From the IMG/VR virus record IMGVR_UViG_3300033149_001517, positions 1-43,204 of that record: a DNA stretch of 43,204 nucleotides; one strand, given 5' to 3'. Both the position numbers and the translations under genes were made by a program. The DNA comes from a virus. Below are positions 1-43,204 of this stretch, in pieces. Under the pieces are notes generated by a model, which saw only the letters and a program-made list of their open reading frames with translations, had not been told where the DNA came from and did no database searches. Positions within the stretch are counted from its first letter, which is position 1. Every line of letters starts with the position of its first letter.

Positions 1-137
1 TCACTTACACTATACACTACCACTATAAAGCCTTTTGACTCAAGAACATACAGAGAGAGACTAACAAACAGTAACACAATAAAACACATACACTCCACTA
101 TATAATGACCTATTCTTTTAACCCTTTTTTTCCTATT

Positions 138-162
138 TAGTACTATATAGACTAAATAGATT
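138..162. repeat. 25-bp direct repeat, copy 1
   Basis: The segment begins TAGTACTATATAGACTAAAT and matches 494-518 at 23 of 25 positions; the copies differ only at the 9th and 10th bases. The copies lie 356 bp apart in gene-free DNA. It could be a regulator- or initiator-binding site. Confidence 0.7.
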
Positions 163-396
163 CTTTCGTAACCCTTTGTTTAACACTCTTTAGAAGCTTA
201 CTCTTATATGACTCTTTACTCTACTACTAACATATAAACATAATGGTAAAGGTATTATTATTGGTACTAATACTCCTAGTAAGACTATCATACTCTTTAC
301 TATGTTCCTATGTACCATTACACTATAACCATAACTATGAGTGTTCCAATAACCAATACTTCTTATGTCTTTCATACTACTATTAAGAGTATATCA

Positions 397-477
397 TTAT
401 ATAAACCTAACGTATGACTATTATATAATAACAACACTATTATATAAAACTAATTATAATTATATAAATTATATAAA
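397..477. repeat. Cluster of five TTATATAA(A/T) nonamers
   Basis: TTATATAAA occurs at 397-405, 440-448, 460-468 and 469-477, and TTATATAAT at 421-429. The same nonamer is the likely TATA box at 42125-42133 for the wHTH regulator gene. The cluster could be stacked promoters, or an easily melted origin element. Local A+T richness makes some copies expected by chance. Confidence 0.5.
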
Positions 478-493
478 TCATAATAAAACTAAA

Positions 494-518
494 TAGTACT
501 AAGTAGACTAAATAGATT
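494..518. repeat. 25-bp direct repeat, copy 2
   Basis: The segment begins TAGTACTAAGTAGACTAAAT and is the partner of 138-162 (23 of 25 identical). It lies between the TATA-like cluster and the first gene. Confidence 0.7.
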
Positions 519-634
519 ATACATAATAGTTACGGGGTAGTAGTCAATAATGATTATGTGTATTGGTATAGTTAGTGGGGTTAGAAATTTTATATTATTT
601 TCAGTTTTGAGCTTATTTGCACTTATATACTAAA

Positions 635-643
635 TGATATAAA
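635..643 (+). promoter_or_regulatory. Putative TATA box of the first rightward gene
   Basis: ATATAAAAG lies about 35-40 nt before the ATG at 677. That predicts a transcription start a few bases to 15 nt before the start codon, so a short leader without a strong Shine-Dalgarno site. Confidence 0.4.
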
Positions 644-676
644 AGTATTTAAAGTATTAAGGTTATACTATATTCT

Positions 677-955
677 ATGAGTTTGAACAGTTTCCCAATT
701 AAGGTTGATCAGTTGGATATCGATATCTTACATTGGTATGTATGTAATTATGGTTTGGTTGATAGTCGTGGTAATGTAATGAGTAAGGGTATGGTAGTTA
801 ATCATATCGTTCGTGACTTTGTAGATACTGTCGCTGGTCCTGACTTGCTATCCTCTTCTATTGATAAAGAAGGTATTTTGGTTACTGAGTTCTTGGAGAG
901 ATGTAAGTTCAATAAGCGTATTGAAAAGATAATGGGTGAGAAGAATGATGAATGA
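677..955 (+). CDS. Hypothetical protein, first gene of the rightward arm
   Basis: Encodes 92 residues, mostly helical in character, with no motif I recognise. It has no cysteine pairs typical of the virus's zinc-finger proteins and no membrane segment. There is no clear Shine-Dalgarno site; the short distance from the TATA-like element at 635 suggests a very short or leaderless message. As the first gene of the packaging/structural arm it could be a small-terminase-type DNA-binding protein or a regulator, but nothing in the sequence proves either. Its end overlaps the next small gene. Confidence 0.7.
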   Translation: MSLNSFPIKVDQLDIDILHWYVCNYGLVDSRGNVMSKGMVVNHIVRDFVDTVAGPDLLSSSIDKEGILVTEFLERCKFNKRIEKIMGEKNDE

Positions 956-1070
956 TAGACAAAGAGTATTAATATCTGCATTACAAAATCAAATAAATAT
1001 TAAACGACAAGAGATTATTTTCTTACAGGAAGAACTTCAAAGAATAATGGATGATGATGATGAAAAGTAA
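945..1070 (+). CDS. Small coiled-coil-like protein (41 aa)
   Basis: A short gene that reads MMNDRQRVLISALQ and continues as one amphipathic helix rich in Gln, Glu and Ile, ending in an acidic DDDDEK tail. GGTGA at 935-939 is a plausible ribosome site; the ATG at 948 (8-nt spacing) is an equally good start. It overlaps the 3' end of the preceding gene and the 5' end of the next one, the packing usual for real genes in this genome. Function unknown; a short coiled-coil oligomeriser is the most that can be said. Confidence 0.6.
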   Translation: MMNDRQRVLISALQNQINIKRQEIIFLQEELQRIMDDDDEK

Positions 1071-1269
1071 AATAGATAAATATTTGGAATGTAGAGGAAT
1101 GACTTATGGTACTGGATTTGAATCTGAAAAAGAGATAAGAAAATTCATCAAAGATAATAAAATAGAAGATGAATTTGGTGATTTAGAATGTGGTGGACTT
1201 GTATTTAAGAAAGCTAAATCTGGGAGAAGATATATTCAGTTTACCCCAGGAAGATGTTATATTGATTAA
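1060..1269 (+). CDS. Hypothetical protein (69 aa)
   Basis: Reads MKSKIDKYLECRG from the ATG at 1060; three in-frame ATGs just upstream (1051, 1054, 1057) are alternative starts in an ATGATGATGATG run. The protein is small, charged and soluble, with cysteines in LECRG, LECGG and GRCYID but no paired CxxC motif. Its codon use favours AGA and A-ending codons, unlike the neighbouring packaging genes, so it may be a late addition to the operon. No family recognised. Confidence 0.6.
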   Translation: MKSKIDKYLECRGMTYGTGFESEKEIRKFIKDNKIEDEFGDLECGGLVFKKAKSGRRYIQFTPGRCYID

Positions 1270-1271
1270 AG

Positions 1272-1988
1272 ATGAATGATATATTAGATGATGTTGAGGA
1301 AGAAGTGGTATCTGCTGAGAAGGATAGGAAATCCTTGGTTAAGTTCAATAGTGACCGTGATATAGATACCGAGTTAAAGGACGAATATATCTACGCCACT
1401 CCTGACACAAGACATTTCAAGTTACCTAAAGGTATCGCTGGTTTACATGGTTGTATGCATTGTGACTGGGCCGATACAAAGGAATGTAATTACTTAGATA
1501 GTAATGGTATGACTAAACCTCCTGTTGACAAGATATGTATTAAGAAGGATAAGTTCCTGAAACTCTTCTCCCGTAAAGCTTACTATAAGAGTATCGCTGA
1601 ATGGCAACGTGATTTCAACCTTAGTATGTTGAATAAAGAGATACTCCATAACTACACTACTATGAACCGTCTCAATCGTGAACTGAACGATTATATTAAG
1701 AAAGGTACTGGTGAGGTAGAACGTGGTGAATTAGAGTTCAAAGATTACCGTAAACTGGTTATGTCTATGCAGAAGGAGATAACTGGTATTAAGGGGCAAT
1801 GGCTTGACATGTTGTATAATAGTGTTAAGTATGATGATAAACAGGTAGATCGTGACACACCTAAACAGATTAACATTGACAGTCACCAGACACTTGATTT
1901 AACGAGTATCAATAACATTATCAGGGGTAAACATCTCCCTGATGAGAAAGTGGTTGATACCGACTATGAAGAGGTAAAAAATGAATGA
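1272..1988 (+). CDS. Zinc-site protein upstream of terL, possible small-terminase equivalent
   Basis: Encodes 238 residues with a likely zinc site formed by C61, C64, C72 and C89 (GCMHCDW, KECNY and KICI). The N-terminal 30 residues are acidic, and residues 95-185 are long helices. It lies two small steps before terL, where tailed viruses usually carry the small terminase subunit that recognises DNA, and it shares terL's codon style (frequent CGT). The call as a terminase partner rests on position only; the sequence does not show a classic TerS helix-turn-helix. Its stop overlaps the following small gene. Confidence 0.65.
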   Translation: MNDILDDVEEEVVSAEKDRKSLVKFNSDRDIDTELKDEYIYATPDTRHFKLPKGIAGLHGCMHCDWADTKECNYLDSNGMTKPPVDKICIKKDKFLKLFSRKAYYKSIAEWQRDFNLSMLNKEILHNYTTMNRLNRELNDYIKKGTGEVERGELEFKDYRKLVMSMQKEITGIKGQWLDMLYNSVKYDDKQVDRDTPKQINIDSHQTLDLTSINNIIRGKHLPDEKVVDTDYEEVKNE

Positions 1989-2109
1989 TATAATAAAAAT
2001 AAGACAAAAGATTTCAGAATTATTAAAAGACACAGATTATGAGGGAATTATATATAAAAAAGGTATGTTACTATCTGAATTGATAAATAAAGATTATAAG
2101 AAAGAATGA
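1981..2109 (+). CDS. Small hypothetical protein (42 aa)
   Basis: Reads MNDIIKIRQKISELLK and is predicted helical throughout. A strong ribosome site, GAGGT at 1971-1975, lies 5 nt before the ATG. The stop overlaps terL as ATGA (2106-2109), so translation of terL is probably coupled to it. Codon use is A-rich compared with terL. Function unknown. Confidence 0.65.
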   Translation: MNDIIKIRQKISELLKDTDYEGIIYKKGMLLSELINKDYKKE

Positions 2110-3674
2110 AAACGTATAACTATCTTGACATTGACTGGAACAAGGACATTAATCGTGATTCCCTTAACCATGACATTTACAATGCTAAGCTGGACTTATG
2201 CAAGGCGTATGTTGATGGTAAGATAAACAACCCTTACACTATCCAATCTCTGTTCCTTGACTTAACAACTTTCTCTTACTTACAATTCAGACTGAACGGG
2301 GAACGACTTTCGTTATACCCTTACCAGGATATGATATTGAACGATCCTCACCGCTTCAAGATATTCCGGGCAGCTAACCAGATAGGGAAGTCACTAGGGT
2401 TAGATGTCAAGGCAGCTCGTAATCTATTGAAAGATCATGGTAAAGCACATAATGAAGCTATCGTATCCAAATCATTACCCCAGAGTACACACCAGATGCG
2501 TAGGGTTAAATCTATCCTGGAAACTATGCCTCACATTAACTGGAAAGAGGTCAAGGGTAGTAGTGATAGTATGAGTGTTATCTCTGTCAATCATTACTAC
2601 GCTAAAGATGATAAGGAATATAAGAAAGGCACTACTAACTTAAAATATACTAATTTACTAATATGTGCTCCTTGCACAGAGGGTTTACTGGGTTACGACT
2701 TACACGAGTTAAACCTGGACGAGTTCGAGTTCTGGGACGTTGACATTGGTTACTTCTTCAAACAAGTAGCTCAACCCCGTACTTACCATACTAAAGGTAG
2801 GATCACTATCTTTTCTAACCCAAACGGTGCTGATACGTATGTAGCTGAACTGGAGAAACAATACTTGAAAGATGGTATTACACGGAAATGGCATGTGTAT
2901 GTATTCGATTACCTTGACTGTCCTGGTAACACTCAGGAGGAGTATGACGAACTGAAACACGAATTACCCCGAGCAGAGTTCGAATCGACTGTAGCCGCTA
3001 TCCGTACTATGTCAGACAGGTATTATTTCACTGGTGACGAGATAGAGAAGAGTCTTGACATGTCACTGGATGAATTGAAGATGATCGGCAAACAACCTTT
3101 CTTCTTCCTTGACGTAGGTAGTAAACACGACCAATCATACTTATGCGGTGGGTTTGTTGAACCTGACGAGAAGGACGATAGATTCTGTCATATCTATATC
3201 CCTATCTTGAAAGCGTACCCGGTTGGTTATCCAATCAGTCGAGTGGTAGGTAGTGAAGTTAATGTTGATGATGGTTGGCATCATGAGAAGAGTGTGAAGG
3301 AATATTTAGATGAATGGAGTAAGAATGGTATTGTCCCTACTTTCGGTGTTGATGTGACAGGGAACAGTGGTATCTCTCCTTTGTTCAATGCGATTAATAT
3401 CTACCCCCAAGATATAACCTTTAGCGGTCCTGTCAAGTCAGGGATGTTCCAGAGGTTCAAATATTTCATGGAGAAAGGTTTATTACACCGGGTTAAGAGT
3501 AAAGAGTGGGATTACCAAGCGAGACATATAATCATGAAGAAAAGTATGCGTGGTTATTTAATGGTTCATCACGAGAATGAGAATGACTTAGATGATAGTA
3601 TGGATGCAACAGCAGGTTTAATCTTCCTAGCCGATAATCCAGTTGCAGTAACACCAACAGTGAGGTTTTTTTAA
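2106..3674 (+). CDS. terL: Terminase large subunit (packaging ATPase and nuclease)
   Basis: Motor that pumps DNA into the prohead and cuts it. The 522-residue length is typical. The ATPase half has an adenine-binding YPYQ at 71-74, Walker A AANQIGKS (89-96), Walker B LNLDE (202-206) and a coupling motif in FSNPNG (236-241). The RNase-H-like nuclease half shows the acidic residues D336 (FFFLDVGSKHD), D416 (FGVDVTGN) and D497/D500 (DLDDSMDATAG). It starts by ATGA overlap with a 42-residue gene. The portal gene lies downstream after several small cargo genes. No truncation or missing catalytic residue is seen. Confidence 0.95.
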   Translation: MKTYNYLDIDWNKDINRDSLNHDIYNAKLDLCKAYVDGKINNPYTIQSLFLDLTTFSYLQFRLNGERLSLYPYQDMILNDPHRFKIFRAANQIGKSLGLDVKAARNLLKDHGKAHNEAIVSKSLPQSTHQMRRVKSILETMPHINWKEVKGSSDSMSVISVNHYYAKDDKEYKKGTTNLKYTNLLICAPCTEGLLGYDLHELNLDEFEFWDVDIGYFFKQVAQPRTYHTKGRITIFSNPNGADTYVAELEKQYLKDGITRKWHVYVFDYLDCPGNTQEEYDELKHELPRAEFESTVAAIRTMSDRYYFTGDEIEKSLDMSLDELKMIGKQPFFFLDVGSKHDQSYLCGGFVEPDEKDDRFCHIYIPILKAYPVGYPISRVVGSEVNVDDGWHHEKSVKEYLDEWSKNGIVPTFGVDVTGNSGISPLFNAINIYPQDITFSGPVKSGMFQRFKYFMEKGLLHRVKSKEWDYQARHIIMKKSMRGYLMVHHENENDLDDSMDATAGLIFLADNPVAVTPTVRFF

Positions 3675-4016
3675 ATGAATGAGAAAGATCAACAGGGTTG
3701 CAAAAGATGTGGTCATTGTTGCTATTATATGGTTTATAAGGATAATATACCTAAATTGAAGAAGTGTAAACATTTAGTGCGGTTCAGTACAGGCAAGACA
3801 TTATGCCGGATGTATAAGAGAGCTATCCAGGAACGAACTAAACATGGTCATTGTATTGATAAGTATGAACTGGGTGAAGAGACTAAGATGATATTTTGTA
3901 CCTGGCGTAAGGATGGTCAATGGAATTATAAGGGTTGTCCATTCAATGTGGAAGGATTACCTTATTTTGAAGATTATATAAAAAGTATCGGGTTGTGTGT
4001 ACCATGGGAAAAGTGA
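3675..4016 (+). CDS. YkgJ-like cysteine-cluster (CxxCxxCC) protein
   Basis: Encodes 113 residues with C9, C12, C15 and C16 (CKRCGHCC) followed by C31, C44, C60, C75, C88 and C108. This fits the YkgJ/UPF0153 family, whose cysteines are thought to hold iron-sulphur or zinc; the biochemical role is unknown. GAGG at 3662-3665 serves as ribosome site, and the ATG follows terL's stop directly. A second protein of this type is encoded on the - strand at 33309-33728. Why a virus carries two is unclear. Confidence 0.7.
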   Translation: MNEKDQQGCKRCGHCCYYMVYKDNIPKLKKCKHLVRFSTGKTLCRMYKRAIQERTKHGHCIDKYELGEETKMIFCTWRKDGQWNYKGCPFNVEGLPYFEDYIKSIGLCVPWEK

Positions 4017-4339
4017 AAGATTATATCTTGAATAATTGGTTATTCAGGAAATTATACAGTATAAAGTTTTATTTAGATTTAGGCGTTCAACAGGTATCAT
4101 GGTTCATTGGTAAGTTCCCAGAGATAATGGCTATTGTGTATCTTCTGGAGAAAGGAGGTATCACTCTCAATATTACTCAGATAATTATTATGGCCGGGAT
4201 ATCTTTCATTATATTAACAATTGCTGGGTATGGTATTAAACATACTGGATTGTATGATGTTGAGAGATATGTTGATGCCAGTAAGAACCCGGTCACTAAA
4301 GAATTACTGGAAGCTGCTCGTAAGGTGAATAGAAAATGA
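4004..4339 (+). CDS. Membrane protein with one or two TM helices
   Basis: From the ATG at 4004 the protein reads MGKVKDYILNNW. It has a moderately hydrophobic stretch near residues 30-50 and a clear membrane helix near 56-78 (IIIMAGISFIILTIAGYG), followed by a charged cytoplasmic-type tail. A GTG at 3995 is a less likely start. The 3' end overlaps the next gene by ATGA. Function unknown. Confidence 0.65.
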   Translation: MGKVKDYILNNWLFRKLYSIKFYLDLGVQQVSWFIGKFPEIMAIVYLLEKGGITLNITQIIIMAGISFIILTIAGYGIKHTGLYDVERYVDASKNPVTKELLEAARKVNRK

Positions 4340-5007
4340 ATAATGAATTATTGGAAAATATATTTAATAAACAGGAATTCGTCAAAGTGAAAGTGAAAGA
4401 TAAGAAAGGGAAGGTAATCACTAAAACTATCAGGAACAATATTTTCCGGCCAGTCGATAATTTCAAGGAATATAGTAAACGCTGGGATAGAGTTCATAAG
4501 TTTGTTAAAGTGAAGATAGTTCATACTGCTTTGAAGATATTGGATGTTCTGATAGGGAAATATGTCTTACAAGGGATTGATGATATCCCTAAAGAGAACT
4601 GTAATAACCTGATACGTATCAGTTATCATAGTTATATGAAAGGGATAGAAGAAACTTTCAAACGAATAATATATGATCCAAATATAAAAAATAAACTAGG
4701 TTATTATAAAAATAAGATTACTCGTAATGATTCTTGGTTAACTTGGTCGAAAGATAACCCTCATTGTCGTGCTCGTGTATTACTATTACAATTATGGTTG
4801 ACTGAGGTATTGGAAGATACTTTCGATCGTGGTGTTATGGACATTGCCATGTTGGAGTCATACCATCAGATACATAAACTGTATGATGGTAAAGTACCGA
4901 CTGTTGAAGAGTATCGTATGTATGATAGTGGAGAAGCGAGAGATATAAAATATTTCGTTGACACAATTAATGTTCCAGTATGGGATAAGGAGGAAAAGAA
5001 AAAATGA
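4336..5007 (+). CDS. Hypothetical protein (223 aa)
   Basis: A soluble, basic N-terminal half (many Lys in residues 14-35) is followed by a helical body with conserved-looking aromatic motifs such as WLTWSKDNPHCRAR. No known fold or active site is recognised. It uses CGT-type codons like terL and portal, and overlaps both neighbours by ATGA, so it probably belongs to the old packaging/head operon rather than being a recent insert. Confidence 0.65.
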   Translation: MNNELLENIFNKQEFVKVKVKDKKGKVITKTIRNNIFRPVDNFKEYSKRWDRVHKFVKVKIVHTALKILDVLIGKYVLQGIDDIPKENCNNLIRISYHSYMKGIEETFKRIIYDPNIKNKLGYYKNKITRNDSWLTWSKDNPHCRARVLLLQLWLTEVLEDTFDRGVMDIAMLESYHQIHKLYDGKVPTVEEYRMYDSGEARDIKYFVDTINVPVWDKEEKKK

Positions 5008-5303
5008 ATTTTGAAAAAGCTATAAAAGCATTAAAAGAAGGAAACCAGATTGTTAATGAAAATTGGAATGGATTAAAAACAGGGAAGATAATGTATATCA
5101 GACAACAATTACCTGATGAACATAGTCTAAACACAGAACCATATTTAGTATTTGTATCTGGAACATTTTGTAAAGTAGGTAGTTTAAAAGAAGATGTTAA
5201 GTATGAAAACGAAACTGAGACAGGTGGTTGGGCATTTAAAAGATTCCCATGGACACCAAGTGCATTAGATATGTATTCAAATGAATGGTTAATAAGGTGT
5301 TAA
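5004..5303 (+). CDS. DUF2829 / Tad2-like protein, candidate anti-Thoeris signal sponge
   Basis: The 99 residues match the DUF2829 family pattern from end to end: MNFEKAIKALKEG at the N-terminus, a WNG at 21-23, MYI at 30-32, and PWTPSALDMYSNEW near the C-terminus. Tad2 proteins of this family bind and sequester the cyclic ADP-ribose-type signal made by Thoeris TIR enzymes, and some bind other cyclic nucleotides. The middle of this protein is shorter and more divergent than in characterised members, so ligand choice cannot be predicted. It overlaps the preceding gene by ATGA and is A-rich in codon use (AGA rather than CGT), which suggests later acquisition. Family assignment is firm; anti-defence function is inference. 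Confidence 0.8.
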   Translation: MNFEKAIKALKEGNQIVNENWNGLKTGKIMYIRQQLPDEHSLNTEPYLVFVSGTFCKVGSLKEDVKYENETETGGWAFKRFPWTPSALDMYSNEWLIRC

Positions 5304-5305
5304 AA

Positions 5306-5593
5306 ATGATGTATAAATGTAAGAAGTGTGGATTTAAAGATGTTATGATGGGGATACAAGCTCATTTAGTGTATAACAAGTGTGGTGCTGGTGATGATTA
5401 TGATTTCAAGACTAGTAACATAAAAGATTATGCTACAATTATAACTCAACAACAGTTTGATAAGGAATTGAGAGAACTGAGTGAGAAATCTATTAAAGAA
5501 CGACAGATAAAGAAATCGAAGAAGGAAGAGACAGAGATTAACAAGGAAGGTAAGAAGGTTACCAAGAAAGGCAAGTTTGAGGTTGAAGAATGA
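5306..5593 (+). CDS. Zinc-finger-like small protein with charged tail
   Basis: Starting at the ATG at 5306 (GGTG 6 nt upstream), the protein begins MMYKCKKCGF with a CxxC pair and a further Cys near residue 26, followed by a long lysine- and glutamate-rich helix. It may bind zinc incompletely or as a dimer. An upstream in-frame ATG at 5285 lacks a ribosome site. Function unknown. Confidence 0.6.
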   Translation: MMYKCKKCGFKDVMMGIQAHLVYNKCGAGDDYDFKTSNIKDYATIITQQQFDKELRELSEKSIKERQIKKSKKEETEINKEGKKVTKKGKFEVEE

Positions 5594-6126
5594 AGAGTAT
5601 GAAAACAGAGAACATTTCTTTGAGTGCTGAAGAGATAAGGAAACAGATTGATAAGAAGAAGAAAAGTATTAAACAGAGTGATATGGAAGTACCAGGAGGG
5701 TTCCAGAAATCAACTGAGGAAGAAGAGAAGAATATTATCGAAGGGAAATATAAAGAAAGAATATTTATGCAGGAACAATTACGTAGTGCCGAGATAGGTC
5801 AACAGTATGTGTGGGCCGAAGCTGATACTCTGGAGAACATCCATAAGAAGTACGATACTATCAAGGATAAACCTAAATGGTACGGTATTGATATGCCTAA
5901 GAAGGTACTTGTGTGTGAGTTCAATACTAAAGTACAAATATGGAAACAAGCAATGACTAAACGTAACCGATATTATGATGCATTGAAGAATGTAGGATTT
6001 ACTAAAACTGAACTGGAACCCTTATTGATTGATGGTAAAATGATTTCTGATAATAAGATATTGAAGAAGTTAGAAGAAGATCATAACAAGAAACAATTGA
6101 AGAAGGATGATGTAGATGCTGTCTAG
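5590..6126 (+). CDS. Hypothetical charged helical protein (178 aa)
   Basis: Highly charged, with a Lys/Glu-rich N-terminal third (residues 10-60) likely to form coiled coil, then a more globular region with several Trp residues. GAGG upstream and ATGA overlap with the previous gene support the start. Position just before the portal gene suggests a head-associated role, but nothing in the sequence identifies one. Confidence 0.6.
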   Translation: MKSMKTENISLSAEEIRKQIDKKKKSIKQSDMEVPGGFQKSTEEEEKNIIEGKYKERIFMQEQLRSAEIGQQYVWAEADTLENIHKKYDTIKDKPKWYGIDMPKKVLVCEFNTKVQIWKQAMTKRNRYYDALKNVGFTKTELEPLLIDGKMISDNKILKKLEEDHNKKQLKKDDVDAV

Positions 6127-6127
6127 A

Positions 6128-6457
6128 ATGAAAAACTTTATAAGTGACTTCAAACATAAGTTAAAGGTATATAAAGATAAAATCATCAGTATCCATGTTT
6201 TCCTTGCAGAGACAACAGAAGCTAGTATGTATAAAAATTGGAAAACAACTGATAGAAACCTTTACTTTATGTTCCTCGGTTGGTTACTTGAGAACATATT
6301 AATGATTGGTTCATTGATAACAATATCTCTCAAGGTATTGTTTAATTATCACCATGGATGGTATTCCGTATTAACACCATTTTTGTATGGTTGTTTATAT
6401 TGGTTAATCCTGGAGACAATTAAGAAGATCAATCAAGCTATAAGGAGTAAAGAATAA
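6128..6457 (+). CDS. Membrane protein with two TM helices
   Basis: Reads MKNFISDFKHKLKVYKDK from the ATG just after the previous stop; an overlapping ATG at 6116 would add four residues. Two hydrophobic helices lie near residues 46-68 (MFLGWLLENILMIGSLITI) and 78-98. No family recognised. It sits directly before the portal gene. Confidence 0.6.
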   Translation: MKNFISDFKHKLKVYKDKIISIHVFLAETTEASMYKNWKTTDRNLYFMFLGWLLENILMIGSLITISLKVLFNYHHGWYSVLTPFLYGCLYWLILETIKKINQAIRSKE

Positions 6458-6459
6458 AG

Positions 6460-8313
6460 ATGCCAACAACTTTCCAGCAAGTGTTCACAGCGATAGGTCA
6501 ACGGAACAATACCCCAATCCAACGTCATTTACCAATGATTAATTCTGTGTCAGCTTCTATCAACGGGTTCATCTATGAAGTTAATCAGATGAATCGTAAG
6601 AAGAAACTGATGCAATGGTTCAAGTCTATCCCTGAACTGACTGCGTTCGTTACTAAGATAGCAAGGAATGTAACTTCTAAGTTTCATTTTGAACCGCTTA
6701 ATAATACTGTGTCTGGTAGGAATAAGATATTAGCTGCTAATAAGTTTGTGTTACAGAATCAGGTGCGTGACATTATGTTTTCTCAGTTAGTTGATATAAT
6801 CGCTACTGGTGATGGTTATGGTTGGAAAGGTAAACTGAAGGATAAGATTGTCAAGGAAGCTATCAAGAAAGCGTATGACAAATTAATGCCTACTCAGTTA
6901 AAGACTGAACTGAAATCTGTTGAGAATGTTTATATCAATAAACTTTATCGGGACATGACTAAGAATGAAGATATTAGTTCTGCTGATGGTGTTGATGAGG
7001 CATTATTAATCCCAAGGAAATATCGTTATGTTCCTTCTACCACTGTTGAGAATATCCATGATAATTACGATTTCAAAGGTTATAATCATATAGTTGGTGG
7101 TAAAGACGTATTCTTTAATCCTGACGAGATGATCCATTATACTATGATGAATGTTGATGGGAAACCTAACGGGTTCACTTGTGTCGAGGGTATTATTGTT
7201 CAATTGGAATTATTACGTTTCATGTGGCAAAACATGTTAAGTATCCAACAGAATGGTGGTATGCCTGACAAGATAATCATCGCTAAAGATTTACAAGCTA
7301 ATACTGAATCATTCAAACGAATGGAAGAATTACTCCAAAAATATAAACTGGTAGATAATAAGCATGGGAACATGTTATTCACTGGTGATATAGATATTAA
7401 AGATATTCGTAGTATAGAAGATATGCAGTTTAAAGAACTGGGATTATATATAACTGGTGTATTAGCTATGCAATGGGGTATCAGTAAAGAATCTATCCCT
7501 TTCATTGTGGGTGGTACTAATACTTCTGTTGAAGGTGGTGGAGCTGCTGAAGATGAGTATGCTGAAGTGGTTGAATGGATGCAGACTATATTCGCTGAAG
7601 ACATGAATACTCAGTTATGGATGCCTTATTTTGGTGTCAAGATAGTGTTTGATAATCCTAATTTACAACGTGATATCCGGAAAGAAACAGCTAAGATGAA
7701 TAAGCTTAATAACTTATTAACAATGGATACTATCCTTTTGAAAGCTGGTAAACAATTAACTGAACGGAAACGATTAGAAGCGTTAGGTATTGATGAGACT
7801 GATGTGGAGGAATGGCAACCTGATCCTCAACAGGAACTACAATTGGAACAAGCAAACCAATCAGCTGAGGGGATAGGTACACCTGGACAACCTTCTCAGA
7901 ATCCAAAGAGTAAGAATGATGAGAATCGTTCTGCTAAGAAGAAACTTGAGCAGGAACAGACAATCGCTAGTCGTGGTAAGAAACCGAGTGGTACTGGTGC
8001 CAAATCAGAACGTGATAATGAAAGTTCTGTAGAAATAAAAGAATTAGATTCCACTTCAGAAGTATATTATAAAGAATTGATTGGTAAAGATACAATGTCA
8101 GTTAATTATGATATGTTTTTAAAATTATATAATGAAGATAAAACACGTGACCAAGGAGGAATGTTACGGATATTCATGCGTGTTAATGATATTTATACTT
8201 CTTTAATTTATAAGAGTACAGATTTCATTTACAAGACAGCTATCAAGAATGAAGAGATTGATAATGGTAGTGTTAGTTTTATGAATTTCACAGGGAACTT
8301 ATATAGACTATGA
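6460..8313 (+). CDS. Portal protein
   Basis: Dodecameric channel at the head vertex through which DNA enters and leaves. Encodes 617 residues with portal-family features: the clip/stem regions around residues 220-330 (DEMIHYTMMNVDG, GGMPDKIII) and the conserved segment LAMQWGISKESIPFIVGG near 335-352. The C-terminal 150 residues are low-complexity and charged, then a short ordered tail, longer than a minimal portal. It follows the terminase and precedes the protease-capsid gene, the standard order. Assignment comes from recognisable portal sequence plus position. Confidence 0.85.
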   Translation: MPTTFQQVFTAIGQRNNTPIQRHLPMINSVSASINGFIYEVNQMNRKKKLMQWFKSIPELTAFVTKIARNVTSKFHFEPLNNTVSGRNKILAANKFVLQNQVRDIMFSQLVDIIATGDGYGWKGKLKDKIVKEAIKKAYDKLMPTQLKTELKSVENVYINKLYRDMTKNEDISSADGVDEALLIPRKYRYVPSTTVENIHDNYDFKGYNHIVGGKDVFFNPDEMIHYTMMNVDGKPNGFTCVEGIIVQLELLRFMWQNMLSIQQNGGMPDKIIIAKDLQANTESFKRMEELLQKYKLVDNKHGNMLFTGDIDIKDIRSIEDMQFKELGLYITGVLAMQWGISKESIPFIVGGTNTSVEGGGAAEDEYAEVVEWMQTIFAEDMNTQLWMPYFGVKIVFDNPNLQRDIRKETAKMNKLNNLLTMDTILLKAGKQLTERKRLEALGIDETDVEEWQPDPQQELQLEQANQSAEGIGTPGQPSQNPKSKNDENRSAKKKLEQEQTIASRGKKPSGTGAKSERDNESSVEIKELDSTSEVYYKELIGKDTMSVNYDMFLKLYNEDKTRDQGGMLRIFMRVNDIYTSLIYKSTDFIYKTAIKNEEIDNGSVSFMNFTGNLYRL

Positions 8314-9617
8314 CTGCTAAAGAAGTTCCAGGACAAAATGGAGTGTCGGGACCTTTTCAAAGGGTACTAGCTGATATAAGAAATTCTGATGGGAGTAGTA
8401 TAGGCCCACAAGATCCATTCCCAACAGATGGGGATTCTGTTTATGTGAAAGATTTAGATATTCCAAATTGTGATAATGGGGATTTTAGCGGGGTTATTAC
8501 TGATTATTTTGATTCATTGAAAACTGTTAATTCAAATACAACTTCTGATAATCCAAAGATAATTAAATTATGGTTTAAGAGAACAATATATTCGCATGGG
8601 ATAGGTTTCGGATGTGACAATCTTGCAAAAGGTTTTGGTGCTTCTATCACAATCAAATTATTAGGAAGTGGAGAAGCAGTTAGATATACAAAATCATTCG
8701 CACCAAGTGACCCTAATAGTTTTTTAGCAGAATTTGGTCAAAAGGCTTTTAATGGAGTTATACTAGAATTTAATACTGCATCAGAAGTAGGCCTTAGTAA
8801 TTTAACAATAGCAAAATCAACTGAAACAAATTCTTCTTTACAAGGTCAAGACCCTAATGGAGACACACAAAATGTACAAGTTACTACAGATGGATTTTTA
8901 TCTATAAGTGATAATTCAAGTGGTTTGGCTATTGCACAAGGTCTTGTAAGTGGCGCTTCTAATGTTTCTAAATTTGGTCAAAATGCAGATATAGGAACTG
9001 GAGCTTATGAAGATATTTGGGACGTTGGTGGAACTTATCCTTATCCAACTAATGGTACAGCACCAATAACATATATTGATAGTGATTCAGGAGATACTGA
9101 ACCAGTAGAAGTCCAAGGATTAGATATTAATGGAGAATTAACAATTCAAACAAAAACATTAACTGGGACAACACCAGTTGAACTTGATACTCCTTTATGG
9201 AGAGTTTTTAGAATGAAGAATATGGGAACATCTGATTTTGTTGGAAATATTCAAGCTATCAATACAGCAGACACAGTTATTTATGCACAGGTTCAAGATG
9301 GTAATAACCAAACCTTAATGGCTTTATACACAATACCTTTAGGTAAAACAGGATATTTACAACAAGGGACAAACAGCCTTATTGGTTCAAATAGAGATTA
9401 TACAATTTCAGGTCGTATGATGATGAGACCTTATGGTGGTGTTTTCCAACTTAAAAGAACTTTTGGATTACAAAGTGATGGAACAAGTTTTATGATTATG
9501 CCTTTTCCAGTGCCAGGAAAAGTTCCCGCATTGACAGATATTAAAGTTAGTGCCATTAGTAGTTCCGCAGGTGGAGGATTAAATACTACTTTTGAATTAG
9601 TGTTAGTGGATGATTAA
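8310..9617 (+). CDS. Structural protein, probable head decoration or fibre
   Basis: A 435-residue beta-rich protein. The C-terminal 230 residues show a pattern common in uncharacterised tailed-phage virion proteins: DIWDVGGTYPYP, then VEVQGLDINGE, then a tLtGttpVeL strand, then VPLGKTGYL-like (here IPLGKTGYLQQG). The position between portal and capsid suggests a head decoration or head fibre protein. It starts MTAKE by ATGA overlap with the portal gene, like several other virion genes here. The codon style (AGA, ACA, CAA) differs from portal and suggests separate origin. Confidence 0.6.
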   Translation: MTAKEVPGQNGVSGPFQRVLADIRNSDGSSIGPQDPFPTDGDSVYVKDLDIPNCDNGDFSGVITDYFDSLKTVNSNTTSDNPKIIKLWFKRTIYSHGIGFGCDNLAKGFGASITIKLLGSGEAVRYTKSFAPSDPNSFLAEFGQKAFNGVILEFNTASEVGLSNLTIAKSTETNSSLQGQDPNGDTQNVQVTTDGFLSISDNSSGLAIAQGLVSGASNVSKFGQNADIGTGAYEDIWDVGGTYPYPTNGTAPITYIDSDSGDTEPVEVQGLDINGELTIQTKTLTGTTPVELDTPLWRVFRMKNMGTSDFVGNIQAINTADTVIYAQVQDGNNQTLMALYTIPLGKTGYLQQGTNSLIGSNRDYTISGRMMMRPYGGVFQLKRTFGLQSDGTSFMIMPFPVPGKVPALTDIKVSAISSSAGGGLNTTFELVLVDD

Positions 9618-9629
9618 AAATACTTAGTA

Positions 9630-9640
9630 AACTTTATAAA
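9630..9640 (+). promoter_or_regulatory. TATA-box promoter of the protease-capsid gene
   Basis: AACTTTATAAA ends 30 nt before the ATG at 9670, which fits an archaeal TATA box with a short 5' leader. The whole stretch to the start codon is nearly duplicated before the gene at 16488. Confidence 0.75.
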
Positions 9641-9669
9641 CCCCTAAACACATAATATAATGTAAGAAA

Positions 9670-11787
9670 ATGGCAAAGACTAAATATAAAACAAACAATA
9701 AATCTATCCAGTGTAACATTGGTGGTATTGAGATTAAAAGTCTTGAGGATGCCATGACTATTGGGGGATTCATTTCTACTGATCATTTAGATGAAGGATT
9801 CATTAATACTGCTGATACACAAGGAGAATTACTCGTACCTGAAGCACCTGAAGGAGCTCACATCAGAGATAGGTGTGATTTAGAATTATTAAACGAATGG
9901 GGAACTGAACTTAACGATGGTGTCCCACGAGCTAATAAAGTAAGTATCCAACATGATAGAGGTGATCCAGTAGTAGCAGGTGTATCTGAGAGGGGTACAA
10001 CAAGTGTCATAACTTTGCCAGATGGGATTCATCATGGATTATATACTGATTCAATTATTGATCCTACACACGATGAATTTGAAACTACTAAGACACGATT
10101 AGATATAGGAACTTATGATGGTTTTTCTATAGAATTTAATAATGCAAATTACGACTTGAAAGAGATGGATGGTTATTATGAACGTACACTTAAAACAGGT
10201 ACAACATTGAAAGGGTATGCAATAGTACCTAGGCCAATGAATGAGTATGCAATGCGTTTGAAAGAAATAGATAAGAAATTAACAGAACAGAAAACTAATT
10301 TAAATTTCAAGAAAGATAATATTAATACAATGGAGGATAATAAAATGACAGACAATAAACAAGAAACAGAAACACCTGTTCCTAAAGAAGAAGTTAAATC
10401 AATTTCATTTACAGAAACACAAATGAAAGAATATTTAGATTTGAAGAAGGCCCAGGAAAAGAAAGCTGACGAAGATAAGATGGTGGCTTTTAAACAAGCT
10501 ATCATGGACGAAGTCAAAGAGCTTACTAAAGATGAAAAAGTAGAAGATAAAGCTGGTACAATTAAAGATGCTGATGAAAAGAAAGAATCAGTTGAGATGG
10601 TACAGTTTAAAGAAGCAGTTGGTTGTAAACGTTCTTTCAAAGCAGGTTCAGTTAAGTATGAAGCATCAATTGATATGCAATGGAAAGCAGCAGGTAAACT
10701 AGCTGATTCATTAAAATTAACTGACGGTGGAATTAAAACTACTAGATCAATCGAGTTTAGAAAAGATGGTTTCAAGAATTTCCAAACTAACGGTAGAATG
10801 TTAGAAATGAAAGGACTGGGAATCACTACTAATCAAGGAAGCGAATATTACTTATCAGCTCCTGAACTACAAGATGTATTCGATCCAGTAATTTATAATA
10901 CACTTAACCAGGCAACAACTACATGGGGTTTACTTAATAAGGATGACTTCAGTACTAAAGGTAATAACCAAGTACAGTTCAAAGTAAAGACAGCTATTAA
11001 CAATTCACTTGATACATCAACAAATGGATTTTATACAGGTAATGCAGTAGTAACTGGGAACGGTACACGACTACAAGCACAGACTAAGTTCAAGAAACAA
11101 GCTGTTGGAATTGAAGTAGATGGTGACATGATCGCTGCTGCTAAAGGTGGACCAGTGGGAGATGTATTTGCTCTTGAGGTTGCTTCAGCTACAGAAGATT
11201 TGTTATCTTATGCTAACATACAACTATTCGCTGAGACTGGATTAGAGACAGGAGCTCAACCAATTGGTTTTGAGTATATCACTGACAGTGCAGGTAATAC
11301 AAGTCTTTATGGATATACAAGAAGTGCTCATGTAGGATTCCTTAATCCAACAAGTGCAGGAGATACTTACATTAATGGTAACTCAGCTGATGTTAGTATT
11401 GGTAATTTGAGAGCTGCTAAAAGACAAGCTATCAAACTAGGTGCTGATAAGAATAACTTATTCTTTGTATGTGACCATATCCAGGGAGATAAGTTCCGAG
11501 GAATTTATGATGCTATCCAGAGAGTAGCACCTACTAGTTCAAGGTTTGGATTTGAAGGTATGCTTGAGATTGATGGTATCCCTATCTTTGAAGATAAGGA
11601 TTGTAATGATGATGACTGGTTCTTAATTGACGGAGCTACACATAGACTAGCTATCTGGGTACCACCTACACTTGAAATGTTAGGTAAAGATTCAGATGCT
11701 GACAAAGGATTCATAAAAATGTACTGGTGTGCTTACAACTTACACCCAATTAGAATGGTACAGATTTACGGAAACGCAATAAGTTAA
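9670..11787 (+). CDS. Prohead protease-scaffold-major capsid fusion protein
   Basis: One 705-residue protein carries three usual head genes. Residues 30-195 are an HK97-type prohead (U35) protease with H95 (VSIQHDRGD) and S153 (YDGFSIEFN), ending in GYAIVPRPMNEYA. Residues about 200-330 are a charged helical scaffold-like segment. Residues about 380-705 are an HK97-fold capsid protein with helical spine and P-domain features (LRAAKRQAIKLGADKNN, GIPIFEDKDC). An internal ATG at 10345 with its own GGAGG could also make scaffold-capsid alone. It has its own promoter and a hairpin/T-tract behind it, as expected for the most abundant product. Confidence 0.9.
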   Translation: MAKTKYKTNNKSIQCNIGGIEIKSLEDAMTIGGFISTDHLDEGFINTADTQGELLVPEAPEGAHIRDRCDLELLNEWGTELNDGVPRANKVSIQHDRGDPVVAGVSERGTTSVITLPDGIHHGLYTDSIIDPTHDEFETTKTRLDIGTYDGFSIEFNNANYDLKEMDGYYERTLKTGTTLKGYAIVPRPMNEYAMRLKEIDKKLTEQKTNLNFKKDNINTMEDNKMTDNKQETETPVPKEEVKSISFTETQMKEYLDLKKAQEKKADEDKMVAFKQAIMDEVKELTKDEKVEDKAGTIKDADEKKESVEMVQFKEAVGCKRSFKAGSVKYEASIDMQWKAAGKLADSLKLTDGGIKTTRSIEFRKDGFKNFQTNGRMLEMKGLGITTNQGSEYYLSAPELQDVFDPVIYNTLNQATTTWGLLNKDDFSTKGNNQVQFKVKTAINNSLDTSTNGFYTGNAVVTGNGTRLQAQTKFKKQAVGIEVDGDMIAAAKGGPVGDVFALEVASATEDLLSYANIQLFAETGLETGAQPIGFEYITDSAGNTSLYGYTRSAHVGFLNPTSAGDTYINGNSADVSIGNLRAAKRQAIKLGADKNNLFFVCDHIQGDKFRGIYDAIQRVAPTSSRFGFEGMLEIDGIPIFEDKDCNDDDWFLIDGATHRLAIWVPPTLEMLGKDSDADKGFIKMYWCAYNLHPIRMVQIYGNAIS
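10332..10347 (+). promoter_or_regulatory. Internal ribosome site and in-frame start for scaffold-capsid
   Basis: GGAGG (10332-10336) precedes an in-frame ATG at 10345 by 8 nt. Start here gives a 480-residue product beginning MTDNKQETETP, exactly at the protease/scaffold boundary. An alternative ATG at 10330 lies inside the ribosome site. This parallels nested scaffold genes such as lambda C/Nu3. Confidence 0.6.
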
Positions 11788-11809
11788 GATTAATTCTTAA
11801 CTTTTTTTT
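11783..11809 (+). terminator. Hairpin plus T8 behind the capsid gene
   Basis: GTTAAGA-TTAAT-TCTTAAC (11783-11801) is a 7-bp stem with 5-nt loop, followed by eight T. The stem includes the capsid stop codon. The oligo-T tract alone would suffice in archaea; the A+T-rich stem may protect the 3' end. Confidence 0.65.
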
Positions 11810-11812
11810 AAT

Positions 11813-11835
11813 TTTATAAATAAATAATACGGAGG
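11813..11835 (+). promoter_or_regulatory. TATA-like promoter and GGAGG ribosome site
   Basis: TTTTATAAATAAATA at 11813-11827 follows the capsid terminator, and GGAGG at 11831-11835 lies 10 nt before the ATG at 11846. This would restart transcription for the small virion genes. Confidence 0.55.
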
Positions 11836-11845
11836 AAAAAAGAAA

Positions 11846-12142
11846 ATGACTGCAATTACTGTAACTGAAGCTTTTTGTGAACCAATAACAGGTTCAATAA
11901 TTAGTGGAAGTCCAAAACGAAGATCAAAATTATATGTTAGATTCACTTCAGCTACAACTGGTGAAACTTTAGACTTGACAACATTAGACTCAACAATAGC
12001 TGATATTGAAGGAATCGATTACGAAACTGATGATGGTGCTAATGTGGGTTCAACAGGTACAGATGCTACTTGGTCAACATATACATTAACAAGTAACACA
12101 GCTGGTGTAGAAGAAATCTGTTTAATTGTTACACACACATAG
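11846..12142 (+). CDS. Small beta-rich virion protein
   Basis: A 98-residue, Thr-rich, beta-strand-rich protein starting MTAITVTEAF. It has its own promoter and strong GGAGG site directly behind the capsid gene, which suggests high expression. A head decoration or cement protein is the likeliest role by position and composition. No domain recognised. Confidence 0.6.
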   Translation: MTAITVTEAFCEPITGSIISGSPKRRSKLYVRFTSATTGETLDLTTLDSTIADIEGIDYETDDGANVGSTGTDATWSTYTLTSNTAGVEEICLIVTHT

Positions 12143-12152
12143 GTGATTAACA

Positions 12153-12398
12153 ATGACAGCAGTAACAGAAGATCAATTATATGATAGAGTACCAAAAGCT
12201 ATATATCATGCTTTGTTAGATGTCGGTAATGCAAATACTTGGGTTTGTCCTTTGGGTAATCCAGAGTTTGCACAGATAACTATCCGAGAAGATATTGATA
12301 CTCATGTGAACTATACATTATCTGGAAGAACTTTTACTTTCCAGGAATCAGCAGGAGCAGGGGTTAAAATAGCAATAACAGTTTATGGTAAAATATAA
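12153..12398 (+). CDS. Small beta-rich virion protein
   Basis: An 81-residue protein starting MTAVTEDQLYDR, with GGTGAT 6 nt before the ATG. The second half is alternating beta strand (YTLSGRTFTFQES). It is paired with the previous small gene and ends at an oligo-T tract, so both are probably highly expressed virion parts, perhaps a tailspike or decoration accessory. No family recognised. Confidence 0.6.
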   Translation: MTAVTEDQLYDRVPKAIYHALLDVGNANTWVCPLGNPEFAQITIREDIDTHVNYTLSGRTFTFQESAGAGVKIAITVYGKI

Positions 12399-12399
12399 A

Positions 12400-12420
12400 C
12401 TTTTTTTTATTTTATTTTTT
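12400..12420 (+). terminator. Oligo-T terminator
   Basis: T8, then TTT and T6 runs directly behind the stop of the 12153 gene, typical of archaeal transcript ends. No stem precedes it. Confidence 0.6.
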
Positions 12421-12437
12421 AAGAAAGGTGATAAACA

Positions 12438-12686
12438 ATGTATAAATGTATAAATTGTAAATGGAAAGGAATAGAAGAAGATTTAGCTCATAAGAATCAT
12501 AAAACATGTCCTGTTTGTGGTGATAATACTACAAACGATTCTAAGCCACAGAAACCTACCAAAAAAGCAATAAATATGGATTTGAATAATGATGGTAAGG
12601 TAGATGAGAAAGATGTTTCTATCGCAGCTAAAGTGATGCGTAAAATAAGGAAACCTCGTAAGAGTAGAAAGGTGAATAAGAAATGA
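12438..12686 (+). CDS. Zinc ribbon plus dockerin-like calcium loop protein
   Basis: The 82 residues hold a zinc ribbon (C4, C7, C24, C27) followed at 48-59 by DLNNDGKVDEKD, a perfect EF-hand/dockerin-type calcium loop (D48, N50, D52, D59), then a helix and a strongly basic tail. GGTGAT precedes the ATG. A lone dockerin half-repeat is unusual; it may bind calcium or mediate docking between virion or host-surface parts. Function unknown. Confidence 0.65.
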   Translation: MYKCINCKWKGIEEDLAHKNHKTCPVCGDNTTNDSKPQKPTKKAINMDLNNDGKVDEKDVSIAAKVMRKIRKPRKSRKVNKK

Positions 12687-12835
12687 CTGCAACAGTAACA
12701 GGAAAGTATGTAGATGCAACAAGTCAGACTGAAATAGAGGCACAAATAGTTAGCCTGGGTGTTGCAGTAGAACATTTAGTAATTATTGATTCTATAGGTA
12801 GCAAAATATATATAGGAAAAGTAGTTATAACATAG
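12683..12835 (+). CDS. Small beta-rich protein (50 aa)
   Basis: Reads MTATVTGKYVDATSQTE and ends KIYIGKVVIT. GGTGA at 12671-12675 lies 7 nt before the ATG, which overlaps the previous stop as ATGA. The MTA start matches several virion genes here. Function unknown; likely a small structural protein. Confidence 0.6.
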   Translation: MTATVTGKYVDATSQTEIEAQIVSLGVAVEHLVIIDSIGSKIYIGKVVIT

Positions 12836-12845
12836 GTGTGTTGTA

Positions 12846-14108
12846 ATGAAAATCAATTTTTTATTAATTTTAATATTATTAATTCTTCCTATAGCTTATG
12901 CTATGGATGATTTCCCTTATAATGATATTGACGGGAAAGGTATTCGTTACATGATAGGTATGACTTATCTGAACGCTACTAAAGGTATTTGTGTCAATGA
13001 GACTTGTTTAGGTGGGGGGACAGGAAGTGGTACAGTAACTTCAGTATCAGGTGATGGTACTTATGTAACTGGAACAATTACTACTTCTGGAACTTTAGGA
13101 TTTAATGAATCTAATTTATTGGCTCTTGTCAATACAACTAATTTTTATCAAATTTATGTTGATTGGGTTAGGGTACAGAATAGACCTACTTTTCTTAGTC
13201 AATTCACTGATAATTTAGGGGATAGAGGTTATAATGATTTAGTTAATTTTACAAATTCTCCCGGATATATAACAAATGATACTGCTAATTTCACTGTCGA
13301 TACTTATAACACTACAGCTCAAATGCAAGATGCTTCAATATTACTTAATGGATCATGGAATGCTATACAATTAAACAGCCAATATGCAAGTTATTATTAT
13401 GCTGCCTCTAATCCAAATGGTTATACAGATGATACGGCTGCTAATACTAAACATACTCCAGGAGATTGCCCTGCTGGTGAATTTATTCAGAATACAACTA
13501 CAACAGGAGTAGAATGTGTTGCACCAGCAGGTGGAGGAACAGTTACTTCTGTAACTTTTGGTACACCTTATTTAGATGGGACAGTAATTACTGGTTCAGG
13601 AACAGGAAATATTAATATAAGTGCGTTTTCAGCATTATATGTGAATAGATCAGATTGGACAACACATGATGATTACCCCTCGAATTGTGCAGCTGATAAT
13701 TATGTTTATGGGATTGGAGATACATTATCTTGTAGGGCAGACCAAGACACTACTTTCACAGCAAGTGGAATCTTACTTGATTTAACTGGGACAGTATTCA
13801 GTGTTAATGAAGGAACTTTAACTGATGAAAATTTATGTAGTTATGAATCTACAGGAACACAATTAGAATGTACTTCTACTATCGATTCTTCAGGAGATTG
13901 TACAGGGACAGTTTGTGGAGGAGGACATACCCACTCTGAATATTTAGAGAATGTAGTGGAAGATACAAGCCCACAATTAGGTGCTGATTTAGATGCTAAC
14001 GGACATGATATAGAACTTGATGCACAGAATAAAGTATGTTTAAATGGTGCTACTTGTACCCAATATATCTGGAGAAATGCAGCAGGGAAAGTTCAAATAG
14101 TGGGATAG
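12846..14108 (+). CDS. Signal-peptide-bearing fibre-like protein
   Basis: A 420-residue protein with a Sec signal peptide (19 residues ending AYA). The mature part is Gly/Thr/Ser-rich with repeated GTVTSV blocks (two copies), many Asn-x-Ser/Thr sequons, and a C-terminal tail-fibre-type motif, VVEDTSPQLGADLDANGHD. Composition and motif resemble receptor-binding tail fibres; the signal peptide means it should be exported or anchored outside the cell before virion contact. The preceding GGTGTG is a ribosome site. Its position between capsid and connector genes is unusual for fibres. Confidence 0.7.
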   Translation: MKINFLLILILLILPIAYAMDDFPYNDIDGKGIRYMIGMTYLNATKGICVNETCLGGGTGSGTVTSVSGDGTYVTGTITTSGTLGFNESNLLALVNTTNFYQIYVDWVRVQNRPTFLSQFTDNLGDRGYNDLVNFTNSPGYITNDTANFTVDTYNTTAQMQDASILLNGSWNAIQLNSQYASYYYAASNPNGYTDDTAANTKHTPGDCPAGEFIQNTTTTGVECVAPAGGGTVTSVTFGTPYLDGTVITGSGTGNINISAFSALYVNRSDWTTHDDYPSNCAADNYVYGIGDTLSCRADQDTTFTASGILLDLTGTVFSVNEGTLTDENLCSYESTGTQLECTSTIDSSGDCTGTVCGGGHTHSEYLENVVEDTSPQLGADLDANGHDIELDAQNKVCLNGATCTQYIWRNAAGKVQIVG

Positions 14109-14109
14109 A

Positions 14110-16041
14110 ATGGCAGAAGAAACAAAATCGAATAAATTTACTTGGATAACTGCTACAATATTAATGATATTGTTAGGTGGAACTACAGTATATTTAACCC
14201 CTACTGACGGTTATGATGTATGTCGTTCTGGTGCAACTTATGGTACTTGGAGTAATACAACCGAAACAGTTTATGTGAATGAAGAATTAAGGGCAGTAGG
14301 AAGGTATCATTGTGATATAGAAGATATTTATCGTTATTGTGGTAGAACTACTAAGACCCGATGTTATAAAGTTTTAGAAGAAGCTAATATGGCTGATAAA
14401 TTCCTTGAACCAATTGTTACTAATAGAGAAGGAAAATATAAAGAATATCATAATGTACTCGAACCAGCTAAGACTAAATTGAAAGATTTCATTGTGAAAG
14501 ATATCATCCCTAATAAAACAGGATTAGATTTTAGTCAATTTGAAAGTATGAATGATATAGAATTTAATAAGGAATTAATCAGAAGAGGTACTTATCTTAA
14601 ACACGATCATCAATTGGAGGAATTAAAAGTTATGTATCCTGATAAAATACAACGATTTAATCAATTAATAGAACAAGCACAATATCAAGAAGAAAAGGAT
14701 GAATTAATTATTGAACGTGATAGATTGATTGATAAATATGAAATAGTATTACTTGAAGAAGAAGTAAGGATAGGAGATTTATTCTATCGTAATCCTGTAG
14801 GTACTACTTATTATATAGATTGTAATGCCGGGAATGATTCTCATGCAGGAACTAGTACAGGGACAGCATGGGAAACTATTAATAAATACACTACAACCAC
14901 AATTAGAACAGCAGGAGATATAGGTATCATTAGAGCTGGAACTAAATGTAATCAAACTGCGGATATTGCATTTGACGAAGATGGTACTGAAGATAATTAT
15001 TTGCATTTAATTGGTGCAGATAGTATTAACGATCCTTGGAGTGATAGCAGTGATATAAAACCCATCATAGATTTTTTAGGAGGAAATTATAATATGATTG
15101 CATCTTATGATAATTATTGGAGATTTTATAATCTTAATATAATAAATTCTACAGATTATTCCAGTTTATTATATATGAGAGGGGTTGGTACTGTTATAGA
15201 TAATTGTATTTTTAATAACAGTGGGAATCCAAGACAAGTTATAAATTTCCAAGATTATTATGGCTTGATTAAAAATAGTAAAATAATAGGTGATCTTAGT
15301 TCAAATTATGCAGCATTAGCGATTAATACAGGTGGATCTTTAAATTCAAAGAATAATTTCTATTTAGGAAAATATTGTGTTGGACCTTCAGCGTCTTTCA
15401 TATATAGTTATAATGATACATTTAATTGTAGTAGTACTTTAATGATAAGTTTTAGTGGTGGTAAAGGGATATTTGATAAATTTGTTTTAAAAAATACACC
15501 ACCTTATTTGTGTAGTAATTTGGATTCATCAAGTATGGGTTATTGTCAATATAATGATTATAATAATGGTTCTACATTAAAATATTCTATGATTAATGGT
15601 GGAATATTAGAAAAAGAAAATTCCATTGTTAGAACTGGGGGTTCAAGCTCATCATTAAAAATGACGACTACCAGTAATTCAAGAAAAAATGCCTCTTATA
15701 TTGATAGGAATATTTTTCCATATGACAAATTAGGAGATTTTAAAATGTGGAATGATGATACTTCAGAAATAACTATTAGTATGTGGGCTAGAGCATTTGG
15801 TTGGGCTACATTACCAGATAATAGTACATTTTTTTTAAGAGCTACATATTTAAATGAAAGTAGTTTACCAAATAGAATTCATATTAATTCAACCCAAGAA
15901 TTTTCTGCTAATGATGTTTGGCAAGAATTTAATGTAACATTCACTCCAGCAAGATCAGGGTGGATTTATTTAGATTTTATTGTTAAAGATTCAAATATAA
16001 ATGATGGGTTTTATTTTGATATTAAACCAGTGGTGAGTTAG
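14110..16041 (+). CDS. Membrane-anchored beta-helix fibre or surface protein
   Basis: 643 residues: one TM anchor near 11-29, charged coiled-coil region to about 225, then a right-handed beta-helix starting YYIDCNAGNDSHAG (a classic pectate-lyase-like opening), running to about 520, and a C-terminal beta-sandwich with a carbohydrate-binding look (ITISMWARAFGW, WIYLDFIVKD). Such beta-helices bind or cut polysaccharide in phage tailspikes; no catalytic residues can be assigned. It lies 1 nt after the preceding fibre gene and directly before a third exported protein. Confidence 0.65.
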   Translation: MAEETKSNKFTWITATILMILLGGTTVYLTPTDGYDVCRSGATYGTWSNTTETVYVNEELRAVGRYHCDIEDIYRYCGRTTKTRCYKVLEEANMADKFLEPIVTNREGKYKEYHNVLEPAKTKLKDFIVKDIIPNKTGLDFSQFESMNDIEFNKELIRRGTYLKHDHQLEELKVMYPDKIQRFNQLIEQAQYQEEKDELIIERDRLIDKYEIVLLEEEVRIGDLFYRNPVGTTYYIDCNAGNDSHAGTSTGTAWETINKYTTTTIRTAGDIGIIRAGTKCNQTADIAFDEDGTEDNYLHLIGADSINDPWSDSSDIKPIIDFLGGNYNMIASYDNYWRFYNLNIINSTDYSSLLYMRGVGTVIDNCIFNNSGNPRQVINFQDYYGLIKNSKIIGDLSSNYAALAINTGGSLNSKNNFYLGKYCVGPSASFIYSYNDTFNCSSTLMISFSGGKGIFDKFVLKNTPPYLCSNLDSSSMGYCQYNDYNNGSTLKYSMINGGILEKENSIVRTGGSSSSLKMTTTSNSRKNASYIDRNIFPYDKLGDFKMWNDDTSEITISMWARAFGWATLPDNSTFFLRATYLNESSLPNRIHINSTQEFSANDVWQEFNVTFTPARSGWIYLDFIVKDSNINDGFYFDIKPVVS

Positions 16042-16440
16042 ATGAAAATATTTATCATTTCAATCTTAATTTTTTCATTGATCATTATTAGTGTAAATGC
16101 CAGTACAGTTTATGATTTTATAATAGGTAGACCTGTTCAAACTAATGAAGATAATTTCACATTCTTAGTTGGGAGACCTTATATTATAATGAATGGAACA
16201 ATAGGGGAAGCACCAGTTGGTGATACTTGTGATTGTTCAAGTATTCAAGCAGCAAATGCTATTGATTGTTCAGAGAACTGCGATATATCAGTGTGTGATT
16301 TTGGAGGAGAGAACTTCACTACTATTAACACAGGTTCATTAACTGTATCAGGTGATTTAACGAATATAGATGAATTATTAATAGGAACAACAGGATGTAA
16401 TATTACACTTGACACTGGAATAAATATGATTTGGCAATAA
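16042..16440 (+). CDS. Secreted cysteine-rich fibre-like protein
   Basis: 132 residues with a signal peptide (20 residues ending VNA). The mature part has two short similar blocks (DFIIGRPVQTNEDNFTFLVGRP) and a Cys-rich segment CDCSSIQAANAIDC...CDISVC, then a GSLTVSGDLTNIDELLIG beta-strand stretch typical of fibre-tip or adhesin proteins in environmental viruses. It closes the exported block and is followed by a new promoter. Exact role unknown. Confidence 0.6.
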   Translation: MKIFIISILIFSLIIISVNASTVYDFIIGRPVQTNEDNFTFLVGRPYIIMNGTIGEAPVGDTCDCSSIQAANAIDCSENCDISVCDFGGENFTTINTGSLTVSGDLTNIDELLIGTTGCNITLDTGINMIWQ

Positions 16441-16446
16441 ATAGTT

Positions 16447-16457
16447 AACTTTATAAA
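16447..16457 (+). promoter_or_regulatory. TATA-box promoter of the connector/tail operon
   Basis: AACTTTATAAA ends 31 nt before the ATG at 16488. The stretch from here to the start codon is close to a copy of the capsid promoter at 9630-9669, with about 80 percent matching bases. Confidence 0.7.
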
Positions 16458-16487
16458 ACAGTAAAGCATATATATAATATAAGAAAA

Positions 16488-17570
16488 ATGGTAATAGTCG
16501 TACAAAATAGTAGGGGTTCGGATTGCACTGGTTCTGATGGTGCAACAGACAGAACATTAGCACTTGAGAATTCAGGGAATAATAATGAGATACTTACTTT
16601 ATACGTACAGAATAATGTTCTTGTTCCGACAGTTGATTTCACTCATAATACTACTACTAATGTAATAACTTTCCTTAATGAGATATACGACTCATTCTAC
16701 ATAGGTGTAGTGTATCAATTTGATGCTGGTACAATTGATGCAGCTACTTATGCTAACACAACTCAACTAAAGAATTTCATGGGTTTAAATAACTCTGATT
16801 CAACTTTCTCTGATACACAATTACAAGATGCTTTAGATCGAAGCGAATCAAAGATTAATAATGAAACTAATAATAAATTTGTGAGTGGTACAATTACTAC
16901 TCCTACTTACACTCAAGTAACCGAAGAGAAACATAGAGGTAAGGGGGCTTTTAACAGGGATTACATGGCTGATAAATTCCCTCTTGCTAATGTTTCAACT
17001 TTACTTAATGGTGAAGTATCTATTGATGATACAACTATAACAGTTGATTCAACCCAAGGATTTCCTACTTCAGGATACCTATTCATAGGGAATGATAAGA
17101 TTAGTTACACAGGTAAAACAACAACTACTTTCACAGGTTGCACAGATGTATTGGCACATGATGATAATGATAAGGTTAACAGTTATGGTGTTGAGATAAG
17201 TACAACTGGTCCAGGGAGTAATCCTACTTGGAATGTTATATCAGAGATAACTGAATTTGATGTTGCCCTGGAAGAAGGTAGGTTCCATGTTTATGTAGAT
17301 AGATATATCGCTGATCCTTACGGAAGTAACAATCCACCAATAATACCTAATAGAGTAAAATTATATTATTTAACAGGCCATAGTAGTATCCCTGATGATA
17401 TTGGATGGTTATGTCTTGCTTTGGCAAGTAGAGATTTAATGAAGGCTAGTGTGCGTAAATCACACGCTACTGGTTTGAATGATTATAACCCTGAACTATT
17501 AGATGTTGATTCGGAAGAAATTAACCGTATCCTTAACAGATATAGATCATGGCAAATGAGTAACACATAA
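16488..17570 (+). CDS. Head-tail connector (adaptor) protein with extra domains
   Basis: 360 residues. The region from about 85 to 130 (TYANTTQLKNFMGL, DTQLQDALDRSESKIN) resembles the helical N-terminus of gp6/gp15-type head-tail adaptors. A middle inserted beta domain (ITVDSTQGFPTSGYLFIG, DKISYTGKTTTTFTGC) matches an insertion seen in many phage structural proteins. The C-terminal helices with IPDDIGWLCLALASRDLMK also fit adaptors. The N-terminal 80 residues are an additional beta domain. It heads the connector and tail operon. Confidence 0.65.
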   Translation: MVIVVQNSRGSDCTGSDGATDRTLALENSGNNNEILTLYVQNNVLVPTVDFTHNTTTNVITFLNEIYDSFYIGVVYQFDAGTIDAATYANTTQLKNFMGLNNSDSTFSDTQLQDALDRSESKINNETNNKFVSGTITTPTYTQVTEEKHRGKGAFNRDYMADKFPLANVSTLLNGEVSIDDTTITVDSTQGFPTSGYLFIGNDKISYTGKTTTTFTGCTDVLAHDDNDKVNSYGVEISTTGPGSNPTWNVISEITEFDVALEEGRFHVYVDRYIADPYGSNNPPIIPNRVKLYYLTGHSSIPDDIGWLCLALASRDLMKASVRKSHATGLNDYNPELLDVDSEEINRILNRYRSWQMSNT

Positions 17571-17618
17571 GATAACTGTGGTTTGATTATGTAAGTAACC
17601 TGTGGGTGAAAAAGGAAT

Positions 17619-18134
17619 ATGACAGCAACAAGAATAGATTACACAAATTTATACAGTCAACCTTCTATAAATATATTTACAATCCTTGATAATAGAACTA
17701 ATATCCCTGATCCAAGAGATGATACAGGTGATAGAAAGTTTGTATGGGACTCCGATCCTTTAATGAAATCATTTGATTTTGATGGTATTCCTTATATAGT
17801 ATGTGAAGATTTCAAACCGTCTTATCCACTTAATAAATCAGCTGATAGTAAATCACAATATATGTTATGGACTAATAATGTAATTGTTCGAACAACTAAA
17901 GATGGTAGTTCAGGTACTCGTGTTGATGCAGGAGTTACTGACATGAGACAGATAGTAGATGATATATTTCAAACTTTAAATGATGCAACCATTAAACAAT
18001 CATTACGTAATTATAACATGTTTAATATAGAAGTATCAGTTACTAACACAGATAGTACTTTAATCAATCAGAAATTATTACACGAGACAACACTCGAGAT
18101 TACTTTCGGTACACGGATAACAGTGAGTGTATGA
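17619..18134 (+). CDS. Tail terminator / neck protein candidate
   Basis: 171 residues, alpha/beta, starting MTATRIDYTN. Position between the adaptor and the gp10-like gene, size, and a C-terminal strand pattern (LHETTLEITFGTRITV) fit head-closure or tail-terminator proteins. There is no diagnostic motif. GGGTGA lies 15 nt upstream of the ATG, with AAGG nearer. Confidence 0.5.
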   Translation: MTATRIDYTNLYSQPSINIFTILDNRTNIPDPRDDTGDRKFVWDSDPLMKSFDFDGIPYIVCEDFKPSYPLNKSADSKSQYMLWTNNVIVRTTKDGSSGTRVDAGVTDMRQIVDDIFQTLNDATIKQSLRNYNMFNIEVSVTNTDSTLINQKLLHETTLEITFGTRITVSV

Positions 18135-18652
18135 TGGTATTCAAGTTACATATTAAGAAGGATGAATGGACTCCTTTAATCAAGACATTTGGTAGTAGGA
18201 AAGTACAATCAATGTTAGGTGACGTAGGGAATAAAGTATGTCATCATATTAAAAAGAATCTGTCCAATGAAGCTAACAGACAAGGATGGAGTAGTATCGC
18301 TAACAGTGTGAAGGTTGATAGGCGTGGTAATATTAATAATGTATCAGTGATTGGTTATGGTGTAGCACTCGATAGTATGAAACCTCATTATGTTTCATTG
18401 AAACGTGGTAGGAAGATAACTAAATGGGCTAGGCAACATTCAATTGTGCGGAATGGTAAAAGACATCTTACCAAGACACGAGCTGGGAAGTCATATATAA
18501 GGTCAGGTAAACGTGGTGGGATCACAGGTGGAGCAATCTATGTAACTCCTCACCCATGGATAAGTAGGCCCGTATCACAAGGTTTACGTAATAGTAAACG
18601 ATTATTAAGACAAGGTATGTCAAGATTAATGAAAGAAGTTAAGAGTGCATAA
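18131..18652 (+). CDS. HK97 gp10-like tail-completion protein candidate
   Basis: 173 residues and very basic, with a helical start, a central RGRKITKWARQHSI segment and a C-terminal PHPWISRPVSQGLRNSKRLL helix. That last pattern (hPwl.pa......) is typical of the HK97-gp10/tail-completion family at the head-tail junction. It overlaps the previous gene by ATGA. Confidence 0.6.
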   Translation: MMVFKLHIKKDEWTPLIKTFGSRKVQSMLGDVGNKVCHHIKKNLSNEANRQGWSSIANSVKVDRRGNINNVSVIGYGVALDSMKPHYVSLKRGRKITKWARQHSIVRNGKRHLTKTRAGKSYIRSGKRGGITGGAIYVTPHPWISRPVSQGLRNSKRLLRQGMSRLMKEVKSA

Positions 18653-18698
18653 GCACGAGTTATCGAATGATAATGAAGATAACGATTGGAGGTTAACA

Positions 18699-18893
18699 AT
18701 GTATAAACATAAAGCAACACACAGAACAAGTATAATTACCGTGAAGGAAGAAGGTAAACATTACACTTTCATTCCAGGTAAAATAATCATATTGAACAGA
18801 GTAAGGAAAGATTTAGAAGAAGTAGGAATCATTTGTTTGAATCCTGATGAGAAAAAGAAGATTAAAAAAATAACTAAGATGGAGATGATATAA
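18699..18893 (+). CDS. Small hypothetical neck/tail protein (64 aa)
   Basis: GGAGGT at 18688-18693 places the start at ATG 18699 rather than an earlier in-frame codon at 18645. The product reads MYKHKATHRTSIITVKEEG, a small beta-type N-terminus and a Lys-rich C-terminus. Position between tail-completion and tail-tube genes suggests a virion assembly part. No family recognised. Confidence 0.65.
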   Translation: MYKHKATHRTSIITVKEEGKHYTFIPGKIIILNRVRKDLEEVGIICLNPDEKKKIKKITKMEMI

Positions 18894-18894
18894 A

Positions 18895-19500
18895 ATGACT
18901 GCTAGTCCGCCAGATATGTGGCAAGAAACATTCCTATTCAGTGTTGAGGCATTGGATGGTTCAGAGATACAATATGCAGGGATCACTGATGAAATAACTA
19001 CTTTCCCTGACATGACAAAAGATATAGAAGGTAAAGCATTAGCTAATGGGGGAAGACGAGCTTCATGGACACCACAAACTGATTTGGAATTCACTGTTAA
19101 AGTATATCCAATCGATTGTAAGGTAGGTGCCGAAGGTATGGTTCAATTATTCAACCCACAAGATACACCTGATGCAACTGATCCGATTAAAGTATTAACT
19201 ACTCGTAATAGGAATAAGTATCAGATAATCTTTACTTGGGCTGAAGACTTTAATACTTTAATAACTGCTGGTCAAGTAACAACTGAAGATAAACAGGCAT
19301 GGCGTATTACTGCTAAGAATTGTTTCATGACTAAGTTCCAACATAGTAGTGATGATAAGAATGTATCTGCTGAAGTAACTTTCAAATGTCCTGCTTTCGG
19401 TAAGACTGGGAATGGTAATTACAAGGAAGAATCAACTGAGTCTGTAGCTATCCCCGTTAAAACAGATTACACAGGTGCTAATGAATGGAGTGCTATGTAA
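18895..19500 (+). CDS. Major tail tube protein
   Basis: 201 residues, beta-rich, starting MTASPPDMWQ. The order (after tail completion, before chaperones and tape measure), its own oligo-T terminator and the beta-sandwich pattern (WTPQTDLEFTVKVYPIDC, EVTFKCPAFG) fit a tail tube protein that polymerises around the tape measure. No contractile sheath gene is present next to it, so the tail should be non-contractile. Confidence 0.7.
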   Translation: MTASPPDMWQETFLFSVEALDGSEIQYAGITDEITTFPDMTKDIEGKALANGGRRASWTPQTDLEFTVKVYPIDCKVGAEGMVQLFNPQDTPDATDPIKVLTTRNRNKYQIIFTWAEDFNTLITAGQVTTEDKQAWRITAKNCFMTKFQHSSDDKNVSAEVTFKCPAFGKTGNGNYKEESTESVAIPVKTDYTGANEWSAM

Positions 19501-19503
19501 TTA

Positions 19504-19524
19504 CTTTTTTTTATTTTTTATTTT
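19504..19524 (+). terminator. Oligo-T terminator behind the tail tube gene
   Basis: T8, T6 and T4 runs separated by single A directly after the tail tube stop. The placement would boost tail tube mRNA relative to the chaperone and tape-measure genes. Confidence 0.6.
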
Positions 19525-19536
19525 GAGATGATAATA

Positions 19537-19854
19537 ATGGAACAGAAAAAACAATTTGTGGAAGAGATTAAAGGAAAGATAGACAAGAGTATTCATATTG
19601 CGAGAGTACCTAAACATACTAAGACTTGGTTCATTGATTATGCCAATGATTACTTTGAAGGTGATTATGGGCATTGTTTGAAGCATGTGACTGATACGTT
19701 CAGAGGAATGACACCTATTGGGTATGAAGAGTTACAGGTACAAGTGGATGAATTACGTAATGAGTTAGAACTTGTTAAGGGATTACTTAATAAGAAAGAA
19801 ACAAAAGAAGATGTCAAGATAATGGCAAACGGAAAAGAAAAGAGAAGGAGTTGA
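19537..19854 (+). CDS. Small helical protein with C-terminal coiled coil
   Basis: About 105 residues from the ATG at 19537 (an ATG at 19528 lies inside the possible ribosome site). Residues 15-50 (IARVPKHTKTWFIDYANDYF) look like a small ordered domain; residues 62-90 form a Leu/Glu coiled coil. Placed between tail tube and tail chaperones, it may assist tail assembly. No family confirmed. Its 3' end overlaps the inserted HNH gene. Confidence 0.55.
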   Translation: MEQKKQFVEEIKGKIDKSIHIARVPKHTKTWFIDYANDYFEGDYGHCLKHVTDTFRGMTPIGYEELQVQVDELRNELELVKGLLNKKETKEDVKIMANGKEKRRS

Positions 19855-20420
19855 ATAGAATTAATAAATATATACGACCAATTAAAATTTGTAAAGGATG
19901 TGGTGAAAGTAAACCGCATAGAGCATTTGGTCTTTGTAGTCATTGTTATGATTCAATAAAATATGAAACACTTAAAGAAAAAAATAAAATAAAAAATTTA
20001 AAAGAAAGAAAAATAACTGATGATATTGTATTTAGATATTATACGGTTAGAAGATATACAACAAAAAAAATAGCAAAAATATTAAATATAAGTCAGACAG
20101 GTGTAAGACAAAGATTGGAAAGAATTGGAGTTAAATTAAGAAAAGATAATATACCTTTTGGAAATAAAAATAATTTAAGACATGGTTATTATTCAATAAT
20201 ATCAACATATAAAAAATCACATCCTACTTGTGAAATTTGTGGTTGGAAGTGGGGTGTTGATTGCCATCATATTAAACAAATTAAAAATGGTGGTAATAAT
20301 AGTATTAATAATTTAATTTGTCTTTGTCCTAATCATCATAGATTAGCAGATAGACAAATTTTAAGAATAGAAAAACAAAATGGTCAATTATCAATAATTG
20401 ATCTTAGAAAAATAGAATAG
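19851..20420 (+). CDS. HNH endonuclease (free-standing, homing type)
   Basis: 189 residues from a TTG start with GGAG just upstream. Order: N-terminal zinc ribbon (CKGCG...CSHCY), an AUMOD-like helix-turn-helix (TKKIAKILNISQTGVRQRLERIG), then the HNH site CEICGWKWGVDCHHIKQI...NLICLCPNHH. The catalytic His pair and all zinc cysteines are present, so it looks active. It interrupts the tail module, is far richer in A and AGA codons than its neighbours, and is flanked by an 8-bp direct repeat, all signs of insertion. Confidence 0.85.
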   Translation: MNRINKYIRPIKICKGCGESKPHRAFGLCSHCYDSIKYETLKEKNKIKNLKERKITDDIVFRYYTVRRYTTKKIAKILNISQTGVRQRLERIGVKLRKDNIPFGNKNNLRHGYYSIISTYKKSHPTCEICGWKWGVDCHHIKQIKNGGNNSINNLICLCPNHHRLADRQILRIEKQNGQLSIIDLRKIE

Positions 20421-20422
20421 AA
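19853..20422. mobile_element. Probable HNH insertion with GAATAGAA flanking repeat
   Basis: GAATAGAA occurs at 19853-19860 and again at 20415-20422, immediately around the HNH gene. Removing the segment with one repeat copy would place the upstream small gene a few bases from the tail chaperone start. An 8-bp A-rich repeat can arise by chance, so the boundaries are tentative. Confidence 0.4.
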
Positions 20423-20428
20423 CGGAGC

Positions 20429-20875
20429 GTGAAGAAAATTTCAAAGTTTAGTAAACATATAGGAGAAGGAGAGAAATTAATTATTAATGGTGATGAGTTC
20501 ATACTTAAACCGTTAGGTATAGAATTCAGTGGTGATTTCCTTAATATCAATAAAGGTTTCAGTGGTGCCAAGATATTAAAGGATACTGATGGGAATGAAC
20601 TTAAAGATAAGGAAGGTAATCCTAAACCTGACGTGGAAAGTTTATATAAAAATTTCAATGATAAAACAACAGAGAGTATTAAGAAGGTAGTCCTTGCCAC
20701 TTTAGAATTATCATACCCTAATGAACCTCCTGAAGAATTAAACACCTTCGCAGGGAAATATCTCATGCAATTATTACCAGTCATTCAAGGAATGAATAGT
20801 GGTGGTAGTGTTGATAAAGATTCCAGGGCTAAAAGGAAGATAGAAGCTATTCAGCGTATAAAAGCTAAACAATAA
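20429..20875 (+). CDS. Tail assembly chaperone 1
   Basis: 148 residues from a GTG start. The acidic/basic helical protein with an N-terminal beta part (LIINGDEFILKPLGIEF) lies directly before a short overlapping gene and the tape measure, the usual place of gpG-type chaperones. The stop and the next start overlap as TAATG, so expression of the second chaperone is probably by translational coupling. I found no slippery heptamer for the classic -1 frameshift. Confidence 0.6.
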   Translation: MKKISKFSKHIGEGEKLIINGDEFILKPLGIEFSGDFLNINKGFSGAKILKDTDGNELKDKEGNPKPDVESLYKNFNDKTTESIKKVVLATLELSYPNEPPEELNTFAGKYLMQLLPVIQGMNSGGSVDKDSRAKRKIEAIQRIKAKQ

Positions 20876-21090
20876 TGACACTGGGTAATCAGATAAGAGG
20901 AAGGATTAATCGTGGTAAAGTTATTGAAGATGACGAAGATCAGGTTATGATTGCCAATCATCATATTTTAATGAAAGCGTACGGTTGGATTCCTTTGGAA
21001 GAATTCCGTAAACTTCCTCATGTGACATTATGTAATTTATTACATTATATCGGTAAAGATAAAGACACCGAAAGAGAAGCGTATAAGTGA
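20875..21090 (+). CDS. Tail assembly chaperone 2
   Basis: 71 residues, with a helical core HHILMKAYGWIPLEEFRKLP that resembles the second half of gpGT-type chaperones. It overlaps chaperone 1 by TAATG and ends 7 nt before the tape measure gene. In lambda the equivalent is made by frameshift; here it seems to be a separate coupled gene. Confidence 0.55.
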   Translation: MTLGNQIRGRINRGKVIEDDEDQVMIANHHILMKAYGWIPLEEFRKLPHVTLCNLLHYIGKDKDTEREAYK

Positions 21091-21097
21091 AAAGAAA

Positions 21098-22561
21098 ATG
21101 GTAGTAAGCGATACAGTAGTACAGAAATTAATATTTGAAGCAGTAGTGAAAGGACAAAAAGATTTCACTAGAATGAATAATAGGATGAATGAAGTACGAA
21201 AAGGTATCGGAAAAATGTCTAAAGAGATGCGGAAAGCTACAACTCCAATGATTAAACAAGCTTTGGAAGTTGAACAGTTACGTAAAAATTATGATTCATT
21301 TGGTGGTGCTATGGGGATGTCTCAAGAGAAGTTTAAGAAGTTCAATGAACAAGGAGGCGTATTTCAAACTCGTATGGGTAGGATGGCTAACAAGATTAGA
21401 ATGGCTACTCATGGATTGCGTGGGTTCAGAATGGAATTGTTAGGAGTGATGTTCTTTGGTATGGGTGTGATGAATTTCTTCACAGGATTACTACGACCAT
21501 CAGCTGACTTGTTTGGGATATTCGAATTATGGAGTATATTATTATCAGTCACATTCTTACCAGTCATGGAAGATTTATTTGGTGTGTTCATGAAATTCTT
21601 TGAATGGGTATTAACCTGGGATGAAGATACGAAGAAGTTAGTTGGTTCTTTTGTATTATTTGGTGTAGCGATAGGTTCAGCATTATTCATGATAGGGATG
21701 TTAGGGCTTGGTATTGGTTCAGTCATACAAGCATTTGGATTCTTAGGAATTGCAGTTACAGGAGGTACACTTGGGTTATGGGCTGTAGCTTTACTAGGAG
21801 TAGTAGCTGTATTAGCTTTAATATATGTTAAACAAGATGATATCCGACTGGGGATATTAAATATTAAACAAGCATGGATTAATGGAATAAGGGGTACAGT
21901 TGAAGCCCTTAAATATTTTATTGATTTTATGGCAAGTAATCCTATATTAGATCCATTTGGGACATGGGGAATTGCTTCAGGAATTGCTGATACGACTATT
22001 AATAAATTAGGTGATATGATTTACGATGCACACAAAGAATGGCAAGATCTTACTAATGGAGTTAATGAAGAAAATAATAAACAGATGAATTCAATATCTG
22101 AAGTGACTGACCAGGTAAACCAGAGTAATGCTAATATGAGTAAGTCTAATGCACAATTAATAGCTGATATGAAGGATGGTAATGGACAGGCAGTAACTTC
22201 AACATTCTCAGCTTATACAGAGATGTACGCAGCACAAACAGGTACTTATGAAGAGATGATTAATGCTACCAAAAGATATGTAACTGAAACTAACAATGAA
22301 CTGGCTAAGATAGGTAAACGAGGAAGAGGTGGTACTAGTGTTCCTAATACAAGTTCATCAGCATTACAAACTTCACCTAGTGCCGTTCAATCACTCATTA
22401 ATTATGTTAATAAGAAAGGTAGTTCAGAAGATAAAATCACGCTTAATAATAGTATTAATGTTAATGCAACTGACAGTGATAGTATCGTTAGAGCTGTTAA
22501 GAAAGGGATAGATGAAGGAGTTGAAAAGATTTCTTTGTTCGCACCGATACCGTTATATTAG
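21098..22561 (+). CDS. Tape measure protein
   Basis: 487 residues. N-terminal amphipathic helices (FTRMNNRMNEVRKGIGKMSKEM), then several hydrophobic helices between about 107 and 245, then a helical Asn/Ser-rich tail. It lies between the chaperones and baseplate genes, and is the longest tail gene before them. If the usual rule of about 0.15 nm per residue holds, the tail would be roughly 70 nm, short for a siphovirus. The hydrophobic part probably helps DNA cross the membrane. Confidence 0.8.
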   Translation: MVVSDTVVQKLIFEAVVKGQKDFTRMNNRMNEVRKGIGKMSKEMRKATTPMIKQALEVEQLRKNYDSFGGAMGMSQEKFKKFNEQGGVFQTRMGRMANKIRMATHGLRGFRMELLGVMFFGMGVMNFFTGLLRPSADLFGIFELWSILLSVTFLPVMEDLFGVFMKFFEWVLTWDEDTKKLVGSFVLFGVAIGSALFMIGMLGLGIGSVIQAFGFLGIAVTGGTLGLWAVALLGVVAVLALIYVKQDDIRLGILNIKQAWINGIRGTVEALKYFIDFMASNPILDPFGTWGIASGIADTTINKLGDMIYDAHKEWQDLTNGVNEENNKQMNSISEVTDQVNQSNANMSKSNAQLIADMKDGNGQAVTSTFSAYTEMYAAQTGTYEEMINATKRYVTETNNELAKIGKRGRGGTSVPNTSSSALQTSPSAVQSLINYVNKKGSSEDKITLNNSINVNATDSDSIVRAVKKGIDEGVEKISLFAPIPLY

Positions 22562-22570
22562 AGGAATAGA

Positions 22571-23038
22571 ATGACAACAATACCAGACAATGCAAAATTA
22601 ACACAAGCAAGTGCCCAGGTTATACTGGAGATTACTAGAGTAACAGAGAACTGGACTAAACAAGTTAAACTATTAACTACTCCTAAGACTAATGCAAACC
22701 GTGATTATGATAATCCTAAGGTAACAACACAATTTATTGATCTGGGATTGAAAGCTGAACATCGATTAACTTTCGATGGGATGATTGGAAAGGATAGTGT
22801 TAATAGATCTTTAGAAGGTAGTAAGAATTATAGTGGGGTTACTATAACTGATGCATATGACATGAAACAAGTATTGAAAACTATGTTCTTCATAGGTGAT
22901 CCTTTCACTATTAACTGGGATGGTAATGACTATCTTTGTAATAGTGATAAGTTCGAGATTACTTGGTCAGTTAATGATAAGGATGAGATAACTTCTTACA
23001 GTATTAAATTCACTGTTATAGTGGGAGAAGATTTATAA
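22571..23038 (+). CDS. Tail tip / distal tail protein candidate
   Basis: 155 residues, beta-rich, starting MTTIPDNAKL. The pattern RLTFDGMIGKDSVNRSLEGS...FFIGDPFTINWDG resembles small baseplate or tail-tip proteins that follow the tape measure. The position supports a distal tail role. No catalytic motif. The stop overlaps the next start (TAATG). Confidence 0.5.
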   Translation: MTTIPDNAKLTQASAQVILEITRVTENWTKQVKLLTTPKTNANRDYDNPKVTTQFIDLGLKAEHRLTFDGMIGKDSVNRSLEGSKNYSGVTITDAYDMKQVLKTMFFIGDPFTINWDGNDYLCNSDKFEITWSVNDKDEITSYSIKFTVIVGEDL

Positions 23039-23925
23039 TGGAAAAGGGAAGTACATACTGGACATTTAAACGTGTCATAAAGGTATCTGCTGGGATTGGA
23101 ATACCAATCATAGCATTATTTACTTATCTTGCTTTAAGTGGTGCTTTAAATGTCACTAGTTATAGTCATACTGAACATTGTGCTGGGACTTCTTCAGACT
23201 TATGTTATTTATATTTCAATGCTACTCCTACTAAAACTATTTATATCCAAGCAGATAGTCAGTGGTTAGAAACTACTCCCCCGATTAAAACTATTAAATT
23301 ACAACGTACTTGGGGTACAGGTTGGAGGACACTTGATTTAACTAAACCATGGTCAAAAACTGTTAAGTATGCTTTAAAACTTAATAAAGGACAAGAGTAT
23401 CAATTTAGATTTATAGCTGAGAAGTATGATCCACGAGATATAATTAACTGGAGTATTAATCCAGAAGGTGAATGGGGTGAAGCATTACCAATATATAAAT
23501 TTGATACAGAGGAAGTGATATATTTCGATGAGATAGAACATACTAAGATTAAATCTATTTGTATTAATAAATCTGAGCAAGTTAAATGTGATGATAAATA
23601 TGATATTAGTAATATAACTGGTTGTTATTTAATAACTCAAGAATGTAATGATTATGAAGTGATTGATTATATTGAAAAAGTACAAAAGATTAAAATTGAA
23701 AAGATTGAAAATTCTGATTATATACAATATGCAGAGGATAGATTTAATTATAAAAAAGAAGGGTTTGAATGTAAAAATAATGCTTGTGATAAATGGTGTG
23801 ATAAGTTGGAAGATGGTAATTGTATAGATTTACCTGATAGTAATGGTGATGGTATTTGTACAAGTGGTGAATCTGATTGTATTGAACTACAATATACTAA
23901 TAAAATAGAGGTAAAATTAAAATGA
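23038..23925 (+). CDS. Membrane-anchored extracellular protein with calcium-loop motif
   Basis: 295 residues with one TM helix near 15-36, then an outside domain of beta strands with several Cys (CAGTSSDLC; CKNNACDKWC) and sequons. Near the C-terminus DSNGDGICTSGESDC is a calcium-loop-like motif of the type found in archaeal surface proteins. It overlaps the LamG gene by ATGA. Possibly a virus-encoded surface or receptor-exclusion protein, or an exported virion part; not resolvable here. Confidence 0.6.
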   Translation: MEKGSTYWTFKRVIKVSAGIGIPIIALFTYLALSGALNVTSYSHTEHCAGTSSDLCYLYFNATPTKTIYIQADSQWLETTPPIKTIKLQRTWGTGWRTLDLTKPWSKTVKYALKLNKGQEYQFRFIAEKYDPRDIINWSINPEGEWGEALPIYKFDTEEVIYFDEIEHTKIKSICINKSEQVKCDDKYDISNITGCYLITQECNDYEVIDYIEKVQKIKIEKIENSDYIQYAEDRFNYKKEGFECKNNACDKWCDKLEDGNCIDLPDSNGDGICTSGESDCIELQYTNKIEVKLK

Positions 23926-26702
23926 AGAAATTATTTTTATTAGTATTAATATTAATATTATTATCTAGTTTTGGTTATGCTGATATCTCTACAAGTGATG
24001 TAATATCGTATTATAAAGCAGATACGAATGGAAGTTATCCTGATGCTCATAGTTCTAATAATGGTTCAGCTATAGGAGATCCAACATTTACAACTTCAGG
24101 TAAAATTGTTAATGCATATATTTATGATGGTAATGATTATCATGATATTCCTGAAAGTATTGTTAATGGTGTTGGTCAAGATGGTGACATTGTTTTCGTA
24201 GGATGGTTTTATCCAACTACCACTGGTAAAGCTTTTTTAGGTTATGGGATAGATAGTACAAATTATGGTTTTTGTAATGTTCAAGCGGATAACACTATTA
24301 GATGTATTAATAAAATCTCTAATTCATGGCAAACAGCCACAGTAACAACAAATACTGTAACTCAGAATTCATGGAATTTTATTGCTATTCGTTATCATGG
24401 GACAAATATTGATATGCAAATAAATAGTAATTTAGAAACAAATATGACTAATGGAGCTAATAATAGAATTACTGAATGGACAAGTATTAATTCTTTAGGT
24501 ATTGGTGCTGCTGGAGTTACTGGTGGAGTTCAAGGAGATTGGGTAGGAAACATTGATGAACCTGCATTTTATACAGATTTAACTACTACTAAAATAAATG
24601 ATTTATATAATTCAGATAATGGATCACAATATCCTTTTTCAGTAGATATATTAAATATAACTGAATTATTACTTATATCACCATCCCCTGACCAGAATCT
24701 TACTCTATCAGGTATAATTGGTAATACAACTGATACAACCCCATCTTTCCAATTAAAGACTAATATTGCAGCAACATCATTCGATATCAATGGAACAACA
24801 GCGTGTACTAATAATTCAGAAACAAGGACTATTTGGACTTGTACTCATTCAACAGTATTAAGTGTAGGTATGCATAATATAACAATGAATGGAACGGATG
24901 GTACTACTAATGTTAATATAACTAGAGAAATTAATGTTAGTTCTGTTCCGTCAATATCTATTAATCTATCTTTATCAGATTTCACTAAGAATATAACTGC
25001 TGAACTAGGTAGTAAGATATTGATTGATGCTGATATAGATACAGGTTACATAGTATGTGTTGATATTAATCATACTACTTATGGTACTAATTATAGTTGT
25101 GCAGTTAACACAACAATATTCAATCTAAGTATGGATTATTTCAATGAATTACAATATACACGAGAAGTATGTTATCAGGAGTTTGCTAATTTATCATATG
25201 ATTGTGGTGCTGTTAGTTACACAGGAGGTAATCCTTATTTAGTTATTGATGTGGGCGCTTCTAATATAGTTAACGGAAGTAACTCATATGATGGTAATTA
25301 TTCAACTTTTGCTTATCAGACAGGTATAAGTGACCCGGGATTTATATATATTAATTATACTAAACCTACTGATGCATTAAGGAATTCATTGTTCCAGATA
25401 AAGACAGGTACTACTTTCCAAAATTATACTATCCCTGAAGCTTGTTTTCTAAATAGTCCTTTACAGTTCAGAGTAGGTATATTCCTTAATACTCTTTATA
25501 ATGGTCAAACAGTTAATGCTACACAGATATCTTGTAATCCTACAACAGGTCCTTCTAAAATAATCTCGACTATTCTAGGGACATATGATTTTTATGATGA
25601 AGCAATGTATTGGTATCTTAGTGATGATTCTCTTACTATCCCTGTCAATACAACTATTAATCTAACATCTCATCAATATGCTGAAGTATTAAATCTTAGT
25701 TTATATCTAACTGCTCTCGATGATAATGATACATATCCTTCCAATGTGAAGATATATATTAATGATACACTCAGTAATAATATAGGTGATGTGGTAGGTA
25801 CACTGGTTGAGTTTGAAGATAGTTCCACTTCAATGAATGTAACTTTCACTGATGAAGAAACACCGTTAATTGGATATTTTAAACTACCCAAGAACACAGA
25901 TGTACAAACCGCTACTTTCAATATCACTGGTTATAATTATACTTATCTTCAAGTTGAACCAGATAACAGGACTGTTGATGATAATAATAATCAAGACATT
26001 TATCTTTATACTTATTATGAAAAGAAAAATAGAACTATTGTTAACTGGGAATATAGTTTAGGGACTGTTACAAATTACACCCCTAGTAGTGCTTGTATAA
26101 ATGCTAGTAATGATTGGATGTTATTTTCTTTTAAAGGAATAGATGGTAGTTCCACATCAACAGTTGAAGCTAAATGTAATGGTGTTAACATAGCAACAGA
26201 TAATGGAGCTGACGGATATTATAGTAAGAGTGATACAAGTTTCGCACACGGTAGAGATACTATTAAAGATGGTGATTATACAACTTTTGGTTGTCCAGTA
26301 CAGATAGGATTCGGTAATGTTTTCTGGGCAAGACAATGGGTGAGAAGTGGTGCATCAATTAATTGTGAAGATTTGAATATTGCCACAGTATATGATTCAC
26401 AGGTATGGTGGGAAAGTTTCACACTTGATCCATGGATTCAGATAGGGGAATTAGATGGTGTTAATGAATGGGATTATACAGGATTATATAGTGATGAAGA
26501 AGAAATAAATGATTTCAGTACTCAATTAGAAACTTATTTATTTAATTGTGTTGCTGATGAACATGGATATTGTAATGTGCCAGTGTATGTTTATTCTAAT
26601 ATAGGAGGGATAATTCAGATTAATAATATTAATATTGATTATACTGTCGACATTATGATTTCCTTGATAATAGTAATGATGAAACAATTATCCCAATCAT
26701 AA
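23922..26702 (+). CDS. Secreted LamG-domain surface/adhesin protein, 5' part of a split gene
   Basis: 926 residues as read. A signal peptide (20 residues ending GYA) is followed by a LamG/concanavalin-like domain to about 235 (VISYYKADTNGSYPDAHSSN, FVGWFYPTT, IDEPAFYTDL), then Ig-like beta domains rich in sequons. The last 17 codons after about 26651 are out of character: in the -1 frame the same DNA encodes the natural continuation, which runs to 27268. LamG domains bind sugars, so host-surface binding is likely. One base lost near 26651, or a reading shift, explains the split. Confidence 0.75.
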   Translation: MKKLFLLVLILILLSSFGYADISTSDVISYYKADTNGSYPDAHSSNNGSAIGDPTFTTSGKIVNAYIYDGNDYHDIPESIVNGVGQDGDIVFVGWFYPTTTGKAFLGYGIDSTNYGFCNVQADNTIRCINKISNSWQTATVTTNTVTQNSWNFIAIRYHGTNIDMQINSNLETNMTNGANNRITEWTSINSLGIGAAGVTGGVQGDWVGNIDEPAFYTDLTTTKINDLYNSDNGSQYPFSVDILNITELLLISPSPDQNLTLSGIIGNTTDTTPSFQLKTNIAATSFDINGTTACTNNSETRTIWTCTHSTVLSVGMHNITMNGTDGTTNVNITREINVSSVPSISINLSLSDFTKNITAELGSKILIDADIDTGYIVCVDINHTTYGTNYSCAVNTTIFNLSMDYFNELQYTREVCYQEFANLSYDCGAVSYTGGNPYLVIDVGASNIVNGSNSYDGNYSTFAYQTGISDPGFIYINYTKPTDALRNSLFQIKTGTTFQNYTIPEACFLNSPLQFRVGIFLNTLYNGQTVNATQISCNPTTGPSKIISTILGTYDFYDEAMYWYLSDDSLTIPVNTTINLTSHQYAEVLNLSLYLTALDDNDTYPSNVKIYINDTLSNNIGDVVGTLVEFEDSSTSMNVTFTDEETPLIGYFKLPKNTDVQTATFNITGYNYTYLQVEPDNRTVDDNNNQDIYLYTYYEKKNRTIVNWEYSLGTVTNYTPSSACINASNDWMLFSFKGIDGSSTSTVEAKCNGVNIATDNGADGYYSKSDTSFAHGRDTIKDGDYTTFGCPVQIGFGNVFWARQWVRSGASINCEDLNIATVYDSQVWWESFTLDPWIQIGELDGVNEWDYTGLYSDEEEINDFSTQLETYLFNCVADEHGYCNVPVYVYSNIGGIIQINNINIDYTVDIMISLIIVMMKQLSQS

Positions 26703-27268
26703 TCAGATCAGATACAGCAGGGAATTTTGAGATTAATAATCTTAATTATGATTATAGAGGAGGAAATAAAACTTATACAGTCTTAGCACATGATGTTAAT
26801 TATACAAAGAATACATCTTATGACATAACTTATTATTACAGTGACTGGAATTATTCATTCCCTGATAATATAGAATATATGGAATTCATACCGATTGATG
26901 GCCCTACTCAAAAGAACGTGACACCTTATGGACAGATATCAACAAGACCTATACTTAATATAACTTCACAAGCGTACGGAGGGAAAACATTCAATTTCTC
27001 TGTACTCATTAATGAATCGTTTGGTTGTGTTAATGATACAATCTCACTCACTAATAATAAAAGTACTGGTGAATTATTAATAGCTGATACATGGATAGAT
27101 TATAAGACTGGAGTTATTTACGAATCAACTATCGATATGTATAGTTGGGCTGATTTCGAATGTAATTATAGTACTTGGTACTTATGGAATCCTTACTGGT
27201 ATCTACGAGCTTGTTGTCAGGATTGCGACATATGTGATAATAGTACTATTAATGTAGTGGAGATATAA
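26639..27268 (+). CDS. C-terminal part of the LamG protein in the -1 frame
   Basis: The open frame from 26639 continues the preceding protein as YDFLDNSNDETIIPIIIRSD and then FEINNLNYDYRGG, which repeats the upstream IQINNINIDY, showing that both pieces belong to one repeat-containing protein. It ends in a Cys-rich motif (CCQDCDICDNS). No ribosome site precedes the first ATG at 26879, so independent translation is unlikely. Either a frameshift mutation, a sequencing error or recoding; no classic slippery heptamer is visible in 26639-26699. Confidence 0.65.
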   Translation, partial: LYCRHYDFLDNSNDETIIPIIIRSDTAGNFEINNLNYDYRGGNKTYTVLAHDVNYTKNTSYDITYYYSDWNYSFPDNIEYMEFIPIDGPTQKNVTPYGQISTRPILNITSQAYGGKTFNFSVLINESFGCVNDTISLTNNKSTGELLIADTWIDYKTGVIYESTIDMYSWADFECNYSTWYLWNPYWYLRACCQDCDICDNSTINVVEI

Positions 27269-27269
27269 T

Positions 27270-28730
27270 ATGGTTAGACATAGTACAAGAAAAACTAAAG
27301 TATGGCATTGGATACCACCTCAATATACTGCTAAGCCGAAAGTATTAATTACTAGACAAGATGGTACTATTGATGATATAACTGCTATAGCTATTAACTG
27401 GGAATTTGAAGATGGGAAGACTACTTCAATAGGTAATTTCAAGTTCACCGTATGGAATAATAAAGAACAATGGACTGATATCTGGACCGGAAAAGAGAAG
27501 GTTGAATTATATTGTGATTATGCAGCTACTGCTACTAATAAACGATTCAAAGGATATATAGAAAAGGTTAGTTATAATAATAATCAAGTGACAGTAACTG
27601 GTCGGGCCAATGCACAAGTAGAGATTGATAAGCTTGTTACTTACTCAGCTACCACTAAAGAATGTTCGTTAATATTCACTGATCTAATTAATGCTTATGC
27701 AGACAATACAACATTAACTAATATAGATGTATCAACTGTATCAATGACTGTTAACTGGTACGAGAAACCTTTCCTTGATTGTGTGAAGGAATTATGTGAT
27801 AGTGCTGTGTTTGATGCGTATAAAGATCATGATGATGAATGGCATTTCTTCGCTGTTAATAGTAGAATTAATAATACTGAAGCGATAGTGCATAATTATA
27901 ATATGTTAAGTATAGATGAGTTCGCTGAAGATATTACTTTCGTCAAGAATAAGATCGTAGTTTACGGAGCAATGGTTGATGGGATTCAGATAATTAAATC
28001 TGCTAAAGATCAAACTTCAATCACAACATACAGTGAACGTAAACAAGTAATCAATGATAATAATATTGTTGATGAGACACAAGCACAGGAGTATTCTGAT
28101 TACTTACTGAGTAGAAATAAGAACCCTCCGTTAACAGGTGACATGACTAGTTTAATGTTAGCTAGTATCCAACCAGGTGATAATATTAATCTATCGGCTC
28201 CACAGAATAATGTACCTCCTGGTAACTATCCAATCATTAGTTATCGACATGAGTATGATGTAGTGAGAGGGTATACAACAACTGTCAAGGTTAATAAAGA
28301 GAAACGTAGTTTCAGTAATGTAATAGCTAAATTAATCGAGACCGATAATAAAAAGAATAGTACTAATAGTAATCCTTACGCAATGGAGAACACATATAAT
28401 TTCTATTTCAATGAGGATAGTGGTAGTCATACTAATACGGAAATAATTGATGGTGTATTGAAACCTACAAGTAGTAGTGGTACTTGGATAAGTGATAATA
28501 GGCCTTTAACAACTAATCTAATTGAAATTTATTTGATCGCTATCGGTCAGACATTAACAGGAGCTAAATTTTATATCTCTGGTAATGATGGAGTATCATG
28601 GCAACAAGTAGATAATAATAGTAATAAAGAGATTAGTAGTGCTATAGGTAGTAATATTAAAATTAAAGTTATATTCAATGATAGTACTACCCAGATAGAT
28701 AGTTTATCGATACAATATAAGACTGCATGA
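27270..28730 (+). CDS. Baseplate hub / tail-associated protein
   Basis: 486 residues. The first 330 residues look like a gp27/Tal-type hub: an opening with KPKVLITRQDGTIDDIT, a middle with RFKGYIEKVSYNNNQVTVTG and a region PGDNINLSAPQNNVPPGNYP typical of hub proteins that form the tube's end ring. The C-terminal 150 residues are a separate beta domain (GAKFYISGNDGVSWQQV), possibly for binding. The position after the LamG gene and before the lysis-like genes fits the tail tip. Confidence 0.65.
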   Translation: MVRHSTRKTKVWHWIPPQYTAKPKVLITRQDGTIDDITAIAINWEFEDGKTTSIGNFKFTVWNNKEQWTDIWTGKEKVELYCDYAATATNKRFKGYIEKVSYNNNQVTVTGRANAQVEIDKLVTYSATTKECSLIFTDLINAYADNTTLTNIDVSTVSMTVNWYEKPFLDCVKELCDSAVFDAYKDHDDEWHFFAVNSRINNTEAIVHNYNMLSIDEFAEDITFVKNKIVVYGAMVDGIQIIKSAKDQTSITTYSERKQVINDNNIVDETQAQEYSDYLLSRNKNPPLTGDMTSLMLASIQPGDNINLSAPQNNVPPGNYPIISYRHEYDVVRGYTTTVKVNKEKRSFSNVIAKLIETDNKKNSTNSNPYAMENTYNFYFNEDSGSHTNTEIIDGVLKPTSSSGTWISDNRPLTTNLIEIYLIAIGQTLTGAKFYISGNDGVSWQQVDNNSNKEISSAIGSNIKIKVIFNDSTTQIDSLSIQYKTA

Positions 28731-28731
28731 G

Positions 28732-29169
28732 ATGATGACAATGATAAAAGATATATGGAAAGGATTCAAGAAACATTTCATTATCCAATCTAAGTATAAA
28801 GCTAGTTATAACATGTTAATTGAACAATTAGGAAACTTATTTCCTGATGCAAACATTTACGTGACTGATGCCAGTAGGAAATTAATCCCTAAAGAAGAAT
28901 TGAACAAATTACTTATATTGAACGTGTTCTCGTTACGTAGATATGTAGCAGAGATTAATGATTGTGAAGATTACGCTTTCGCTTTCAAGGCATTAGCAAG
29001 TCAGTTCCAGAGTGATTGTGCGATTGCATTAGTATTTTGTTATACTCCCCAAGGTAAACATGCCCTTAATGGGTTCCTTGATAAGTTCATGCGATTCCAT
29101 TATATAGAACCACAAACTAATAAAGTATTCACTAACAATAAATATAAACCTTACTTAATAATCATGTAA
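28732..29169 (+). CDS. Papain/transglutaminase-like cysteine hydrolase candidate
   Basis: 145 residues with C78 in INDCEDYAFAF, H110 in GKHALNGF and an acidic/Gln site in YIEPQT (126-129), spaced like a papain-fold Cys-His-Asp/Glu triad. The family occurs in phages next to lysis genes. With two small membrane genes behind it, a role in cutting the host envelope or its peptide crosslinks is plausible, but the substrate in an archaeon is unknown. Confidence 0.55.
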   Translation: MMTMIKDIWKGFKKHFIIQSKYKASYNMLIEQLGNLFPDANIYVTDASRKLIPKEELNKLLILNVFSLRRYVAEINDCEDYAFAFKALASQFQSDCAIALVFCYTPQGKHALNGFLDKFMRFHYIEPQTNKVFTNNKYKPYLIIM

Positions 29170-29188
29170 GGTACAGGAGAGGATAGTA

Positions 29189-29491
29189 ATGACAGACAAA
29201 GTAAAACCATTACCATGTGATTGTACTCAGGGTGATAAGATAGAACTGATACATGACATGATGATTAAAATGGAAAAACATATTACCCAGACAAAAGAAG
29301 ATATGATTTATATTAAGACAACGATTAAACCTTTAAAAGATAATGGTCAACCAGGTATCTACACTAGATTCCTGAGAGCTGAAGGAGCCTTTAAAGTGAT
29401 TAGTGTTATTATAGGTTTGTTACTTACAGTTATATTTAGTTTACTGGGTTGGTTGTTTATGATGATAAATAAAATGATGGAGATGATATAA
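29189..29491 (+). CDS. XhlA-like membrane protein (lysis accessory)
   Basis: 100 residues: a helical N-terminal region (LIHDMMIKMEKHITQTKEDM) ending in one TM helix near 68-95. This layout matches hemolysin XhlA-type holin partners. Just before the ATG sits GGAGAGGATAG, a good ribosome site. It lies directly before a holin-like gene. Confidence 0.55.
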   Translation: MTDKVKPLPCDCTQGDKIELIHDMMIKMEKHITQTKEDMIYIKTTIKPLKDNGQPGIYTRFLRAEGAFKVISVIIGLLLTVIFSLLGWLFMMINKMMEMI

Positions 29492-29707
29492 ATGGTAAAT
29501 ACAATAAAGATAGAAGATAAAGAAGAAGATTTCAAATGGTACGAGACTGTATGGTATTACAGTAAACGATTCTTGAGAGCTGTTGTACCACAGTTACCAG
29601 CAGTGTATGCTTATGCAGGTGATCATACAATAGCACCATACTTAGTATTGACTGGTGGTATCTTAACAAGTATTGATAAGTTCATGCGAACTAAAGGTTG
29701 GTATTAA
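29492..29707 (+). CDS. Small holin-like membrane protein
   Basis: 71 residues with a short charged N-terminus, an amphipathic segment (YSKRFLRAVVPQLP) and a hydrophobic stretch near 36-58 (VYAYAGDHTIAPYLVLTGGIL). Size and placement at the end of the late operon fit a holin, the membrane pore that triggers lysis. Starts immediately after the previous stop. Weak sequence evidence. Confidence 0.5.
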   Translation: MVNTIKIEDKEEDFKWYETVWYYSKRFLRAVVPQLPAVYAYAGDHTIAPYLVLTGGILTSIDKFMRTKGWY

Positions 29708-29709
29708 TA

Positions 29710-29722
29710 TTTTTTTTATTTT
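29710..29722 (+). terminator. Oligo-T terminator at the end of the rightward arm
   Basis: T8 then ATTTTA just after the last + strand stop, at the convergence with the - strand genes. It would end late transcripts. No matching oligo-A run is present to terminate the opposite strand here. Confidence 0.6.
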
Positions 29723-29972
29723 ATTGTCCTACACATCTTGGTTTACAACTAGGTTTAGGCAAACCTTTACCATTGGTATATTTCAATATTAAAAACTCTT
29801 CAAACTTTTTTAATCCAGTCAACATAACTTTAATATCTATATCTTGTTCAATGAGATTACAAAAACTAATACCTATATAAGTATTATGTATATATTCTAA
29901 TTCAGGATGGTCATCTAATAATTTTAACCATACTTTATATTCTTTATTTTCCGGTCTTTTTTTTCTTTCCAT
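29721..29972 (-). CDS. Hypothetical protein, last gene of the leftward arm
   Basis: 83 residues from the ATG (an upstream TTG is a weaker start), basic N-terminus, helical body (KKFEEFLILKYT), ending in a CKPRC motif. Nothing recognised. It lies at the 3' end of the leftward operon, converging with the lysis genes. Confidence 0.55.
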   Translation of the reverse strand: MERKKRPENKEYKVWLKLLDDHPELEYIHNTYIGISFCNLIEQDIDIKVMLTGLKKFEEFLILKYTNGKGLPKPSCKPRCVGQ

Positions 29973-30006
29973 TTTAATCTTCAACAATGAATTTTTATTT
30001 CTTTTC

Positions 30007-30291
30007 TTATTTTAAAAACCCTGCTCGTTGTATCTTTATTGCTTTATAACTAAGCGTATCATCTTTCTTATTCCGATAATACTTTATCTTATGATCACCC
30101 AGATACATATTAGATTCTCTGACAAAGGCATTAAATGATTGTAATTGTGTTGTGTATAGAGTTATATAAGATTTAAGTTCAGGTTCATCCTTATCCTTAT
30201 TAGCTTGTAATACTGTGTCTAAGTTTATCTCCATCTTATACCCAATCCTATTAATCTCTTGCACCGTTATTTCTTCCAATTCTTCTTTCAT
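30007..30291 (-). CDS. Hypothetical protein (94 aa)
   Basis: Reads MKEELEEITVQEINRIGYKM; acidic start, basic end. AAGGAG 7 nt before the ATG is a good ribosome site. The leader of this gene contains the imperfect hairpin at 30316-30404, so its translation could be controlled by that structure. Family unknown. Confidence 0.6.
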   Translation of the reverse strand: MKEELEEITVQEINRIGYKMEINLDTVLQANKDKDEPELKSYITLYTTQLQSFNAFVRESNMYLGDHKIKYYRNKKDDTLSYKAIKIQRAGFLK

Positions 30292-30315
30292 TTTATGTCT
30301 CCTTAGTTATTAAGT

Positions 30316-30404
30316 TAAATAGTATTGCACCCATGGATAGAGGTATAGAAAAAATGTAAGAGGTGGGAACATCACCCCTATCTCATGGTCTATGCAACTA
30401 TTTA
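30316..30404 (-). ncRNA. Long imperfect hairpin, candidate structured leader RNA
   Basis: The outer arms TAAATAGT (30316-30323) and ACTATTTA (30397-30404) pair perfectly, followed inwards by CCATG/CATGG pairs and an ATAGAGGT/ACCCCTAT stretch. An inner GGTG-GGAACAT-CACC hairpin (30362-30376) is also possible. It starts at the stop codon of one gene and lies just upstream of the next gene's ribosome site. Could be an mRNA control element, processing site or attenuator. Confidence 0.5.
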
Positions 30405-30599
30405 TCCTAAATACCCTTCTTCCTTAGCGAACACTACTCTTTCTTGTGGAGACATATCCTGGTAAGTTTTAAGGAATAATCTCTCAGCAGTATCCATCTT
30501 CTGTTCATACTCTTCCATCTGTTTATGATACCTTTTAGCGATGAATACCTTAGCACTCAACTCAGGCACTTCACACTCTCCACATCTACTTATACTCAT
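30402..30599 (-). CDS. Hypothetical protein with N-terminal cysteine pair
   Basis: 65 residues starting MSISRCGECEVPEL (CxxC) followed by a helical region. GAGGG precedes the ATG, and the start overlaps the previous stop. The stop codon falls inside the hairpin at 30316-30404. Function unknown. Confidence 0.6.
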   Translation of the reverse strand: MSISRCGECEVPELSAKVFIAKRYHKQMEEYEQKMDTAERLFLKTYQDMSPQERVVFAKEEGYLG

Positions 30600-30919
30600 T
30601 TTCCCTCTTCAAATATTTGATCTATATCTTTCCCACAGATAGTACACCCTACTACTCCTGGAGTTATCTTATCTCCATCACACCCTCTATCATCATTCTC
30701 TAAATGATCTTGCATATGTTTCACAAAGACTCTTTCCTTAGTTGTTATATCATCAAATGCAATCCATTGTTTTCTGAGAGATTTTAAAAAGCTAGGTTTA
30801 AACCATTCCAAAGCTTTCTTTTCATCATCAATAATATTCTTATTCATCTTGAGTTCTTCCCTTATATTTTCGAACTCTTCTGATTTAATTAACTCTCTTG
30901 TTGTTTTTACTTCTATCAT
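30596..30919 (-). CDS. Small protein with C-terminal zinc knuckle
   Basis: 107 residues: an acidic helical N-terminus, then near the C-terminus C83, C96 and C99 in RGCDGD and GCTICGKD, a probable zinc site. GAGGTT lies upstream, and both ends overlap neighbours by ATGA. No family recognised. Confidence 0.6.
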   Translation of the reverse strand: MIEVKTTRELIKSEEFENIREELKMNKNIIDDEKKALEWFKPSFLKSLRKQWIAFDDITTKERVFVKHMQDHLENDDRGCDGDKITPGVVGCTICGKDIDQIFEEGK

Positions 30920-31173
30920 TGTTCTACAACCTCATTCAATACCCAAGTATAACCTGCAATATCAACCATATTATCCCTCTTATGTTTGTGTTGTTCCCTT
31001 GCTAATTTAACTGATAATAACACATAAACAACATCTTCCGCATTTAATCTTTTATATCCTCTTATTGAATTAAATATTTTAGCTACTTGTTCAAAGTTAT
31101 CTTTTGGTGAACCATAATCTTTCTGTCTATCACCATGTGTAATCTTATTAGCTTCTTCTAATATATTTTTCAT
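30916..31173 (-). CDS. DUF6378-like phage protein
   Basis: 85 residues, with the family's pattern ITHGDRQKDYGSPKDNFEQVAKIF at the N-terminus (shown in two parts: HGDRQKDYGSP and NFEQVAKIF) and RDNMVDIAGYTWVL near the C-terminus. Such small all-helical proteins with conserved His, Asp and Lys residues are common in phages and distantly resemble MazG-type nucleotide hydrolases; the activity is unproved. Part of an ATGA-overlapping early operon. Confidence 0.7.
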   Translation of the reverse strand: MKNILEEANKITHGDRQKDYGSPKDNFEQVAKIFNSIRGYKRLNAEDVVYVLLSVKLAREQHKHKRDNMVDIAGYTWVLNEVVEQ

Positions 31174-31712
31174 TCTTCTATCCCTCTATAATAATTAAGG
31201 AACTCATCCTTAATAAACTTAACCTTTGCACCAGTCCAACAGATAGCCTTTGATAACTTCTCCCAGTTATCTTTATTACATAACTTATCTATCTTCCCGA
31301 ACTCCGTCTCTGTGATGAACGCATACACAACAGTGAACATGTTCTTCTTCCACACAGCCAGATACTCAGGTGGGTTTATCCCTTCCTGTTTAATACTCCG
31401 TCGTGTCAATATAATTCTCCTGAACACTTTCTCAGACATATTAGTGTTAACTTCCATATCCTTGTAAGGTTTTCCGTTCCAGTATAATATCCTGACCTTC
31501 ATCCCTCTCATCTGATACCGTTCAGTCATCCCTTTCTCCTTGTTCAAAGTATTCAGATACTCCTCTCTAGCACGAGTATAATCATTACTCTTCGTTTTAA
31601 TCTTCCGATCAACAGACAATATCTTGAACACTTTAACACCTCCTTTCAAAGGGAGATATTCAGTTTGTTGTTTAACACCATCCCATACCTTGTCCCAAAT
31701 TTCCTCTTTCAA
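31170..31712 (-). CDS. Hypothetical protein (180 aa)
   Basis: Starts at a TTG with GGGAGTGGG upstream. It is basic, mixed alpha/beta (VKVFKILSVDRKIKT; MKVRILYWNGKPYKDMEV), with no known motif. CGT/AGG-type codons resemble the replication-like genes, so it is probably an old part of the early operon. A nucleic-acid-related role is a guess. Confidence 0.6.
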   Translation of the reverse strand: MKEEIWDKVWDGVKQQTEYLPLKGGVKVFKILSVDRKIKTKSNDYTRAREEYLNTLNKEKGMTERYQMRGMKVRILYWNGKPYKDMEVNTNMSEKVFRRIILTRRSIKQEGINPPEYLAVWKKNMFTVVYAFITETEFGKIDKLCNKDNWEKLSKAICWTGAKVKFIKDEFLNYYRGIEE

Positions 31713-31729
31713 GTTCCCACTCCCTCTAT

Positions 31730-32044
31730 TTAATTAGCTGCTCTAAATATGTTCCCTACTGGTATCAACCCTTTCTTTATGGTATCTTTATTTAATTGTT
31801 CCATCTCTCTCCTGGCACGTTTCCATGCGTTCCGTAAAGAAGAACTATCAATCTCATACCTACCTTCAACTTTACTATTCAAAGCATTCATATGTTTCTC
31901 CCATACATACTTATACTCTTGTGGTGTTGTTTTCAGGAACCCCTGAAACTTGTAACACTTCTTCACTTTCTTATCAACAGCTCTGTATAACCTACCTGTC
32001 AACGCCTTAACAACATCTCCTTTGTAAGTGTATCTATCTTCCAT
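31730..32044 (-). CDS. Basic hypothetical protein (104 aa)
   Basis: Reads MEDRYTYKGDVVKALTGRLY. Strongly basic and helical (KRARREMEQLNKD), so nucleic acid binding is possible. The ATG overlaps the end of the small zinc-ribbon gene, with GGAG upstream. No family recognised. Confidence 0.6.
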   Translation of the reverse strand: MEDRYTYKGDVVKALTGRLYRAVDKKVKKCYKFQGFLKTTPQEYKYVWEKHMNALNSKVEGRYEIDSSSLRNAWKRARREMEQLNKDTIKKGLIPVGNIFRAAN

Positions 32045-32168
32045 CTTCTTTCTCCATTTTATATTTCCTTATAACATTCCCACAATAACAACATCGTAAG
32101 ATAATAGTATCTCTGTGATGTTCCATCTTATTCCAGGTATTCTTACAATAACATTTATTATCAATCAT
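32034..32168 (-). CDS. Zinc-ribbon microprotein (44 aa)
   Basis: Reads MIDNKCYCKNTWNKME and later LRCCYCGNVIRKYK: CxC at 6-8 and CCxxC at 26-29 form a likely zinc ribbon. The ATG overlaps the stop of the SegE-like gene as ATGA, and its end overlaps the next gene. One of several tiny zinc proteins in this arm. Function unknown. Confidence 0.6.
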   Translation of the reverse strand: MIDNKCYCKNTWNKMEHHRDTIILRCCYCGNVIRKYKMEKEDGR

Positions 32169-32749
32169 CTTATCATACACCTATGTTTCTTCAATTTAAT
32201 TCTAATAGCACCATTATAATAATCATCAGATAACAACACCCCATAGTCAAATTGCAACTTAGCTTCATAATAACTACATTCCCATGCTTTAAAACAAAGT
32301 CTTATTATGGTACGTTTAAATGCGTTATACCCATACTCCTCTAAATCATCAGGTAATGTGGTCTCACAACTACCCCAATAAGATTTCCAATTACTTTCAG
32401 TTCTAACAATGATGGTCTTCTTATCTCCTTTATACTTCTGATATAAATCTGATTTGTATTGTTTATACTTCCCTTTAAACTTAGCCTTTTCTTTTACTTG
32501 TGCTGCTCTAGTTTTAAGTTTGCTATTATACCCACGATACTTATATTGTTCAAGTCTTTTCTTTTCAATACTATTCGGTTTCCTAGTGAACTTTCTACGA
32601 TTAATATTCCCAAATATCTTCTTACCAATATACTTTTTACCAGTAGCTATATGTTCTATGATATAAACGAATCCAACATATGGTGTTATATCTTCTGGGA
32701 CATTCTCCCAAGCAGGAACTAAGCTACCCTCATCAATTTTTTTCATCAT
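32165..32749 (-). CDS. SegE-like GIY-YIG endonuclease
   Basis: 194 residues. GFVYIIEHIATGKKYIGKK near residues 26-44 is a GIY-YIG-type active-site start, and the later NWKSYWGSC and SYYEAKLQFDYG segments match the SegE-like putative homing endonuclease family. Basic helices between may bind DNA. GGTGA lies upstream. It could be a free-standing homing enzyme; no intron is evident. Confidence 0.75.
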   Translation of the reverse strand: MMKKIDEGSLVPAWENVPEDITPYVGFVYIIEHIATGKKYIGKKIFGNINRRKFTRKPNSIEKKRLEQYKYRGYNSKLKTRAAQVKEKAKFKGKYKQYKSDLYQKYKGDKKTIIVRTESNWKSYWGSCETTLPDDLEEYGYNAFKRTIIRLCFKAWECSYYEAKLQFDYGVLLSDDYYNGAIRIKLKKHRCMIR

Positions 32750-32861
32750 TTTTCACCTTTGGAGTTACATCATCAATTCCTAAACACGCTTCAAAAAAAC
32801 AATCATATGATTTATATAATAAATTATCTATATAATTCCCCATCCTTTTCTCTTCACTCAT
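32733..32861 (-). CDS. Small hypothetical protein (42 aa)
   Basis: Reads MSEEKRMGNYIDNLLYKSYD and overlaps both the preceding gene's stop and the SegE-like start by several bases, which is typical for coupled genes here. Two Cys (C21, C26). No function assignable. Confidence 0.55.
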   Translation of the reverse strand: MSEEKRMGNYIDNLLYKSYDCFFEACLGIDDVTPKVKNDEKN

Positions 32862-33276
32862 CTTCCAACCCTAACTCTTCTTTTAATTTAATAAGCATCG
32901 CCATAGGTGTTGGTTCAAAATCATCTTGTTCTTGCCAATCTTTTTCTTCATAATTAATTCTATACCATTCCCCTAATCTGTTAATAGATTCTTCAACCTT
33001 CTGTTTATCCAGACAACACTCTTCCATTGCTTGTAATTGATATCCACATCTTAGTTTATAATATTCTAATTCATTTTTTATTTTATCTAATATATTAAAC
33101 TTTATACATCCCATGAGCATATTCCATTTTGGGAATTTTTTCTCAAATAAATGTTTGTTAACTTTTCCTGGTTGTCTTGATTTTGATTCAATTTTAATTC
33201 TATTCTTATCAAGATCTTTTAACATTGGTTCTAATTTAGGTGGTTCATCCCAATCTTTCATGTTTGGTTTTTTCAT
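32854..33276 (-). CDS. CLDKQ-motif small regulator-like protein
   Basis: 140 residues, charged. The C-terminal 60 residues carry CCLDKQKVEESINRLG and end KLKEELGLEDE, a pattern shared with the protein at 38840-39142 (CLDKQTVREAI...FIKELGLD) and with small phage proteins of unknown role. The shared part looks like a short helical module. Ribosome site weak. Confidence 0.6.
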   Translation of the reverse strand: MKKPNMKDWDEPPKLEPMLKDLDKNRIKIESKSRQPGKVNKHLFEKKFPKWNMLMGCIKFNILDKIKNELEYYKLRCGYQLQAMEECCLDKQKVEESINRLGEWYRINYEEKDWQEQDDFEPTPMAMLIKLKEELGLEDE

Positions 33277-33308
33277 TTTTTACTCAACTCTTTTTCTTGT
33301 TCTTTTTT

Positions 33309-33728
33309 TTATTTATAATTAGGATTTCTAATCTCCTTAAATTTATATCCACAAACATGTTTAACCGCAATATAAACTCCATCAATTGGAGTCATTGGAA
33401 AATATTTACATACATGTGGTTGAGTTCTTTTACCATGTAAATTACACCCCCCTTCAATTTTAATATGAGGACATAACCTAGGAGACATTACAATATCATG
33501 TTTATTTAATTTTCTTATTTGAACATTTGAAACAGTCATTTCAGAATACTCATTCATTTTATGATAATCTTTATTCCAACCATTATTTTCAATAGATTTA
33601 TGCACATTAAATCTACAACAAGCAGATTGACATTTAACATAATCACAACTTCCTGTTCTTTTCCAAAAAAACTTAATATTATGATTTGATTTTGCAATTT
33701 TATTTATATAATTATTCTTATTCTCCAT
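33309..33728 (-). CDS. Second YkgJ-like cysteine-cluster protein
   Basis: 139 residues from the ATG with GGTGAGG upstream. Cys residues lie in SCDYVKCQSACC, then LCPHIK, GGCNLHG and PHVCKYFP, which fits the CxxCxxCC/YkgJ type of metal-cluster protein. AGA- and A-rich codons point to a different origin from the neighbours. Related in type, but not closely, to the protein at 3675. Function unknown. Confidence 0.65.
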   Translation of the reverse strand: MENKNNYINKIAKSNHNIKFFWKRTGSCDYVKCQSACCRFNVHKSIENNGWNKDYHKMNEYSEMTVSNVQIRKLNKHDIVMSPRLCPHIKIEGGCNLHGKRTQPHVCKYFPMTPIDGVYIAVKHVCGYKFKEIRNPNYK

Positions 33729-33733
33729 TTTCC

Positions 33734-34141
33734 TCACCATACCTCTATCTCATTCATCTTCAACATCTTCTCACCATAACAATATAATTTATCCCAACCA
33801 TCATGTAACAAATTCAAATATACTTTTGCATACCCACAATTATGTTTATACTTCTCATCATCAGTTATCTGGGTAATTAAATAATTATAACAAGCAACAT
33901 ACACATCATATATATCACTACATACTTTAATGATCTTATCACTCTCAATGATACATTGTAAAGGAGATAACTCCCATGCATGCTTGAAAAATAATATCAT
34001 CACTTCTTTCAGATATTGTATGTTACGTTGGGTATTGATAGCGAGTAATACTTCTTTCCTGTACGCATGTTCCGTGTAATCAGTAATCCTCAAATACTTA
34101 ACACAATCTCTTGTTATAATGTATTCAGGTCCCATACTCAT
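33734..34141 (-). CDS. Hypothetical protein (135 aa)
   Basis: Reads MSMGPEYIITRDCVKYLRIT; helical, with several Cys but no ordered metal site. It overlaps the helicase-like gene's stop by ATGA, so it is probably co-translated with it and could be its partner. No family recognised. Confidence 0.6.
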   Translation of the reverse strand: MSMGPEYIITRDCVKYLRITDYTEHAYRKEVLLAINTQRNIQYLKEVMILFFKHAWELSPLQCIIESDKIIKVCSDIYDVYVACYNYLITQITDDEKYKHNCGYAKVYLNLLHDGWDKLYCYGEKMLKMNEIEVW

Positions 34142-35364
34142 TGTATAGTCTCTTGCTTGACATCATCATCAACAGACTTACCATTATCAACCTTCAACTC
34201 ATTCCGTAGATGTAACACCATGTCCTCATACTCTTCCTTACACTTAATAAGGATCAGACACCATTCATCATACTCTCCTTGTGTTTTAGCATACATATCA
34301 AACCCAAGCGTTAACAAGTCCCACGTTTGTTTCTTACGTATCTTCAAGGTAGGAACATAATTATCTTCATACCTACGTTTCAATTTCCCACTCATCAACT
34401 GTTGTTGTAACCATGCAAACTCTTTCAGATATTTCCTGTACACTGATTCGTATTGTTTAGCTGCACCAATTATATCAAAGTCACGTGAGAACTTCTCAGT
34501 CAGTTCACCTTGTAACTTGAACTTGAGAAATCTATCATCCATCGCTTCATTATTCTTGAAGTTGACATCGAAATAAACTTTATCAGGTTGTTTATAACAT
34601 TCAGCGTTATTATATAAGTAAGTGATACTTTGATTGAAACAATTATAATTATTCTTTGTGTTAGCACTCTTCTGGGCACCATTAACATACATAGATTTCC
34701 CTCCTGCTATATCAAGTGAGAACTCTTCCATGATATCACGTACTTCCTTCTTACACTGGTGAGCTTCATCAAACACCATGTTCCCATCAGTATTAATCTT
34801 GTTAAGTACTCCAGGTACTGATCGTGGTTTGAACACAGGACATTTATTAGTGAGTCCGTGCACCATACTAAAGATACTAGTCTTACCGAGAGAAGGGTTA
34901 CTACTTAAACATACAAACCCTTTCCCTAGCTGTAACATGATAGCCATCACTTTCAACATGATCCAATGTTTAGGGTTACTACTCTCGAAATCAAGGAAGT
35001 TATCAACTACATAATCAAACTCCATTGTATGGTCAGGTAACACTTTGAAAGGGATAGGTTTATTGATAGTATAGATAACATCTTGTTTCCCTTGACTACC
35101 GAACCGATACTCTTTCAATATATCAGGTTTCAATCGTAGAGGCATGTAAGGGTAATGATCCGCATGAACGAAATATTTCTTCTTATCCTTGGTAGCGAAA
35201 TATCCCTTAGCAAGTATCCCATCCTCATCAACCTTTAACGGTTCCAACTCGAACTCTTTCATGGAAGAAGTGGTTATCTGTTCAGGATATAATAACGTAT
35301 CAAACATGTTACGTGTGTATTCCGCTACTACATCACTATGCCATCTAATTATCTCTTCTCTCAA
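34138..35364 (-). CDS. AAA+ / helicase-like ATPase (replication)
   Basis: 408 residues from a TTG start with GAGGTTG upstream. Walker A NPSLGKTS at 156-163, Walker B MVFDEA at 196-201, a sensor-like YNN at 251-253 and an arginine-finger-type DDRFLKF at 277-283. The arrangement resembles archaeal viral replication helicases or helicase loaders. No polymerase, primase or MCM is encoded elsewhere, so this would be the virus's main replication enzyme, acting with host proteins. Confidence 0.75.
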   Translation of the reverse strand: MREEIIRWHSDVVAEYTRNMFDTLLYPEQITTSSMKEFELEPLKVDEDGILAKGYFATKDKKKYFVHADHYPYMPLRLKPDILKEYRFGSQGKQDVIYTINKPIPFKVLPDHTMEFDYVVDNFLDFESSNPKHWIMLKVMAIMLQLGKGFVCLSSNPSLGKTSIFSMVHGLTNKCPVFKPRSVPGVLNKINTDGNMVFDEAHQCKKEVRDIMEEFSLDIAGGKSMYVNGAQKSANTKNNYNCFNQSITYLYNNAECYKQPDKVYFDVNFKNNEAMDDRFLKFKLQGELTEKFSRDFDIIGAAKQYESVYRKYLKEFAWLQQQLMSGKLKRRYEDNYVPTLKIRKKQTWDLLTLGFDMYAKTQGEYDEWCLILIKCKEEYEDMVLHLRNELKVDNGKSVDDDVKQETIQ

Positions 35365-35684
35365 ATTGATTCAACCTCTTCAACTTTCTCCACTTTCATT
35401 TGTTTCTTTACTTTACCTTTACCTTTCTTCTTACCCATCATCTTCTTGCCCTTAAACCATGCTCTAGTATCAATGAACTTCTGACCGTTAGGATAAGTTT
35501 TGATAGTGGTAATTGACATATACTCTTCTATGATCACTCCTTGTGTTGAAGTGGGAGAGAGAGAGGAAAAGGAAGGCTTAACCTCACTCTCATTATTACT
35601 GAGTTGTTTTTGTTCTGGCGAAACAAAAGAATCTTTACCTTCCTTTTTAGAATTATTAAGGAAGTTAGTGTTACCCAACTTCAT
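35361..35684 (-). CDS. Basic protein, weak PC4-like ssDNA-binding candidate
   Basis: 107 residues: a low-complexity first half (Ser/Asn-rich), then SITTIKTYPNGQKFIDTRAW, resembling the strand pattern of PC4-type ssDNA-binding proteins, then a very Lys-rich tail. It sits between the helicase-like and OB-like genes, all overlapping, so a replication accessory role is reasonable but unproven. Confidence 0.5.
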   Translation of the reverse strand: MKLGNTNFLNNSKKEGKDSFVSPEQKQLSNNESEVKPSFSSLSPTSTQGVIIEEYMSITTIKTYPNGQKFIDTRAWFKGKKMMGKKKGKGKVKKQMKVEKVEEVESI

Positions 35685-36229
35685 TGTGTCTTAGGAACCA
35701 CTGTGTCTTCCCAGAACTTCTCCATTCTCTGTGCATAACCATACGTTATATCCTTCTCAACATTCATCAGATAAGTACCGATGAAATGATTGAAGTTAAG
35801 ATCAGTTATACTATGACCTGCTTCGAGCATGTTCTTCTTATACTCGGTGAAGAACTCCAACTCATCAGTTGTCATATCATTACCTGGTGCTACTTCAGGA
35901 GTAGTTTGTGTTGGTTCCATAGTAGGAGTATCGGTTGTTGGTGTAGTTGATTGTTGTTGTGGTTCACCAAAGAACCTAGCCATACTAAGTGGACTATCAC
36001 CTTTAGGATTAGCTTTATGAACAAACCCGATAGTGAATTCTTTTCCTTCATCGAGTATATCAGCACCTTTAGTAGTGTTACTACCCCAGAAATTCTTAGG
36101 ATATTGTTGGTCCATATTCTCTTTGAAATGATATTTATATCCTTTGTTACCTTCACCAAAATCTTTAGTGAAAGTTTTCCCAACATATGTCATTGTTACA
36201 TATTGTAATTTTTGTTTTTCTTCAGCCAT
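35681..36229 (-). CDS. Candidate OB-type single-strand DNA-binding protein
   Basis: 182 residues from MAEEKQ (GGGGG upstream). The N-terminal 90 residues are beta-rich with YVGKTFTKDFGEGNKGYKYH, like an OB fold; a Thr/Pro/Gln linker follows (about 92-115), then a helical C-terminal region. Linked OB plus tail is common for viral SSBs, and it lies beside the helicase-like gene. No experimental family match can be claimed. Confidence 0.5.
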   Translation of the reverse strand: MAEEKQKLQYVTMTYVGKTFTKDFGEGNKGYKYHFKENMDQQYPKNFWGSNTTKGADILDEGKEFTIGFVHKANPKGDSPLSMARFFGEPQQQSTTPTTDTPTMEPTQTTPEVAPGNDMTTDELEFFTEYKKNMLEAGHSITDLNFNHFIGTYLMNVEKDITYGYAQRMEKFWEDTVVPKTQ

Positions 36230-36230
36230 T

Positions 36231-36404
36231 CTAACCCCCATACTTTGTCTTTAAAGCAATATTAATATCTTCGACTAATTGTACTGCTTTCTCTTTATCA
36301 TCGTTGAAATATACTTTAATATCCCACGCAAATTCTCCCTTAACATTCTTCTTCAGAACAATACTATTCTTTTTCTCTTCAGTTAAACTCACATTATTTT
36401 CCAT
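36231..36404 (-). CDS. Small conserved-type protein (57 aa) beside the SSB-like gene
   Basis: Reads MENNVSLTEEKKNSIVLKKN and later EFAWDIKVYFNDDKEKAV, ending with TAG two bases before the next ATG. The strand-helix layout with a K(K/N)...GEFAWDIKVYF core recalls small proteins encoded next to SSB genes in archaeal viruses. Function unknown. Confidence 0.6.
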   Translation of the reverse strand: MENNVSLTEEKKNSIVLKKNVKGEFAWDIKVYFNDDKEKAVQLVEDINIALKTKYGG

Positions 36405-36405
36405 T

Positions 36406-36615
36406 TTATTTACCTTTATTTAATTTTTTTATTTCATTATGTAAAATTCGTAATTCATCTTCATACAAAATAAAACCAGGTTGAATTATTAGATAATATT
36501 CATCATTCTCATCTTGTTTAATTTCTTTTTGACTTAATGATTCCCCCGCCTCACTTTCTAAAGTAATGTATCTTCGTACATCAATTGTTTTTTTAATTAC
36601 TTTATATGTTTCCAT
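36406..36615 (-). CDS. Hypothetical protein (69 aa)
   Basis: Reads METYKVIKKTIDVRRY; beta-rich start, helical end. GGAGG lies upstream of the ATG. Follows the HNH gene. No family recognised. Confidence 0.6.
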   Translation of the reverse strand: METYKVIKKTIDVRRYITLESEAGESLSQKEIKQDENDEYYLIIQPGFILYEDELRILHNEIKKLNKGK

Positions 36616-36616
36616 T

Positions 36617-36982
36617 TTATTTCTTCCTCCAATTATTAATTTTCATTTCAATAGTATCTCTTATATAATACCACATTTGTTTTAATGCATCTTTAAATTC
36701 ATTATAATCATATATCACAAATGCAGAATAATTACTACTATGGATTTTACTATGACACTTCCTACATACCACTACTAAATTACCTTCATAATTATTACCA
36801 CCTTCCCTAACTGGTAATATGTGGTGTATTTGTAATCCTTTTTTTTTACTACAAACAGTACAATATTTGATCCTTTTAAGTTTCTTATATATTTTATTTT
36901 CAATAAATCTATTTTTGTTAGTATAAGAACTTATAATCTTATCAGTTTTAATTTTTTTCATTAATTGCCCTATATTTAACAT
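36617..36982 (-). CDS. HNH endonuclease (second copy, different type)
   Basis: 121 residues from the ATG at 36982, chosen because GGAGG lies 5 nt upstream (an earlier ATG adds 10 residues). CTVCSKKKGLQIHHILPV and NLVVVCRKCHSKIH form the HNH motif with both zinc CxxC pairs and the catalytic His. It is A-rich in codons, lies between unrelated early genes and has its own A+T-rich upstream region with a small palindrome (36998-37017). Probably a mobile free-standing nuclease. Confidence 0.85.
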   Translation of the reverse strand: MLNIGQLMKKIKTDKIISSYTNKNRFIENKIYKKLKRIKYCTVCSKKKGLQIHHILPVREGGNNYEGNLVVVCRKCHSKIHSSNYSAFVIYDYNEFKDALKQMWYYIRDTIEMKINNWRKK

Positions 36983-36997
36983 TGTTCCCTCCAATAC

Positions 36998-37017
36998 ATT
37001 AGATAAATACATCTAAT
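36998..37017 (-). promoter_or_regulatory. Palindrome upstream of the HNH gene
   Basis: ATTAGAT-AAATAC-ATCTAAT, a 7-bp stem with a 6-nt loop, lies 16-35 bp before the HNH start, next to a TATATATTA element. Could be an operator or the 3' end of the upstream transcript. Confidence 0.4.
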
Positions 37018-37059
37018 ATATAATATTTTATTTAAACTTGATAGTGATAACTTTCCCGA

Positions 37060-37407
37060 TTATCTCAATATCCCGTTACGACAAACATACTTAATCTTAG
37101 TTGGTGTCCAATACACACCACACGCTTCCACTCTTCTTGTATTATGATAATGTTTAGTCCATCTCAGTAATTGTTTTTTAGCTTTTGCATATTGTTTCCA
37201 AGTGTGATTGGATTTCACTTCATAATAAACTACTCTTCCACCTTGCCATGATTTAACATCCACTTCACCCAGGGAATAGATTAGATTGATACCTGTGTAT
37301 TTCACGAAAGGTTTCTTATCCAGTTCCCTTGCTAATAGTTTACATAAGGAATCGTGTTTATGACTCATCCTGATCCCTTCTTCTCTTCTTTTAATTCTAC
37401 TCTTCAC
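37060..37407 (-). CDS. PD-(D/E)XK nuclease
   Basis: 115 residues from a GTG that overlaps the previous stop; the ATG 14 codons in (product MSHKHD) is an alternative. E48/D50 in SLGEVDVKSW, E63-V-K65 in YYEVKSN and Q79 form a complete PD-(D/E)XK active site, the fold of Holliday-junction resolvases, lambda-type exonucleases and restriction enzymes. Small size and basic surface (KAKKQLLRWTKHYH) fit a resolvase or repair nuclease. Confidence 0.75.
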   Translation of the reverse strand: MKSRIKRREEGIRMSHKHDSLCKLLARELDKKPFVKYTGINLIYSLGEVDVKSWQGGRVVYYEVKSNHTWKQYAKAKKQLLRWTKHYHNTRRVEACGVYWTPTKIKYVCRNGILR

Positions 37408-37838
37408 TTAATCAACTCAGGATTCTTATAAATATTTCCTATTACTTCTAATGTATCTTCACTTTTTTCAATAGAATAATTTTCAGTTAATTTATATTTC
37501 ATACCTAATAATGATTTAACTTCTTGTCCATTAGCATAAAATCCTTGACACCAATAAGGTCTATCATGTTTTGATTGTGCAGATTGTTTAAAGCTACCAA
37601 ACTTTACAATGCCTTTATTAAAATATCCATGATTTATGACAATATCCCCTTCATAAATCTCTTTATCATTCTTATCTTTTAATCCAGTATATTGCATTAA
37701 AATAATATCTTCTTTAGTATAGTCATACCCTGTTGTGTCTGAAAAAATATAAGTATTATCATCAGTCCAATCTATTTGATTAACAGATAACATTTGTTCA
37801 TCTTCTTTTGTCCATGCCCTAAATTTTATTTCTCTCAT
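37404..37838 (-). CDS. YopX family protein
   Basis: 144 residues starting MREIKFRAWTKEDEQM, followed by LMQYTGLKDKNDKEIYEGDI, both signature segments of the phage YopX family. Its function is not known; it is common in phage early regions. GGTGAGG lies 5 nt before the ATG, and both ends overlap neighbours by ATGA or GTGA. Confidence 0.85.
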   Translation of the reverse strand: MREIKFRAWTKEDEQMLSVNQIDWTDDNTYIFSDTTGYDYTKEDIILMQYTGLKDKNDKEIYEGDIVINHGYFNKGIVKFGSFKQSAQSKHDRPYWCQGFYANGQEVKSLLGMKYKLTENYSIEKSEDTLEVIGNIYKNPELIK

Positions 37839-38080
37839 TGTTCCTCACCTTTTGCATATTGTACCATGTTCTGATACATCTCGTTCATTGTCAGGCCATA
37901 ATGATACGCCATCTTCTTGAACACATTAACTTCAGATACTTCAACTGGTCTATTATTAGCTTCCTTCTTCAATTGATTATACACATAACTCATGTCCATC
38001 TTTAATTGCATATTGAATAAATAATCTGGTTTAGGTATAACTTTCCCAACTGATACTATTACATTATCAAGACTCATCAT
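37835..38080 (-). CDS. Hypothetical helical protein (81 aa)
   Basis: Reads MMSLDNVIVSVGKVIPKPDY, ending in a helix (YGLTMNEMYQNMVQYAKGEEQ in shorter pieces: TMNEMYQNM). Possibly a small regulator. It overlaps both neighbours by several bases. No family recognised. Confidence 0.55.
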   Translation of the reverse strand: MMSLDNVIVSVGKVIPKPDYLFNMQLKMDMSYVYNQLKKEANNRPVEVSEVNVFKKMAYHYGLTMNEMYQNMVQYAKGEEQ

Positions 38081-38213
38081 AATTTACTCTCTTATATTTT
38101 ACTCTTTTTGATTTTGCTTTAGAATTACCATATTTAGTACAATCACAATCGTTGATTAATAAAATATCATACTTAGACAATGGAAATATTGCTGTTATAT
38201 TATTTATTACCAT
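38067..38213 (-). CDS. Small hypothetical protein (48 aa)
   Basis: Start set at ATG 38213 because GGTG lies 6 nt upstream; the product reads MVINNITAIFPLSKYDILL, then CDC and a very basic tail (KAKSKRVKYKRV). It overlaps the end of the zinc-finger microprotein gene. An earlier in-frame ATG would run through that gene and is rejected. Confidence 0.5.
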   Translation of the reverse strand: MVINNITAIFPLSKYDILLINDCDCTKYGNSKAKSKRVKYKRVNYDES

Positions 38214-38340
38214 TTTCAACACCCGTGCCGTCACAATGAGTACAACATTTATATTCTCCATCTAAATATGCTGGTTTTGTTCCTCCTTCCCCAAAACAAT
38301 ACATACATAATTTTCCCCTAATTGTTTTTAATTCACTCAT
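38200..38340 (-). CDS. DnaJ-type zinc-finger microprotein (46 aa)
   Basis: Reads MSELKTIRGKLCMYCFGEGG and later CCTHCDGTG: two CxxCxGxG units, the zinc-binding repeat of DnaJ. Only one zinc module and no J domain, so it is a free zinc finger, perhaps for protein or RNA binding. Overlaps the previous gene's stop. Confidence 0.65.
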   Translation of the reverse strand: MSELKTIRGKLCMYCFGEGGTKPAYLDGEYKCCTHCDGTGVENGNK

Positions 38341-38645
38341 TTATTCCTCCCAGCTTTAAAGTATTTTTTAATCTTATCTAATAAACTAGACTTCTTGAAA
38401 TCTAAATAATCTTCATAAGCACAGTTATGTATCTGATGTTCGTTACCGTACCATACCCTATCAAGTGGATAATAACGATTCCGGTTATCATTTGCAACCT
38501 TACTGAAATATTTCCGTTCAAAGTAATTGCCTTTAATAACATCATTAACTATCCAGGAAAAGTCTTGGGTGATGTCATATAACTGTTTAGCATCTCTCCC
38601 TCTTCTCTGTCTATTTTCCTTGATTAGATATTTATCGATTGCCAT
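38337..38645 (-). CDS. Hypothetical protein (102 aa)
   Basis: Reads MAIDKYLIKENRQRRGRDAK; basic and aromatic-rich (YYPLDRVWYGNEHQ), with a helical end. No known motif. Overlaps both neighbours, consistent with a compact early operon. Confidence 0.6.
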   Translation of the reverse strand: MAIDKYLIKENRQRRGRDAKQLYDITQDFSWIVNDVIKGNYFERKYFSKVANDNRNRYYPLDRVWYGNEHQIHNCAYEDYLDFKKSSLLDKIKKYFKAGRNK

Positions 38646-38862
38646 TTTTCAGATATAATTTCTCCTCAATCTTTCTTTGTGTATTGAGTAGGTTAGTGTA
38701 TTGTTTGTCATAATCAGGTTTCCTCATATAATGAGTAACTAACTGTTCCTCAACCCTTTGTTGCATTGGTTTAAAATACATCTTAGCTTCATACATCCTA
38801 AAGTAATCTGCTAATGAACTACGAAACCAAGCTCTCCTTTTATCTTCTCTCAATTGATACAT
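38632..38862 (-). CDS. Basic helical hypothetical protein (76 aa)
   Basis: Reads MYQLREDKRRAWFRSSLADY; strongly basic and fully helical, so nucleic-acid or protein scaffolding is possible. It overlaps the previous gene's end by about 20 bases. Function unknown. Confidence 0.55.
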   Translation of the reverse strand: MYQLREDKRRAWFRSSLADYFRMYEAKMYFKPMQQRVEEQLVTHYMRKPDYDKQYTNLLNTQRKIEEKLYLKNGNR

Positions 38863-39142
38863 TATCTAACCCCAATTCTTTAATAAATCCAAATATAAAT
38901 TTTCTATTAACTGGTAAATCTTGCATTATAAGTAAATGGTTTTTAATGGCTTCTCTAACTGTTTGTTTATCAAGACAATGTTTTTGCACACCATCTTTAT
39001 CAACATAATCATACCCTTCCATATCTTTTCTTATCCATTGACAATCTATACTATCATCATAAACCGACGCTAAATATGTATAATCACCATCTCTTTCTTT
39101 CCTCATTAAACTTGGGAATTGTTCTTCAAATTTATTACTCAT
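38840..39142 (-). CDS. CLDKQ-motif protein, paralogue-like to 32854-33276
   Basis: 100 residues; after an aromatic N-terminus it carries KHCLDKQTVREAIKNHL and ends FIKELGLDNVSIERR. The CLDKQxVxEAI ... ELGL pattern is shared with the protein at 32854-33276. Such small proteins recur in environmental phages, role unknown. Overlaps the sigma-like gene's stop by ATGA. Confidence 0.6.
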   Translation of the reverse strand: MSNKFEEQFPSLMRKERDGDYTYLASVYDDSIDCQWIRKDMEGYDYVDKDGVQKHCLDKQTVREAIKNHLLIMQDLPVNRKFIFGFIKELGLDNVSIERR

Positions 39143-39618
39143 TTTCTATTCACTTTTTCCTTTTGATATTTAACTATTAACTTAGTCTTGGCAACATGCA
39201 AAGCTTGTCTACTCAATCCATAACTATTAGCGATACTAGTCATACCTTCTCCCAGAATACAATTACGATAGAACATGTCATAAGCTCTCCCTTCCGGCAA
39301 CCAATTAAAGAATTCTTTCAAAGCTATCTTATCAACAAGATTCTCTTGCCGATCAGGTAATTCACGGTACATCTCTTCGCTAGGTTTCTTATTAATATCT
39401 TTATTATATTCAGGCATATACTTCCTAGCGAAAGTGTTCATGTGACAATAATAAATAGTTTTCAATGGATGTTTCTCGGCACTGAACCCTTCCAAGGCAA
39501 CCATTGACTCTTGGACATAATCATCCACTGTTGGATATACTGGGTGTTGTTTATGACGAAGTGCCATACTATAAGATATATTCAATAAATCTTCCGGTGT
39601 TTTATCTGACTTTTTCAT
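39139..39618 (-). CDS. Sigma-70-like transcription factor
   Basis: 159 residues with two sigma-like regions: residues 31-68 (VDDYVQESMVALEGF, then KTIYYCHMNTFARKYM) match region 2 (the DLxQEG-type start), and residues 101-153 (LKEFFNWLPEGRAYDMF, GMTSIANSYGLSRQALHVAK) match region 4, the -35-binding helix-turn-helix. GGAGGGAG lies before the ATG, and a TATA-like element at about 39706 implies a transcript of its own. Bacterial-type sigma factors do not work with archaeal RNA polymerase, so it may be a repurposed DNA-binding regulator. Confidence 0.65.
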   Translation of the reverse strand: MKKSDKTPEDLLNISYSMALRHKQHPVYPTVDDYVQESMVALEGFSAEKHPLKTIYYCHMNTFARKYMPEYNKDINKKPSEEMYRELPDRQENLVDKIALKEFFNWLPEGRAYDMFYRNCILGEGMTSIANSYGLSRQALHVAKTKLIVKYQKEKVNRK

Positions 39619-39705
39619 ATTACTCCCTCCATAATATAGTCGTTATCCTTTATATGTTTATGTAATCATAAGATACTTTTTGTTAAATCTGATCCAATGC
39701 GATTA

Positions 39706-39715
39706 ATTTATAAAT
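39706..39715 (-). promoter_or_regulatory. TATA-like promoter for the sigma-like gene
   Basis: ATTTATAAAT (palindromic) lies about 90 bp before the ATG at 39618, predicting a leader near 60 nt containing GGAGGGAG. No other gene occupies 39619-39777. Confidence 0.4.
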
Positions 39716-39777
39716 AATTTGCGTTTAAATAGAAAATGTTATTCTTTCTATTTTCGCTTATCAATCTTTCCATTAGG

Positions 39778-39909
39778 TTATCTTTCCCATGGTGCTTTCT
39801 TACAACACCACTCTGCATCTGAATCATTACAATATGATTTTCCACATTTATAACACTTGAACTTCTTATCTTCAAAAAGTCCAAATTTTTCTCTGTATTC
39901 TTCTTCCAT
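39778..39909 (-). CDS. Zinc-finger microprotein (43 aa)
   Basis: Reads MEEEYREKFGLFEDKKFKCY and continues CGKSYC then WCCKKAPWER: C19, C22, C27 and C35/C36 form a likely zinc site. Its stop codon is within the repeat motif at 39767-39780. Below typical annotation size but consistent with its neighbours. Confidence 0.55.
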   Translation of the reverse strand: MEEEYREKFGLFEDKKFKCYKCGKSYCNDSDAEWCCKKAPWER

Positions 39910-39929
39910 TTTACACTTTTTCCAGCTTG

Positions 39930-40067
39930 TTAAACTAATATTTTACATTTCTTTTGTGCAAACACACCATTAGAACCATCTTCTAATTTTACAGTTACCC
40001 AATCATTTGCAAATTGATGTACTTTACCTATACCTTTTGGTGTTTTTATTTTATCTCCAATTTTCAT
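39930..40067 (-). CDS. KOW/SH3-like small protein (45 aa)
   Basis: Reads MKIGDKIKTPKGIGKVHQFA, then VTVKLEDGSNGVFAQKKCKI, a five-strand SH3/KOW-like pattern (D-x-(I/V)-x-T-x-x-G-x-G-x-V). GAGG upstream. Such modules bind RNA, DNA or ribosomal proteins. Function unknown. Confidence 0.6.
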   Translation of the reverse strand: MKIGDKIKTPKGIGKVHQFANDWVTVKLEDGSNGVFAQKKCKILV

Positions 40068-40100
40068 ATTTCTTTCCTCATTAACACTATTTCCAAAAAG

Positions 40101-40277
40101 TTACTCTTCTAACATTTGACTTTTGAAATTATTCCATTGTTCTTTTGACATTGCAATAATACTTCCACCTAATTTATTATTATTCCAATAACTATTTTCT
40201 AATGTTTCTATAACATCTCTTTTACCTTTGAAATATTCATTTTTTAACATCTGTTTAAGTTCTTTATGTTCGTTCAT
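40101..40277 (-). CDS. Hypothetical protein (58 aa)
   Basis: Reads MNEHKELKQMLKNEYFKGKR from the ATG behind GGTGA; the GTG within that GGTGA is a less likely start. Helical and charged. Its stop lies at the edge of repeat copy 40090-40103. No family recognised. Confidence 0.55.
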   Translation of the reverse strand: MNEHKELKQMLKNEYFKGKRDVIETLENSYWNNNKLGGSIIAMSKEQWNNFKSQMLEE

Positions 40278-40425
40278 TTTCACCTTTATTATTATTTTTT
40301 AGCTTTCTAAAAGTATTATTAAATTTATTGATAACTTTTTGATGTCTATTATATATATTAATTTCTCTATAAATGATATATATAACCATAAAAATAAACC
40401 AAAGCAAAATTATATATTCAATCAT
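40264..40425 (-). CDS. Small membrane protein (53 aa)
   Basis: Reads MIEYIILLWFIFMVIYIIYR: one TM helix at residues 3-20, then a basic helical tail. Its end overlaps the next gene's start, supplying that gene's GGTGA site. Function unknown. Confidence 0.55.
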   Translation of the reverse strand: MIEYIILLWFIFMVIYIIYREINIYNRHQKVINKFNNTFRKLKNNNKGENERT

Positions 40426-40462
40426 TTTTTCTTCACTTTTCCTCCATGTAACCGACTTTCCA

Positions 40463-40576
40463 TTATGTTTTCTTATTAATATACCAACTTAAATCAGTTA
40501 TTATTGCAATTAATTCTGTATTAGTATATTTATTTCTCAAATTTAATGTTTCTTTTGAAATCTTTTCATAATCCAT
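40463..40576 (-). CDS. Tiny hypothetical protein (37 aa)
   Basis: Reads MDYEKISKETLNLRNKYTNT; two short helices. GGTG lies 7 nt upstream and the stop is within repeat copy 40457-40470. Could be real or a spacer; regular packing with the repeats favours real. Confidence 0.45.
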   Translation of the reverse strand: MDYEKISKETLNLRNKYTNTELIAIITDLSWYINKKT

Positions 40577-40594
40577 ATTATACACCTTTTCCAC

Positions 40595-40738
40595 TTAGTT
40601 AATATAAATATAACATAATACTGGAATAGTAATACACATCCCAGCAACTAATAATATTCCAAATAATTCAACAATTGGATGTAATTCGTCTTCCTTTTGT
40701 TTGATAATTGATCCACAACATTTGCATTTATTTACCAT
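40595..40738 (-). CDS. Zinc-hook plus membrane helix microprotein (47 aa)
   Basis: Reads MVNKCKCCGSIIKQKEDELH, with CxCC at 5-8, then a TM helix near 23-45 (IVELFGILLVAGMCITIPV). Half a zinc site suggests dimerisation at the membrane. The stop is within repeat copy 40588-40601. Confidence 0.5.
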   Translation of the reverse strand: MVNKCKCCGSIIKQKEDELHPIVELFGILLVAGMCITIPVLCYIYIN

Positions 40739-40759
40739 TGTAACATTATTTCCATTAAG

Positions 40760-40873
40760 TTATTTTCTTCTTGTAATCTTTTCTAAATTACATTTAATAC
40801 AATACCAACCAATTATATCATCTTTCTCATGCCAAGTCATTTGGTTGTGTTTTTTACAGTGTCTTAGTTCCAT
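40760..40873 (-). CDS. Zinc-finger microprotein (37 aa)
   Basis: Reads MELRHCKKHNQMTWHEKDDI, then WYCIKCNLEKITRRK: C6, H9, C25 and C28 can bind zinc. The stop is within repeat copy 40749-40762 and the start 10 nt after copy 40883-40896. Confidence 0.5.
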   Translation of the reverse strand: MELRHCKKHNQMTWHEKDDIIGWYCIKCNLEKITRRK

Positions 40874-40894
40874 TTTACCGTATTTCCATTTAGT

Positions 40895-41062
40895 TTAATC
40901 CATAGGAAACCATCTTCCAAATTCGAAATCTACAATATGTCTAAATTCATTATTATGTTTTTTAAATATTGTCTCTAGTGTTTTAGTTATCTCATTTTCT
41001 AATTCTTCTGTTATTTCTTTTTTTGTTTCTATTAAAATTCTCTTTTCAAAAAATCTATTCAT
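40895..41062 (-). CDS. Helical hypothetical protein (55 aa)
   Basis: Reads MNRFFEKRILIETKKEITEE; one long charged helix, then FEFGRWFPMD. A TATA-like TTTATAAA (41078-41085) lies just upstream but too close to be a normal promoter for this start. The stop adjoins repeat copy 40883-40896. Confidence 0.5.
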   Translation of the reverse strand: MNRFFEKRILIETKKEITEELENEITKTLETIFKKHNNEFRHIVDFEFGRWFPMD

Positions 41063-41123
41063 CTTATTTTCCTCTTATTTATAAACTATTTAATACTTTT
41101 TCCACTAAGTAAAACTCTCTTCT

Positions 41124-41321
41124 TCATTTTCCAAACCTCTTTTTCAAAAGGTTCTTAATTTCAAAATAACCTAACTTACCTTCAATATTTTCTGTTGCTT
41201 CATCTACATCTTGAATTAATTTTTTTTGTAAATCCCCTAATGCTTGTTCAGAAAAACCCCCTCCCTCATCCCAGTCACCGTGTTCTCTAATATTCCATAA
41301 ATCTTCTACAACTATTTTCAT
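41124..41321 (-). CDS. Hypothetical acidic protein (65 aa)
   Basis: Start at the ATG behind GAGGTG; the product reads MKIVVEDLWNIREHGDWDEG and ends NLLKKRFGK. The ending resembles that of the 42585-42866 protein (ILNKRFGF), perhaps a shared short C-terminal module. No known family. Confidence 0.55.
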   Translation of the reverse strand: MKIVVEDLWNIREHGDWDEGGGFSEQALGDLQKKLIQDVDEATENIEGKLGYFEIKNLLKKRFGK

Positions 41322-41377
41322 TTTACACCTCACATATATTGTTGTTATTTTAATACAATCTCAGCCAGTCAACCAAA

Positions 41378-41479
41378 TCATTTTTTGAAACCAACACTAT
41401 AATAGTAATTGGATATAATTACACTTTCTGAAAGTTTGGTTGTTTTACTTATGTTTCGTGAAAATTTAATCTCACGCAT
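41378..41479 (-). CDS. Possible tiny gene (33 aa)
   Basis: Reads MREIKFSRNISKTTKLSESV with GGTGAG 5 nt upstream. The first six residues match the YopX gene's start, which could be chance. It lies in an otherwise gene-free stretch (41322-41526). Low confidence. Confidence 0.3.
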   Translation of the reverse strand: MREIKFSRNISKTTKLSESVIISNYYYSVGFKK

Positions 41480-41526
41480 AGTCTCACCACGTAGTTATAA
41501 GTACTGTTTACTGTGTATTAATATTA

Positions 41527-41826
41527 TTAAATCTTCATAACTTTCTTAGCAATAGGTTGCAGTTGAGTGATGGCTGGTTTATCTTTGTTAGCTGATAAGT
41601 GTAACGGATCAACCATCTTCTTTTTCTCCAGTTGTAACTTAATATTAATGTTTTCCTTGATGAAGAATAGTTTAATCGTTCTCTCTTCCAGTTTAACTTG
41701 TGCCTGGGAAGGTATTATTCCTTTCTCCAATAACTCAGCATGTGCCAAGTTGAAACATTGTCCTAATTGTATATTTTCTTGTACGTCCAATTTAACTTTC
41801 TCCATATTTTGTTGTTGGTACACCAT
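41527..41826 (-). CDS. Hypothetical protein (99 aa)
   Basis: Reads MVYQQQNMEKVKLDVQENIQ; charged, helical, with a beta stretch (TIKLFFIKENINIKLQLE) and a flexible end. GAGG lies 9 nt before the ATG. It follows the wHTH regulator gene and may be co-regulated with it. No family recognised. Confidence 0.6.
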   Translation of the reverse strand: MVYQQQNMEKVKLDVQENIQLGQCFNLAHAELLEKGIIPSQAQVKLEERTIKLFFIKENINIKLQLEKKKMVDPLHLSANKDKPAITQLQPIAKKVMKI

Positions 41827-41829
41827 TGT

Positions 41830-42093
41830 TTAAAACCTCTTATAAAATTCATATAATTCCTTTCCTTTATCACTTAACTCAATCCATACAATCCTACCTA
41901 CTTTAGAATGGACAATGACTATCCCTGCTTCTTGCAATCTATTAATTGTATTGACCGTATGACATTGAGTTATCCCACTCCTTTTAGAGATTTCTGATTT
42001 ATATAATAATTCAGATGAATCACCGATCACTTTAATGATGTTATAAGGTGCTTCCCTGAACAATAAATCCCGATACTTTATTATTAATCTCAT
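41830..42093 (-). CDS. Winged-helix transcription regulator
   Basis: 87 residues with a MarR/ArsR-like winged helix: helix-turn-helix ELLYKSEISKRSGITQCHTV (about 28-47), recognition helix TVNTINRLQEAGIV, then wing HSKVGRIVWIELSDKG. Basic tail. GGGAGAG upstream. Its promoter is flanked by direct GTAAAC repeats, so it probably controls itself and other early genes. Confidence 0.75.
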   Translation of the reverse strand: MRLIIKYRDLLFREAPYNIIKVIGDSSELLYKSEISKRSGITQCHTVNTINRLQEAGIVIVHSKVGRIVWIELSDKGKELYEFYKRF

Positions 42094-42111
42094 TATCTCT
42101 CCCTTAAATAA

Positions 42112-42144
42112 GTAAACCTTACTCTTATATAAACTTATGTAAAC
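42112..42144 (-). promoter_or_regulatory. TATA box flanked by GTAAAC repeats
   Basis: TTATATAAA at 42125-42133 lies between GTAAAC at 42112-42117 and 42139-42144 (27 bp apart start to start, about two and a half DNA turns). The ATG at 42093 is 32-40 bp from the TATA. Likely the operator/promoter of the winged-helix gene. Confidence 0.55.
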
Positions 42145-42156
42145 ATTGATAGGTAG

Positions 42157-42363
42157 TTAAACCCAATACCTATACAATCTCCTTTCACCGTGAGCAGTTT
42201 TAATTTTCATCTTATCATGTTTGATGAATTTATACTGTCTCAGTTTCTTGAGTGATGTTGATACACTTGCATACATGGTAGGGAGTAACTTCTCAAGATC
42301 AGTTGAAGTAAGTTTCTCTCCTTTACGTTGTTCCAATATATCTAATATCTCTTGTTGCCCCAT
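42157..42363 (-). CDS. Winged-helix DNA-binding protein
   Basis: 68 residues from the ATG at 42363, chosen for GGGTGAT 7 nt upstream; earlier in-frame codons overlap the previous gene. Helix-turn-helix TSTDLEKLLPTMYASVSTSL with recognition helix VSTSLKKLRQYKFIKHD and a basic wing. Probably an early or immediate regulator. Confidence 0.7.
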   Translation of the reverse strand: MGQQEILDILEQRKGEKLTSTDLEKLLPTMYASVSTSLKKLRQYKFIKHDKMKIKTAHGERRLYRYWV

Positions 42364-42364
42364 T

Positions 42365-42583
42365 TTAATTATCACCCAATATTTCAGTAATGTCCTCCTC
42401 ATTATATCTTTCTTGTTGCCTTAACATTACTATTCTTAATGACGTTTCTATTGAATGTTTTTTACCATCTTCAGTATCTGGAAAATCAATTATTTTTTTT
42501 AAATGTTCTATATCATTTAGAATCATTCTTTTCCTTTTATATAATACATCTAAAGTTTTTTTCAAATTATATCTATTACTCAT
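42365..42583 (-). CDS. Small charged helical protein (72 aa)
   Basis: From the ATG behind GAGGTT, the product reads MSNRYNLKKTLDVLYKRKRM; long charged helices, likely coiled coil. It lies directly before the winged-helix gene and its end provides that gene's ribosome site. Function unknown. Confidence 0.6.
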   Translation of the reverse strand: MSNRYNLKKTLDVLYKRKRMILNDIEHLKKIIDFPDTEDGKKHSIETSLRIVMLRQQERYNEEDITEILGDN

Positions 42584-42584
42584 T

Positions 42585-42866
42585 TTAAAACCCAAACCTC
42601 TTATTAAGAATTTTATTTACTAAAATAAATTGTTCTGGATTATTAGGGTGAATGTTTTCTAAATCTTCAATAATCTTCTCTTTTAATTTTTTAATTTCAT
42701 TTTTTGTTTCTAATAATGCTTCACTACTTCCAGTAAATGAAGCATTCCCATACCATGACCAATTATCTTCAAATCTAATTGAAACACCTCGTTCTCTTGT
42801 ATATTCTGTTCTATTCTCTAATACATCCTTACATGCTTCCATAAAATTCATTCCTTTTGTTTTCAT
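42585..42866 (-). CDS. Hypothetical protein (93 aa)
   Basis: Reads MKTKGMNFMEACKDVLENRT; a short N-terminal helix pattern, a WSWYGNASFTGSS segment, then charged helices ending ILNKRFGF. The first 20 residues (EACKDVLENR-type) resemble openings of some small phage proteins, but no family is assigned. Confidence 0.6.
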   Translation of the reverse strand: MKTKGMNFMEACKDVLENRTEYTRERGVSIRFEDNWSWYGNASFTGSSEALLETKNEIKKLKEKIIEDLENIHPNNPEQFILVNKILNKRFGF

Positions 42867-42872
42867 TCTTTC

Positions 42873-43151
42873 TCACCATCCAAAGACATTATTACCTGTT
42901 TCCTGTAATTTCGCCCTTAATAGAAGAGTAAATTCATCCTCTCCTTGTATCCTGCTAAGTAATTGTGTTAACACTTCCTCTTTAACCCTCAACCATATAC
43001 CATGTTGATGTTTCTGGTCATGTATTAAATGGTCTAGGTTATGATACAAAGCTATATCCATCACACACTTAAACTCATTTTGATTAACATCAACCCAAGC
43101 ATTTTGTTTATTCAATTCATCCTTATATATTTTAATTAATTTCTTATCCAT
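42873..43151 (-). CDS. Hypothetical protein, first gene of the leftward arm
   Basis: 92 residues reading MDKKLIKIYKDELNKQNAWV, with several His (HNLDHLIHDQKHQH) that could bind a metal. GGAGG lies 7 nt before the ATG. It heads the leftward early operon; its promoter probably lies in 43152-43204 or, if the molecule is circular, at about 21-30. Confidence 0.6.
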   Translation of the reverse strand: MDKKLIKIYKDELNKQNAWVDVNQNEFKCVMDIALYHNLDHLIHDQKHQHGIWLRVKEEVLTQLLSRIQGEDEFTLLLRAKLQETGNNVFGW

Positions 43152-43204
43152 AGTCTCCCTCCTTTCTAATTCTAACTATCATACACCTATCAAAAATACA
43201 TTAT

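Follow-up and report, generated by a model that had tools for sequence, protein, structure and literature searches.

The ligand pocket of Tad2 proteins forms between the chains of a homotetramer. Tad2 sponges define which nucleotide alarm signals hosts use. The pocket for gcADPR is lined by the beta1-beta2, beta3-beta4 and beta4-alpha3 loops, and an insert after beta2 forms a cyclic-dinucleotide site (review, PMC12043709). The Tad2 proteins of Hgm and Spt also sponge cyclic dinucleotides (PMC12043709), 3'3'-cGAMP is not bound by SPO1 Tad2 (PMC11722364), and hisADPR is the ligand sponged by Myroides Tad2 (PMC13299392). Anti-Thoeris genes are among the commonest annotated anti-defence genes of groundwater phages (PMC12259885). 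Our literature search, which was of partial coverage, found no paper on Tad2 in archaeal viruses.

The window analysed here is the whole stretch of 43,204 bases of one virus record, and a single gene in it matches the Pfam family PF11195 (Tad2-like, the former DUF2829). The gene and the motif preceding it are as follows.

5004 to 5303, plus strand: Tad2-family (PF11195) gene, 99 aa, identified by Pfam, PDB profile search and Foldseek
4988 to 4992, plus strand: GGAGG, a ribosome-binding-like motif read directly, 12-16 bases upstream of the Tad2 start

The first-pass annotation had reported a DUF2829 pattern, A-rich codon use and an operon overlap for this gene, and all three were borne out. The profile search gave 43.2 bits against PF11195 (E 5.7e-11), well over the Pfam cut-off of 25 bits, with a match covering residues 1-97 of the protein and profile positions 1-72 of 73. 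The open reading frame starts with ATG and overlaps the gene before it by 4 bases (ATGA). It is real, and its product is a member of the PF11195 Tad2-like family. The protein also matched two PHROGs families of unknown function, and no match was obtained in the NCBIfam and PADLOC searches. The frequency of A at the third codon position is 0.495, versus 0.26-0.30 in the flanking genes, and that of G+C is 0.18 versus 0.31-0.37; the A value for 5306-5593, taken out of frame, was disregarded. The A-rich third positions fit a later arrival of the gene, yet they are suggestive only, as similarly extreme codon composition is found in other genes of the record, e.g. the HNH gene at 19851-20420.

The structure of a single chain was predicted with AlphaFold2 from an alignment of 56 sequences; since this included the relatives, the prediction depends in part on the family assignment. 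The overall pLDDT was 81; most of the core exceeded 90, and the loops were poor. As the first-pass annotation had proposed, the model was compared with solved structures, and the confident PDB matches of the predicted monomer were all Tad2 structures. For a single chain, neither of the two refuting outcomes named in that annotation was obtained. Foldseek returned 19 confident matches (probability 1.00, E 3e-4 to 2e-3), every one of them SPO1 or Myroides Tad2, including complexes with gcADPR isomers and with hisADPR. The TM-scores by target length were moderate (0.55-0.78) because of the extra loops of the protein. Matches in the Foldseek viral library were mostly Tad2-like domain proteins, and an hmmsearch of the PDB with a family profile of 56 relatives retrieved the Tad2 chains of SPO1, Mod, Spt and Hgm at 5e-22 to 7e-19. 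The core of the modelled protein is thereby shown to have the Tad2 fold, at the level of a prediction.

The protein is among the most divergent PF11195 members seen. Among named phages, full-length homologues with 30-34% identity were found in CBW1004C-Prop1, PaBG and an Acinetobacter phage, and plasmids contributed two weak homologues. A scan of viral contigs with the protein as single query found nothing; only when the query was aligned with two phage homologues did the scan yield Tad2-relative loci, 80 in number. The consensus of the relatives reads MNFGxA..LK.G..v.R.GWNGkG....ELQvPDEHSKMT.PYi.....vPWLASQTDmLaeDW. At the 33 positions conserved in at least 80% of relatives, the protein keeps 21 residues, among them the family anchors N2, F3, G13, W21, N22, G27, P82, W83, S86, D89 and W95, and has changed the other 12, which include R18, G20, G29, K42, M43, Q87 and T88. 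In genome-scale searches with the Pfam model it scored 39.2 bits, while in 43 relatives the main Tad2 gene scored 68-101. A tree of 60 Tad2 rows failed to place the protein, and its end branch measured 3.8 changes per column versus a median of 0.3. The nearest sub-clade is marked by a PDEHSKM motif that is absent from all four comparison Tad2s (SPO1, Mod, Spt and Hgm), and we found no solved or tested member of it.

The divergence includes two insertions.

5070 to 5081, plus strand: four extra residues (23-26) following W21-N22, in the loop predicted between beta1 and beta2
5169 to 5210, plus strand: long insertion (residues 56-69) in the loop predicted between beta3 and beta4 (residues 56-78)

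Both insertions face more than 80% gaps in the relatives (54 for residues 23-26). Residues 23-26 are absent from all four aligned PDB Tad2s and lie in a DSSP loop between strands E16-18 and E28-35, and residues 56-69 fall in a low-confidence region of the model. In a joint alignment with the four solved Tad2s, the beta3-beta4 stretch, from the strand to PW, comprised about 24 residues versus 4 in SPO1 and Mod Tad2, and the beta2-beta3 link 10 residues versus 23-24. The short link is common to the whole sub-clade, and it indicates that the long post-beta2 insert of HgmTad2 and SptTad2 is absent from this protein. As a result of the long beta3-beta4 loop, WNG and PW are 58 residues apart, the longest distance seen (23-55 in the 54 viral relatives, mostly 31-40). 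The first-pass annotation had described a shortened middle part that might mean a different ligand. This holds for the beta2-beta3 link and not for the middle as a whole, and as stated we rejected it: the loop between beta3 and beta4 is much enlarged, and the one between beta1 and beta2 has gained four residues. By topology, both enlarged loops would fall at the side of the gcADPR pocket. The idea of a different ligand therefore survives on account of these enlarged pocket-side loops, which may tune the ligand, and not on account of a short middle.

The Tad2 gene sits between the genes for terminase and portal, in the following setting.

2106 to 3674, plus strand: terminase large subunit (PF03237 2.7e-6; PHROG terminase 6.7e-12)
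4336 to 5007, plus strand: upstream flank, head-operon gene of unknown function, with homologues in related contigs L014 and L015 at 27-29% identity
5306 to 5593, plus strand: insertion partner gene, 95 aa, without family match
5590 to 6126, plus strand: downstream flank, head-operon gene of unknown function, with homologues in L011, L012, L014 and L015
6460 to 8313, plus strand: portal protein (PHROG portal 1.5e-10)
9670 to 11787, plus strand: probable major capsid protein, whose N-terminus may be a fused protease-like part

The probable capsid protein had no Pfam or PHROG match; its gene follows that of the portal, and it is 26-53% identical to proteins that related virus contigs encode at the corresponding position. 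These contigs share terminase, portal and probable capsid with the record. The homologues of both flanks adjoin in L014 and L015, with nothing in between, and in L011 and L012 the homologue of the upstream flank is missing as well. Since the flanks adjoin in relatives, the Tad2 gene and its neighbour at 5306-5593 are a lineage-specific accessory insertion into the packaging/head operon. The neighbour's product carries an N-terminal CxxC...H...C pattern of the Cys/His zinc-ribbon-like kind and ends in a Lys/Glu-rich tail; it could be a partner in the function of the Tad2 gene. After the terminase gene, positions 3675-4016 (plus strand) encode a small cysteine-cluster protein that is conserved at this place in related viruses.

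Tad2-like genes were also seen in two related viruses. G001 encodes, outside the head operon, a 130-aa PF11195 protein (L002:839-1231, minus strand; 28.4 bits) that has a C-terminal extension of about 50 residues and is hardly alike to the protein described here, and G007 encodes a 216-aa protein (L031:1276-1926, plus strand) with half a Tad2-like domain, covering profile positions 2-31 and scoring below the cut-off. PF11195 was found in none of the other related records. Repeated separate gain of an accessory PF11195 gene among related viruses would fit this distribution. We also compared the placing of Tad2 relatives in the 20 phage contigs where a terminase was detectable as well. In 11 of these, which are partly related, the gene lay on the same strand as the terminase gene with midpoints less than 5 kb apart, versus 4.0 expected from random placing with 70% same strand assumed (p ~0.0008); no excess was present within 3 kb, and we regard the proximity as a trend only. 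Sigma-70-like sites in positions 1-9700 numbered 52, not above the 47.1 ± 6.6 of shuffled sequences, a count that says little in AT-rich DNA.

In our reading the protein most likely acts as a sponge, expressed late, for an ADP-ribose signal of TIR origin, as in Thoeris. We consider it probable that this divergent Tad2 binds the nucleotide signal of a host TIR enzyme and so allows infection to continue. It would assemble, probably, as a homo-oligomer, and its ligand would be a glycocyclic or amino-acid-linked ADP-ribose produced by a TIR-domain enzyme of the host; the bound signal would be kept from its effector, and infection would go on. The family and fold matches, the retained anchor residues, the absence of the insertion from relatives, the different PF11195 gene that G001 has elsewhere and the terminase trend speak for this reading; the 12 changed positions, the lack of a solved structure in the nearest sub-clade and the low confidence of the modelled loops speak against it. 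Thoeris of Staphylococcus and Streptococcus senses the major capsid protein (PMC12578639), a report with which the terminase trend agrees. Because the capsid protein is a trigger in at least some bacteria, production from the head operon, presumably late, would by analogy be timely, with the sponge being made when capsid triggers Thoeris. The first-pass annotation had suggested a Thoeris- or CBASS-like target; the first half agrees with this reading, while the CBASS half is weakened by the absence of the beta2-side dinucleotide insert.

We considered the possibility that the pocket has been remodelled for a nucleotide signal other than gcADPR or hisADPR, belonging to an undescribed host defence. 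Such a change is favoured by the insertions, which fall in two loops that topology places beside the reported gcADPR pocket, and by the loss of conserved residues, and known Tad2s already vary in ligand (gcADPR, hisADPR, cyclic dinucleotides). Yet drift also yields insertions and low conservation, and we hold this alternative to be unlikely, if the most serious one. It is more doubtful still that the protein kept the Tad2 fold, lost its anti-defence work and became a virion or head-assembly accessory. Its gene does lie within the terminase-portal operon, but related viruses have the same operon without a Tad2 gene, and the Tad2-like gene of G001 is outside the operon on the opposite strand. 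An AcrIIA7-like inhibition of type II CRISPR-Cas through the shared DUF2829 fold is very improbable: AcrIIA7 (9kzr) is retrieved by the family profile at 5.6e-18, and the PDB title of one Tad2 entry calls it an inhibitor of type II CRISPR, but the single protein reaches only E 0.23 against AcrIIA7, and the confident Foldseek matches are all Tad2 chains, AcrIIA7 not among them. Hardly any weight can be given to a cyclic-dinucleotide sponge of the HgmTad2/SptTad2 type, which is of the same family, as the beta2-side insert reported to make the dinucleotide site is absent and, judged from sequence, a role against CBASS by the known route is unlikely.

The first-pass annotation had called the virus apparently archaeal, a guess that is neither proved nor refuted. 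A scan of GTDB genomes with TerL and with an MCP alignment found no relative at its level of sensitivity, and none of the TerL, portal, capsid and tail proteins matched any of 50,697 named phage records. Archaeal hallmark families and cell-wall hydrolases were not found at the thresholds used, and neither Rfam nor tRNA searches of the record gave a hit. Several secreted-type proteins are rich in N-x-S/T sequons. Those of the tail region have 37 versus 18 expected in 23922-26702 (plus strand) and 8 versus 1.9 in 26879-27268 (plus strand), suggesting that they are glycosylated or host-surface-like; this fits archaeal glycoproteins and does not prove an archaeal host. Residues about 197-435 of the product of 8310-9617 (plus strand) are 34-38% identical to cyanophage tail-fibre-like proteins, despite the location of the gene between portal and capsid, and this match suggests exchange with bacterial phages. 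The YopX-type gene is common to many bacterial phages. The metagenome number of the related contigs L002 and L003 is that of an Antarctic lake study.

Some further genes deserve mention. The HNH endonuclease genes at 19851-20420 (plus strand), which carries a helix-turn-helix part, and 36617-37012 (minus strand) have 23% G+C and are likely mobile. The PHROG label 'NAD synthetase' (phrog_447) at 32165-32749 (minus strand), which would have suited an NAD-defence story, was set aside as probably a mislabel of a GIY-YIG SegE-like protein. Positions 33309-33740 (minus strand) encode a small cysteine-cluster protein akin to the zinc- or iron-chelating CxxCxxCC family.

A very divergent Tad2 whose pocket-side loops are altered, carried by viruses of a group without cultured relative, offers a handle on the immune signal of its host. 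If this host were archaeal, the protein would point to TIR-type signalling defence in archaea. That a Tad2 with an enlarged pocket side sequesters an undescribed ADP-ribose or nucleotide signal in a virus of a DPANN or other archaeon is a long shot, which, if true, would place signal-sponge warfare outside bacteria.

As it stands, the protein extends the range of the Tad2 family and leaves its concept unchanged. With the PDEHSKM sub-clade (e.g. CBW1004C-Prop1 QVW08790.1 and Pseudomonas phage PaBG YP_008433507.1) it shares 32-34% identity over the full length and the N-terminus, WNG, QxPDEHS and PWxxSxxD, but it has the four-residue insertion between beta1 and beta2, its beta3-beta4 loop is longer, and R18, G20, K42, M43, Q87 and T88 are missing from it. 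AcrIIA7, the type II CRISPR inhibitor, is reached through the family profile, the single sequence giving only the E value cited above. HgmTad2 (8kbi) and SptTad2 (8wjd), which sponge both gcADPR and cyclic dinucleotides, belong to the same family and carry the long beta2-side insert that is missing here. SPO1 Tad2 (8smf, 8smg), a gcADPR sponge acting against type I Thoeris, has the same fold (Foldseek probability 1.00) and about 20% identity; its beta2-beta3 link has 23 residues and its beta3-beta4 turn 4, versus 10 and 24 here. The Tad2 of Myroides odoratus (9eib), a hisADPR sponge acting against type II Thoeris, is likewise of the same fold and family and differs in loop lengths as that of SPO1 does, while a WTPS motif near the C-terminus is present both in it and in the protein described here.
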